From a virus, in IMG/VR virus record IMGVR_UViG_3300035438_002375, positions 1 to 40,493 of that record: a DNA stretch of 40,493 bases, one strand, 5' to 3'. The translations under genes were made by a program, and so were the position numbers. The notes under the pieces are model-generated. The model was not told the DNA's origin. It made no database searches and saw nothing but the letters and a program-made list of their open reading frames with translations. Every line of letters begins with the position of its first letter. Within the stretch, counting starts at the first letter, position 1. Shown one piece after another: positions 1 to 40,493 of the stretch.

Positions 1-1
1 T

Positions 2-733
2 CAAACGTTCTACCAACCTTATCTTCTTACCAACTACGACGATTACATCAAGGACGATAGAAATATCTTCCTAAAAAACCAACAAAATAAATTGTATCTC
101 TATGTATACCAAAACGGAGATTTGTCGAATTTAGACACGCTTCCGTTCGTTAGGATTGAAGATAGACTTGGAGTTGCTGTAAGTGGTATGGGTTCTCTAA
201 CAACTTGTTTGAGAACAAAAGGGGTATATGAGGTAATTATTCCTGATGGATTCACAGGAGCAACTCCATGTGAATACTTTGACGTTTGGTCCGGTCTAAC
301 TATAAACGGACAACCTTTACCAAATGTTACAAATCAGTTTATACTTCAACAATACAGTGCTGGTATACAAATAGGTTCACAATCAAAAGAACCTTCAATA
401 TATGGATTTGATTTTTATGGTATCCTCCAAAATGAACAAATTTTAAATACTGATATCAGAAAGGTAGGGGTGACAATTAAAAAGGCATACACAGGGCAAG
501 TGCTGTTAGAAAATATCTCAGCATTTTATAGGGTTTACGTAAAAGAGGGCACCACAGAAGTCCAAGTTCAAGATTGGACTCCGATAAATAGAACCCCCAA
601 CGAGTATTATTTCATATTTGATATGAGAGACAAAATACCAAATCAATATTATGTTGATATCCAAGTGAACACTTCAGGTGAGAAGGATACTTATAAGAAA
701 CAATTAACTTTTAATATAGTAAATGTAAAATGA
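2..733 (+). CDS. Unrecognised beta-rich protein, 5' end cut by the window
   Basis: The frame is open from base 2, so the start lies outside the window and 243 residues are visible. A TTG at 92 could be read as a start, but the reading frame continues upstream without a stop (visible N-terminus QTFYQPYLLTNYDDY), so truncation is the better reading. The sequence is rich in Tyr, Asn, Val and Gly with alternating hydrophobic residues, as in beta-sandwich virion or tail proteins. I see no catalytic motif. Its stop overlaps the next start (ATGA at 730-733), which suggests translational coupling. A structural role is inference from composition and position. Confidence 0.7.
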   Translation, partial: QTFYQPYLLTNYDDYIKDDRNIFLKNQQNKLYLYVYQNGDLSNLDTLPFVRIEDRLGVAVSGMGSLTTCLRTKGVYEVIIPDGFTGATPCEYFDVWSGLTINGQPLPNVTNQFILQQYSAGIQIGSQSKEPSIYGFDFYGILQNEQILNTDIRKVGVTIKKAYTGQVLLENISAFYRVYVKEGTTEVQVQDWTPINRTPNEYYFIFDMRDKIPNQYYVDIQVNTSGEKDTYKKQLTFNIVNVK

Positions 734-1188
734 AACGTATAATTAAAATAACAGAAAAAGATATCACCAAGTTGGTGAAAAAAGTGATGAAAGAACAACA
801 GTCACCTAATTATATGTTTTTTAGTAATTTAGAACAAATTAGAAGGCAAGCCGACTTATTATTACAATTAGACCCCAATACTGTTGACGAAATTTTGATG
901 GCAGGACACGATTGGGCCGATGACCACATTACTGTTGCGAAGGAAAACATGGACCAGGTTTTTGATTTTATGATGAATGAAACTAAAACATCTAATTACC
1001 CTGAGGACAATTTGAGTGAGGGGGAGAAGAAAACAGGAACAAAACTTTGTGCAAGAGGTAAAGCAGCGGCAAAGGCCAAATTCAAAGTCTATCCAAGTGC
1101 ATACGCAAATGGATATGCGGTTCAGGTTTGTAAAGGTTCAATGCCAGGATTGGATGGTAAAAAACATTGTTCAGGTTCTTATTGTTAA
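730..1188 (+). CDS. Small basic Cys-containing protein with possible capsid-targeting N-terminus
   Basis: 152 residues, ATGA-coupled to the gene before it. The N-terminus (MKRIIKITEKDITKLVKKVM, then KE) is a basic amphipathic helix ending in an [hydrophobic]-x-E site at residue 22. It resembles the N-terminal targeting peptides of T4 internal proteins that the prohead protease removes. The C-terminal third holds a distinct module with Cys residues: KLCARGKAAAKAKFKVYPSA, then VQVCKG and a terminal HCSGSYC. The function is unknown. If the targeting reading is right, the protein is packaged in the head. A different-frame ORF over its end (1016-1306) is a shadow. Confidence 0.8.
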   Translation: MKRIIKITEKDITKLVKKVMKEQQSPNYMFFSNLEQIRRQADLLLQLDPNTVDEILMAGHDWADDHITVAKENMDQVFDFMMNETKTSNYPEDNLSEGEKKTGTKLCARGKAAAKAKFKVYPSAYANGYAVQVCKGSMPGLDGKKHCSGSYC

Positions 1189-1215
1189 TTTAAAATTTTC
1201 CCATATTTTTGTTTC

Positions 1216-1638
1216 ATGGAAAAGAAAATTGTCGGTTACGTACCAAAATTACTCTACAAGGTTTATCTCTATCTTCAAGAAAAATTTGACCCACATCCCG
1301 AAGTGACTTACGAGGAACAAACCTCCGTTGAGATTTGTAAGAATTTAATAAAAGAATCTGAATCTCGATTGACATTTGCTCCACGTTCATTGAAAAGGTT
1401 TATCAAAAATGATAATTTTGGAATGTTCATTGTGATACATCAAAGAACTTTATTTCTTATCAATCACGTATATAGTTACAGCGTATACATTGAAAATTCA
1501 GATTTATATTCTGAACTCATAGAACTATTCGACTCGGAATTAGAAAACAGAAGAGAAGTTCTCGAAAAAGAAATGAGAAGTAATATTCAACATTCCTTAG
1601 AGGATATTCTTAAAAGGGTGACTAATAATTCTCTTTAA
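1216..1638 (+). CDS. Hypothetical protein, 140 aa
   Basis: Begins MEKKIVGYVPKLLYKVYLYL and ends in a charged helical stretch (ELENRREVLEKEMRSNIQHS). No signal peptide, membrane segment or known motif was recognised. The leader contains CATATTTTTGTTTC just before the ATG, a loose relative of the TATTTAT box seen upstream of many genes here. The last 17 bases overlap the convergent minus-strand gene that ends at 1622. Codon use is like its neighbours. Confidence 0.7.
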   Translation: MEKKIVGYVPKLLYKVYLYLQEKFDPHPEVTYEEQTSVEICKNLIKESESRLTFAPRSLKRFIKNDNFGMFIVIHQRTLFLINHVYSYSVYIENSDLYSELIELFDSELENRREVLEKEMRSNIQHSLEDILKRVTNNSL

Positions 1639-2320
1639 TTATTCTCCTAATCAATCTTTCCAAAGATTCCTTTCTTGGCATATATGAAGACATCGTCGGT
1701 TTATTACCTTTACCAACTTTAGGCTCCTTTTTTTCAGCATTCCTCTTTTTCTGACAGGCAGCTCTTTTTTGGGAATCACTCATTTTTGAAGCAACATGAA
1801 CGGCTCTACATTTCGGATATGCCTTAGATGATGCATTTTTTCTACCACAAGGGGGATGTTTACCATTTTCCTTTCTACATATATTCACCCATGGACCTTT
1901 AGGTTGTTTACTTCCTTTGGGTTTTTTTTTCGTTCCGAACCACACGGCTAAATCTTCTTTGATTAGTTGTTCCTCCAAAGTTTGATTCACCAAATCAGCC
2001 ACCTCAGGAGGTAAACCAGACATTGTGGGGTTCAAAGCAGACCCCTCTTCATCATTTTGTCCTGTGTAAAATTGTTTGAGATACATGTCCACCTGAGAAA
2101 TTTTATCAGTTTTATTTTCGATTTCTTCTCTTTCTTCAGGTGACTCTAAATAATCACCATCCGCTTCTTCATAAGCCAATTCTGCATTATCATAATGATA
2201 AACTTTATCCGTGAAGGGGCCCAATTGATTGTCTTTCCAAATTTGAGGTGCTAACACTACAGGTACTTTGAATTTACCCGAGCTAGCTGATGTTGTAGCC
2301 TCTTTTATTGTTTTTCTCAT
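1622..2320 (-). CDS. Virion-type protein with basic Cys-rich module
   Basis: 232 residues. The N-terminal half is acidic (AELAYEEADGDYLESPEERE). The second half is strongly basic, with a Cys-containing module at about residues 145-195 (GPWVNICRKENGKHPPCGRK, then AYPKCRAVHVASKMS and QKRAACQKK). The C-terminus ends RLIRRIIKENY, an amphipathic basic helix like the N-termini of other proteins in this window. I recall similar Trp/Cys/basic modules in marine phage and algal virus proteins but cannot name the function. It is divergent from the 2361 gene across a 40-base spacer holding a TATTTATAAATA palindrome that can serve both directions. Confidence 0.75.
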   Translation of the reverse strand: MRKTIKEATTSASSGKFKVPVVLAPQIWKDNQLGPFTDKVYHYDNAELAYEEADGDYLESPEEREEIENKTDKISQVDMYLKQFYTGQNDEEGSALNPTMSGLPPEVADLVNQTLEEQLIKEDLAVWFGTKKKPKGSKQPKGPWVNICRKENGKHPPCGRKNASSKAYPKCRAVHVASKMSDSQKRAACQKKRNAEKKEPKVGKGNKPTMSSYMPRKESLERLIRRIIKENY

Positions 2321-2333
2321 TCCAATCGATTAT

Positions 2334-2345
2334 TATTTATAAATA
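2334..2345. promoter_or_regulatory. Palindromic TATTTATAAATA box between divergent genes
   Basis: TATTTAT reads on plus at 2334-2340 (20 bases before the ATG at 2361) and on minus at 2339-2345 (18 bases before the ATG at 2320). One palindrome therefore carries the window-wide box for both genes. Confidence 0.5.
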
Positions 2346-2360
2346 TCTCAAAATTTAAAT

Positions 2361-2594
2361 ATGGAAACTAATAATCAACCAATTGGATACTTGTTTCAAT
2401 CTATCGGATACAATTCTCCTATAGATTTAAGAAATTTAATAGACGATTTAACATTGGAACAATCAATTATTTTTATCACTAAATCCTTGGAATACGCATA
2501 TGAAAAAGGTGCTTTCACAATGATTGAAACTGAACTAATATCTAAATCTTTAGCGGTTTTAAACTCTGAAATTTCAAAAAAAATAATAGAATAA
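2361..2594 (+). CDS. Hypothetical protein, 77 aa
   Basis: A small protein (METNNQPIGYLFQSIGYNSP at the N-terminus) predicted by eye to be mostly helical and without Cys. It has no recognised family. It is followed at once by a strong bidirectional terminator. The TATTTAT box 20 bases upstream and the clean terminator behind it support a real, separately expressed gene. Confidence 0.65.
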   Translation: METNNQPIGYLFQSIGYNSPIDLRNLIDDLTLEQSIIFITKSLEYAYEKGAFTMIETELISKSLAVLNSEISKKIIE

Positions 2595-2622
2595 AAAAAG
2601 GGTCCCGAGGGACCCTTTTATA
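2594..2622. terminator. Bidirectional terminator
   Basis: Stem GGGTCCC (2600-2606) / GGGACCC (2609-2615), flanked by A-rich on the left and TTTTA on the right. It can end both the plus-strand 77-aa gene and the minus-strand capsid transcript. Confidence 0.85.
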
Positions 2623-2639
2623 TTTTTGGTTAGACCATA

Positions 2640-4481
2640 TTATCTCAACTCTTTCAAATCGAATGTTCTAACACCATCAACTGTGATTCTACCATAGAAT
2701 CTGTTGTTCACCATTTTCTTAGCATATCTAGTCATGATACCTTTGATTGGTGTGAAGTTGAATGGATTATACATTGTTGGAGTAAGTTGTAATGGTACAT
2801 ATGGTGCGTAGATGTAACCTGTGTCAAGAAGCGATGTTCCTTTGTGTCCAATCAACACTTGGTTTGGTGGGAAGTAAGGGTCTCTGTAAACTTGATATCT
2901 ACCAGCGAGAGTACCTACTCTTTCAATACCCATGTTATATTGGTCCTGCTCAGGAGCCGCGTTTGATACGTGGAAATATTCCAAATCATCAAAAATTGCA
3001 GAAACCTCAGATGACACAACAATCCAGTTAGCACCACCTCTCAAAGTAGATTTGTGAATTTGTGCCGACAATTGGTTGATTGCAGTAATCAAAGTTTGAT
3101 TCCAGTCTTTTTGAGTATAAGAAACAGCACCAGTACCGTTACCTAATCTCTTCCATCCGTTGTAATCCCATCTCAAGTTCCAAGCCGCACCTTTTCTGAG
3201 GTCTCTCAAGATTTCTCTGTCGATTTCAGCAGCAACTTGCTCTGACAATAAAGCTGTCAATTCAGCTTCAGCGTCAATGTTGTGGAATGCCGCGACGTCT
3301 TGTGCCATTTCAGGTGACCATTGAGCTCTCAATTTTCTTTCAGTTACAGAAACTGTCACTGACATAAGGTCGAATGAAACCTCACCAATCTTATCTTCGA
3401 ATTCTAAGTTCTTATAGAGTCTATAAGTTGCTGTAAATGCGTTGTTCGAATCAGTGTTAGATGAGAATGTTGAACCTGTATAACCGTCCATAGATGGTCC
3501 ACAAGTAATACATGTTGGAACTTGAAGGTCGATTTCCAAGTAAATGTTGCCATTCACATCACAAATGTTATCATACTGACCACCATCAGTTAAAGAATTC
3601 GGGAAGTCTAACCGAGCATTGTTGTCACCGTATTCTACGATACCCTTACCATATCTTTGAGTTACTACTCTGAAAAGATAAGGACCACCACCCGCAGTAG
3701 TTGTGTTGCTAGAAACACCATAAATTGTCAAATCAGACAAGAATGCTTCTGTGTCAATTGGGTTACCATCAGGACCAATCAATTTACCAGCAGCTGCTTG
3801 TGCGAATCCACTCATGATTACAAGAACTTTTCTGAAGTTACTTGCTGAGTTACCTACAATCGGAGTAGTTGTGTTGTAATTGCTTGGTACTAAATTCAAC
3901 GTAGTATTATCCCAAGCTGCTGTAACAACTGATGTAACTGCCGATGTAATTGTTGAGAATGAACCTTTTGAGTAGTCAAATAAACCTGGTGGGTCTAATG
4001 CTGGTTCGTTACCTTCATAAAATCTATCATAAAGGTCTCTTCCATCGTTATAGTTATAACCTTTATTTGGTGAATCAGGACCATCTGGTGCTCCATAAGG
4101 TGCGTAGTGCTCTGAAAGACCTGGAAGTGATGGAGTATCACTATAGCTCTGAATGTTAGGTACAAAATAGAACAATTTACCGATTGGTAAGTTCATAGCC
4201 TGTACAGATACGATATCGTTAGCTAACAATTTAGAGAATACTCTTCTAACGATAGGGAAAACCACAGTTTCAAACGCACCTGTGTCAGATGTCGTTGAAG
4301 CTTCGTTTATCAAATAGCTAGCTTGGTTTTCATAAAGCTGCGCGATATTTTCTCTCATGTGACCTTTAAGACCCTCTAAGAATCCTAATTTGTCCCATTT
4401 TCCGATTGTGTCTTCTTTGATAACTTTAAGGTGTTTTAACCCGATGTTACCAACAAGACCTGATTCTAATAATGCTCCCAT
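2640..4481 (-). CDS. Major capsid protein, T4 gp23-like
   Basis: 613 residues. It forms the hexameric shell of the head. Assignment rests on its position directly after the scaffold-like gene and downstream of protease and portal, as in T4. The C-terminal half also fits gp23-type capsid proteins (LTALLSEQVAAEIDREILRD around residue 405, and the FTPIKGIMTRYAKKMVNNRF tail). A T4-type maturation site is visible: YLINE|ASTTS, cleavage expected after Glu60, close to the E65/A66 site of T4 gp23. A long Gly/Asn/Thr-rich insert lies at about residues 125-200. Codons are biased to AAC, TTC and ATC, as expected for high expression. The terminator at 2594-2622 follows. Confidence 0.92.
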   Translation of the reverse strand: MGALLESGLVGNIGLKHLKVIKEDTIGKWDKLGFLEGLKGHMRENIAQLYENQASYLINEASTTSDTGAFETVVFPIVRRVFSKLLANDIVSVQAMNLPIGKLFYFVPNIQSYSDTPSLPGLSEHYAPYGAPDGPDSPNKGYNYNDGRDLYDRFYEGNEPALDPPGLFDYSKGSFSTITSAVTSVVTAAWDNTTLNLVPSNYNTTTPIVGNSASNFRKVLVIMSGFAQAAAGKLIGPDGNPIDTEAFLSDLTIYGVSSNTTTAGGGPYLFRVVTQRYGKGIVEYGDNNARLDFPNSLTDGGQYDNICDVNGNIYLEIDLQVPTCITCGPSMDGYTGSTFSSNTDSNNAFTATYRLYKNLEFEDKIGEVSFDLMSVTVSVTERKLRAQWSPEMAQDVAAFHNIDAEAELTALLSEQVAAEIDREILRDLRKGAAWNLRWDYNGWKRLGNGTGAVSYTQKDWNQTLITAINQLSAQIHKSTLRGGANWIVVSSEVSAIFDDLEYFHVSNAAPEQDQYNMGIERVGTLAGRYQVYRDPYFPPNQVLIGHKGTSLLDTGYIYAPYVPLQLTPTMYNPFNFTPIKGIMTRYAKKMVNNRFYGRITVDGVRTFDLKELR

Positions 4482-4512
4482 TGTAGTATTATTTTATTTT
4501 TTTGATTTATTT

Positions 4513-6255
4513 TTAGTTTATCTTACTCATCAAATCTTTCATTCTCAAGAATTGAGGATTTTCGTAGGTTTTTGACTCTATAAGATTCACTGCTGAACCT
4601 GAAGAAACATTCTTATTTAATTTTGTTTCAACAGCTTCAGTTATTGGTTTAGTTTCTTCAGTTGATAATTCGTCTTTGATTGCTTTATAAAGATTTTTAG
4701 ATTCTTTCAAAGTTTCAACTCCGTCAAATCTTCTGAGGATGTTTATTTTTTCTTTTTTAGTTGTTGAGTGTTCAGTGAAAAGTCTAGTTGCGTATGCAAG
4801 ATTTGAATTGAAGATTGCAACTTCGTTCAATTTTTCTCTAAACACATTTAATGCTTTTCTATACTCATCATTTTTTTCTCTCAACATACTAACTTCTGCT
4901 TCAAGAGATTCTACTTTCACACCATTAGAACCATACACAAAGTTTCTATTGTTGGTGATGCCTTTTCTTAGACCTCTACCTTCTTTAGAACCCATACCGT
5001 AAGTTCTTGCCGCTTCTTTAGTTTCTCTTTTTTCGAAACCCGCGTCATCTCTACGAGACTTTTCTTTTTTAGAATGTGAACCTTTGAGATGCTTCATAGC
5101 TGTTTTACCATGCTTCATTCCCAATTTTTCATCTTCTTTATCTTTGTATCCCTGACGACCTTCTTTGGTTTCAACTTTCTTGGATTTACCTTCCATATTA
5201 GCACCTTTCTTGTATTCGAATTTAGCCTTACCAGTTCCCATAGTTTTAGGACCTTCTTTTTTGTCCTCTTTGAAACCACCTTTTGCAGTTGTCTTGTATG
5301 AGAACTTTGGACCTTTACCAATTCCAACACCTTTAGGTTTTATCGCTTTCTTGTGATTGTAAGACTCCTCAATAGACTCTTCCCAATTACCCTCTTCTAA
5401 ATCATCAGATTCTTCTAAATCGTCTGATTCTTCTAAATCATCAGCTTCTTCTAAATCGTCTGATTCTTCTAAATCATCAGCTTCTTCCAAATCGTCTGAT
5501 TCTTCTAGGTCATCTGACTCTTCTAAATCATCAGCTTCTTCTAAATCATCCGACTCAGCCATTTCATCGGCCTCATCATCAGCTTCATCATCAGCTTCAT
5601 CATCAGCTTCATCGTCATCTTCTCCTAGTTCGATTTCATACATGACTTCATCTTCCATTTCCATTTCGTCAGAATCGACGTCAACGTCCATTTCAGTTTC
5701 AGTATCATCTTCCATAGAATCTACGTCAACTTCCATTTCAGTTCCTGGTTCATCGAATAAAGTCGCCATAATGTCATCGATTGTTGCTTCTTCCATTTCT
5801 TCTTTCATAGTTTGTCTTTTGTTTTTAGACTCACCCATGTTGACTAAATACTCAACATCAGAATCATCATCAGTGATGTGTAAATTATTACCATCTTTTA
5901 CTACGGTGATTGAATCCTCAGGATTCATACGTTTGAAGATTTTGAAAAGTTCGTCGTTGGGTAAACCGGTTAAATCTTGAGTTTCGGGTTCATTTTCAAA
6001 GTCGATTTCAATTTCGTCTGAAAAATCATCCATTTTATCAGTATCCATGTCCATTTCTGTGTCATCCACGTCTGTAGACATTTCAACTTCGTCGTCTTCA
6101 ATCTCATCTTGTTCAGAAAGAGATTCTTTTACTAATTGGTTGATTTCTTCCTTCATAGTTGAAGCAAGTATTCCTTTTGCATTCTCGGCGATAGCCTCTT
6201 CAACATTTTTCATTTGAATGAGCGCCTCTTCTACTAAATTTTTATTTTCTTGCAT
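4513..6255 (-). CDS. Acidic prohead scaffold/core protein, gp22-like
   Basis: 580 residues between the small-protein cluster and the capsid gene, the place of T4 gene 22. The N-terminal 290 residues are extremely acidic with Met/Asp/Glu runs and tandem DDLEES/DDLEEA and DDEADDEA repeats. A Lys/Gly-rich middle follows (IKPKGVGIGKGPKFSYKTTA). A C-terminal coiled coil (SLEAEVSMLREKNDEYRKAL onward) and helical tail resemble phage scaffold proteins. Such core proteins fill the prohead and are degraded by the prohead protease. It is much longer than T4 gp22 (about 270 aa), the extra length being the repeats. A role as scaffold is inferred from order and composition. A TATTTAT box lies 24 bases upstream. 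Confidence 0.75.
   Translation of the reverse strand: MQENKNLVEEALIQMKNVEEAIAENAKGILASTMKEEINQLVKESLSEQDEIEDDEVEMSTDVDDTEMDMDTDKMDDFSDEIEIDFENEPETQDLTGLPNDELFKIFKRMNPEDSITVVKDGNNLHITDDDSDVEYLVNMGESKNKRQTMKEEMEEATIDDIMATLFDEPGTEMEVDVDSMEDDTETEMDVDVDSDEMEMEDEVMYEIELGEDDDEADDEADDEADDEADEMAESDDLEEADDLEESDDLEESDDLEEADDLEESDDLEEADDLEESDDLEESDDLEEGNWEESIEESYNHKKAIKPKGVGIGKGPKFSYKTTAKGGFKEDKKEGPKTMGTGKAKFEYKKGANMEGKSKKVETKEGRQGYKDKEDEKLGMKHGKTAMKHLKGSHSKKEKSRRDDAGFEKRETKEAARTYGMGSKEGRGLRKGITNNRNFVYGSNGVKVESLEAEVSMLREKNDEYRKALNVFREKLNEVAIFNSNLAYATRLFTEHSTTKKEKINILRRFDGVETLKESKNLYKAIKDELSTEETKPITEAVETKLNKNVSSGSAVNLIESKTYENPQFLRMKDLMSKIN
5391..5621 (-). repeat. Tandem repeats coding for DDLEE[S/A] and DDEA
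   Basis: About nine imperfect 18-base units (plus-strand form TCTTCTAAATCATCAG/CTC) followed by 12-base units (ATCATCAGCTTC). Unit number is likely to vary between relatives by slippage. Confidence 0.8.
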
Positions 6256-6279
6256 GAGAAATTATCTAATTTTTATCTT

Positions 6280-6286
6280 ATAAATA
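6280..6286 (-). promoter_or_regulatory. TATTTAT box before the gp22-like gene
   Basis: Coding-strand context AATATTTATAAG, 24 bases before the ATG at 6255. Confidence 0.5.
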
Positions 6287-6329
6287 TTACCAAATACCAA
6301 AAAAGTTGATTTTCAACTAATAAAAAAAT

Positions 6330-6644
6330 TTAAGATATGTATTGCATACCCATATACGTGATGGTATCGACGTTAGAACCCAAAGCACTGTAGACCCAAT
6401 TTTTCGTTTCGAGCCAACTTGATGATGTCACAAAAAATTCACTTCCGTCACCCATACCAATATAATACACATTAGAACCCATATTTTTGTCAATAGATAA
6501 AGTTGTATTATATATGGACAATATAAAACCCTCTTCCGACTTTTTTGACATGACAATGTCGGCACATGAACCAAAAGAATCTGCAACTACAAGAAAATTT
6601 TCTTGTGAAATTCCATTACTCCAATTTACTATATAGTTATTCAT
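6330..6644 (-). CDS. Small protein of a four-gene cluster (fourth)
   Basis: 104 residues, last of four small tightly packed genes between the protease unit and the scaffold-like gene. It contains QENFLVVADSFGSCADIVMS and later FFVTSSSWLETKNWVYSALG. This pattern of a strand followed by an (A/V)DS-F-x-x helix recurs in the three genes upstream. It starts four bases after the previous stop. Small head-decoration or adaptor proteins would fit the position, but there is no direct evidence. Confidence 0.75.
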   Translation of the reverse strand: MNNYIVNWSNGISQENFLVVADSFGSCADIVMSKKSEEGFILSIYNTTLSIDKNMGSNVYYIGMGDGSEFFVTSSSWLETKNWVYSALGSNVDTITYMGMQYIS

Positions 6645-6648
6645 AATT

Positions 6649-6969
6649 TTATCTCAGTTCGTACCAAACATAATCTGTTTTGTTTATGGACAAAAAATCT
6701 GTAATATCATAATTCCTTCTGAAAAATTCGAACACAGAGTCGAATGAACTTTCTGCTATATAAACGTTTTGTTTTGTTCCACCACCATCAAAATAAATGG
6801 CATTATAAATTGACAGACCTGAGTTCATATTGAATACATTGTCAGTATTTGCGTAACTTATTTGTATATATTCTCCTGGAATCGATAGGGTGGATGATGG
6901 ACTTGCGGCATTGCATAGATAAGTGTTTTTTTTCCCGTTATTTAATTTTGTTACTAAGTAAATTGCCAT
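6649..6969 (-). CDS. Small protein of a four-gene cluster (third)
   Basis: 106 residues (MAIYLVTKLNNGKKNTYLCN at the N-terminus). It has the shared pattern late in the chain: NVYIAESSFDSVFEFFRRNY. It lies five bases after the 6975 gene and four before the 6644 gene, so the cluster is almost surely one transcript. No known family was recognised. Related by pattern to its neighbours and perhaps to DUF4494, which is inference. Confidence 0.75.
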   Translation of the reverse strand: MAIYLVTKLNNGKKNTYLCNAASPSSTLSIPGEYIQISYANTDNVFNMNSGLSIYNAIYFDGGGTKQNVYIAESSFDSVFEFFRRNYDITDFLSINKTDYVWYELR

Positions 6970-6974
6970 AAAAT

Positions 6975-7385
6975 TTATTTTATTGAGCCCATAAAAATCA
7001 TTGGACTATCCGATACGGTTTTCGTAACTCCAAATGCGGAAGATGCGGTTAAAGCTGCGTCATAATTTTCTGCAGCAATTATCAAATTATTTTTGAATTT
7101 ATTGGGGTCCTTTGAAGATATTCTTACACGATAGAATTTTGCTTCTCTTGGGGTTTCCCAAATTGTATATCCCCCATCAACGAATTTCATTTGTCTTATA
7201 GAGGTCCCTTTGGCACTATAATACGCCTCAATATTTCGAATTTGTTTTGCACTATTGTAATCAGAGTTAGTATTTGTCCATACATGAGTCGTTCCATCAT
7301 CAACTACAACATTCCAATAACCCAAGGCTTGTTTACCTCCTCCTCCGTCTATTCCTGCTATAGGTCCTTCGTATATTGGTAACAT
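6975..7385 (-). CDS. Small protein of a four-gene cluster (second)
   Basis: 136 residues with a Gly-rich N-terminal segment (IAGIDGGGGKQALGYWNVVV) and the shared C-terminal element NNLIIAAENYDAALTASSAF. It is the longest of the four, and the alternating polar and hydrophobic residues suggest beta structure. It starts three bases after the stop of the 7712 gene. The function is unknown, and the position among head genes suggests a virion role. Confidence 0.75.
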   Translation of the reverse strand: MLPIYEGPIAGIDGGGGKQALGYWNVVVDDGTTHVWTNTNSDYNSAKQIRNIEAYYSAKGTSIRQMKFVDGGYTIWETPREAKFYRVRISSKDPNKFKNNLIIAAENYDAALTASSAFGVTKTVSDSPMIFMGSIK

Positions 7386-7388
7386 GGC

Positions 7389-7712
7389 TTATATATTTGT
7401 TATTTGTAAACTTGATTTACTTATTTTTATTACCTTACCAAAATTCTGTGACATATAATTATAAACGTCTTTATAATCCACACCTAAAACAACACAACTT
7501 TTGGTGATATTATCCAAACCCACAAAGGTCACATCAAAAACCACCTGTGTTTCTAAACCTGTATCTTGAAATTCAGACAAACTAGCAAAACTCAATTCGT
7601 AAGGCCTATATATATCAAGATAATTGAAGTAGTCGTTGAAACTATTGGTATTATATAGATAATCATAATCCACACCTTCAATGTTTCCTGATGCAACTAT
7701 TCTTTTTACCAT
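7389..7712 (-). CDS. Small protein of a four-gene cluster (first)
   Basis: 107 residues from the ATG at 7712 (MVKRIVASGNIEGVDYDYLY). A longer reading would need a TTG two codons earlier, and the ATG is preferred because a TATTTAT box ends five bases before it. It carries the shared element SCVVLGVDYKDVYNYMSQNF. It follows a minus-strand terminator (7729-7758) and so seems to head its own transcript. The function is unknown. Confidence 0.75.
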   Translation of the reverse strand: MVKRIVASGNIEGVDYDYLYNTNSFNDYFNYLDIYRPYELSFASLSEFQDTGLETQVVFDVTFVGLDNITKSCVVLGVDYKDVYNYMSQNFGKVIKISKSSLQITNI

Positions 7713-7717
7713 AACCA

Positions 7718-7724
7718 ATAAATA
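7718..7724 (-). promoter_or_regulatory. TATTTAT box, 5 bases before a start codon
   Basis: Coding-strand GATATTTATTGGTTATG. It sits between a terminator and the first gene of the four-gene cluster, where a promoter is needed. Confidence 0.6.
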
Positions 7725-7728
7725 TCAC

Positions 7729-7758
7729 CAAAAAAAAAAGTGGTCGTTTGACCACTTT
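7729..7758 (-). terminator. Terminator after the DUF4494-like gene
   Basis: Stem GTGGTC (7740-7745) / GACCAC (7750-7755) with A/T extension and a run of ten T on the minus strand. It separates the protease unit from the four-gene cluster. Confidence 0.8.
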
Positions 7759-7970
7759 TATTTTTCTATTACTTCATCAATTTTACTCTCTGAAACTGAG
7801 GTTATTCGCCAATCATAAGAAAAAGATTGATACCTTGTTGTAACCTTGGCCTCAACATCAGTCACTGAAAAACCTTTCACCAATTTTTCTTCTCTAATTT
7901 TTTTAATTTTCCCTGTTGTTTCGTCGGGTAATTCATATTGAATTTTTGCTACAAAATACTTTTCGTCCAT
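7758..7970 (-). CDS. DUF4494-like small protein
   Basis: 70 residues: YFVAKIQYE, then KIKKIREEKLVKGFSVTDVEAKVTTR and a WRITSVSESKIDEV tail. This fits my memory of the DUF4494 pattern from Bacteroidetes genomes (a strand, K-V-x-E-x-Y-L-V-x-A-x-S-F-T-E-A-E, then a final strand). The role is unknown. It starts seven bases after the protease stop and is co-transcribed with it. Its presence supports a Bacteroidetes host. It may be the fold on which the four small genes downstream are built. Confidence 0.75.
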   Translation of the reverse strand: MDEKYFVAKIQYELPDETTGKIKKIREEKLVKGFSVTDVEAKVTTRYQSFSYDWRITSVSESKIDEVIEK

Positions 7971-7977
7971 AGTTAAA

Positions 7978-8691
7978 TTATTTTCCTAAATAATCGGATA
8001 ATTTTTTCATCAAATCAAGTGATTTGTTTGTGGTTGGGTCTGATTTAACCTTTTTTTCTTCTTCCAAATTTTCTTCGTACTTGTGTCTGTCATTTACATC
8101 AGAAAACAAATAAGCACCTGGTGTTGAAGGTGAAGATACCAAATCAAAACAAATCAATTCGAAATCATCTTGAACTTCATTTCTTTCCCCGACCTTTTTC
8201 AAAGACCCTACCCCTCTTGATGAAACCCCCATAGTGACACCTTGTCTCATAAGGTTAGCTGCAACATCCCCTTTAGAGGATACTATCCCCCTCTCGTGAA
8301 ACCCTGGAGTTGTCAATAATTTTAATTTTCCCATTAGAATATTTTTATCCCACCATATATCAGTGATAAGATGTGATACTCTATCTAAATCTATAAGTGA
8401 AGACTCAGGGTGATTTAATTCAGAAGTAGATAATCCTTTTTCAATTATTTTTTTATATCTATCGGATTCTCTCTTCAAAATTTTTTCTGGGTAAAACCTA
8501 CCATTTCTGTTTGGGGTGTCATACTTCTGAAGTACAGCATAAAATTCAAAAGGATTTCTATAATCCAAATTTTTAGCTTCTTTTAACATATTTGCATTAT
8601 GTTCATCTCTTGGGGAAACATAACCAGCGTCCATCTCTATTAAAATACCATGTCCTGTTTCATGTGCCTCTAAAATTCTGAGTTGTTTCAT
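7978..8691 (-). CDS. Prohead protease, T4 gp21-like
   Basis: 237 residues. It cleaves capsid, scaffold and packaged proteins during head maturation. Motifs fit the phage prohead serine protease fold: catalytic His in SELNHPESS (His94), Ser in TMGVSSRGVG (Ser157/158), and an Asp/Ser-rich segment CFDLVSSPSTPGAYLF at 181-196. The length is close to T4 gp21 (212 aa). The expected substrates with an [LI]-x-E site are visible in this window (capsid residue 60 and several N-terminal peptides). A TATTTAT box lies 15 bases upstream. Confidence 0.9.
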   Translation of the reverse strand: MKQLRILEAHETGHGILIEMDAGYVSPRDEHNANMLKEAKNLDYRNPFEFYAVLQKYDTPNRNGRFYPEKILKRESDRYKKIIEKGLSTSELNHPESSLIDLDRVSHLITDIWWDKNILMGKLKLLTTPGFHERGIVSSKGDVAANLMRQGVTMGVSSRGVGSLKKVGERNEVQDDFELICFDLVSSPSTPGAYLFSDVNDRHKYEENLEEEKKVKSDPTTNKSLDLMKKLSDYLGK

Positions 8692-8706
8692 TCTTCCTTT
8701 TAAAAG

Positions 8707-8713
8707 ATAAATA
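8707..8713 (-). promoter_or_regulatory. TATTTAT box before the protease gene
   Basis: Coding-strand ATATATTTATC, 15 bases before the ATG at 8691. Confidence 0.5.
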
Positions 8714-8728
8714 TATTGCTAGTATTGT

Positions 8729-9157
8729 TTAATTTTTTGATTTCGAAAAATCAAAATATTTGTTATTGGAAATATTATTAGTATAGATATTTTTTACAAT
8801 TTTTTTGATACCCTCTTTAAGAATTGGTGACTTGAATTCATAGTCCTGAGAAACGAATAAATTTACTTCCAAATTAAAAAAAGATTTTTTTCCTTTGTTT
8901 ATACCACTCGTTCTTAAATCTAAATCAACGATATTTTTCTCTAAAAAAATTTCCTCAGTTATCGAATTATATACAGAGTGTTTTATTTCACGATTCAAAT
9001 TACAAACAACTCTATTCCAATTATCATACTCCATTTTCGGACAAACCCAAGATTGAATGTTTATGTAGATTGACTTTAAATTTTTAGAATCCACAGTTCC
9101 GTATACTGATTTAATTGGTGTAAATAAATTTAGTTTTACACTTTTTCCTTTTTTCAT
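8729..9157 (-). CDS. Hypothetical protein, 142 aa
   Basis: A basic, Asn/Lys-rich protein (MKKGKSVKLNLFTPIKSVYG at the N-terminus) with no recognised motif. It lies between the protease and bS21 and is read from a Bacteroidetes-type promoter rather than a TATTTAT box. This may mean early expression despite its place among head genes. Codon use is very AT-rich, like neighbouring low-expression genes. Confidence 0.7.
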   Translation of the reverse strand: MKKGKSVKLNLFTPIKSVYGTVDSKNLKSIYINIQSWVCPKMEYDNWNRVVCNLNREIKHSVYNSITEEIFLEKNIVDLDLRTSGINKGKKSFFNLEVNLFVSQDYEFKSPILKEGIKKIVKNIYTNNISNNKYFDFSKSKN

Positions 9158-9188
9158 TCATTTTCATATTTCATAGTTTATTTTGATA

Positions 9189-9220
9189 CAAAAGTAACCA
9201 TAAAGTTATTTATTGTCAAA
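9189..9220 (-). promoter_or_regulatory. Bacteroidetes-type promoter
   Basis: On the minus strand TTTG (9217-9220), 20 bases, then TACTTTTG (9189-9196). This is a full match to the TTTG-N19/21-TAnnTTTG consensus of the Bacteroidetes primary sigma factor. It faces the 142-aa gene. Confidence 0.7.
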
Positions 9221-9239
9221 AACACAATATATATAAAAT

Positions 9240-9428
9240 ATGTTGATTATCGAAATAACCAAATCGGAAAATTTAGAGAAGGCTTTGAAAGTTTTGAAAT
9301 CTAAGGTAATAAAGACAAAACAAAATCAAAAGTTATTGGAAAAGAAAGAATTTGAAAAGAAGTCTGTTACTAAAAGAAAAGCATTACTAAAAGCAAAATA
9401 TACTCAAAGAAAGAAAACGAACCTATAG
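9240..9428 (+). CDS. rpsU: Ribosomal protein bS21 homologue
   Basis: 62 residues. The line MLIIEITKSENLEKALKVLK, KKSVTKRKAL and LKAKYTQRKK matches bS21, especially the Bacteroidetes form beginning MLII and ending in K-A-K-Y. In the ribosome bS21 sits on the 30S platform beside the 16S rRNA 3' end. In Bacteroidetes it helps to occlude the anti-Shine-Dalgarno sequence. Phages are known to carry bS21. The leader (CAATATATATAAA before the ATG) has no Shine-Dalgarno sequence. This differs from the flavobacterial host rpsU genes reported to use one for feedback control. The gene stands alone on plus inside a minus-strand block and overlaps the end of the 9423 gene by six bases. Confidence 0.88.
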   Translation: MLIIEITKSENLEKALKVLKSKVIKTKQNQKLLEKKEFEKKSVTKRKALLKAKYTQRKKTNL

Positions 9429-10121
9429 GTTTTTTTCCAAACTCACTAATTTTACATAGTTCATCTGATTAAAATCCTGAGTTTGAATTTTCTCTATAGT
9501 CTCTTGTATTTTAGATTTTAATTCCTGTTCTGATTCGTTTGTGAGGATTGTTTTTAATTTATCTATTGTAGATTCTTTCAAGTTTTGATAATCTTCCTTC
9601 AAGTTTTTACTATCTGTTTTTACCACATTCATGAAAACTTTTTTAGAATCTTCATCCATATTTGTGATGTAATTCTCTAATGTCTGATTGGCAATTTTAA
9701 CCATACTAGAAACAGGTAACTTTATAGATTCCTTCAGACTTTCTTTCTCAGATTTCAAAATTTGAATGATTTCCTTTTTAGCGTTTACGCGTTCAGATAA
9801 ATTTAAATTATTTGTGTAAACTAGTGTGTCAATATTTTTGTAATTATTATTAGTAGTCTCTTTAGCAAGTTTGGGTAATTTTACTGTTGGTAAAATTCTA
9901 TTGATTACAGATAATCCTTCTTCTAAAAAATCTTTAGCATCACCTTCGTTCAAACCTTGATTTGTAGATAACTGGTCATAGACAGAATAAAGTTTGGATA
10001 TTGATTTATTATTCAATATATTAGACTTAAATTCATTGATACTTTTCTTGAATTCTTTTTCACTTTTGTAAGATTCAATCAAGTGGTTTTCTATGGCGGT
10101 TTTTATCTGTCCGAATGTCAT
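9423..10121 (-). CDS. Helical hypothetical protein next to the portal gene
   Basis: 232 residues, rich in Lys, Glu, Asn, Ser, with long predicted helices (for example ESLKESIKLPVSSMVKIANQ and LKSKIQETIEKIQTQDF). No Cys and no catalytic motif. It follows the portal gene at a 23-base distance with a TATTTAT box between them. Such helical proteins near the portal can be head-core components. That is inference only. Confidence 0.7.
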   Translation of the reverse strand: MTFGQIKTAIENHLIESYKSEKEFKKSINEFKSNILNNKSISKLYSVYDQLSTNQGLNEGDAKDFLEEGLSVINRILPTVKLPKLAKETTNNNYKNIDTLVYTNNLNLSERVNAKKEIIQILKSEKESLKESIKLPVSSMVKIANQTLENYITNMDEDSKKVFMNVVKTDSKNLKEDYQNLKESTIDKLKTILTNESEQELKSKIQETIEKIQTQDFNQMNYVKLVSLEKNL

Positions 10122-10137
10122 TACTGTAGGTTTACAA

Positions 10138-10144
10138 ATAAATA
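10138..10144 (-). promoter_or_regulatory. TATTTAT box
   Basis: Coding-strand AATATTTATTTG, 16 bases before the ATG at 10121. It overlaps the end of the portal gene region. Confidence 0.5.
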
Positions 10145-11974
10145 TTAGGAATTTAGTAACTTGTCTAACTGCTTGGTAATTTCACCCAAAGAATTTTGCC
10201 CATGTGACAAATCTATGTTGGTTGAACCTTCAATAAAGTTATTTTCAACTAAAATGTTCAGTTCTTTAGATTTAGATTCCGGTGTAACTTCGCCTCCTTC
10301 GGGTGGTGCTTCCCCACCAGCAGGTTCTTCAGGTGTGGGTGGTGATGGCGGTGACATTGGTTCTATTCCTGAAGGTTCAAATCCACCTCCAGTTTCGGTT
10401 GCAGTTTGAGTTGGTGTTCCTCCCGTTGTTGACCCGTATAATTTATCTAGATTATCAAATATTCCCGTTTTGGTAATAACTGTTGGAGTGGCTTTCAATT
10501 CTTCACCGACCGCTCTCTCCAATCTCTGTTGTTGTAAATCTAATTTGACTTCATCGTCTGACCAACCAAAAATATGTTTTTTAGCCCATGTTGTAGAGGT
10601 TGCTGAAATTCCACCTCCAGGGTCAGATACCATGTCTTTATAAAGTGTAACTTTTTCTTTCCAGACATCAATTTTGAGTAAATCAGCTTGAGTGGATGGA
10701 TTAGTAAGACCCAAAGTAAAATTATCAAGTTCATCTTCAAAACCTAAAAGAAACAGATGAACAATTGCAATTTTATTCAGTTCCTGTAACATACTTTTTT
10801 GAATCCTGTTTATTGTTCTGGCGAACCTAATATCCTGCAAAGAAAGATTCTTACCGTCACCCACAACTTCTTCAAACCCTAAAAACGCTTTGGGTACTCT
10901 TAAAGCTGTCAACAGTTTTTTCTGAATATATTCAATATCCGCAATTTCTGATAGATTTTGTGCACCAGGCAAGGTATCTATTGGACTAGGTGCTGCTGGG
11001 TCACGTACAGGTACAAAATAGTCTTGGTCAACGGCCATCTGATTGAATCTCATATCCACTTGACCTGTCTTACTGTCAACAATTTGTTCTCTCTTGAATT
11101 TGTTTGCCACACGTTGTACATACGCTTCAACATCGTCATCATTCATGTTTCCGACAAATACCTTGAATATCCTTCTTTCTGGAGCTCTCGAAGTACGATA
11201 AATCAACATCGCATCTTCGGATAACAATAATTGTTTCCAAATTCTTCTGGCTTTTTCAAGCATTGAAGTTCCGTATGGTAGCCTTCTATCATCACCCAAC
11301 AGTCTAAAGTGAGCAATTTCCCAAGACTGAAAAGTCATGTTTTTATTTTTCCAATCGAAGTGAAGTGCTTTTCTATCTTCAGGTCTATCGGGTTCTACTG
11401 TAATTTTTTGTGAAGTACCAACTTCTCTTCTCTCAATTTCGATTGTAGGTAGTTGTTGACAACCAACAATTCCCTTTTCTGGGTCGAGTTTGAGGTAAAC
11501 AAAGTTATCACCATACTTACATGTATTTCTTGTCCACATTGGTAAATTGGTGTTGATATCCAATGTATTGTTGAAAAGGTCGGCTAAAACTGATTTGATT
11601 CTTTTTGATTCTGAATAAATCTGTAATATGAAACCATCCTCATTGGTAGTTGTTGATTCCTCAGCATAAATGTCCAACGCCGCAGAAATTTCAGGTGTAT
11701 ACTCCATAGACTCATAATCATATTGTGCGGAGAGTCTTGATGGTTCATAATAAATGGCTTGAGAATATAAATTGTTTTCAACTTTAGCCCATTGATTTGC
11801 TAAATAAAAACTTTGTTGTGCTTGTAATTTTTCCCTTTCGTATTCAGCTCGGTCGGTGGTACGTAGTAATACTTTTTTATCAAACTTATATGTAGGATAA
11901 TCCTGACCTAATAAAGAATTGGGTCCAAAGGTTTTGGATAACCTCTGCCAAATAGTTAAATTCTGTTCACTCAT
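10145..11974 (-). CDS. Portal protein, T4 gp20-like
   Basis: 609 residues. It forms the dodecameric ring through which DNA is packaged and ejected, and docks the terminase. It lies directly downstream of the terminase gene as in T4-like phages. Sequence features fit gp20: the N-terminal TWQRLSKTFGPNSL-type segment, EYTPEISAALDIYAEESTTT near residue 90, FRLLGDDRRLPYGTSMLEKA near 225, and VPKAFLGFEEVVGDGKNLS near 370. The last 110 residues are a Pro/Gly/Glu-rich tail (SPPSPPTPEEPAGGEAPPEG) followed by a short helix, longer than in T4. A TATTTAT box lies 29 bases upstream. Confidence 0.9.
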   Translation of the reverse strand: MSEQNLTIWQRLSKTFGPNSLLGQDYPTYKFDKKVLLRTTDRAEYEREKLQAQQSFYLANQWAKVENNLYSQAIYYEPSRLSAQYDYESMEYTPEISAALDIYAEESTTTNEDGFILQIYSESKRIKSVLADLFNNTLDINTNLPMWTRNTCKYGDNFVYLKLDPEKGIVGCQQLPTIEIERREVGTSQKITVEPDRPEDRKALHFDWKNKNMTFQSWEIAHFRLLGDDRRLPYGTSMLEKARRIWKQLLLSEDAMLIYRTSRAPERRIFKVFVGNMNDDDVEAYVQRVANKFKREQIVDSKTGQVDMRFNQMAVDQDYFVPVRDPAAPSPIDTLPGAQNLSEIADIEYIQKKLLTALRVPKAFLGFEEVVGDGKNLSLQDIRFARTINRIQKSMLQELNKIAIVHLFLLGFEDELDNFTLGLTNPSTQADLLKIDVWKEKVTLYKDMVSDPGGGISATSTTWAKKHIFGWSDDEVKLDLQQQRLERAVGEELKATPTVITKTGIFDNLDKLYGSTTGGTPTQTATETGGGFEPSGIEPMSPPSPPTPEEPAGGEAPPEGGEVTPESKSKELNILVENNFIEGSTNIDLSHGQNSLGEITKQLDKLLNS

Positions 11975-12003
11975 CTTTTAATTTTACTTGTCTAATCAAT
12001 AAT

Positions 12004-12010
12004 ATAAATA
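12004..12010 (-). promoter_or_regulatory. TATTTAT box before the portal gene
   Basis: Coding-strand CTATTTATATT, 29 bases before the ATG at 11974. Confidence 0.5.
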
Positions 12011-12011
12011 G

Positions 12012-13775
12012 TTATTTAGCTCCAAATAACCATCCATATTTTTGATAATCGGCCTTAGTTGGACCATTTGTAGGATACATACCTGAGTTACGATTAGACT
12101 GTGGAACCATCGGGTTGAAATAATCTGATGTATTTTTATTTTCATTCACGGTCGATGTCCAAGAATTCAACATTGCCTTGGTATGATTGACAACTTTTTG
12201 TATCGATTGGAATGATTTTTCTGCAACATAAATTGCCATGGATATAGCCATAATACAATCATCGTGGTGTCCCTTTTGATGGTCAGGTCTACCATTTATG
12301 AAGATGAAAGTATTCATTTCATTATATAATCGATTAGAATAAATTTTGAAATCATGTCGCACCGCTTCCTCAAGCGATGCAATAATTTGAACCCTTTTAG
12401 AATTAAAATTTATACCAGGTATTTTTTCATTTGCTTTAGGGTCCCACTTCCATTTCTTGTTCGGGTCTATGTTGTCAACATACAATCCACCTTCATAATT
12501 CAATTCTTGCATTTTACGGGCAGTTGAAATTCCCATCCCACCAGTTATATCAATCACACAAAAGGCTCTATACATAGTACCCCACTTATAAGCAATTTCA
12601 GCAAGTACATCTGGTGGGATTTTACCGACGTATTCCAAAACCTGTTCTTTTGTGTCAAAATCAATAATCTCAATACATGAGAAATCTTCTGAATCTCCTC
12701 TTGAAACATCCACCCCCATAACGTACTTATGATTATTTTCAGGCTCTTTGAATATCCACAATGAGCTTCCCATCAATTTAGCTTGAGGTTCTCTAAGGCT
12801 ATTCTTAGCAATATTTTGCATCAACTCAGATTCAAAAACATTGTCCCCTGACCCCAAGAAATTACACTCCAATTCTTGTGCAACTTTTCTTCTGTCAAAT
12901 TTCAATTTTTTGACCATTCCCTCAAACCAAGCAGAACATGGTTTATAACCCTTATTGATGTAATCTGTGGTTATTGAATGGTCTCTCTCATATGGATTAT
13001 CTATTGAGAGGTCAACTACAACGTCTTTGGGATAATCTTCTCTATTCAATAAAAAATGAACGAGGTCATTAGTTTTGACCATGAACAAATCCTTGGTATA
13101 TCTTGGGTCTCTATACCAATACATCTCCGAGATTTTAAACTCATTCATTCCTCTCAATGCTTGGTCATAAATTTCATAATAGATTGGGTCATATCCGTTA
13201 GGGGTTGAAACAACTATCACTTTACCACCTGTTGATAGAGATGCCATACAAGCAGACCAGAAATCATTATCTGCTTCAATGAACGCAGCTTCGTCAAAAA
13301 TCAATATTGTTGGCGTGTAACCACGTAAGGCGTCCTTGGATGTTGCAACCGCTTTAACCTCACAATCATTCGAAAGTTTGAAATGTCTTTGGGAGTTTTT
13401 TTCTGCAGAAAAACCGATACCAACCCATTCTGGCCATTGTTCAGTGAATGACCTTATTTTGTTAGCCATCTCGACAGAAGTGTCAAGTTTGTTGGCAATA
13501 ATTAGAATTTTTTCAGGTTTTTGTTTTTTTGCAAAAACTAATTTTTTTGATGCCCAAGCGGCAGTTACAGTAGAAACACCCGCCTGTCTATATTTCAGAG
13601 CAATGTTTTCGTTGTACGAATCATAATCTTCAATCAATCTTACTTGGTCAGGAAATAAATCTAAAGGGACATATTTTGATACGGTGTTATCGTAAGTTTG
13701 TAAATATGCTTTGAGTGCATAGGGAGTATTCCTCATACACTTTGTATATTCAATAATTAGTTGTTCTTTTGTCAT
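12012..13775 (-). CDS. Terminase large subunit, T4 gp17-like
   Basis: 587 residues. ATP-driven DNA packaging motor and headful nuclease. The ATPase domain shows the gp17-type Walker A variant RQAGVST (63-69), Walker B ILIFDEAAF (157-165) and the coupling motif VVSTPNG near 188. The C-terminal RNase H-like nuclease domain shows GVDVSRGDSEDF (354-365), VIDITGG (407-413) and a late HDDCIMA acidic motif. The start lies six bases after the upstream stop, so it is in one operon with the three genes before it. Length and domain order are those of T4-like large terminases. Confidence 0.95.
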   Translation of the reverse strand: MTKEQLIIEYTKCMRNTPYALKAYLQTYDNTVSKYVPLDLFPDQVRLIEDYDSYNENIALKYRQAGVSTVTAAWASKKLVFAKKQKPEKILIIANKLDTSVEMANKIRSFTEQWPEWVGIGFSAEKNSQRHFKLSNDCEVKAVATSKDALRGYTPTILIFDEAAFIEADNDFWSACMASLSTGGKVIVVSTPNGYDPIYYEIYDQALRGMNEFKISEMYWYRDPRYTKDLFMVKTNDLVHFLLNREDYPKDVVVDLSIDNPYERDHSITTDYINKGYKPCSAWFEGMVKKLKFDRRKVAQELECNFLGSGDNVFESELMQNIAKNSLREPQAKLMGSSLWIFKEPENNHKYVMGVDVSRGDSEDFSCIEIIDFDTKEQVLEYVGKIPPDVLAEIAYKWGTMYRAFCVIDITGGMGISTARKMQELNYEGGLYVDNIDPNKKWKWDPKANEKIPGINFNSKRVQIIASLEEAVRHDFKIYSNRLYNEMNTFIFINGRPDHQKGHHDDCIMAISMAIYVAEKSFQSIQKVVNHTKAMLNSWTSTVNENKNTSDYFNPMVPQSNRNSGMYPTNGPTKADYQKYGWLFGAK

Positions 13776-13781
13776 TCAGAA

Positions 13782-15095
13782 TCATTTGGGTCGACTTATA
13801 CCCAAATTACTCAAGAAATCATCCAAATCATCATCGTCATCATCGGAATCACCATCTTTGTTCTGGTCTTCCAAATAGTCATCATATTCTTTTTTCAACT
13901 CCATAGCCTTTTTCATTATCTCTTGAAAACGTTCTTTAGCTTTGGAAACTTTGGCATTGTCATTTGAAATGGTGTTACCAATAATTTGAAGAAATTCGCG
14001 AGCTGGAATTTGGTATAATTCAATTTCGAACCAGTTTATTAAACCTTTATTGTCTGAATCGAACATTTCGTCAGGTAAGGCAAATCTAATTTTTTCAACA
14101 ATTTCAGGTCCTAATCTCAACTGCATGGGTTCGTTAGATAAAACATCAACGGCACCTTTTACCTTTTCACGCATTTGAGGGTCTTTCGGAAGACCAAATC
14201 TAGCATTAGCTTTTTTAATTCCTTTAATAATCTCATGACATAAAATCGGAAAGAATAAACCTTCAGCTACTATTTTTGTATCGGGTTTCTCTTGAGATTC
14301 TTCTTCTCCTTCTCCGCCTCCCTCGTCGTCTGCATCTTCTAATGATACTTTACCGGCAACACCATTTCCTGTGGCAGACATTTGTTCAATCATCTGTTCC
14401 ATAGTGAAATACAATAAATCATTTACTGCCATAACACCCAAGTAAGCAGGAAACAATCTTGAGTCTATTGCATCCAACTTTCTTTTAACTTCAGGCTTTT
14501 GGAATAAATAATGTCCTTTTTTTGCAGCACCTTGTACAACAGCGTTTATAATATTTCTTTTATGTTTTTCTAATTCGAGTTCTTCTTGTGGAGTTAAATT
14601 TTCAATATCGAAGTCGTCGAAACTTAAAGTTTGTTTTTTTTCCTCGTCATCCTCTTCTTCCTCATCTTCAGGTTCTTCTGGTTCATATCTGAAATTATTT
14701 ACGTCAATAGGTTCTCTATTTAACATTGCTTCAATTTGATACCAACCTTCAGGAGTCTCAGTTTCTTCAAGTGATACATCTGTAGCTAACTTTTCAAGTT
14801 CCTCTTTGTGTTGGGACTCAATTCTCAAAATCATAGGAACCTTACTCATCTCCTCCATGTAAATCCTTTGGATTACATTAGGAGTTAGTCTTTCCATACC
14901 TTTGACTTGACGTAATTTGTCAACAACTTTCTTAAATCTTTCTGTTGCGAGTCTTTCCACATCTTCAGCACCTTTTTGGAATGCCGGAGAACTTGCATAT
15001 AAACCCTCAGGACTTGAAAGTTTTCTTTCTAAGTTTGGGTCCATCCTTTCAGGATAGTTACCATAATCAATTGCTTCTGATGTTCTTTTTCTCAT
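13782..15095 (-). CDS. Acidic virion-type protein upstream of terminase
   Basis: 437 residues, helical, with acidic low-complexity segments at about 140-155 (EEPEDEEEEDDEEKK), 250-272 and at the C-terminus (GDSDDDDDDLDDFL). The N-terminus RKRTSEAIDYGNYPERMDPN has no signal peptide. I recall proteins of this sort upstream of terminase in marine T4-like phages but cannot assign a T4 gene. The start codon overlaps the preceding stop (ATGA around 15092-15095), and it precedes terminase by six bases, so the four genes from 17599 down to terminase look coupled. Confidence 0.75.
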   Translation of the reverse strand: MRKRTSEAIDYGNYPERMDPNLERKLSSPEGLYASSPAFQKGAEDVERLATERFKKVVDKLRQVKGMERLTPNVIQRIYMEEMSKVPMILRIESQHKEELEKLATDVSLEETETPEGWYQIEAMLNREPIDVNNFRYEPEEPEDEEEEDDEEKKQTLSFDDFDIENLTPQEELELEKHKRNIINAVVQGAAKKGHYLFQKPEVKRKLDAIDSRLFPAYLGVMAVNDLLYFTMEQMIEQMSATGNGVAGKVSLEDADDEGGGEGEEESQEKPDTKIVAEGLFFPILCHEIIKGIKKANARFGLPKDPQMREKVKGAVDVLSNEPMQLRLGPEIVEKIRFALPDEMFDSDNKGLINWFEIELYQIPAREFLQIIGNTISNDNAKVSKAKERFQEIMKKAMELKKEYDDYLEDQNKDGDSDDDDDDLDDFLSNLGISRPK

Positions 15096-15928
15096 TTTTT
15101 TCTCAACATTTTCATTATTGTAGAAATCACTTTCTTTTTAGCCTTTTCAGGTTCCACGGCCATTGGTGCCTCTTTTTCGCCCGGATTTGGATTTTGTCCA
15201 GGTCTCATTGGTCTAGGTTTTGGTTTCGTAGGTGTAGCCGGTTTCGTAGGTGTAGCCGGTTTCGTAGGTGCTACAGCAGGTTCTGACTCTCCCAAATATT
15301 TCATGAGTTCTCTTTTTGTTATTTTTGGAGAAAGATGTCTTTCTACAATTTTTTGAATTTCAGTTTCCAAAAACAAAGATACATTTTTTTTACTCTCTTC
15401 CAAAGATTTTTTTACTCCCATGACACAACTTTCATATTTAGCTTTTTGTTTCTTAGTCCATTCACTTCTTTCTGAAGTTCCGAATTCTTCACCCATTTTT
15501 GCAGTGCATATCGCCCACGGGTTTTTTTCTTTTTTCTTTTTAGATTCTTCAATAGATTCGAAATTATACATACCATCATCATTCATAGAAGGGTCTTCTG
15601 TTTTGTCAGGACCAAAACCATCATTAGAACTAGGTCCTTCTTGCTCAGGGTCTTGAGTTTGTTTCTTTTGGTTAGGGTCCATCGTAACTTCTTCCTCCTC
15701 CTCTAACTCCTTCTCTATCATCTGAACAGGAACACCTTGTGTTGTCAAATTTTTCACGGTTTGTATTGCGTTCGGAGTGGTACTTTTAATTTGCACCATA
15801 GCGGCTTTGGTTTGTTCTCCCAACAACTTTGAGTGTAACAAATTTATTTCCGATTCGCTCAACTTTAGAACGGTTTTGGAAGGAATTCCTTTCTCGATTA
15901 GTTCTAATGCTTTAATTTTAATTTTCAT
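15092..15928 (-). CDS. Virion-type protein with NPWAICTAKM module and Pro repeat
   Basis: 278 residues from the ATG at 15928 (MKIKIKALELIEKGIPSKTV). A TTG six codons earlier is less likely. A short module at about 148-185 reads NPWAICTAKMGEEFG, then KYESCVMGVKKSLEE. This is a pattern I know from many environmental phage proteins without a known job. It is followed by a Thr-Lys-Pro-Ala repeat (three 18-base DNA repeats at 15222-15275) and a basic end. The gene overlaps the 15918 stop by 11 bases and the next start by four. A structural role is likely from context. Confidence 0.75.
   Translation of the reverse strand: MKIKIKALELIEKGIPSKTVLKLSESEINLLHSKLLGEQTKAAMVQIKSTTPNAIQTVKNLTTQGVPVQMIEKELEEEEEVTMDPNQKKQTQDPEQEGPSSNDGFGPDKTEDPSMNDDGMYNFESIEESKKKKEKNPWAICTAKMGEEFGTSERSEWTKKQKAKYESCVMGVKKSLEESKKNVSLFLETEIQKIVERHLSPKITKRELMKYLGESEPAVAPTKPATPTKPATPTKPKPRPMRPGQNPNPGEKEAPMAVEPEKAKKKVISTIMKMLRKK
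15222..15275 (-). repeat. Three 18-base repeats coding TKPATP
   Basis: Plus-strand unit GGTTTCGTAGGTGTAGCC, two exact copies and a third with three changed bases. The protein product is a Thr/Pro linker. Confidence 0.85.
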
Positions 15929-16319
15929 ATACAACTTTCTTTTCAAATTCGAGAATCAAATCTCTTTCGTATAATTTATCTTTTATAACTTGCTCTGACT
16001 CTCCAAACCTGAACACCATTCTCTTCTGACCTCTTACTTCCTCAGGTTCCCATGCCATCGCAACTACATCATCCAAGGCATCTATCATACAAAAAAAATC
16101 GGAGTTCTGAATCAATTCCAATTTAACATCAGTATTTCTCAAAACTCCTACCTTTTTTATATATTTCAACTCGGGAGGTAATGGATAACCATTACTTGGT
16201 TTTGATTCCCAATTTTCTCCCCAAACGTCTTCCAAATTTTCGTCCGAAAATATGAATTCGTAAATGTTATCCCCTTTATAATTGGGTCCTAAACCATTTA
16301 CGAAAACCAATTTACTCAT
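15918..16319 (-). CDS. Hypothetical protein, 133 aa
   Basis: Starts MSKLVFVNGLGPNYKGDNIY with an ATG overlapping the upstream stop (ATGA at 16316-16319) and overlaps the next start by 11 bases. It is mixed alpha/beta, with an acidic middle (DENLEDVWGENWESKPSNGY) and a basic end. It resembles small neck or completion proteins in size and place (before terminase), but I recognise no family. Confidence 0.75.
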   Translation of the reverse strand: MSKLVFVNGLGPNYKGDNIYEFIFSDENLEDVWGENWESKPSNGYPLPPELKYIKKVGVLRNTDVKLELIQNSDFFCMIDALDDVVAMAWEPEEVRGQKRMVFRFGESEQVIKDKLYERDLILEFEKKVVYEN

Positions 16320-17599
16320 AAAATTTCTCCCTCTGGGGATATTTTAATTTGTTTTTGGTTATTCTCGAAAACTATATTTTTTTTATTAGTTTTACCTACA
16401 ACGTTAAAAGAAGGGTTTGCTCTCAAAAATTTTTCTGAAACTAATTCTTGTTTGACAGACTCAGAAAGTTTCACTACTTCAGTCATTTTTTTTCTTAAAG
16501 TAACTTCTTGTATTTTACTTTTTCTTTCTTTTTTTTCTCTTGATTCCAAGATTTCCTTCTTTGTAATTTCAAAATATTTCGATAAAACTTTATCTACTTT
16601 TGATTCTTTGAAGATACTGTCAAGTATTGAACCATTTCCAACATTCATTTCTCCCATTTCAGATTTTGGTTCATCCATATCAGCTTGAATGTCCTCAACC
16701 TCTGAATCAGAACTAATATCTTCATCATCCATTGACAATTCATTGTCAGACATATCCATATCTCCTTCAGGTCTCTCCTCAGCTTCTTCAAATTTTGACA
16801 TGATATCTTCTTTATCTTCTTCAGATAGATTTTTCAAATCCAAAGCAGAAAGAACCATATTTATCACATATTTGATATCTTCTGAAGTCATTCCGTCTTG
16901 AGCATCAAACTCTCTAATTTTTTGTGTAAGTTTACCTGTCAACTTTTGAATGGTCTTAAATGTCACCATCTCTTCTGACGCAGCCGATTCATCACCCATA
17001 GCGTCATCCATTTCAGGTTCTCCCTCAGGAGCAGATTCACCACCATCCAATTCTAAATCATCCATACTAGCACCTAAATCAATTTCACCATCAGGCATTT
17101 CCTCAGCACTCATGTCAACCTCCTCTTCACCTCCGACAGGTGAATCAGGTAATTCTGGTTGCGGAACTGCTGGTGGTTCTGCAGGTGGTGCCGGAGGTTC
17201 TACTGCCTCAGGCTCAGGTTTAGGAGTTTTCAAAACAAATTTCTTTTGTTCTCCATATAATTCAACCCCATTCTCATTCTCATTTAATCTATTCAGTTCA
17301 CCTGCCAATAGATTTAATCTTTTGAATGCTTGGGAATATGAGGAAAAATATTTTCTGTTTTTCATAGGCTCAATGTAATCTAACTGAGATTCAGAAACTA
17401 CTTTCTTGATAATGTATCCTTGTTTTTCTTTTACAATCTGATAGTCATTACCGTCAGCTAAATTTATTGAATATACTGATTTTGCATTTTCATTCACGGA
17501 ACTTGGAATTGTTTCGTTGTACTTTGCAATTTCAAGAATTCTTTTGATTTTGTCTTGACCTGTGAGTTTTTCACTCCCTATTGGTTTTAAGTCTCCCAT
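16316..17599 (-). CDS. Acidic low-complexity virion-type protein, 427 aa
   Basis: An N-terminal ordered part (about 1-125) is followed by a Pro/Glu linker (KPEPEAVEPPAPPAEPPAVP), a long acidic Met/Asp/Glu/Ser region (140-320) and a basic C-terminal helix and beta tail (LRANPSFNVVGKTNKKNIVF). The acidic part is similar in composition to the gp22-like protein, which may mean a head-core role. First gene of the coupled set running into terminase. Nothing enzymatic was seen. Confidence 0.7.
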   Translation of the reverse strand: MGDLKPIGSEKLTGQDKIKRILEIAKYNETIPSSVNENAKSVYSINLADGNDYQIVKEKQGYIIKKVVSESQLDYIEPMKNRKYFSSYSQAFKRLNLLAGELNRLNENENGVELYGEQKKFVLKTPKPEPEAVEPPAPPAEPPAVPQPELPDSPVGGEEEVDMSAEEMPDGEIDLGASMDDLELDGGESAPEGEPEMDDAMGDESAASEEMVTFKTIQKLTGKLTQKIREFDAQDGMTSEDIKYVINMVLSALDLKNLSEEDKEDIMSKFEEAEERPEGDMDMSDNELSMDDEDISSDSEVEDIQADMDEPKSEMGEMNVGNGSILDSIFKESKVDKVLSKYFEITKKEILESREKKERKSKIQEVTLRKKMTEVVKLSESVKQELVSEKFLRANPSFNVVGKTNKKNIVFENNQKQIKISPEGEIL

Positions 17600-17622
17600 T
17601 TTTATATTGTTTTTTAAAAGTT

Positions 17623-18462
17623 TTAATTGTTGAGTCCGTCAAATCCTCCTAATGTTATGGCATTTAGCTGTATTACCTGAATTGTGTTACCATTAGGTAA
17701 ATCCGCAGCATATCCTGGATGTGGTACTAGTGTACCAGGTGGTAATGTTCCCCCACTAAATGAACCAAGCATTTCCGCAGTATATTCATAGTTTTGGTTT
17801 ACTGATATACCACTATAAAATGGAGTTTGGGTGGGTGTTGGTGTTTGGGTTGGTGTCGCTGGAGGGGTACCTGTTTGTGTAGGCGTTGGAGTATTAGTTT
17901 TGGTTACAGTTGGTGTTGGTGTTGGAGTAACCGCTGAAGTTCCAGTTTGTGTTGGAGTAGCAGCAGGTGTACCTGTTTGTGTGGGTGTGGGTGTGTTGCT
18001 AGCAGTAATTGAAGGTGTGGGTGTATTACTGGCTGTAATTGAAGGTGTAGGTGTATTAGTTTTTGTTGGAGTATTCGTTGTTGTCACCGATGGTGTTGGA
18101 GTTTTTGTTGTTGTCGGTGTGACACTTGGAGTCCCTGTAGGTGTTGAGGTCACATTTGGGGTGTCGGTTTGAGTAGGTGTTGGTGTTGGGGTTTTAGTCT
18201 GTGTCACTGATGGGGTCGGGGTAGGTGTAACAATGGCTAAACAAGTCCCACAATCAACATGATTGATAGACATGAAGTTTACAGTATCAGTTCCTGTGGC
18301 TGGTTCTGCATAATCAATTATCTCATAACATCCCTCTTGAGTTGCACCCGTGAACCTCAAAAAATAACAACCATTTACAGCAGGTAAATTACTACTATCA
18401 AAATCAACTAATATTGTTGTTCCGCCAAAACAAGGTGCTATTTGGTATGTTAATAAAGCCAT
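17623..18462 (-). CDS. Thr/Pro-rich repeat protein, likely surface or fibre
   Basis: 279 residues. A short N-terminal domain with Cys residues ([31 protein letters not shown]) leads into about 130 residues of TPTPT/NTPTPS/TGTPxxTPTQ repeats. A C-terminal Gly-rich segment ([20 protein letters not shown]) ends the protein. Such Pro/Thr stretches act as extended stalks, often in fibre or secreted proteins. The DNA is a GT-rich repeat on the plus strand and sharply unlike its surroundings. A TATTTAT box lies 13 bases upstream. A structural surface role is inferred. Confidence 0.75.
17821..18235 (-). repeat. Low-complexity PT-repeat coding DNA
   Basis: Degenerate GGTGTTGGTGTT-type units with exact sub-repeats, for example GAAGGTGTGGGTGTATTACT-like blocks near 18010-18060. 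Prone to slippage and recombination between copies. Confidence 0.8.
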
Positions 18463-18475
18463 CTAATTTTTCTTT

Positions 18476-18482
18476 ATAAATA
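18476..18482 (-). promoter_or_regulatory. TATTTAT box before the PT-repeat gene
   Basis: Coding-strand ACTATATTTATAAAG, 13 bases before the ATG at 18462. Confidence 0.5.
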
Positions 18483-18506
18483 TAGTAGTTTTGAGAAATA
18501 ATCTAA

Positions 18507-20480
18507 TTATCTGAGACTTGGGCTTTTAATTGATGCTCCATTCTCATAACCACTGATTACTTTACCAACTAAGTCTCCCGTTCCCCAAGTTTCTAGAGAA
18601 GCACATTTAGCTATTTCAGCAGCACCTATATCATTTATTAAACCGTTTACGATACAATTATATCTCCCATTGGTTAGGGTTCTTAGTGTTGCGTACATAC
18701 CATCATCTAATGTCTGATAATTTTGGACCCCCGCAGAGTTAAAATCGGTTGAGTTTTCGAGTTTGTGAGTTGTATTGAATGGATTAAAATTACCTGCCTT
18801 ACCCTCAGCTTGTCTCCAAGCCAATAAAAACTTCATATTTTCATTTGTTACAGGTGCACCTAGTTTGGTAAGTAAAGTTTGATAAAAATCTTGGTCATTT
18901 TTTGACTCTAATCCGAAATCCCTATCATATTGAAGACCTCTCAAATCAGAATCAGTAAAACCTTTCTGTATCAACATAGCCAAAAGGTATTTGGAATCTT
19001 CTACTCCAAAAATTCCTGTTTGTGGTAACCCAACACTTGATTGAAAATCTTTAACAGCTCCTTGGGTTTCAGGTCCGAATTTACCATCAACACCATATCT
19101 TGGTAAAGAAAACCCAAAAAATTGTAAACCTGATTGTATCACTTCTACGGGTTGTTCATATGGTATCTTTTGTCCTGGAGTATATTCAAAATACAAACCG
19201 TCCTTCACGTAGGACATAATCTTTTTCAAGAAAACAGAATCTGATAAAGTATTCCAAACCATCTGTTGGTCTTTATTAGATTGTTTTTTTTGTTTTGATT
19301 TAGGGGTAACTTCAATTTCCCCTTTGGCACATTTTAGAGTACCATCGTCATTCAAAAATTCTCTTATATTGTGTCCATACTCAACTCCAATGTGCAGGTG
19401 GTCATAGGAACTTCCAGGAAAATCCATCACATATCCTAACAATTGTCCACATTTTACTTTGGAACCCTTTTGTACTTGAGCATTCTGTAGATGAGTATAA
19501 TATACATCGGGTAATGAATTATCACTCTTCACAGTGAATCCTATACCAAAAAGTTTTTTCCCTTGAGTTTTCCTTACCTTAGGTCCGTAGTCTTTGAAGG
19601 TTTTAACAGTTCCATCCGCAATTGCATAAACCGGTTCTCCGATAGGTGCTTTAATATCCCAAGCGTTACCACTAGCCCATCCACTTTGACCCGCATGAGC
19701 ACCATCTGCGGGTATTTTAACACTTGCGGAACCAAATAATCTATCACTTTGTTCAGTGATTTTTGATTCGATTGAAAGTTTTTTATCTTTAGCCTTTGTT
19801 ATTGCCTCAAAAAGTTTTCCAATCATTTCCGACCTTCTCAAAAATTTGAAAACTAAATTTTCATAGGAAAACTCTCCTTCTTTTTCTAATCCCGATTTAC
19901 GATATTTTTTTATTTTTTCTTTGAGAGATTTCATCTTATCGATATCCTCGGTTTCTATTGTATCATCAATTTTTGAAATCCAAGATTTCACTTTCTTTTT
20001 TAAAAAATCAAAATCTATTTCCGCATTTTCCTTGACTGGTTTTTGAATCCATTCATCATTCATTATGGAATAAACAGCACTGCTGGAATGTTCATCATCC
20101 GCACCTTGTGCATAAACCTCAACATCGTAACCATAAATGGTGATATCATATTTATTATTAAACTCTTTCTTTTTTAACTCGAAAATTTCTCTATACAATT
20201 CCTCATCTTCACCATATTTTCCGAAATCAACAAGCAAGTGTAAATCGAAGTCCGAAAATTCTGACCAGTTGTAATTTGCTAAAGAACCCATCAAGACAAT
20301 ATCTTCGATAAAGACATCGTCCCCTAAATCATCAGAAAATTCCTCAGCAATCTCAAGTAATTTTTTTCTTACTTCAGATTTTAGAGTTGCCTTATCAATA
20401 TCCTCGTAGTTATCCCAAACCTTGGGATTCAAATTTTCTTGCAAAGAAAAACTATCTAAAATTTTTTGAAACTTCTTCAT
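18507..20480 (-). CDS. Multi-domain lysin: nucleotidyltransferase-like, M23 peptidase, PG-binding and lysozyme-like
   Basis: 657 residues. Residues 35-145 look like a nucleotidyltransferase fold, with GSLANYNWSEFSDFDLHLLV at 65-84 (G-S plus D-x-D) . Residues about 250-380 are an M23/lysostaphin-type endopeptidase with DIKAPIGEPVYAIADG, YYTHL and the DHLHIG zinc motif (HLH 361-363). The first usual zinc His appears replaced by Asn (GNAWDI). Residues 445-505 are a peptidoglycan-binding repeat (YGVDGKFGPETQGAVKDFQS). The last 130 residues (LLAWRQAEGKAGNFNPFNTT) resemble phage lysozyme-like glycosidases. No signal peptide. It may be a tail-associated lysin. The N-terminal fusion is unusual. The first residues end SLQE|N, a possible prohead-protease site. 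Confidence 0.82.
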   Translation of the reverse strand: MKKFQKILDSFSLQENLNPKVWDNYEDIDKATLKSEVRKKLLEIAEEFSDDLGDDVFIEDIVLMGSLANYNWSEFSDFDLHLLVDFGKYGEDEELYREIFELKKKEFNNKYDITIYGYDVEVYAQGADDEHSSSAVYSIMNDEWIQKPVKENAEIDFDFLKKKVKSWISKIDDTIETEDIDKMKSLKEKIKKYRKSGLEKEGEFSYENLVFKFLRRSEMIGKLFEAITKAKDKKLSIESKITEQSDRLFGSASVKIPADGAHAGQSGWASGNAWDIKAPIGEPVYAIADGTVKTFKDYGPKVRKTQGKKLFGIGFTVKSDNSLPDVYYTHLQNAQVQKGSKVKCGQLLGYVMDFPGSSYDHLHIGVEYGHNIREFLNDDGTLKCAKGEIEVTPKSKQKKQSNKDQQMVWNTLSDSVFLKKIMSYVKDGLYFEYTPGQKIPYEQPVEVIQSGLQFFGFSLPRYGVDGKFGPETQGAVKDFQSSVGLPQTGIFGVEDSKYLLAMLIQKGFTDSDLRGLQYDRDFGLESKNDQDFYQTLLTKLGAPVTNENMKFLLAWRQAEGKAGNFNPFNTTHKLENSTDFNSAGVQNYQTLDDGMYATLRTLTNGRYNCIVNGLINDIGAAEIAKCASLETWGTGDLVGKVISGYENGASIKSPSLR

Positions 20481-20485
20481 TCACA

Positions 20486-20492
20486 ATAAATA
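20486..20492 (-). promoter_or_regulatory. TATTTAT box, 5 bases before the lysin start
   Basis: Coding-strand GGTATTTATTGTGAATG. The spacing would place a transcription start at or next to the ATG. Confidence 0.6.
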
Positions 20493-20501
20493 CCACGAAA
20501 A

Positions 20502-20744
20502 TTATAGTTTTTTGAATTTGTATTTTTTTGAAATATCAGTTGAAAAAAATTTTCCTTGTGACTCCGACATTCTGAATCTTGTATAAATTTGATGGGGTAC
20601 GTCCTCATATTGGTATTTAGAACCATTGTTGAATTCAACAATCATCATTTTTGTTTCAACATCATATTCTGTCCTCTTGAGATTCGATGATTTAATTTCA
20701 TTTATAATTTTTGAACCTTCTATAGTTTCTCTAATCACTGACAT
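20502..20744 (-). CDS. KTSC-domain protein
   Basis: 80 residues. SSNLKRTEYDVETKMMIVEF, NGSKYQYEDVP and SQGKFFSTDISKKY match the KTSC domain (strand with Y-x-x-x-x-x-x-L-x-V-x-F, then Y-x-Y-x-x-V-P, then G-x-x-x-N/F-x-x-x-I). This small domain is often found beside nucleic-acid enzymes. Its biochemical function is not established. It lies 21 bases upstream of the lysin gene. The leader has AAATAAATTTATT before the ATG. Confidence 0.85.
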   Translation of the reverse strand: MSVIRETIEGSKIINEIKSSNLKRTEYDVETKMMIVEFNNGSKYQYEDVPHQIYTRFRMSESQGKFFSTDISKKYKFKKL

Positions 20745-20782
20745 AATAAATTTATTTTAACTAAAGAATTATAATTATAAGT

Positions 20783-21334
20783 ATGAATGTAAATGAATCT
20801 TTCAAATATTATGGACATTATGACATATCGAATATTCTGACGATATTAAATAGTGAAAAAGTAGATTGGAACGAATTTACCTTGAGACAAAAAGCGTGTA
20901 CTGATATGGTCAATACACAAACAATTAAAATAGTTTATGACAATGATTTTTTTTCTACCAACTTTAATCCAGTGTTTACTAAAAACTATACCTTCTTCGA
21001 AGAGGATTTAAATAATATTTGTGAAATTATAAAAAAACAAACCGGCGGTTCAGGTTATTTACTCAGAGCTATTTTAGTCAAACTATACAAAAAAAGTATT
21101 ATACCAACCCACGTTGACAGTGCAAACAATACTTTTAAATTTTCTAAAAGGATACACATACCAATAATTACAAATGAAAAATGTATTTTCAATGTAGGTG
21201 AAGAATCCATCAATATGAAAGTCGGTGAAATTTGGGAAATGAATAATGATAAATTATCACATTCTGTGGTGAATGATGGTGATGAAGATAGAGTTCATCT
21301 TATAATAGATTGGTGTGAAAAAACCCCCAACTAA
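20783..21334 (+). CDS. Aspartyl/asparaginyl beta-hydroxylase-like 2OG-Fe(II) oxygenase
   Basis: 183 residues. The C-terminal half fits the Asp/Asn beta-hydroxylase family (cupin fold): iron ligands H110-x-D112 in IPTHVDSANN and H160 in KLSHSVVNDG, and the 2-oxoglutarate-binding Arg170 in EDRVHLIIDW. VGEIWEMNN is the usual strand before the distal His. The reaction would be 2-oxoglutarate-dependent hydroxylation of a protein or small-molecule substrate, not predictable here. T4-like marine phages carry several 2OG oxygenases. A bidirectional terminator follows 17 bases inside the gap to Hsp20. Confidence 0.85.
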   Translation: MNVNESFKYYGHYDISNILTILNSEKVDWNEFTLRQKACTDMVNTQTIKIVYDNDFFSTNFNPVFTKNYTFFEEDLNNICEIIKKQTGGSGYLLRAILVKLYKKSIIPTHVDSANNTFKFSKRIHIPIITNEKCIFNVGEESINMKVGEIWEMNNDKLSHSVVNDGDEDRVHLIIDWCEKTPN

Positions 21335-21350
21335 GTTGAGGGTTTTTTTA
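21319..21350. terminator. Bidirectional terminator between convergent genes
   Basis: AACCCCCAAC TAA GTTGAGGGTT stem-loop with A-run left and T7 right. It serves the oxygenase (plus) and Hsp20 (minus). Confidence 0.85.
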
Positions 21351-21746
21351 TCACAGGAGATTGATTCTCTTTTTTTCTTGTTTTTTGTAATTAGGTACGA
21401 ATACCGTTAGTAGACCATCTTCTATTGTTGCCTCAATCTCAGATGAATTATATTCCTTTCCAATTTTGAATTCTTTTGATACAGATTTTGTTTTTTCTTC
21501 ACCATTCAATTTATAAATTCTTTTTCCTTGAATGATTAGAATTCCGTCTTCCATTTCTACTTTGAGATTTGATTTATTAAAACCAGGAACCTCAAAGAAA
21601 AGATATGCACCATCTTTTGTTTGATTTATTTCATAATTCTCCTCATCAGGATTTTTTGAAATTACTGAGGTTTTGAAATAAGGTTTGGACGTCCCATTGA
21701 AAATGTCGTCGAAAATTCTGTTCAATTCGTTGTTAGATAAAATCAT
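21351..21746 (-). CDS. Small heat-shock protein, Hsp20/alpha-crystallin family
   Basis: 131 residues. The alpha-crystallin domain is clear: AYLFFEVPGFNKSNLKVEME, GILIIQGKR, then EFKIGKEYNSSEIEATIEDG and LLTVFVPN. It acts as an ATP-independent holdase for unfolded proteins. Hsp20 genes are common in T4-like marine phages, where a role in capsid folding or stress has been proposed. It is divergent from the ClpC-like gene across 165 bases holding an inverted-repeat array (21815-21853), so the two chaperone genes may be co-controlled. Confidence 0.93.
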   Translation of the reverse strand: MILSNNELNRIFDDIFNGTSKPYFKTSVISKNPDEENYEINQTKDGAYLFFEVPGFNKSNLKVEMEDGILIIQGKRIYKLNGEEKTKSVSKEFKIGKEYNSSEIEATIEDGLLTVFVPNYKKQEKKRINLL

Positions 21747-21814
21747 AGTTTTTTTTGTTTTTGAGGTTTATTATTTATATAATTAGAGTCAAGTTGTGTG
21801 CCGAAACTAAATAA

Positions 21815-21853
21815 ATGACAGATTGTCATGAAAAAAAAATTTATTATGACAAT
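21815..21853. promoter_or_regulatory. Inverted-repeat array between hsp20 and clpC-like genes
   Basis: ATGACA-GAT-TGTCAT (21815-21829) is a perfect 6-bp dyad. ATTGTCAT (21822-21829) also pairs with ATGACAAT (21846-21853). Three TGACA/TGTCA half-sites in 39 bases between divergent genes suggest a repressor operator. Confidence 0.45.
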
Positions 21854-21911
21854 ATTACAAATTATTTGTTTGTGTACATTTTTTGATACATCTTTGTAAA
21901 AATTATATACC

Positions 21912-23921
21912 ATGAATGAACTAATGGATGATGACGACATGAAAACAAGTAGGAAGCAAAAGACTTCCGACAGTTCTACTCCTGTTTTGGACAACTTCAG
22001 TAGAGATTTAAATAAACTTGCGTCCGAAGGTAAATTAGACCCTGTAATTGGTAGAGACCGAGAAATTTTGAGGATTGCACAAATCCTATCAAGACGCAAG
22101 AAAAACAATCCAATTATCTTAGGAGAACCGGGATGTGGTAAAACCGCAATTGTAGAGGGTTTAGCAATGAAAATTGTAAGCGGTGAATGTCCCAAAAATC
22201 TTATTGATAAAAGAATTGTAAACTTAGACCTGACCTCTGTTGTGGCGGGAACAAAATATAGAGGACAATTTGAAGAGAGGATGAAAGTTATTATTGAAGA
22301 ATTACAGACAAACCCAAACATTATAGTTTTTATTGACGAGGTGCACACTTTGGTTGGTTCGGGTAATTCTGCCGGTTCTATGGATGGTTCCAATATTTTC
22401 AAACCCGCTTTATCACGTGGTGAGATTCAAATTATTGGGGCCACAACTTTAGATGAGTTCAGAAAAAACATTGAAAAGGATGGTGCTCTTGAAAGACGAT
22501 TCCAAAAAATTATTGTTGAGGCTTCATCTGTTGCTGAAACTATAGAAATTCTGAAGAACATTCGTCCCAAATATGAATCTTATCACAAGGTCAGGTACTC
22601 TGATGAGGTCATTGAGGTTTGTGTCAAACTTGCTGAACGTTATATTACAGACCGAGAATTTCCTGACAAAGCATTTGACATTTTAGATGAGGTTGGTGCA
22701 CGTATGCAAACAGAAGTGAAAATTCCCGAGGTTATTGAGGAACTCAAAAAAAAGGCTGCGGAAATCAAACAACAAAAAATCGATGTTGTAAAAAAACAGA
22801 ATTACGAACAAGCGGCGCAATTACGAGATAGAGAAAAAAAGTTGTTGGATAAATTAGATTCGGAGAAAAAGAAATTTGATGAGGAAATGGAGAAACAAAA
22901 ACAAGAAATCACGTTGAACATGGTTTATGATGTTGTTTCAAATATGACCAAAATTCCTGTAAACAAAATGAGTGTTGATGATACAAAATCTCTGATAAAC
23001 TTGGATAAGGAGCTAACAGGTAAGGTTATTGGACAAGATTCGGCCGTAATCAAAGTGGTTAAATCAATTAAAAGAAACCGCTTGGGTATCAAAGACCCCA
23101 ACAGGCCAATCGGTTCATTTATTTTTCTCGGTTCTACTGGCGTCGGTAAAACACACTTGGCAAAACAACTTGCGAAAGAGATGTTTGGTTCAGAAGAAGC
23201 TCTTATCAGAGTTGACATGAGTGAATACCAAGAAAAACACACTGTATCCAAATTAGTAGGTGCCCCTCCTGGTTATGTCGGATACGATGAAGGGGGACAA
23301 CTAACTGAAAAGGTTAAAAACAAACCTTACTCAGTTATCCTTTTCGACGAGGTAGAAAAAGCACATAAAGACGTTTTCACAATCTTGTTACAAATTCTTG
23401 ATGAAGGACACGTGACAGATTCTCTCGGTAGAAAAATCAATTTTAAAAATACTTTGATTATTTTGACAACAAACTTAGGAGTCAAAAAATTACAAGATTT
23501 CGGTACAGGGATTGGTTTCTCTAATTCCTATTCAAATGAGGAAGCCAGAAAACAGGTTCTCATGAAAGAAATGAAAAATTTCTTTTCTCCTGAGTTCTTG
23601 AATAGGATTGATGATACGATTGTTTTCAATTCTTTATCAAAAGACGATATTAAAAAAATCACGGAGATTGAATTGAAAAAACTTTCTAACAGGCTTTCTG
23701 AATTAAAATATACTGTCACATACGATGATAGTCTTATTGAATACCTTTCAAAAATAGGATATGACGAATTGTATGGAGCAAGACCCTTGAAAAGAGCAAT
23801 TCAAGACAAAGTTGAAGATTTAATTTCTGAGGAAGTTCTCACAGGAAAATTCATCGAAGGGAAAACCTATCATTTGAAAGTTGAGAAAGAAGAAATAAAA
23901 ATAACAAAAAAGGGACGATAA
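21912..23921 (+). CDS. ClpC/ClpA-type AAA+ unfoldase lacking the Clp-N domain
   Basis: 669 residues. Two AAA+ modules: Walker A GEPGCGKTA (71-79) and B IVFIDEVHTL (138-147), then Walker A GSTGVGKTH (407-415) and B SVILFDEVEKA (474-484). Between them a UVR-like helix (KQNYEQAAQLRDREKKLLDK, 295-314) marks the ClpC type. The loop FGTGIGFSN (530-538) carries an I-G-F tripeptide where ClpA/ClpC bind ClpP, so docking to host ClpP is likely. The N-terminal adaptor-binding domain (about 140 residues) is absent, replaced by 30 polar residues. No phage ClpP is in the window. The stop codon sits in the loop of the terminator. Confidence 0.93.
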   Translation: MNELMDDDDMKTSRKQKTSDSSTPVLDNFSRDLNKLASEGKLDPVIGRDREILRIAQILSRRKKNNPIILGEPGCGKTAIVEGLAMKIVSGECPKNLIDKRIVNLDLTSVVAGTKYRGQFEERMKVIIEELQTNPNIIVFIDEVHTLVGSGNSAGSMDGSNIFKPALSRGEIQIIGATTLDEFRKNIEKDGALERRFQKIIVEASSVAETIEILKNIRPKYESYHKVRYSDEVIEVCVKLAERYITDREFPDKAFDILDEVGARMQTEVKIPEVIEELKKKAAEIKQQKIDVVKKQNYEQAAQLRDREKKLLDKLDSEKKKFDEEMEKQKQEITLNMVYDVVSNMTKIPVNKMSVDDTKSLINLDKELTGKVIGQDSAVIKVVKSIKRNRLGIKDPNRPIGSFIFLGSTGVGKTHLAKQLAKEMFGSEEALIRVDMSEYQEKHTVSKLVGAPPGYVGYDEGGQLTEKVKNKPYSVILFDEVEKAHKDVFTILLQILDEGHVTDSLGRKINFKNTLIILTTNLGVKKLQDFGTGIGFSNSYSNEEARKQVLMKEMKNFFSPEFLNRIDDTIVFNSLSKDDIKKITEIELKKLSNRLSELKYTVTYDDSLIEYLSKIGYDELYGARPLKRAIQDKVEDLISEEVLTGKFIEGKTYHLKVEKEEIKITKKGR

Positions 23922-23933
23922 GTCCCTTTTTTT
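23907..23933 (+). terminator. Terminator overlapping the clpC-like stop
   Basis: GGGAC (23912-23916) / GTCCC (23922-23926) followed by T8. The TAA stop (23919-23921) lies in the loop, and the T-run leads straight into the next TATTTAT box. Confidence 0.85.
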
Positions 23934-23934
23934 G

Positions 23935-23941
23935 TATTTAT
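23935..23941 (+). promoter_or_regulatory. TATTTAT box, 5 bases before a start codon
   Basis: TTTTTTGTATTTATATGAAATG: terminator T-run, box and ATG are contiguous. Confidence 0.6.
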
Positions 23942-23946
23942 ATGAA

Positions 23947-24603
23947 ATGCGTGAATTGATAAGAAAAATTTTAAGAGAGTCTGACTCAGAAAACCCCACT
24001 TCAAATCTTGACAAAGTTTTGGAAAATTTCAAATCTATTTTTCCAAAAAATTATTTAGACAGGATACCGATGATTAGAAGTTTTGTTAAAAATTTTATAG
24101 AAAAATCAAATTACAATGTGAAGTTTTTAAATGCTTGTCCATCATATGCAGGAGTGAGAACAAGAGACCAAGTTATAATTTGTGCTCCAAGTCAAATGGC
24201 TACCTTGGGGGATTTTCTTTATACTTTATTTCATGAAATAAGACACGAACAACAAATTTCAGAAATAAAAATGCCCAATCCTCTAACAGATTACGATTTG
24301 GAAGATTTCGAGAAAATTTATCAACAATATTGGGAGATGGAGTTAGATGCGGACCAATATGCGAAAAATATGTTAGGAAGATTAGTTTTCAGTTTGAAAA
24401 TGCCAATTGAAGAATCAAAAAAAATATTCAAATTGTCGGAATTTATACAACAATATCCTCAAGCATCAAAATTTGTGGGTTCAAGTTTACAAAGAATTAT
24501 TGACACCATAAAACATATGAAATCAAAGGGTATGGAATATTCAGATATACAAGACCACCCTATGGTGAAACCCTTTATAGAAAAATTAGAAAAATTTTTA
24601 TAA
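23947..24603 (+). CDS. Putative zinc metalloprotease with capsid-targeting-like N-terminus
   Basis: 218 residues from the ATG at 23947. A TTG five codons earlier is disfavoured because the box would fall inside the gene. HEIRH (96-100) and the downstream EMELDADQYA (third ligand Glu132, E-x-x-x-D) form a gluzincin-type zinc site, similar to ImmA/IrrE-like and SprT-like peptidases. The first eleven residues MRELIRKILRE|S look like a T4 capsid-targeting peptide ending in an L-x-E|S site. If so, the enzyme is packaged in the head and injected. The target is unknown. Confidence 0.78.
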   Translation: MRELIRKILRESDSENPTSNLDKVLENFKSIFPKNYLDRIPMIRSFVKNFIEKSNYNVKFLNACPSYAGVRTRDQVIICAPSQMATLGDFLYTLFHEIRHEQQISEIKMPNPLTDYDLEDFEKIYQQYWEMELDADQYAKNMLGRLVFSLKMPIEESKKIFKLSEFIQQYPQASKFVGSSLQRIIDTIKHMKSKGMEYSDIQDHPMVKPFIEKLEKFL

Positions 24604-25428
24604 ATAGAATTTTCCGTGGTCTTTCGCTTTTTTGAAGTGTAATTTATATCCCAATTTCTCAATCATAAGTTTTCCCATCTTTATTCCGTTGAAAACATCT
24701 TCAACAACGACATATTCATCAGGTGAATGATAGTCGTAATATCCAATCGAAAAATTTATACAAGAAAAATCAAATTTACTTCTCAATGCATAAACATCAG
24801 TATAGGGGTGAACCATATAATCTATGTAATCCTTATGCATGTTCTCTGTCAACACTTCATCACAACTTTTGAAAAATTCTGAGTTTCGGTCAAACATAAC
24901 TTGACCAGAACATGTTTCAGTAACCATCCAATTCTCGGGTGCGTCAAATTGAATTGCATATCCTACGTTGTCGAAAAATTTAATATCACAATTTCTTGAC
25001 CCGTGACAGCCAGTTTCTTCTGACACGAAGAAAGCAGCTTTCAAATAGGGTAACTCTGATAATAATTTCAGACAAGCAAAAACTCCGGCTTTATCATCTC
25101 CACCGATACCTGTAGGAGAACCGTTTACGTCGTAAGCCTTTAAGGATAGTTTTAACTCTCCTTGAGCATTTGGTAACTGCTCTTCTCGAATTATCAAATG
25201 TCTAATGGAGTGAACAGTATCAGTATGAGATACAACACAAGGATAATAAAAATCATTATCCACTTCGGAAATTTTTTTGGTCGCATAAATGTTACCACGC
25301 TCATCAACATAATTTTCAATTTTATTTTCTTCTAGCCAATCGAGTATGAATCTTATCATAAATTCTTCTTGATAAGTTACAGTAGGAACTGATAATACTT
25401 CTTTCAGGAATAATAAATCGTTTTGCAT
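24598..25428 (-). CDS. M20-like metallopeptidase, short form
   Basis: 276 residues. Motifs of the M20/M28 co-catalytic metallopeptidases: SHTDT (67-71), GIGGDDKAGV (107-116, bridging Asp), SEETG (136-140, catalytic Glu and ligand) and FDAP (161-164), and a late HPYTD. Such enzymes hydrolyse di- or tripeptides or deacylate amino acids. It is about 100 residues shorter than bacterial peptidase T and seems to lack most of the lid/dimer domain. No signal peptide, so cytoplasmic. It converges on the metalloprotease with a six-base overlap. A host-type promoter lies only four bases before the ATG. Confidence 0.82.
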   Translation of the reverse strand: MQNDLLFLKEVLSVPTVTYQEEFMIRFILDWLEENKIENYVDERGNIYATKKISEVDNDFYYPCVVSHTDTVHSIRHLIIREEQLPNAQGELKLSLKAYDVNGSPTGIGGDDKAGVFACLKLLSELPYLKAAFFVSEETGCHGSRNCDIKFFDNVGYAIQFDAPENWMVTETCSGQVMFDRNSEFFKSCDEVLTENMHKDYIDYMVHPYTDVYALRSKFDFSCINFSIGYYDYHSPDEYVVVEDVFNGIKMGKLMIEKLGYKLHFKKAKDHGKFYL

Positions 25429-25432
25429 TACA

Positions 25433-25463
25433 CAAATGTACTACAAATCGTGCAATTCTCCAA
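25433..25463 (-). promoter_or_regulatory. Possible Bacteroidetes-type promoter, leaderless
   Basis: Minus-strand TTG (25461-25463), 20 bases, TACATTTG (25433-25440), then GTGTAATG-type junction to the peptidase start. The spacing implies an almost leaderless mRNA. Alternatively it is a variant (CATTTGT) of the TATTTAT box. Confidence 0.45.
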
Positions 25464-26484
25464 TTTTAAATAATTCAGGTTGATATAATAAATTATAAAA
25501 ATTCTGTTCTTTCATGGAAAATGTCTTTTCCTTCAAATCTTTTCTCAATTTAACAATAACTTCCTGTTTTGGATAATCGTAGGCTTGGATGGAGAATTTA
25601 ACTTTATTAGACCTATCCTTTGGCAAATCATACAGTACACCTTGTTTGAATTTACTTTCAATTCTTTCAACCATGGAAATAAAGTTTTTTGACTCCTCTT
25701 CATTTTCCATAATTTTTTCAATTATGGAATCTAATTCTTTTTCGACCTCCCTATTGAAGTATTCACTGTCAAAACCATCTGACGATTGATATTCCCAAGT
25801 ACTATCACTCCACCCACCTTCAGGCGTATATTCTGATTTTAGATATTTTTTCAAAATTTTTTCGAATGACAGTGTCAATTGACCACTATAAACATATTGT
25901 TCAAATACTTTACCTATTTCAAATTTTAAAAAACCGTTTTTATACTCCATACCAAGTTGCGAAAAATAATCATCCAAATCTCTTTGAATTACATTTTGTG
26001 CAGCATCTTTCATTTGATTATCCCTTTCTTGTGAATAATCATTTATCATCGCTCGAACATTTTTTGGGAAAAGTCTTTGCAAAGTGTGAGCGAAGACACT
26101 AAGAAAATCAATGTCTTGTGAAAAGGGTTGTTTCATAACAAATCTTGAAATAGTTTCAAATTTTTCCCAATTATCACCATCCAACTCATCCCATAAACCA
26201 TAACCTTCTTCAAAATCGGTTTCAGAGTTATCAGGACCGTATATGTAATAACCTGTATATGGATTTGAGATACTATTATAAAACCAAATATCATCATCAG
26301 AAATATCAATCATTTTCAATAAATCTGATTCATTTTCAAACTCATATGTTACCAAACTTTTACTCAAATCATCATAATTCACATCCACTTTATAAATTTG
26401 TGGTATGAGATTTTTCAAATCTGAAGAATCAATTTTACCTTGAATAAAATTTTTTAAAGCAACAAAAGAATCAAATTTTCCCAT
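25441..26484 (-). CDS. Hypothetical protein, 347 aa
   Basis: Start chosen at the ATG at 26484 (MGKFDSFVALKNFIQGKIDS). A longer frame runs up to 26595 but would enter the tmRNA and cross its promoter, and a TATTTAT box ends four bases before 26484. The protein is acidic, rich in Tyr, Phe and Ser, with an aromatic segment (DDIWFYNSISNPYTGYYIYG). No catalytic motif recognised. It resembles in style other large phage proteins of unknown role. Confidence 0.7.
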   Translation of the reverse strand: MGKFDSFVALKNFIQGKIDSSDLKNLIPQIYKVDVNYDDLSKSLVTYEFENESDLLKMIDISDDDIWFYNSISNPYTGYYIYGPDNSETDFEEGYGLWDELDGDNWEKFETISRFVMKQPFSQDIDFLSVFAHTLQRLFPKNVRAMINDYSQERDNQMKDAAQNVIQRDLDDYFSQLGMEYKNGFLKFEIGKVFEQYVYSGQLTLSFEKILKKYLKSEYTPEGGWSDSTWEYQSSDGFDSEYFNREVEKELDSIIEKIMENEEESKNFISMVERIESKFKQGVLYDLPKDRSNKVKFSIQAYDYPKQEVIVKLRKDLKEKTFSMKEQNFYNLLYQPELFKIGELHDL

Positions 26485-26488
26485 ATTG

Positions 26489-26495
26489 ATAAATA
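26489..26495 (-). promoter_or_regulatory. TATTTAT box, 4 bases before a start codon
   Basis: Coding-strand CTGTATTTATCAATATGGG. It fixes the start of the 347-aa gene. Confidence 0.6.
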
Positions 26496-26499
26496 CAGG

Positions 26500-26530
26500 T
26501 TTGGAATTAAAATATTTATTCTTATATTTG
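26500..26530 (+). promoter_or_regulatory. Bacteroidetes-type promoter of the tmRNA
   Basis: TTTG (26500-26503), 19 bases, TATATTTG (26523-26530), full consensus. The tmRNA 5' end lies 20 bases downstream, leaving a short leader for RNase P to remove. Confidence 0.8.
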
Positions 26531-26550
26531 TAAAAGTTATTTGAAATTAC

Positions 26551-26940
26551 GGGGAAGAAATGGCATCGATTGGCGTGTATAGGTATAGGTGGCACGTAGG
26601 AGCTAAATTACCTCCTTAAAAACTGATTTAAAACACAACTGGCAATACTTTTGCTAAAATGGCTGCTCTCGGTCTTATCGCTGAGGAAGCTGTTGTTAAA
26701 GCTTGATAGTTTTGACAACGTCGGGTCGGTTAGGACATATAACCTAGGAACAGAAGTCCATTATACGGGTCACAGGTCAGAGCTCGTTTAAAATAATTCT
26801 GAGACCAAGTTGTTTGTAGGTAGGTTTCTCACATATATCAAACCTAATATTTCGGAACATTGAGAAACAATGTTGTAATAAACGTGTAGTCACTTATAGT
26901 TATCGCGAACAAGACACGGGTTCGACTCCCGTCTTCTCCA
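26551..26940 (+). ncRNA. ssrA: tmRNA (ssrA), phage-encoded, with unusual tag
   Basis: 390 bases. The 5' end GGGGAAGAAATGGCATCGAT has the tmRNA signature GGGG-N-N-GA-UGG-UCGA. It pairs with the 3' end TCTTCTCC to give an acceptor stem with the G3-U wobble needed for alanylation. The T arm is ACGGGTTCGACTCCCGT. A tag frame follows in-frame TAA (26629-26631): with GGC at 26641 as resume codon it reads GNTFAKMAA, LGLIA, EEAVVKA, then TGA TAG tandem stops (26704-26709). Bacteroidetes tags as I recall them begin with Gly and end YALAA. This one is longer and ends VVKA. CCA is not fully encoded (CCG). The role is ribosome rescue and tagging. Confidence 0.92.
26641..26706 (+). other. tmRNA tag reading frame
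   Basis: 21 codons from GGC, starting GNTFAKMAA and ending EEAVVKA, followed by TGA TAG. The Gly start matches Bacteroidetes tags. The exact resume codon is inferred. The next possible ones are ACT and ACA just upstream. Confidence 0.6.
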
Positions 26941-26954
26941 CCGCAGACTTTTTT

Positions 26955-26988
26955 GAGTTCTTGACATATTTATTAGTATGTCGAACTC
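26955..26988 (+). promoter_or_regulatory. Hairpin covering the homing endonuclease start codon
   Basis: GAGTTC (26955-26960) pairs GAACTC (26983-26988), and GACATA (26963-26968) pairs TATGTC (26977-26982). That is twelve base pairs with a TT bulge. The ATG (26978-26980) is in the stem. The TATTTAT box (26967-26973) is in the 5' arm and loop. Confidence 0.75.
26967..26973 (+). promoter_or_regulatory. TATTTAT box inside the start-codon hairpin
   Basis: Four bases before the ATG. A transcript starting from it would lack the 5' arm of the hairpin. Confidence 0.65.
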
Positions 26989-27634
26989 AAATAAGTCAAA
27001 AAAATATCATTTTATATACAAGACAACAAACCTCCTCAATAATAAATTTTACGTTGGAATGCATTCAACAACAAACCTGAACGATGGTTACATAGGGAGT
27101 GGAACTAATTTAAGATTTGCAATAAGAAAATACGGTCCGAATAATTTCAAATTCGAAATTCTCGAATGGTGTATCAATAGAGAAGAGTTGATAAAAAGAG
27201 AAAAGGAAATTATAAACGAGAATTTTCTAAATGACCCGAATTGTTATAATTTGAAACCTGGTGGTACTGGCGGGTTTAATAATCCAACTCACCAATACAA
27301 GTGTTCTAAAGCCGCGGGTATAAAACATAGAGAAATGTTGAAATCCGACCCAAATTATAGAAAAAAAATTTCACTATCCCGTATTGCGTCAAATGAAAAA
27401 AATCATAAAAATGGAAAATTAAAATCAATACAAGACTCTTACTCCTGGCTCGGAAAAAAACATAACGAAGAAACAAAGAAAAAAATAGGTGAAAAAAATT
27501 CAATAAGCCAAAAAGGGAATAAAAATTCACAATTTGGTACAAAATGGATTACAAATGGTTATGAAAATAAAAAAATCAAAAAAACAGAACCTCTACCCCT
27601 AAATTGGGTATATGGAATAACAAAATTAAAATAG
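26978..27634 (+). CDS. GIY-YIG homing endonuclease, free-standing
   Basis: 218 residues. YHFIYKTTNLLNNKFYVGMHST (10-31) is the GIY-YIG motif (as FIY and YVG), followed by YIGSGTNLRFAIRKYGPNNF and FEILEW. The C-terminal part has NUMOD3-type DNA-binding elements (HNEETKKKIGEKNS, KGNKNSQFGTKW). It cuts cognate DNA lacking the gene and spreads by repair. It sits 38 bases after the tmRNA, so the tmRNA gene is the probable homing site. Expression looks gated by a hairpin over the start codon, with a phage box inside, as in T4 I-TevI. The gene is complete. Confidence 0.9.
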   Translation: MSNSNKSKKYHFIYKTTNLLNNKFYVGMHSTTNLNDGYIGSGTNLRFAIRKYGPNNFKFEILEWCINREELIKREKEIINENFLNDPNCYNLKPGGTGGFNNPTHQYKCSKAAGIKHREMLKSDPNYRKKISLSRIASNEKNHKNGKLKSIQDSYSWLGKKHNEETKKKIGEKNSISQKGNKNSQFGTKWITNGYENKKIKKTEPLPLNWVYGITKLK

Positions 27635-27637
27635 TTT

Positions 27638-28045
27638 ATGGGTACAGATTGTAATATATGTAGTAACAGATGTATGGGTTTTCCTGGTAATCACGGAGGA
27701 TGTTGTACAGTAGCTGAAAGGGATTTCATCATAGGTCCTCACCTTGATGCATATGATTTCGTTGATAGGTTATCGAACAAATTAGGCAGAGAAATCATGT
27801 TCAAAGAAGTTTTTATCACCTATGAAGAAGGTAAATCTCTTTTTCCTAACAAATCAACATGGCAAGACCCCAAAAATTTTCCCGCTCTTAGATTAGATTT
27901 TTTTAATCCCAAACTACCTTGTATTTTCTACAATCCACAGGTCAAATCATGTATGGTTTATGAAATCAGACCCCAAACTTGCTCCGAATTTGAATGTAAC
28001 TATCTCAGAGAACAAACTGAAAAAATGAATATTTCGGAAAATTGA
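27638..28045 (+). CDS. YkgJ-type Cys-cluster protein (metal-binding)
   Basis: 135 residues, starting three bases after the endonuclease. Cys spacing C5-x2-C-x3-C, GGCC, then PCIFY, SCMVYEIRPQTCSEFEC fits the CxxCxxxCC/YkgJ family, annotated as zinc- or iron-sulfur-binding, function unproven. Members are frequent in T4-like phages. The terminator at 28071-28110 follows. It was probably the neighbour of the tmRNA before the endonuclease entered. Confidence 0.85.
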   Translation: MGTDCNICSNRCMGFPGNHGGCCTVAERDFIIGPHLDAYDFVDRLSNKLGREIMFKEVFITYEEGKSLFPNKSTWQDPKNFPALRLDFFNPKLPCIFYNPQVKSCMVYEIRPQTCSEFECNYLREQTEKMNISEN

Positions 28046-28047
28046 AA

Positions 28048-28054
28048 TATTTAT
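28048..28054 (+). promoter_or_regulatory. TATTTAT box upstream of the hairpin leader
   Basis: GAAATATTTATAATAC directly after the YkgJ stop. A start from it would include the 28071-28105 hairpin in the leader. Confidence 0.35.
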
Positions 28055-28070
28055 AATACAGAAATATCAG

Positions 28071-28110
28071 TCCCATCCGCAACTCGAAAGAGTCTGTGAA
28101 TGGGATTTTT
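28071..28110 (+). terminator. Terminator with GAAA tetraloop
   Basis: TCCCAT (28071-28076) / ATGGGA (28100-28105), CGCA / TGTG and ACTC-GAAA-GAGT stack into one hairpin of 14 pairs, then T5. The T-run merges with the next TATTTAT box. Confidence 0.8.
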
Positions 28111-28116
28111 ATTTAT
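28110..28116 (+). promoter_or_regulatory. TATTTAT box fused to a terminator T-run
   Basis: GGGATTTTTATTTATAAAT, 21 bases before the ATG at 28138. The same spacing and leader precede the TonB receptor gene. Confidence 0.5.
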
Positions 28117-28137
28117 AAATCAATAAACAAAAAACAA

Positions 28138-28584
28138 ATGAAAAAACACATTTTGTTATTTTTTGCTATGGTATTCTCATTAGCAACATTTGCTCAGAAA
28201 AAAGGGGGATGGGACATTTCCGTTGGAGCAACAGCTATGGCACCGATTGCAAAAAATGTTGATTGGGATTCCAAAGCTTGGGGTCAAAAAGTAGATTTTT
28301 CCAAAAAAAATTGGAACGTCTCTTTTGGTTTCATGCAGAATAAAGCAGGTTTCGTTAGAATGCCGGCTTTAGTTGGATACCGTAAGCACCTCAAAAAAGG
28401 ACTCCATATCGGTCTTGATGGCGGTGTTACCTTCTTCAATGGACAAAAAGGACAATTTACTTATGCTCCTTCCATTGGTTATAGGATAAACAAAAGATGG
28501 TGCTTAGAACAATCAATTCTAAGAACTGTTAAAGATGGTAAACATTCAAGTCTTACAGGATTTGGATTAAAATATCACCTTTAA
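28138..28584 (+). CDS. Secreted small beta-rich (outer membrane) protein
   Basis: 148 residues. The ATG at 28138 is chosen because it begins a clean signal peptide MKKHILLFFAMVFSLATFA|Q. An upstream ATG at 28096 lies inside the terminator. The mature part alternates Gly, aromatic and polar residues (GWDISVGATAMAPIA, WNVSFGFMQN, YRKHLKKGLHIGLDGG, FTYAPSIGYRIN, SLTGFGLKYHL), as in a small beta-barrel of the Bacteroidetes outer membrane. The C-terminus ends with alternating aromatic residues (LKYHL). A phage-encoded envelope protein, unusual in a virulent phage. It shares its leader with the TonB receptor gene, so the two are probably co-regulated. Confidence 0.82.
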   Translation: MKKHILLFFAMVFSLATFAQKKGGWDISVGATAMAPIAKNVDWDSKAWGQKVDFSKKNWNVSFGFMQNKAGFVRMPALVGYRKHLKKGLHIGLDGGVTFFNGQKGQFTYAPSIGYRINKRWCLEQSILRTVKDGKHSSLTGFGLKYHL

Positions 28585-28605
28585 AAGTCTAAAAATTAAA
28601 CCAAA

Positions 28606-28719
28606 ATGAGTATGGAAAATTTTGAATTTTTATGGCATTGGCACTTTTTAGTAGGTGTCGTTGTCGGAGTTGTGGTGGGACCACATATCACAAAACTTAT
28701 TGGTAAGCTTAAAAAGTAA
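28606..28719 (+). CDS. Small single-span membrane protein, 37 aa
   Basis: MSMENFEFLWHWHFLVGVVV, then GVVVGPHITKLIGKLKK. One hydrophobic segment (about 9-26, GxxxG-like pattern) and a positive tail, so the N-terminus would face the periplasm. It starts 21 bases after the secreted protein and ends just before a strong terminator, so the two form a unit. Small phage membrane peptides of this type may act as superinfection or lysis modulators. No function can be assigned. Confidence 0.7.
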   Translation: MSMENFEFLWHWHFLVGVVVGVVVGPHITKLIGKLKK

Positions 28720-28728
28720 CCAAGAGAC

Positions 28729-28755
28729 CCCCCGAGAAATCGGGGGTTTTTTTTC
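28729..28755 (+). terminator. Strong terminator
   Basis: CCCCCGA-GAAA-TCGGGGG (28729-28746) then T8. GAAA tetraloop. Confidence 0.93.
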
Positions 28756-28760
28756 GCCTA

Positions 28761-28791
28761 TTGATTCTCAATTAAAAAATTATTAACTTTG
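28761..28791 (+). promoter_or_regulatory. Bacteroidetes-type promoter
   Basis: TTG (28761-28763), 20 bases, TAACTTTG (28784-28791). It points at the leader region of the TonB receptor, where a terminator-like hairpin waits at 28898-28929. Confidence 0.75.
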
Positions 28792-28796
28792 TGTTG

Positions 28797-28930
28797 TCGA
28801 TTGGGATTTTTGTTTTCGACAGGGTAGTTATGAAAGGGTGGAGAAATTTTATGAGTTTTTATCGACTGAACTATTTTAACAATTTTGAAAATACAATAAT
28901 CCCGTTGGCGCATGTCTTCGGGATTTTTTA
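28797..28930 (+). ncRNA. Candidate sRNA or attenuator leader
   Basis: The interval between a consensus promoter and a terminator hairpin, about 130 bases. It contains GTCGA/TCGAC inverted repeats (from 28796 and 28814) and a possible 35-codon frame from the ATG at 28830 (MKGWRNFMSFYRL...) that runs into the hairpin. It could be a free sRNA, a leader peptide gene or an attenuator for the receptor gene. Its ends are inferred from the flanking signals. Confidence 0.45.
28898..28929 (+). terminator. Terminator-like hairpin before the TonB receptor gene
   Basis: AATCCCG (28898-28904) / CGGGATT (28919-28925) with T6 (28924-28929), merging into the TATTTAT box. Confidence 0.75.
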
Positions 28931-28935
28931 TTTAT
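28929..28935 (+). promoter_or_regulatory. TATTTAT box before the TonB receptor gene
   Basis: GATTTTTTATTTATAAACC, 21 bases before the ATG at 28957. The following CAATAAACAAAA stretch is shared with the leader at 28117-28137. Confidence 0.5.
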
Positions 28936-28956
28936 AAACCAATAAACAAAACAAAC

Positions 28957-31900
28957 ATGAAAAAGCAAATCATGATGTCACTTTTATCCTTGTTCGTGAC
29001 TCTCGCATCTTTCGGGCAAATTACAACTTCTGCCCTGTCTGGTGTAGTGAAAAATGAAAAAGGAGATGCTTTAGCGGGAGCGTCGGTTCATGCTGTTCAC
29101 CAACCTACGGGTTCTGAGTATCGTGCAATCACAAACAAAGTTGGTATTTTCAACATTCCTGCTGTGCGTCCTGGTGGTCCTTATGTAATTCACGTTTCTA
29201 ATGTGGGTTACAAAATGAAGGAGCTTACAGACATCAATACAAATCTTGGTATTTCAACTACCTTGGAAATTGTGTTGGTCAATGAAGTTAAAACCCTTAC
29301 TGAAGTAGTTGTAAATTCAAACAAAAACAACATTTTCAGCTCAGGTAGAACCGGTGCGTCTCAGCAATTTGGAAGGAGAGAACTAACTTCTGTTCCCATT
29401 ACTGGTGCAAGAACTATTGACGGAATCACCAAGTACAACCCAATGGGTGACGGTCGTTCTTTCGGAGCTGCTGATAGCAGATTGAACAACTTCACAATTG
29501 ACGGTTCTCAGTTTAACAACGGTTTCGGTCTTGGTTCTTCAGCTCAGGCTGGTGGTAGAACTGGTTCAACTGCAATCTCTTTGGATGCGATTGACCAACT
29601 ACAAATCAACGTAGCTCCATTTGACATTCGTCAAAGTGGTTTCGTTGGTGCTGGAATCAACGCTGTTACAAGAAGTGGTTCCAACAAAGTAGAGGGTTCT
29701 TATTATCAGTTTAACAGAGACAACCAACGTTATGTTGGTAACAACGCTAAAGGAACTACTGTAACCGCTTCGAAATTCGAAGAAACTACAAGAGGTTTCA
29801 GATTAGGTGCTCCAATTATCAAAAACAAATTATTCATTTTTGGTAACTACGAAAACCTTACAAAAACTGAACCTGGTACGACTTGGATTTCACAAGGTTC
29901 ACCTTTAGCTGGTTCTCAAATCTCAAGAGTTCTGTATTCAGATATGAAAACTCTTTCTGATTTCATGAGAACAAATTTCAATTATGAGACGGGTCCTTGG
30001 GAAGGGTACAACAACTCAAACACTTCTGAGAAATTCTTGGTGAGAATGGACTGGAACATCAACGACAAGCACAAATTGACTGCTCGTTATGTTTGGCACA
30101 ATTCAGAAGCTGAGATAAACATTTCAAACTCTCAATCTGCAGGTGCAGGAAACAGAACTACTCAGTTCAACGCAATGAGTTTTAAGAACAGTGGATACAT
30201 CATTCAAGATAACACACGTTCTTCAGTATTAGAACTCAACAGCAAATTTTCTAATACCTTACACAACAACCTAATTGTTGGTTATGACAAGCAGATTGAA
30301 AATAGAGGATATCTTTCACAGATGTTTCCAACTATTGATATCATGAATGGTACCGCAACCTACGCTTCTGTAGGATTTGACCCATTCACTCCTGGTAACA
30401 AGTTGGACTATAACACTTTCCACATCACTAACAACTTGACCAAATTTATGGACAAGCACACAATTGTGGCTGGTGTTAACTTCGAGAAATATCGTTCTAA
30501 CAACTTATTCTTCCCCGCTTCAAACGGTGTATATATCTTCAATTCTTTGACTGATTTCTACACCGCAGCTAATCAATCATTAGCAAACGGTGGAAGACCT
30601 TCAACTCTTGCTCCTGCAAGATTCCAACTTCGTTACTCAGCGTTACCTGGTGGAATCGAACCAATGCAAGTTTTGAAAACATCTCGTCTTGACCTCTATG
30701 TTCAGGATGAGTATCAGTACAACGCTAATTTGAAAATCACAGGTGGTTTGAGAGCGGCTGTAATTGGTTTCGAAAACACGGCATTAGAAAATCCTGCAGT
30801 AACTGCAATGACTTTCGCTGGTGGTGAGAAATTCAACACAGGTGTTTTACCAAAAACACAAGTTCTCTTCGAACCAAGAATTGGTTTCAACTATAATCAC
30901 AAAGGTAAAAATGATTTACAAGTAAGAGGTGGTTCCGGTGTATTCACAGGTAGACCTCCTTATGTATTCGTTTCAAACCAAGTAGGAAACAATGGTGTTC
31001 TTACAGGATTTATCGATGTATCAGGTGCGGCAGCTGCTAACTACGGTTTCACAGCTAACCCTAACCAATACTTCATTCCTTCTACACCAACACTTCCTTC
31101 TACTTTTGATTTAGCATTCACTGACCCCAACTACAAATTCCCACAAGTATGGAAAACTAACCTTGCTGCAGACAAGAAGTTACCATTCGGATTTGTAGGT
31201 ACTGTGGAACTTATGTACAATAGATTTTTGAACGCTGTTCATTACTACAACGCTAACTTGGATGTTCCTGTAGGAGTATTCGCAGGTCCTGACAAAAGAC
31301 CTGTTTTCGCAAGAAACGATGCTGGCGTAAGAGTAAATGACAACGTATCTATGGGTGCGGTTTTAACAAACAGAAATGGCGCTTACAATACATCAGCAAC
31401 TATCGAGTTAAAATATCCAATCCAAAAAGGTCTTTGGGGTTCTGCAGCTTGGACTACATCACTTTCTAAAGACTTCATGAGTGCTGGTTCAATTGCTTCT
31501 GGTTCTTGGCAGTCAGCAAGAGCAATCAACGGAAACAACGACCTTCCTTTAGCTTTCTCTGATAACTGGATTCCTAACAGATTTGTTGGTCTTCTTGGTT
31601 ATAGATTAGAGAACGGTGCTAAGAAAGGTGCTGGTGCAACTACTGTAACTTTAGGTTATGTAGGACAACAAGGTAACCCATTCAGCTACTTCGTAGCGGG
31701 TGACCTAAACGGTGACAGAGTGAATAACAATGAACTTATCTTTGTTCCAAACAAAGGTTCGGACATCAAATTTGCTCAATTCACTTCAGGCGGTGTAACT
31801 TTCACTGAAGCTCAACAACAAGCAGCTTTTGACGCTTACATCGACCAAGACAAATATCTTTCTACAAGAAGAGGTCAATACGCTGAGAGAAACGCTCTCG

Positions 31901-32244
31901 CTATTCCAATGTTACACAGATTTGATTTGTCTGTTCAACAAGATTTCTTCATCGATATCAAAGGTCACAGAAACACATTCCAAATCAGATTGGATATCTT
32001 GAACTTTGGTAACATGTTAAACAACGATTGGGGTGTATCTCAAAGAGCTACAAACCCTGCAATCCTTAGCTATTCATCAACTAACACAGCTGGTGAACCT
32101 GTCTACAGATTGTCAACTCAACCAATCCTCAACGCAAATGGTACAACTACTGTAGGTCTCATCAGAGACACTTATCAGTGGAATACATCTGTATTTGACG
32201 TTTGGCAAGGTCAACTCGGTTTAAGATATATCTTCGGAAGATAA
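28957..32244 (+). CDS. TonB-dependent outer membrane receptor, Oar/SusC-like
   Basis: 1095 residues from the ATG at 28957, which begins a signal peptide (MKKQIMMSLLSLFVTLASFG|Q). An earlier in-frame ATG at 28912 lies in the hairpin. Residues about 22-115 are a carboxypeptidase-regulatory-like domain (LSGVVKNEKGDALAGASVHA). Plug domain at about 115-240 (ITKYNPMGDGRSFGAADSRL, VAPFDIRQSGFVGAGINAVT). The rest is a long beta-barrel ending GQLGLRYIFGR with a terminal aromatic-containing strand. It would import a ligand across the outer membrane using host TonB. Codons favour AAC, TTC, TAC, like the capsid gene, so strong expression is expected. Complete, with no frameshift. A TonB receptor in a phage is exceptional. 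Confidence 0.93.
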   Translation: MKKQIMMSLLSLFVTLASFGQITTSALSGVVKNEKGDALAGASVHAVHQPTGSEYRAITNKVGIFNIPAVRPGGPYVIHVSNVGYKMKELTDINTNLGISTTLEIVLVNEVKTLTEVVVNSNKNNIFSSGRTGASQQFGRRELTSVPITGARTIDGITKYNPMGDGRSFGAADSRLNNFTIDGSQFNNGFGLGSSAQAGGRTGSTAISLDAIDQLQINVAPFDIRQSGFVGAGINAVTRSGSNKVEGSYYQFNRDNQRYVGNNAKGTTVTASKFEETTRGFRLGAPIIKNKLFIFGNYENLTKTEPGTTWISQGSPLAGSQISRVLYSDMKTLSDFMRTNFNYETGPWEGYNNSNTSEKFLVRMDWNINDKHKLTARYVWHNSEAEINISNSQSAGAGNRTTQFNAMSFKNSGYIIQDNTRSSVLELNSKFSNTLHNNLIVGYDKQIENRGYLSQMFPTIDIMNGTATYASVGFDPFTPGNKLDYNTFHITNNLTKFMDKHTIVAGVNFEKYRSNNLFFPASNGVYIFNSLTDFYTAANQSLANGGRPSTLAPARFQLRYSALPGGIEPMQVLKTSRLDLYVQDEYQYNANLKITGGLRAAVIGFENTALENPAVTAMTFAGGEKFNTGVLPKTQVLFEPRIGFNYNHKGKNDLQVRGGSGVFTGRPPYVFVSNQVGNNGVLTGFIDVSGAAAANYGFTANPNQYFIPSTPTLPSTFDLAFTDPNYKFPQVWKTNLAADKKLPFGFVGTVELMYNRFLNAVHYYNANLDVPVGVFAGPDKRPVFARNDAGVRVNDNVSMGAVLTNRNGAYNTSATIELKYPIQKGLWGSAAWTTSLSKDFMSAGSIASGSWQSARAINGNNDLPLAFSDNWIPNRFVGLLGYRLENGAKKGAGATTVTLGYVGQQGNPFSYFVAGDLNGDRVNNNELIFVPNKGSDIKFAQFTSGGVTFTEAQQQAAFDAYIDQDKYLSTRRGQYAERNALAIPMLHRFDLSVQQDFFIDIKGHRNTFQIRLDILNFGNMLNNDWGVSQRATNPAILSYSSTNTAGEPVYRLSTQPILNANGTTTVGLIRDTYQWNTSVFDVWQGQLGLRYIFGR

Positions 32245-32266
32245 TATTTCATTATTCGCAGTAACT

Positions 32267-32296
32267 AACCCTCACCCTCGTGGTGGGGGTTTTTTA
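32267..32296 (+). terminator. Terminator after the TonB receptor gene
   Basis: CCCTCACC (32269-32276) / GGTGGGGG (32282-32289) then T6. Confidence 0.88.
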
Positions 32297-32312
32297 TTTG
32301 ACATTGTCAAAT
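32296..32312. promoter_or_regulatory. Perfect 17-base palindrome, operator candidate
   Basis: ATTTGACA-T-TGTCAAAT, 34 bases before the ATG at 32347. Its TGACA/TGTCA cores recur in the array between the hsp20 and clpC-like genes. Confidence 0.45.
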
Positions 32313-32346
32313 TATTCATCTATTTTTTTATCTTAAAATTAAACTT

Positions 32347-32685
32347 ATGACAATTTTAGCAATGATTGGATGGGCTCTCACCGCTGTTGTTGGAGCAATG
32401 CTCGGCAAAGGCGCAATTGAGAAAATCATCGGAACACAAGAAATGGTCGGAAACTTCGCATTCATGAAGTTGGAAAAGTACAGAATGCTCACAGGAGTTG
32501 GAGAACTTCTCGGAGTAATCTTACTTGCAATCCCAATGACATCACTCTACGGAATGGTGTTGATTACCTCATTTATGAGTGCAGCTGTTGTTCTTCACCT
32601 ATCACTTATGGGTGGAGCAAAAACACAAGTACCACTAATTCTCGGACTATTATCCGTAATCGGTTATGTTCTCAGAACACTCTAA
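32347..32685 (+). CDS. DoxX-like membrane protein
   Basis: 112 residues with four predicted membrane spans (AMIGWALTAVVGAMLG, TGVGELLGVILLAIPM, GMVLITSFMSAAVVLHL, PLILGLLSVIGYVLRTL). The E/K-x-x-R-x-x-G-x-x-E-L-L-G pattern before span 2 fits the DoxX/DoxX-like family. Family members are linked to quinone or redox and envelope functions, none settled. Codon use leans to CTC, ATC, GGA, slightly unlike the neighbouring phage genes, perhaps from a more recent transfer. It has its own terminator. Confidence 0.78.
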   Translation: MTILAMIGWALTAVVGAMLGKGAIEKIIGTQEMVGNFAFMKLEKYRMLTGVGELLGVILLAIPMTSLYGMVLITSFMSAAVVLHLSLMGGAKTQVPLILGLLSVIGYVLRTL

Positions 32686-32689
32686 AAGA

Positions 32690-32719
32690 AACCCCTCCCT
32701 TAAACGAGGGGTTTTTTTT
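32690..32719 (+). terminator. Terminator
   Basis: CCCCTC (32692-32697) / GAGGGG (32706-32711) then T8. Confidence 0.88.
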
Positions 32720-32747
32720 GTAACAAACTTTTAATATATTTGTTACA

Positions 32748-33098
32748 ATGAACAAGGTTTTATCAATAGTATTTATTCTTTCAGTTTATTTGTTTTCTCA
32801 GGCTTTCACTTTTTATCAATTGCAAGGTCATCTGTGGAATAATTGGATTAAACGTAATCCATTTTTAATGACAATAATTGGAATTCCGATTAGTTATTTA
32901 GTTATCTTAGCAAGTAGAGAAATGGTTAGTTTGTATAATGGAGAAACTTGGCCCAACAGAATAATTGGTTTTTCAATTGGAGTTATAGTTTTTAGCGTTA
33001 TGGCTTGGTGGATATTAAAAGAACCTATGACAACAAAAACTTTAATTTGTTTATGTCTGAGTTTTGTTATACTTTTGATACAACTATTTTGGAAATGA
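32748..33098 (+). CDS. SMR/EamA-like small membrane protein
   Basis: 116 residues, four hydrophobic spans with Trp and Tyr at the interfaces. The C-terminal part (VFSVMAWWILKEPMTTKTLI, CLCLSFVILLIQLFWK) resembles the L-x-x-E-P-x-x-x-x-T-L/I-x-G-x-x-L end of small multidrug-resistance and EamA transporters. The start of the usual SMR signature (Glu14) is not seen, so function is uncertain. TATATTTGTTACAATG puts a variant box four to five bases before the start. The stop is four bases before tRNA-Arg. Confidence 0.72.
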   Translation: MNKVLSIVFILSVYLFSQAFTFYQLQGHLWNNWIKRNPFLMTIIGIPISYLVILASREMVSLYNGETWPNRIIGFSIGVIVFSVMAWWILKEPMTTKTLICLCLSFVILLIQLFWK

Positions 33099-33102
33099 CA
33101 AT

Positions 33103-33177
33103 GGTCCTGTAGTTAAACGGATATAACCACTGCCTTCTAAGCAGTTATTCGTGGTTCGATTCCACGCGGGACTACCA
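33103..33177 (+). tRNA. tRNA-Arg(TCT), CCA encoded
   Basis: Acceptor GGTCCTG / CGGGACT with two G-U pairs, anticodon loop CTTCTAA (anticodon TCT), T arm CGTGG-TTCGATT-CCACG, discriminator A and encoded CCA (33175-33177). The only plus-strand tRNA here, and the only one that encodes CCA. It reads AGA, the main Arg codon of the phage genes. A 12-bp terminator hairpin follows. Confidence 0.95.
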
Positions 33178-33180
33178 TTC

Positions 33181-33210
33181 GAAAGGGAGATTTTAATCTC
33201 CCTTTCTTTA
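33181..33210 (+). terminator. Terminator after tRNA-Arg
   Basis: GAAAGGGAGATT (33181-33192) / AATCTCCCTTTC (33195-33206), then a weak T-run leading into a TATTTAT box. Confidence 0.75.
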
Positions 33211-33217
33211 TATTTAT
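33211..33217 (+). promoter_or_regulatory. TATTTAT box, 5 bases before a start codon
   Basis: TTTATATTTATACCATATG. It follows the terminator directly and sets the start of the 492-aa gene at 33223. Confidence 0.6.
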
Positions 33218-33222
33218 ACCAT

Positions 33223-34701
33223 ATGAAGTTGGTTTCCATTTTAATTAAAGAAGGTCGAAAGGAAGATTTGAAGAAAAAATATTCTACTAAATTTAATGAA
33301 CAAGATTTAGAATTTATTTTGAATATTTCTGATTTAAAAGATTTCAATCACAAATACACTGACTTTGTATTGAGAACTTTACCTAAGGATAGTGAGACAT
33401 TAGAAGATGATATTGAGAGTACAATCTGGGCAATCAAAGATTTTGACAAATATCAATCTCAGTTAGAAAAAAAAGATATAAATCAATATGGAAGCTATCT
33501 TGAGCTTGAAAAAGCCCTTTACCCTGTCAGAGTCAGAGAGAAAGAAAAAATTTTAGAAAAACAAGTAGAAAAAATTTACGAGGACGATAAATTTCTTGTG
33601 ATGAAACCAAAAACACACCAAGCGTCTTGTAAATATGGTGCAAATACTAAATGGTGTACAACATCTCAATCTGATGACCACTTCAAAAGATATACATCGG
33701 GAGGCCAAGCTTTGTATTATGTAATCAATAAAACAAATTCCACAAATAAAAACTACTCAAAAGTTGCAATTCATTATGACGGAATGGGTAATCCAAGATA
33801 TTGGGACTCTCAGGATGACGGCATGAATGAAAGAGAAGTTGAAGTTTTCAAATACGCATTTCCCGAAATGATTGAAGTTATAGAAAAGGATTATAAAAAA
33901 ATTGCGAGCTCCGCACAAGAAACATTTTTGAACGAAGTTTTCAACTCATCAGGAGCTTCTCTCAGAACAATAGAAAAGTATTTGAGAAAAGATGGTAATC
34001 TGACTGTATCAGCTGAAGGATTCGAAACTATAAATGACTTAGGTCCTGGTCATGCAAACGGACAAATTTCAATTTCTCACAATAAAAAACTGATTGATTC
34101 CTATGTAATTTTTATAACATATAAATCGGAGGATAGGAAAACATTTTCTGCCAGTATCGGGTTTATGGGAACTGATGATTTTATTGATACAGAAGATTTT
34201 ATCGATTTAGGTTTGGAAGGTTGGGGTTTTGATTCCAAATATATGATTCAAGGATTTCCACAAACCACTGCCGATTCAGTCAGAAATCATATCGCAAGTA
34301 AAGTTTTAGATTATGTCAAAGCTAACGCAGAATTACAACAAAAAGTTGTTGGTTCTGCAAAGGTGTTTACATCAACTTATGGGTATACATTTAGTAAAAA
34401 TAAAGGTTGGGTGAAGAAACTTGTCGATTATTTAGATTCAGGGAAAATAGGAACGAAACTAGATTTTTTGACAGACATCGGGTATATTGTCAAAATAAAT
34501 AACTATGGGAAAATTATGTTTAGAAGACACAATGGTCAACATTTGTACACGCCACGTGATTTGAGAGGTCAACACGCTTCATTCTTTGCCGCAGCAAAAA
34601 ACGCAGGTATATTGGGATATAGAAAAGTCGGTAGAGAATTCTTTTTAACAAAAGGACCAAACTTTGATGCATTCAAATCAGGAGAACTCAAAGCTCTTTA
34701 G
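33223..34701 (+). CDS. Conserved phage protein with KYGANTKWCT motif
   Basis: 492 residues from the ATG at 33223. An earlier in-frame ATG (33151) would translate the tRNA. A central motif CKYGANTKWCTTSQSDDHF at about 142-160, followed by GGQALYYVINK, belongs to a family I know from many environmental phages, function unknown. The conserved Cys, Trp and Tyr suggest a binding or catalytic site. The N-terminus MKLVSILIKE|G is another short basic-hydrophobic peptide with an I-K-E site. The C-terminal part carries two repeats of a small alpha/beta unit. Possibly packaged, which is inference. Confidence 0.8.
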   Translation: MKLVSILIKEGRKEDLKKKYSTKFNEQDLEFILNISDLKDFNHKYTDFVLRTLPKDSETLEDDIESTIWAIKDFDKYQSQLEKKDINQYGSYLELEKALYPVRVREKEKILEKQVEKIYEDDKFLVMKPKTHQASCKYGANTKWCTTSQSDDHFKRYTSGGQALYYVINKTNSTNKNYSKVAIHYDGMGNPRYWDSQDDGMNEREVEVFKYAFPEMIEVIEKDYKKIASSAQETFLNEVFNSSGASLRTIEKYLRKDGNLTVSAEGFETINDLGPGHANGQISISHNKKLIDSYVIFITYKSEDRKTFSASIGFMGTDDFIDTEDFIDLGLEGWGFDSKYMIQGFPQTTADSVRNHIASKVLDYVKANAELQQKVVGSAKVFTSTYGYTFSKNKGWVKKLVDYLDSGKIGTKLDFLTDIGYIVKINNYGKIMFRRHNGQHLYTPRDLRGQHASFFAAAKNAGILGYRKVGREFFLTKGPNFDAFKSGELKAL

Positions 34702-34912
34702 ATAACTTTCGAAAATAGATATATAATCCAAAAAAGAAAGCCGCAATACAATACAAAACGAAGTTCGCTTTCCATAAACTTCCTGTCAGTAACAACAGGG
34801 AATACTGAACGGCATCGAATCCAAAAGGATTGAAGAAAAGTGCTAACATTAGAAACACTTGAGATAAATTGTCTTGGAGAGTGTTTCTCCAAGTGGATAT
34901 TTTTTTCACCAT
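34688..34912 (-). CDS. Small two-span membrane protein, 74 aa
   Basis: MVKKISTWRNTLQDNLSQVF, then two hydrophobic spans (about 18-50 and 52-66) and a basic end. It overlaps the convergent gene by 14 bases. A second minus-strand frame over the same bases (34698-34919) is a weaker candidate because its hydrophobic pattern is broken. No family recognised. Confidence 0.65.
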   Translation of the reverse strand: MVKKISTWRNTLQDNLSQVFLMLALFFNPFGFDAVQYSLLLLTGSLWKANFVLYCIAAFFFGLYIYFRKLSKEL

Positions 34913-34995
34913 CTTCCATGTATTACTATTTAAAGTTTATGTCCTAAGACTTTGTTTTCTGAAATAAATAGTTTAATTTTGATTATCTTCGAACA

Positions 34996-35214
34996 ATGAT
35001 TGATTTAAAAAAACTTATTGAAGAAAAAGGATTAAAGACGAAATTTCAAGGTTGTGCACCTGAAGGTTTCATTTTAATCCATGAAAAAACAATTGAAGAT
35101 TTGAAAGATTTTGACATTTGGAAAAACTGGAAAAATGATGAAATATCGATTGATGAACTTAATAAAAAAAATTTCAAATCTTCTGAAATTGAAGAAAAAA
35201 AAGAAAACGGTTAG
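34996..35214 (+). CDS. Hypothetical protein, 72 aa
   Basis: MIDLKKLIEEKGLKTKFQGC, followed by APEGFILIHEKTIEDLKDFD and a Lys/Glu-rich end. Charged and helical. Its length and leader (GATTATCTTCGAACAATG) give no sign of RBS or box. Unknown function. It lies just before a structured intergenic RNA. Confidence 0.65.
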   Translation: MIDLKKLIEEKGLKTKFQGCAPEGFILIHEKTIEDLKDFDIWKNWKNDEISIDELNKKNFKSSEIEEKKENG

Positions 35215-35230
35215 TAGTGAAAATATTTTT

Positions 35231-35361
35231 GTTGGAGGTTCCGAATGGGAACAGTACAACGATAACATTACATTCTAACTAATGGTGGCTATGTTGATGT
35301 AATTGCTGCAGCAATGAAAGGGTGCTAGCCCCGAGGTAAAATCCCATCAACCTCTGGCCAC
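35231..35361 (+). ncRNA. Structured intergenic RNA, unidentified
   Basis: The gap of about 160 bases is packed with helices. GTGGCTA (35285-35291) pairs TGGCCAC (35355-35361), and GTTGATG (35293-35299) pairs CATCAAC (35345-35351). ATTGC-TGCA-GCAAT lies at 35302-35315 and GTTCC/GGAAC at 35238-35252. The segment AACCTCT (35349-35355) can alternatively pair with GGAGGTT (35234-35240) or, in part, GAGGT (35333-35337). Mutually exclusive pairings upstream of a gene suggest a switch. It ends 12 bases before the HAD phosphatase start. It fits no riboswitch or ribozyme I could match. Confidence 0.6.
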
Positions 35362-35373
35362 TTATTTTTACAT

Positions 35374-35769
35374 ATGAATAAAATAATTAAAAATCCGACC
35401 TTTTTTGTTGACATTGATGGTACAATTGTCAAATATAGAAAATTCAGTAAACTTTCTGAATCAATTTTAGAGCCTATACAGGACGTAATCGATTATTTGA
35501 ACAACCAATATGAAAAAGGTTCGGTCATAATTGTTACAACGGCGAGACCGTCCACATATGAATTATTCACAAAACAAGAACTTGAAAAAGTCGGATTGAA
35601 ATACCATCAGTTAGTTATGGATTGCGGAAGAGGCACTCGCGTTATATTTAATGATAAAGACCCAGAAGCACCTCAAATTGAAAGGGCGATTGGGATAAAT
35701 TTTATCAGAGACGGTGGTTTTGCCAGTATTGGTGGTCCGCCAACAATAGAAAAATATGAGTCAGACTAA
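35374..35769 (+). CDS. HAD-superfamily phosphatase-like protein
   Basis: 131 residues. Motif I FFVDIDGTIV (Asp13 nucleophile, Asp15 acid/base), motif II VTTARPS near 55, and a late acidic segment (FNDKDPEAPQ). No large cap domain, so macromolecular or nucleotide substrates are possible. Related proteins occur in T4-like phages. The stop overlaps the next start by 14 bases. Its leader is the structured RNA at 35231-35361, which may regulate it. Confidence 0.82.
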   Translation: MNKIIKNPTFFVDIDGTIVKYRKFSKLSESILEPIQDVIDYLNNQYEKGSVIIVTTARPSTYELFTKQELEKVGLKYHQLVMDCGRGTRVIFNDKDPEAPQIERAIGINFIRDGGFASIGGPPTIEKYESD

Positions 35770-36058
35770 AGTATCTTACAAAAGGCATTTAGCTAAAACA
35801 ATTACTTATAGAATTTTAAGTACAACAATAGGTTTTCTCGGTATGTGGTGGGTTTCGGGAGATATAAAAATTGGTGCAGCTTTTGGTGTTGTTGAGCTTA
35901 TATATAAACCAATCCAATATTATATTCATGAAAGAATTTGGTACAAATGGATTAAATTCGGATTGAATCCACCTACTAAAAAGGAAAAAAAACCTATTGT
36001 CCCACCTCCTTCAGATACTAAAGGGAAGAAAGTTCTAAGTTATAAAAAACCTGTCTAA
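35756..36058 (+). CDS. DUF2061 membrane protein
   Basis: 100 residues. KRHLAKTITYRILSTTIGFL and GDIKIGAAFGVVELIYKPIQ, YYIHERIWYK match DUF2061 (two membrane spans, conserved K-x-x-x-Y-x-x-H-E-R-x-W). Function is unknown in bacteria too. Pro/Lys-rich cytoplasmic tail. The stop codon is in the loop of the terminator that follows. Confidence 0.88.
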   Translation: MSQTKVSYKRHLAKTITYRILSTTIGFLGMWWVSGDIKIGAAFGVVELIYKPIQYYIHERIWYKWIKFGLNPPTKKEKKPIVPPPSDTKGKKVLSYKKPV

Positions 36059-36070
36059 CAGGTTTTTTTT
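36045..36070 (+). terminator. Terminator overlapping the DUF2061 stop
   Basis: ACCTGT (36049-36054) / ACAGGT (36058-36063) then T8. The same stop-in-loop economy is seen after the clpC-like gene. Confidence 0.85.
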
Positions 36071-36080
36071 ATTTCTCAAA

Positions 36081-36087
36081 TATTTAT
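36081..36087 (+). promoter_or_regulatory. TATTTAT box, 5 bases before a GTG start
   Basis: CAAATATTTATGATTTGTG. The regular spacing supports the GTG at 36093 as the true start. Confidence 0.6.
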
Positions 36088-36092
36088 GATTT

Positions 36093-36770
36093 GTGAATAT
36101 AGTAGAACATAAAATATCGCAAACTTTCGATAAGATTTTATCCAACAAAAATTTTATCAATGAGGTTTTGATTGATGTAGAATCTAGTGAATCAAAATAC
36201 CCAAATTTAATTTTCCACGGAAGAACAAAAAAGGATAAGTTACCTAAAGCCCTTTTAGATGATTTACAAAAAGCAGCTGAAGTAAATAATTTCAAAATCA
36301 CAATTGATTGGGCGAAAACAGGACATCGTAAACTCAGTGCAAGTGGTCATGTCAGTAGACATTGGAGACAAGGTGCAGTGGATATCGATTTTATAATTCT
36401 ACCTGATGGTAAAAAAGTAGTTGTTGCTCCGAAAAATAGAGAAGTCGTTGAGAAATTTACAAATACTCTTTTGAACATGGGTTACAAAAAGAACTCGGAG
36501 GGTAAAAGTAACCCGAAAGCTTTTTTGACATTTGGTTTCGAGGGTCATGATGACCATGTTCACGTGTCTAATATGACTGATGAAGCATATGATGGGGATG
36601 TAGAAGCTGGAACATCAAGTGGTGTAATGGCGTCATCTGATGTTTCAAAAAAAGCAGAGAATAATACTAATTCACCTGATGTCAACTCAGGAATACCTGA
36701 GGACTTAAAAGATTTTTTTAAAGGAGGAAATTGGATTAAAGATTTCTTTGGATATAAGGACAAGATATAA
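36093..36770 (+). CDS. M15/hedgehog-fold peptidase-like protein, possible endolysin
   Basis: 225 residues from GTG 36093. SRHWRQGAVDIDFIILP (88-104) and GHDDHVHVSN (151-160) place His90, Asp97 and His157 as zinc ligands of the M15 D-Ala-D-Ala carboxypeptidase/L-Ala-D-Glu endopeptidase fold, used by phage endolysins. The N-terminal 75 residues are unassigned, and the C-terminal 60 are a Ser/Asn/Asp-rich linker plus a short amphipathic helix (LKDFFKGGNWIKDFFGYKDK). No signal peptide. A DNA-acting or cell-wall role cannot be decided from sequence. Confidence 0.75.
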   Translation: MNIVEHKISQTFDKILSNKNFINEVLIDVESSESKYPNLIFHGRTKKDKLPKALLDDLQKAAEVNNFKITIDWAKTGHRKLSASGHVSRHWRQGAVDIDFIILPDGKKVVVAPKNREVVEKFTNTLLNMGYKKNSEGKSNPKAFLTFGFEGHDDHVHVSNMTDEAYDGDVEAGTSSGVMASSDVSKKAENNTNSPDVNSGIPEDLKDFFKGGNWIKDFFGYKDKI

Positions 36771-36797
36771 AAAAACCCACAAACGTGGGTTTTTTTA
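36768..36797. terminator. Bidirectional terminator
   Basis: ACCCAC (36775-36780) - AAAC - GTGGGT (36785-36790), A-run left and T7 right. It ends the M15-like gene and, on minus, the lipoprotein gene. Confidence 0.88.
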
Positions 36798-36813
36798 TTT
36801 GGAAGAAATTTTA

Positions 36814-37002
36814 TTATTTAACTTCTTCTACTTTTGGAGCTTCATCAACTTTTGTTGGTTCCACAGGAACGGCTGTAGAATCTACTTTAGTTGAATCTAC
36901 TACAACAGTTGAAGAATCAGTTGTTGTTACTTCAGTTGATGCTCCGTTTCCACCACATGCAGACAAAACCACAAGTGATACAATTGCAAAAATTTTTTTC
37001 AT
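36814..37002 (-). CDS. Small secreted lipoprotein
   Basis: 62 residues. MKKIFAIVSLVVLSAC has a signal peptide and lipobox LSAC with lipidation at Cys16, followed by GGNGAST and a Thr/Ser/Val/Glu-rich tail without fold (TDSSTVVVDSTKVDSTAVPV). It would be anchored in the host envelope. Phage lipoproteins of this size can block receptors against superinfection, as T5 Llp does. That role is inference. Leader with a TATTTAT box 43 bases upstream. Confidence 0.85.
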   Translation of the reverse strand: MKKIFAIVSLVVLSACGGNGASTEVTTTDSSTVVVDSTKVDSTAVPVEPTKVDEAPKVEEVK

Positions 37003-37045
37003 TTTTGTTTTTTTTTAGTTAATGTTTATTATAACGTTTGAGATT

Positions 37046-37052
37046 ATAAATA
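37046..37052 (-). promoter_or_regulatory. TATTTAT box upstream of the lipoprotein gene
   Basis: Coding-strand CATATATTTATAATC, 43 bases before the ATG at 37002. Confidence 0.4.
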
Positions 37053-37084
37053 TATGAAAGTCTTTAGAAACTGTCAAGTTATTG

Positions 37085-37169
37085 CGGAGAGTATTGGATT
37101 CGAACCAATGGGTCAATTACTCGACCACAGTTTAGCAAACTGCTCCTTTAACCACTCAGGCAACTCTCC
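37085..37169 (-). tRNA. tRNA-Ser(GCT)
   Basis: Acceptor GGAGAGT / ACTCTCC, anticodon loop TTGCTAA (GCT), long variable arm, T arm ATTGG-TTCGAAT-CCAAT, discriminator G. CCA not encoded. Its 5' two-thirds are also the 3' end of the PQ-loop reading frame. Confidence 0.95.
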
Positions 37170-37403
37170 TCTGACTTTGAAATATAACATTGTACCTACA
37201 ATTATCAGATTGAAAGAATAATTTATCAACAATGGAACCTCATTCAAATCTAAACCGTAAAATAGACAGAATATTTCCCCGAAAAACCACATAAGGAGAA
37301 AACCCCAACCAATGTCACATCTTCGATTCTTGAGGGTTCTAAGGAGTTCTGGTAAACCACAGAATGTTAATAACAAACTACCTATCAATCCAATTTCATT
37401 CAT
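37113..37403 (-). CDS. PQ-loop (SemiSWEET-like) membrane protein
   Basis: 96 residues from the ATG at 37403. A longer frame to 37448 would run through tRNA-His. MNEIGLIGSLLLTFCGLPEL then LRTLKNRRCDIGWGFLLMWF is the PQ-loop pattern (G-L-P-x-x-x-R-T-x-x-x-K-x-x-x-D/G). Three spans are expected, with LPLLINYSFNLIIVGTMLY as the last. Such half-transporters dimerise to move sugars or other small solutes. The last 19 codons (RGELPEWLKEQFAKLWSSN) lie inside tRNA-Ser, so protein and tRNA share DNA on the same strand. Confidence 0.75.
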   Translation of the reverse strand: MNEIGLIGSLLLTFCGLPELLRTLKNRRCDIGWGFLLMWFFGEIFCLFYGLDLNEVPLLINYSFNLIIVGTMLYFKVRGELPEWLKEQFAKLWSSN

Positions 37404-37418
37404 AACATTAAATATTTG

Positions 37419-37491
37419 TGTGAACGGTGGGGTTCGAACCCACGACAACTAGCGCCACAAGCTAGGGCTCTTCCAACTGAGCTACGTCCAC
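37419..37491 (-). tRNA. tRNA-His(GTG)
   Basis: Acceptor GTGGACG / CGTTCAC, anticodon loop TTGTGGC (GTG), T arm GTGGG-TTCGAAC-CCCAC. A genomic G lies at -1 (37492), but the discriminator is A, not the C usual in bacteria, so the G-1:C73 identity pair is absent. Confidence 0.92.
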
Positions 37492-37497
37492 CGTGTG

Positions 37498-37568
37498 ATG
37501 TCGCACAAGGATTCGAACCTTGAAAAACAGAATCAAAATCTGTTGTGTTACCGTTACACCATACGACA
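37498..37568 (-). tRNA. tRNA-Gln(TTG)
   Basis: Acceptor TGTCGTA / TGCGACA, D arm TGGTGTAACGGTAACAC, anticodon loop TTTTGAT (TTG), T arm CAAGG-TTCGAAT-CCTTG. Confidence 0.93.
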
Positions 37569-37573
37569 GTTTG

Positions 37574-37648
37574 TGGACCCTGTAGGACTTGAACCTACGA
37601 CCTTCGCGTTATGAGCGCGCCGCTGCTAACCAACTGAGCTAAGGGTCC
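37574..37648 (-). tRNA. tRNA with CAT anticodon (Met elongator or Ile2)
   Basis: Acceptor GGACCCT / AGGGTCC (paired 1:72, so not initiator), anticodon loop CTCATAA, T loop TTCAAGT, discriminator A. The T-loop form and GGACCCTTAGCTCAG start resemble bacterial tRNA-Ile2, which needs TilS lysidine modification. Elongator Met cannot be excluded. Confidence 0.92.
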
Positions 37649-37781
37649 GTATAGGAAAGGAGAAGATGGTCGCGTGGACAACTCCTTTTACGATTGGCAT
37701 TACTATGATGATTCCAACTCCGAATATACCACCTCCATCATCAGGTTAACGTATATTCCTTCCCCAATCAACCTATTTGTG

Positions 37782-37854
37782 CACGCACGTCAGGACTCGA
37801 ACCTGAAACACCTAGTTTTGGAGACTAGTACTCTACCAATTGAGCTACGCACGC
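37782..37854 (-). tRNA. tRNA-Trp(CCA)
   Basis: Acceptor GCGTGCG / CGTGCGT (several G-U pairs), anticodon loop CTCCAAA (CCA), T arm TCAGG-TTCGAGT-CCTGA, discriminator G. The 133 bases between it and the CAT tRNA hold no gene I can support. Confidence 0.92.
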
Positions 37855-37858
37855 GTGA

Positions 37859-38407
37859 CTATTTTTTAGTCCATTTACTTTTGTTCAACAAATCTTCCCA
37901 ATCTTCATAACCCTGTTCACGTGCATATTCATCGTTTTTCATCCTTTGATACTTTTTCACGTTCTCAGGGTCTCTCATTGCTTCGGAGTTTTCAAAACCT
38001 AAAGATTTTGCACACTCCTCTTCACACCATTTATGAGAACCAATCTCAATGTTGATTGGTAAATCAGTTTCAATCGATTCGATAAAATCCTCAAATTGAG
38101 TTACAACTTCGAATGGCATAGTGTAGATTCCCTCATGAACTTGATACCCACTTTCATCTTCTCTATCGAAAACCTCAATTCTACCCATTCTATACTTTTC
38201 ACCCATCAAACTGAATACACCGTATCCAACAGTTGAATAACTGAACCTCCCTCTTTTACTAACACCATTCACATCAATACAACGGGGGTTCGCCTCCATG
38301 TAGTGGGCAAATTCATCAACCAACTTCTCATCAGTCAATTCTTTTCCTTCATGTCTTCTACGGATGTTACTCAAGAACCATAACAAATCCGCTCTATTGA
38401 TTTTCAT
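37859..38407 (-). CDS. Hypothetical protein, 182 aa
   Basis: MKINRADLLWFLSNIRRRHE at the N-terminus, a central acidic region (RMGRIEVFDREDESGYQVHE) and a C-terminal helical part (SLGFENSEAMRDPENVKKYQ, GYEDWEDLLNKSKWTKK). No known motif. It lies 15 bases after the HAD gene and ends four bases before tRNA-Trp, so it is part of a mixed mRNA/tRNA operon. Confidence 0.75.
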   Translation of the reverse strand: MKINRADLLWFLSNIRRRHEGKELTDEKLVDEFAHYMEANPRCIDVNGVSKRGRFSYSTVGYGVFSLMGEKYRMGRIEVFDREDESGYQVHEGIYTMPFEVVTQFEDFIESIETDLPINIEIGSHKWCEEECAKSLGFENSEAMRDPENVKKYQRMKNDEYAREQGYEDWEDLLNKSKWTKK

Positions 38408-38422
38408 AAAACAAAGATATGA

Positions 38423-38953
38423 TTATTTTTCCAACTTTTTGATACATTCTTCAACTTTATCTCTTAGTCTGCCACCGTGACCCCAATCCCCATCGACCTG
38501 TACGTGTCTCCACATAGGTATTCTTGGTTTCAGGTATTTGAACTCTTTGGATAAATTCATATCGTCAATTGCAATCCAATTTGAAACTTTATTGACTTTG
38601 ACCCATTGAGCAATTTGAAGTGCTCTTTCTTTCTCTGGTTGAGGACTCATTTTGTTAGTCAAATTTAGATGAGTTGTTAGGTCGATTACAGGTGCATATA
38701 CACCGTATGAGACAAAAATGTCTTTAAGTTGTCGTATAGAATAGAATTGTTTCCAATCTGAACTGACGACTAAATCGGCATTTGTTCGCTCACAAATTTC
38801 CTGTAATGCCTCACAATCTTCCCGTACCCAAGGATAAGGAATTTGGAATTTGCGAGAATTAGCACATTCGATATTGAAATTTTGAGGTCCTAAATCCCAC
38901 GTTCCCCAAGCCAAGGGTCCATCAACATCAATAAAAATGATTTTTCGTCTCAT
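38423..38953 (-). CDS. HAD-superfamily phosphatase-like protein in the tRNA cluster
   Basis: 176 residues. IIFIDVDGPLAWG (5-17, motif I Asp9/Asp11), LVVSSDWK (motif II Ser, around 60) and WIAIDDMN (motif III Asp pair) are HAD hallmarks. The S-S-D-W-K form is close to the HAD domain found in composite RNA-repair proteins, and the gene sits between tRNA-Ile and tRNA-Trp. An end-processing role on RNA is therefore possible, though nucleotide phosphatase activity is equally open. It is distinct in sequence from the HAD gene at 35374. Confidence 0.8.
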   Translation of the reverse strand: MRRKIIFIDVDGPLAWGTWDLGPQNFNIECANSRKFQIPYPWVREDCEALQEICERTNADLVVSSDWKQFYSIRQLKDIFVSYGVYAPVIDLTTHLNLTNKMSPQPEKERALQIAQWVKVNKVSNWIAIDDMNLSKEFKYLKPRIPMWRHVQVDGDWGHGGRLRDKVEECIKKLEK

Positions 38954-38966
38954 AACAAAATTGTTG

Positions 38967-39039
38967 TTGGAATAGGCGGGCTCGAACCGCCGACAACTAC
39001 CGTATCAGAGTAGTACTCTACCAACTGAGCTATATTCCA
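38967..39039 (-). tRNA. tRNA-Ile(GAT)
   Basis: Acceptor TGGAATA / TATTCCA, D arm GCTCAGTTGGTAGAGT, anticodon loop CTGATAC (GAT), T arm GGCGG-TTCGAGC-CCGCC, discriminator A. Confidence 0.95.
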
Positions 39040-39045
39040 ATTTCG

Positions 39046-39117
39046 AGGTCGGTACAGGATTCGAACCTGTGTAGAAAGTTTTGCAGACTTCCACCTAAGC
39101 CACTCGGCCAACCGACC
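39046..39117 (-). tRNA. tRNA-Cys(GCA)
   Basis: Acceptor GGTCGGT / ACCGACC, anticodon loop CTGCAAA (GCA), T arm ACAGG-TTCGAAT-CCTGT, discriminator T as usual for Cys. Confidence 0.95.
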
Positions 39118-39122
39118 ATATT

Positions 39123-39932
39123 TTATTTTTTACCAAAATGTTCGAGTTTTGCATCAGACCTATTCTTGATGATTTTTTTGTTGAACGTATATACAGGGTT
39201 TTGACAATATCTGATATCTGTGCAATAACATTTGTCCATTCCTAACATCATGTTGACATCATCTAAGGTCACCAATGGTGATAACTCATTCAACATCGCG
39301 TAGAGTGCTGCATGTTCCATCCAGATATAATTTGTAAACATACGGAAAAACTTTTTTGGTACGATGTTGAAAACATTACCGTTTACACGATTATGTTTTT
39401 GCCAAGGCCAAAATTCTGTCTTACCATCACTTAGGTATGCTTCCTTAAATTCAGTAAACATTTGCCAATCTGTCTCAGGCCATAACCAATTCATTTTATC
39501 ATAGTCTACAGTCAGGTCATTGAGACTCTTGAGGAAAAAGGTGTCAGTTCTGATGATTGCATAGATATCATATTCGGGAATTTTATTTTTCAATTTCTTA
39601 AATCTCCCTCCACTACGAAAGTTACCTGGAGGAACATTGTATCTCCAAAAATAATAATTCTTCATTACCTCCTCATCATGTAGACTAACCTCATCGTAAT
39701 CCAAGAAAATGGCATTGTAGAAACGAAAATATTCGGCATACTTATCGTGTTTGTTAGTCAATAATGCAAACTCCACATCATAACCTTGTTCTCTTAGTGG
39801 ATTGAAAATATTCTCCTGATGATTTTCATAGTTTTCTTTCATATCCGTGGAATAGGTGTATGCACCATCATGAGAAAGTTCAAATTCGGAATATCCATTT
39901 CCGACATAAATCACTAAACATGTTTTTTTCAT
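39123..39932 (-). CDS. Glycosyltransferase-like protein, tentative
   Basis: 269 residues. MKKTCLVIYVGNGYSEFELS looks like a first Rossmann strand, and IYAIIRTDTFFLKSLNDL (about 134-151) has the R-x-D-x-F arrangement seen around the D-x-D metal site of GT-A glycosyltransferases. The remainder has many aromatic residues (WPETDWQMFTEFKEAYLSDG). Such enzymes modify phage DNA or host surface sugars. Assignment is weak and based on pattern only. The gene sits between tRNA-Cys and tRNA-Phe on the same strand. Confidence 0.55.
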   Translation of the reverse strand: MKKTCLVIYVGNGYSEFELSHDGAYTYSTDMKENYENHQENIFNPLREQGYDVEFALLTNKHDKYAEYFRFYNAIFLDYDEVSLHDEEVMKNYYFWRYNVPPGNFRSGGRFKKLKNKIPEYDIYAIIRTDTFFLKSLNDLTVDYDKMNWLWPETDWQMFTEFKEAYLSDGKTEFWPWQKHNRVNGNVFNIVPKKFFRMFTNYIWMEHAALYAMLNELSPLVTLDDVNMMLGMDKCYCTDIRYCQNPVYTFNKKIIKNRSDAKLEHFGKK

Positions 39933-39948
39933 AATATTTGTTTTTTTG

Positions 39949-40021
39949 TGGTAATCGTTGGTTACGCTCCAACTCCTCAGGATTTTCAGTCCTACGCTTC
40001 TACTAAGTTAGCTTGATTACC
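39949..40021 (-). tRNA. tRNA-Phe(GAA) with altered elbow
   Basis: Acceptor GGTAATC / GATTACC perfect, anticodon loop CTGAAAA (GAA), T stem GTTGG/CCAAC perfect, discriminator A. The T loop is AGCGTAA instead of TTCRANY, and the D loop has AG where GG (18-19) is expected. G19 and C56 are kept, whereas 18:55 and 54:58 are changed together. Confidence 0.82.
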
Positions 40022-40049
40022 GAATTATTGCTAAAATTTAAGATTTTGT

Positions 40050-40119
40050 AGCCCCGCACGGAGTCGAACCGAAATCTCCACCGTGAAAGGGTGGCGTCCT
40101 AACCATTAGACGACGGGGC
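40050..40119 (-). tRNA. tRNA-Glu(TTC)
   Basis: Acceptor GCCCCGT / GCGGGGC, D arm as in bacterial Glu (CGTCTAATGGTTAGGAC), anticodon loop CTTTCAC (TTC), T loop TTCGACT with a T-T mismatch in the T stem. Confidence 0.92.
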
Positions 40120-40173
40120 CAAGAACTACAAATTTACAACCAATATTTCAAAGAACCAAATAAACTTCCTAAA

Positions 40174-40210
40174 AACAAAAAACCCCGAACCACTTACGTA
40201 GTCCGAGGTT
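40174..40210 (-). terminator. Terminator after the 28-codon ORF
   Basis: Minus-strand CCTCGGAC / GTTCGGGG hairpin followed by T7. Confidence 0.7.
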
Positions 40211-40232
40211 GTATATATAACTCTTCAGGAGT

Positions 40233-40319
40233 TTACATGTTTACCGAACTACGCATAGGAGTTTTCCAACAAATCTCTTGTTGACTACTAAACTCTATAT
40301 GGAAGTTCATTGTTTTCAT
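40233..40319 (-). CDS. Possible 28-aa peptide gene
   Basis: Reads MKTMNFHIEFSSQQEICWKT, then PMRSSVNM and TAA. Support is the context: a TATTTAT box six bases before the ATG and a terminator 23 bases after the stop. The peptide has no membrane segment and no known match. It could equally be a short non-coding transcript. It lies between tRNA-Leu and tRNA-Glu. Confidence 0.4.
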   Translation of the reverse strand: MKTMNFHIEFSSQQEICWKTPMRSSVNM

Positions 40320-40325
40320 TCTGTT

Positions 40326-40332
40326 ATAAATA
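40326..40332 (-). promoter_or_regulatory. TATTTAT box, 6 bases before the 28-aa ORF
   Basis: Coding-strand GAATATATTTATAACAGAATG. Confidence 0.45.
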
Positions 40333-40359
40333 TATTCAAAATATTGAAAGTGTCAAGTG

Positions 40360-40445
40360 TACCTCGGGCCGGAGTCGAACCGGCACGGACATTACTGTCC
40401 AAGAGATTTTAAGTCTCTCTTGTCTACCTATTTCAACACCGAGGT
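40360..40445 (-). tRNA. tRNA-Leu(TAA)
   Basis: Acceptor ACCTCGG / CCGAGGT, anticodon loop CTTAAAA (TAA), long variable arm TGGACAGTAATGTCCG, T arm GCCGG-TTCGACT-CCGGC, discriminator A. Half of it is repeated in reverse at the window end. Confidence 0.94.
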
Positions 40446-40493
40446 ATTAGACAAGAGAGACTTAAAATCTCTTGGACAGTAATGTCCGTGCCG
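40381..40493. repeat. Exact 44-base inverted repeat at the window end
   Basis: 40381-40424 (inside tRNA-Leu) is the exact reverse complement of 40450-40493, with a 25-base spacer. The copy stops at the last base of the window. It is either a fold-back assembly or amplification artefact or the start of a second, opposed tRNA-Leu. Confidence 0.95.

Follow-up and report, generated by a model that had tools for sequence, protein, structure and literature searches.

A virus record from IMG/VR, 40,493 bases long and called the window here, carries a complete tmRNA gene whose 21-residue tag belongs to a family of long phage tags and, about 2.6 kb upstream of it, a gene for a ClpC-like unfoldase that lacks the N-domain. 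Our best joint explanation, which we consider to have about an even chance of being right, is that this RNA works as a functional tmRNA of a T4-like jumbo phage and tags stalled products, and that the phage ClpC, together with a phage or host ClpP, would degrade them.

Contigs related to the window reach 321 kb among the matches listed, and the T4-like phage genes comprise a head protein, a portal, a terminase and a T4-type prohead protease (PF03420). The terminase and portal matches listed in deposited phages are 25-38% identical, and the tmRNA DNA matches deposited phages only in a 30-nt stretch of Bacillus phage Bobb. Two features point to Bacteroidota as the probable hosts of this group of giant viruses: the type of promoter, and a TonB receptor that shows 70% identity to the one in a Sediminibacterium genome. 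Downstream of the tmRNA lies this TonB-receptor-type outer-membrane transporter (1110 aa, 28912-32244 (+), also 28096-28584; PF25183, CarboxypepD_reg), which is up to 70% identical to Sediminibacterium and, as it is found in 11 of the 160 related phage loci listed, is taken to be a resident phage gene rather than host contamination; a SusC-type receptor has been reported in megaphage Mar_Mega_1 and in LR745206 (PMC9723777). Assembly error and host contamination are likewise ruled out for the tmRNA and ClpC, which recur jointly in many contigs of up to 321 kb.

The tmRNA gene and its neighbourhood

The features of the region are as follows.

21351..21746, minus strand: Hsp20 small heat-shock protein (PF00011, 50.6 bits), divergent to ClpC, a neighbour only
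21912..23921, plus strand: ClpC-like AAA+ unfoldase, 669 aa, without N-domain (Pfam, solved chains, loop and size comparison)
24598..25428, minus strand: M20-like peptidase between ClpC and tmRNA (PHROG 4191 peptidase)
25441..26484, minus strand: 347-aa protein adjoining the tmRNA promoter upstream, a neighbour only
26500..26530, plus strand: promoter-like site, TTTG at 26500-26503, a 19-nt spacer and TATATTTG at 26523-26530
26551..26943, plus strand: tmRNA gene (ARAGORN, Rfam RF00023 at 91 bits, consensus fold of 13 members)
26641..26709, plus strand: tag frame, resume codon GGC at 26641-26643, 21 codons GNTFAKMAALGLIAEEAVVKA, stops TGA TAG

The Rfam covariance model RF00023 matches 26551-26943 with 91 bits, against a gathering threshold of 47, over model positions 1-374 of 374, and ARAGORN calls a tmRNA at 26551-26942 (+) with the tag GNTFAKMAALGLIAEEAVVKA followed by two stops. 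The acceptor stem GGGGAAG/CTTCTCC is formed by 26551-26557 with 26933-26939 and contains the G3.U pair (26553-26937), which is G-U in 13 of 13 members of a small alignment and in 99 of 115 members of a larger one drawn from the matches listed, 15 of the others being gapped at a trimmed end and one being C-U. The original prediction of a complete tmRNA with a G3-U acceptor at 26551 is thus borne out by ARAGORN and by the Rfam match over the whole model; the start stands, and the end, which had been placed at 26940, is corrected to 26943.

The arrangement TTTG-N19-TATATTTG at 26500-26530, where a promoter had been predicted, has the promoter form that we take to be typical of Bacteroidota. A similar site, TTTG-N17-22-TANNTTTG, occurs within 120 nt upstream of 53 of the 107 distinct phage tmRNAs listed, compared with 119 of 10,700 pieces of 120 nt taken at random from the loci concerned; it is about 45 times commoner upstream of the phage tmRNAs than in the random pieces.

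Relatives were collected in two sets: viral contigs were scanned by way of the ClpC-like gene, which gave 80 loci among the matches listed; and a DNA pattern of the tmRNA was used without recourse to ClpC, from which 80 of at least 119 stretches were taken. By nhmmer, a tmRNA was found in 64 of the 80 ClpC-found loci and in 80 of the 80 pattern-found loci listed, the latter as expected because the pattern selects for tmRNA. As some contigs are common to both sets, statistics are given on 114 distinct DNA sequences; the 142 tags read from these, without L056 and L063 (cut-off tmRNAs) and without L174 (no readable tag), correspond to 69 different peptides among the matches listed. ARAGORN called a tmRNA in only 12 of the 80 loci of the first set, in which nhmmer found 64, and in four of these with another tag start; usual annotation would therefore miss most of these tmRNAs. 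The short tags that ARAGORN gives for four loci, AEEATVVA (L008, L009), AEEAVVEA (L014) and EKKQNPCLSGMEG (L046), were rejected as wrong starts because the homologous frame gives 21-residue tags.

The genes beside the tmRNA recur to differing extents in the loci listed. Homologues of the M20-like peptidase are present in 75 of the 80 ClpC-found loci and in 55 of the 80 loci of the other set; its Pfam M20 match (21.4 bits) lies below the cut-off of 24.6, and it belongs to the module by position only. The 347-aa protein, for which PHROG and Pfam gave no match, has homologues in 54/80 and 32/80 loci of the two sets, and Hsp20 has them in 20/80 and 3/80. A GIY-YIG homing-endonuclease-like gene (26978-27634 (+)) begins 34 nt past the tmRNA and has homologues in 3/80 and 11/80 of the related loci. 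Farther downstream, ARAGORN identifies 11 tRNA genes at 33103-40445 (Arg, Ser, His, Gln, Met, Trp, Ile, Cys, Phe, Glu and Leu), ten of them on the minus strand.

Conservation of the tag and comparison with host tmRNAs

A long tag of about 21 codons before tandem stops had been predicted, and the comparison with related phage contigs upholds it: counted in frame 0 from the homologous resume codon, the tag has 21 codons in 99 and 22 codons in 15 of the 114 distinct tmRNAs listed, and 20 codons without a stop are seen in the two remaining frames in only 3/114 and 5/114. The open frame of any one sequence proves little, because shuffling a tag leaves it open in 25% of cases; at the family level, the tag frame exceeds chance. 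The ratio pN/pS is lowest in frame 0 (0.50, vs. 0.73 and 1.22 in the other frames, as computed from overlapping, non-independent pairs). Position −4 relative to the resume codon is A, and position −5 a pyrimidine, in 114/114 of the distinct tmRNAs listed; A at −4 is the main determinant of the frame in E. coli tmRNA (PMC2481249). With the frame fixed by 114 homologues, a reading in another frame with an ALAA-type end was not found.

Among the matches listed, the 21-residue tags have the consensus G-N-[VT]-x-x-K-[ML]-x-x-x-G-L-x-R-x-x-x-V-x-V-A, with G1 in 94, N2 in 81, K6 in 78, G11 in 97, L12 in 97, R14 in 67, V18 in 78 and the final A in 94 of the 99. Positions 4-9 vary (L/F/I at 4, N/A/D/S at 5, E/A/S at 8, T/A/V at 9). 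The VVKA end occurs, among the matches listed, only in the window, in L004/L190 (one contig), in L209 and in L217, whose tmRNAs are identical, and the tag nearest to that of the window is the VVEA-ending one of the sister L014; the unusual VVKA end is a minor variant of a tag that the phages conserve. Outlier tags are G[DN]VFANATVGHFVTEGATVAA in L180, L188 and L197, and DNVYNVMES/ACGLIATSTVAVA in L169 and L241. We also observed that the tmRNAs of L011 and L020 have a common variant block (TCAGAATTCATCTATGACT), and that in L018 the 3' middle part is quite different while the remainder of the tmRNA is similar; judged from these sequences, it looks as if phages had exchanged pieces of tmRNA.

In the RNAalifold consensus fold of 13 members, 63 pairs are formed, 43 of which show, in one member or more, a change on both sides that preserves the pairing. 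In this fold, the final Ala codon base-pairs with the resume codon, GGC. GCC is the last tag codon in 30 of the 114 distinct tmRNAs listed, compared with 0 of their 219 internal Ala codons. Conservation of the last Ala may thus partly reflect base pairing of its codon with the resume codon in the RNA, and the step from the last Ala to a degron is therefore weaker. If the C-terminal residues are conserved in part for the sake of the RNA, this agrees with a reading, unlikely in our judgement, in which the phage requires only ribosome release, the long tag is neutral or sparing, and tagged proteins are not efficiently degraded; plaque formation by λ-immP22 on E. coli likewise depends on the release of ribosomes, whereas the product need not be destroyed (PMC2481249). 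This reading, however, does not account for the lowest pN/pS lying in the tag frame, and the recurrent hydrophobic ending is more than a neutral tag needs.

The main role of the RNA could also be to sequester SmpB or to counteract a host defence that cleaves mRNA or tRNA, with degradation being incidental. Many phage tRNAs lie downstream of the tmRNA, as in phages facing tRNA loss. Moreover, mycobacteriophage DS6A carries little beyond the tRNA-like part, and a molecule consisting of the tRNA-like part has been reported to inhibit tmRNA (PMC4131195). A decoy, however, would need neither the full-length structure nor the tag frame, both of which are kept in the 114 members listed, and we consider this explanation very improbable.

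Host tags were read at 63 Bacteroidota tmRNA loci: 13 from genomes with the common TonB receptor and 50 found by searching 118 genomes, 49 of which yielded tags; 60 of the tags were given by ARAGORN and three were read by frame (L130, L315 and L343), L130 having been miscalled by ARAGORN and giving GEGNYALAA in frame 0. As had been expected of them, these tags are short and end in AA, the pattern [YF]-x-[LMV]-AA being present in 63/63 of the loci read; the tag of the window, with 21 residues and the end AVVKA, does not fit this pattern, and a VVKA tag is absent from the 63 host loci. The original prediction had further regarded FAKMAA near the start of the tag as a homologue of YALAA past which the tag had been extended. 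This part is unsupported, because positions 4-9 vary in the alignment and because the tree splits phage from host: in a FastTree tree built from 112 tmRNAs of phages and 61 of hosts, the latter from Bacteroidota only, all hosts group in a single clade (support 1.0), and the separation from the phage tmRNAs is therefore complete. A second tmRNA in host genome G145 (C1:772761-773172), a weak copy of 49 bits, was considered as a phage-type tmRNA in a host and rejected, as it reads GENNYALAA; ARAGORN does not call it, the surrounding genes look cellular, and on its sequence we take it as a probable decayed host copy.

The end of the phage tag bears on whether a dedicated reader is needed at all. 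In a possible but doubtful explanation, the tag is an ordinary degron: the tagged proteins would be degraded by host ClpXP or by a different protease of the host, for which the hydrophobic V-x-V-A end would suffice, and the nearby ClpC would have other uses, equally doubtful in our estimate, such as remodelling of phage or host proteins. Among the matches listed, Ala is last in 109/114 and Val fourth from last in 92/114; the unrelated tag of phage G also ends in VA; and two giant phages have ClpC without a full tmRNA. The conservation, however, extends over all 21 residues, in particular G11-L12, and so goes beyond the end alone, and every one of the 63 host tags read has the ending [LMV]AA. 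Furthermore, the second-last K (window) or E (L014) and the Ile or Ser ends (5/114) fit the preferences of ClpX poorly.

The ClpC-like unfoldase, ClpP and SmpB

A phage ClpC-like unfoldase near the tmRNA had been proposed and is confirmed, with the ClpP-docking loop kept. In the window protein, Pfam identifies AAA, AAA_2, AAA_lid_9 and ClpB_D2-small, and UVR at 20.6 bits, just under the cut-off of 21.5, i.e. two AAA+ modules and a UVR-containing middle part. The closest solved chains to this ATPase are ClpC, and when the protein was compared with seven host genomes, the best match in each showed 56-59% identity. Pfam gives no match to the Clp N-domain, which in ClpC is the adaptor-binding part, and the protein starts in the linker. 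Stop-to-stop ClpC frames measure at most 720 codons in the 80 listed loci, vs. 844-879 in the seven host ClpCs, which were told from other Hsp100 proteins by identity and size; one tmRNA-found record (G028) has its ClpC within an 827-codon frame. The ClpP-docking motif of the window ClpC is IGF at residues 534-536, and an [IVL]GF loop is present in 79/80 listed phage ClpCs (the other one being cut off before the loop) and in 7/7 host ClpCs, compared with 0/7 other host Hsp100 proteins.

The tmRNA and ClpC genes are closely linked: a tmRNA is found in 58 of the 59 listed ClpC-found loci with at least 3.5 kb downstream, at a median distance of 2.7 kb, and ClpC is encoded by 15 of 16 long tmRNA-found records; a match to the window ClpC occurs in 165 of 50,697 phage records. 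Two observations count against a link between tag and ClpC: in L078, which has ClpC and room downstream, no tmRNA was found; and the giant phages LR756502 and LR745206 have ClpC without a full tmRNA. The linkage of tmRNA and ClpC may be plain common descent.

We note further RNAs in these loci. GOLLD RNA (RF02032, 275-301 bits) is present in L169 (599-1006), about 4.5 kb from the tmRNA, and in the loci of LR756502 and LR745206 (L362, L363), 2-6 kb upstream of ClpC. The 484-kb phage LR756508, in which a ClpC-like gene is present, has a different tmRNA (72 bits, L365:1501-1947) with a long open frame and a putative tag ending PAAV.

For ClpP, ClpC and SmpB, long records were chosen by length (10/80 ClpC-found and 16/80 pattern-found among the matches listed). 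ClpP is encoded by 15/26 of these long relatives, 9/10 ClpC-found and 6/16 tmRNA-found, and is also present in the contig of the VVEA sister L014. Its Ser and His motifs align with those of 1y7o, and the two copies scanned, which score 235 and 239 bits with NF011091 (cut-off 361) and 67 and 71 bits with the head-maturation model, are closer to cellular ClpP than to head-maturation ClpP. ClpP is absent from 10/16 long tmRNA-found records; five of these records are 274-304 kb long, and host ClpP would therefore have to serve there. The window encodes neither ClpP nor SmpB and ends 13.5 kb past the tmRNA; in four relatives, ClpP lies 17-27 kb beyond the tmRNA, past the point at which the window ends. 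SmpB is encoded by 3/26 long relatives, all three with tags ending LVNVA, and is absent from the other 23/26; a ClpX zinc finger was found in 0/18 relatives. A rule relating the presence of ClpP to the tag ending was considered, as the ClpP-less long records mostly end V-[ST]-V-A, and is not claimed because L062 ends EVTVA yet has ClpP.

Proposed mechanism and known systems

The tmRNA, its frame, the conserved tag, the promoter, the ClpC with its docking loop and the ClpP of relatives, as identified from sequence, suggest the following mechanism. Host alanyl-tRNA synthetase would charge the phage tmRNA via the G3.U pair; host SmpB (or phage SmpB in a few relatives) would bring it to ribosomes stalled during infection; the ribosome would resume at GGC and append the 21-residue phage-specific tag to the unfinished protein; the N-domain-less phage ClpC would unfold the tagged product and pass it to a ClpP, which many relatives encode themselves and which the host would otherwise supply; and ribosomes and amino acids would thereby stay available to the phage, with degradation following a code of its own. 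In this scheme, we infer that host SmpB and alanyl-tRNA synthetase are used, that ClpC recognizes the tag and that the phage benefits; that ClpC would read the tag is suggested by the position of its gene, by the combination of a missing adaptor domain with a ClpP dock, and by the precedent of Lon in Mesoplasma.

A more far-reaching version of this mechanism is a private protein-quality code, which we put forward only tentatively: the phage tmRNA would take over ribosome rescue, and the tag would be read by a ClpC that has lost its adaptor-binding N-domain and thereby become a dedicated receptor for it. It is comparably tentative that phage ClpP or captured host ClpP would form with it a protease outside host control, and that products stalled by defence cuts in mRNA or tRNA would be degraded as well.

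In the Bacteroidota read, the host tag hardly varies, and the phage tag is kept across 69 distinct peptides among the matches listed, beside an unfoldase that, judged from its domains, may be suited to read it. Why phages bring a tmRNA thus becomes a testable question, with ribosome release, amino-acid recycling and the withdrawal of degradation from host control as the alternatives. If tag and ClpC form a pair, they would provide an orthogonal degron system for Bacteroidota.

We found no report of the tag family, or of its tie to ClpC, in the portions of the open-access literature that were available. The occurrence of tmRNA in phages is already published (PMC4131195, PMC7162821, PMC11242549, PMC12656738), and phage tmRNAs with odd tags are known, so that the tag family described here is a variant of a known theme. 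Huge phages have been reported to carry tmRNA, some with SmpB (Al-Shayeb et al. 2020, PMC7162821); that survey used ARAGORN and, in the portion of its text available, gives neither tags nor a link to ClpC or ClpP. ClpA, ClpX, ClpP and ClpS of jumbo phages have been described (PMC7824862, PMC6102473), and the word tmRNA is absent from both main texts.

Compared with the ssrA of Bacteroidota, the phage tmRNA has the RNA architecture (RF00023), the alanine identity pair and the position of the resume codon in common, whereas the host tags have 8-10 residues and the phage tags 21-22. Among phage systems, the tmRNA of Bacillus phage G has its own tag ending VA, AKLNITNNELQVA, which differs in having 13 residues and an unrelated sequence; and the Bxz1-type mycobacteriophage tmRNA (ET08) is also phage-borne, with a long tag not ending ALAA, ATDTDATVTDAEIEAFFAEEAAALV, although both the tag sequence and the phage are unrelated to those described here. 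A precedent for the proposed mechanism is Mesoplasma florum, in which a protease distinct from ClpXP reads a long, changed ssrA tag (PMC8138137), as we propose for the phage; that system, however, is cellular and uses Lon instead of ClpC, and the reading of the tag is experimental there and inferred for the phage.
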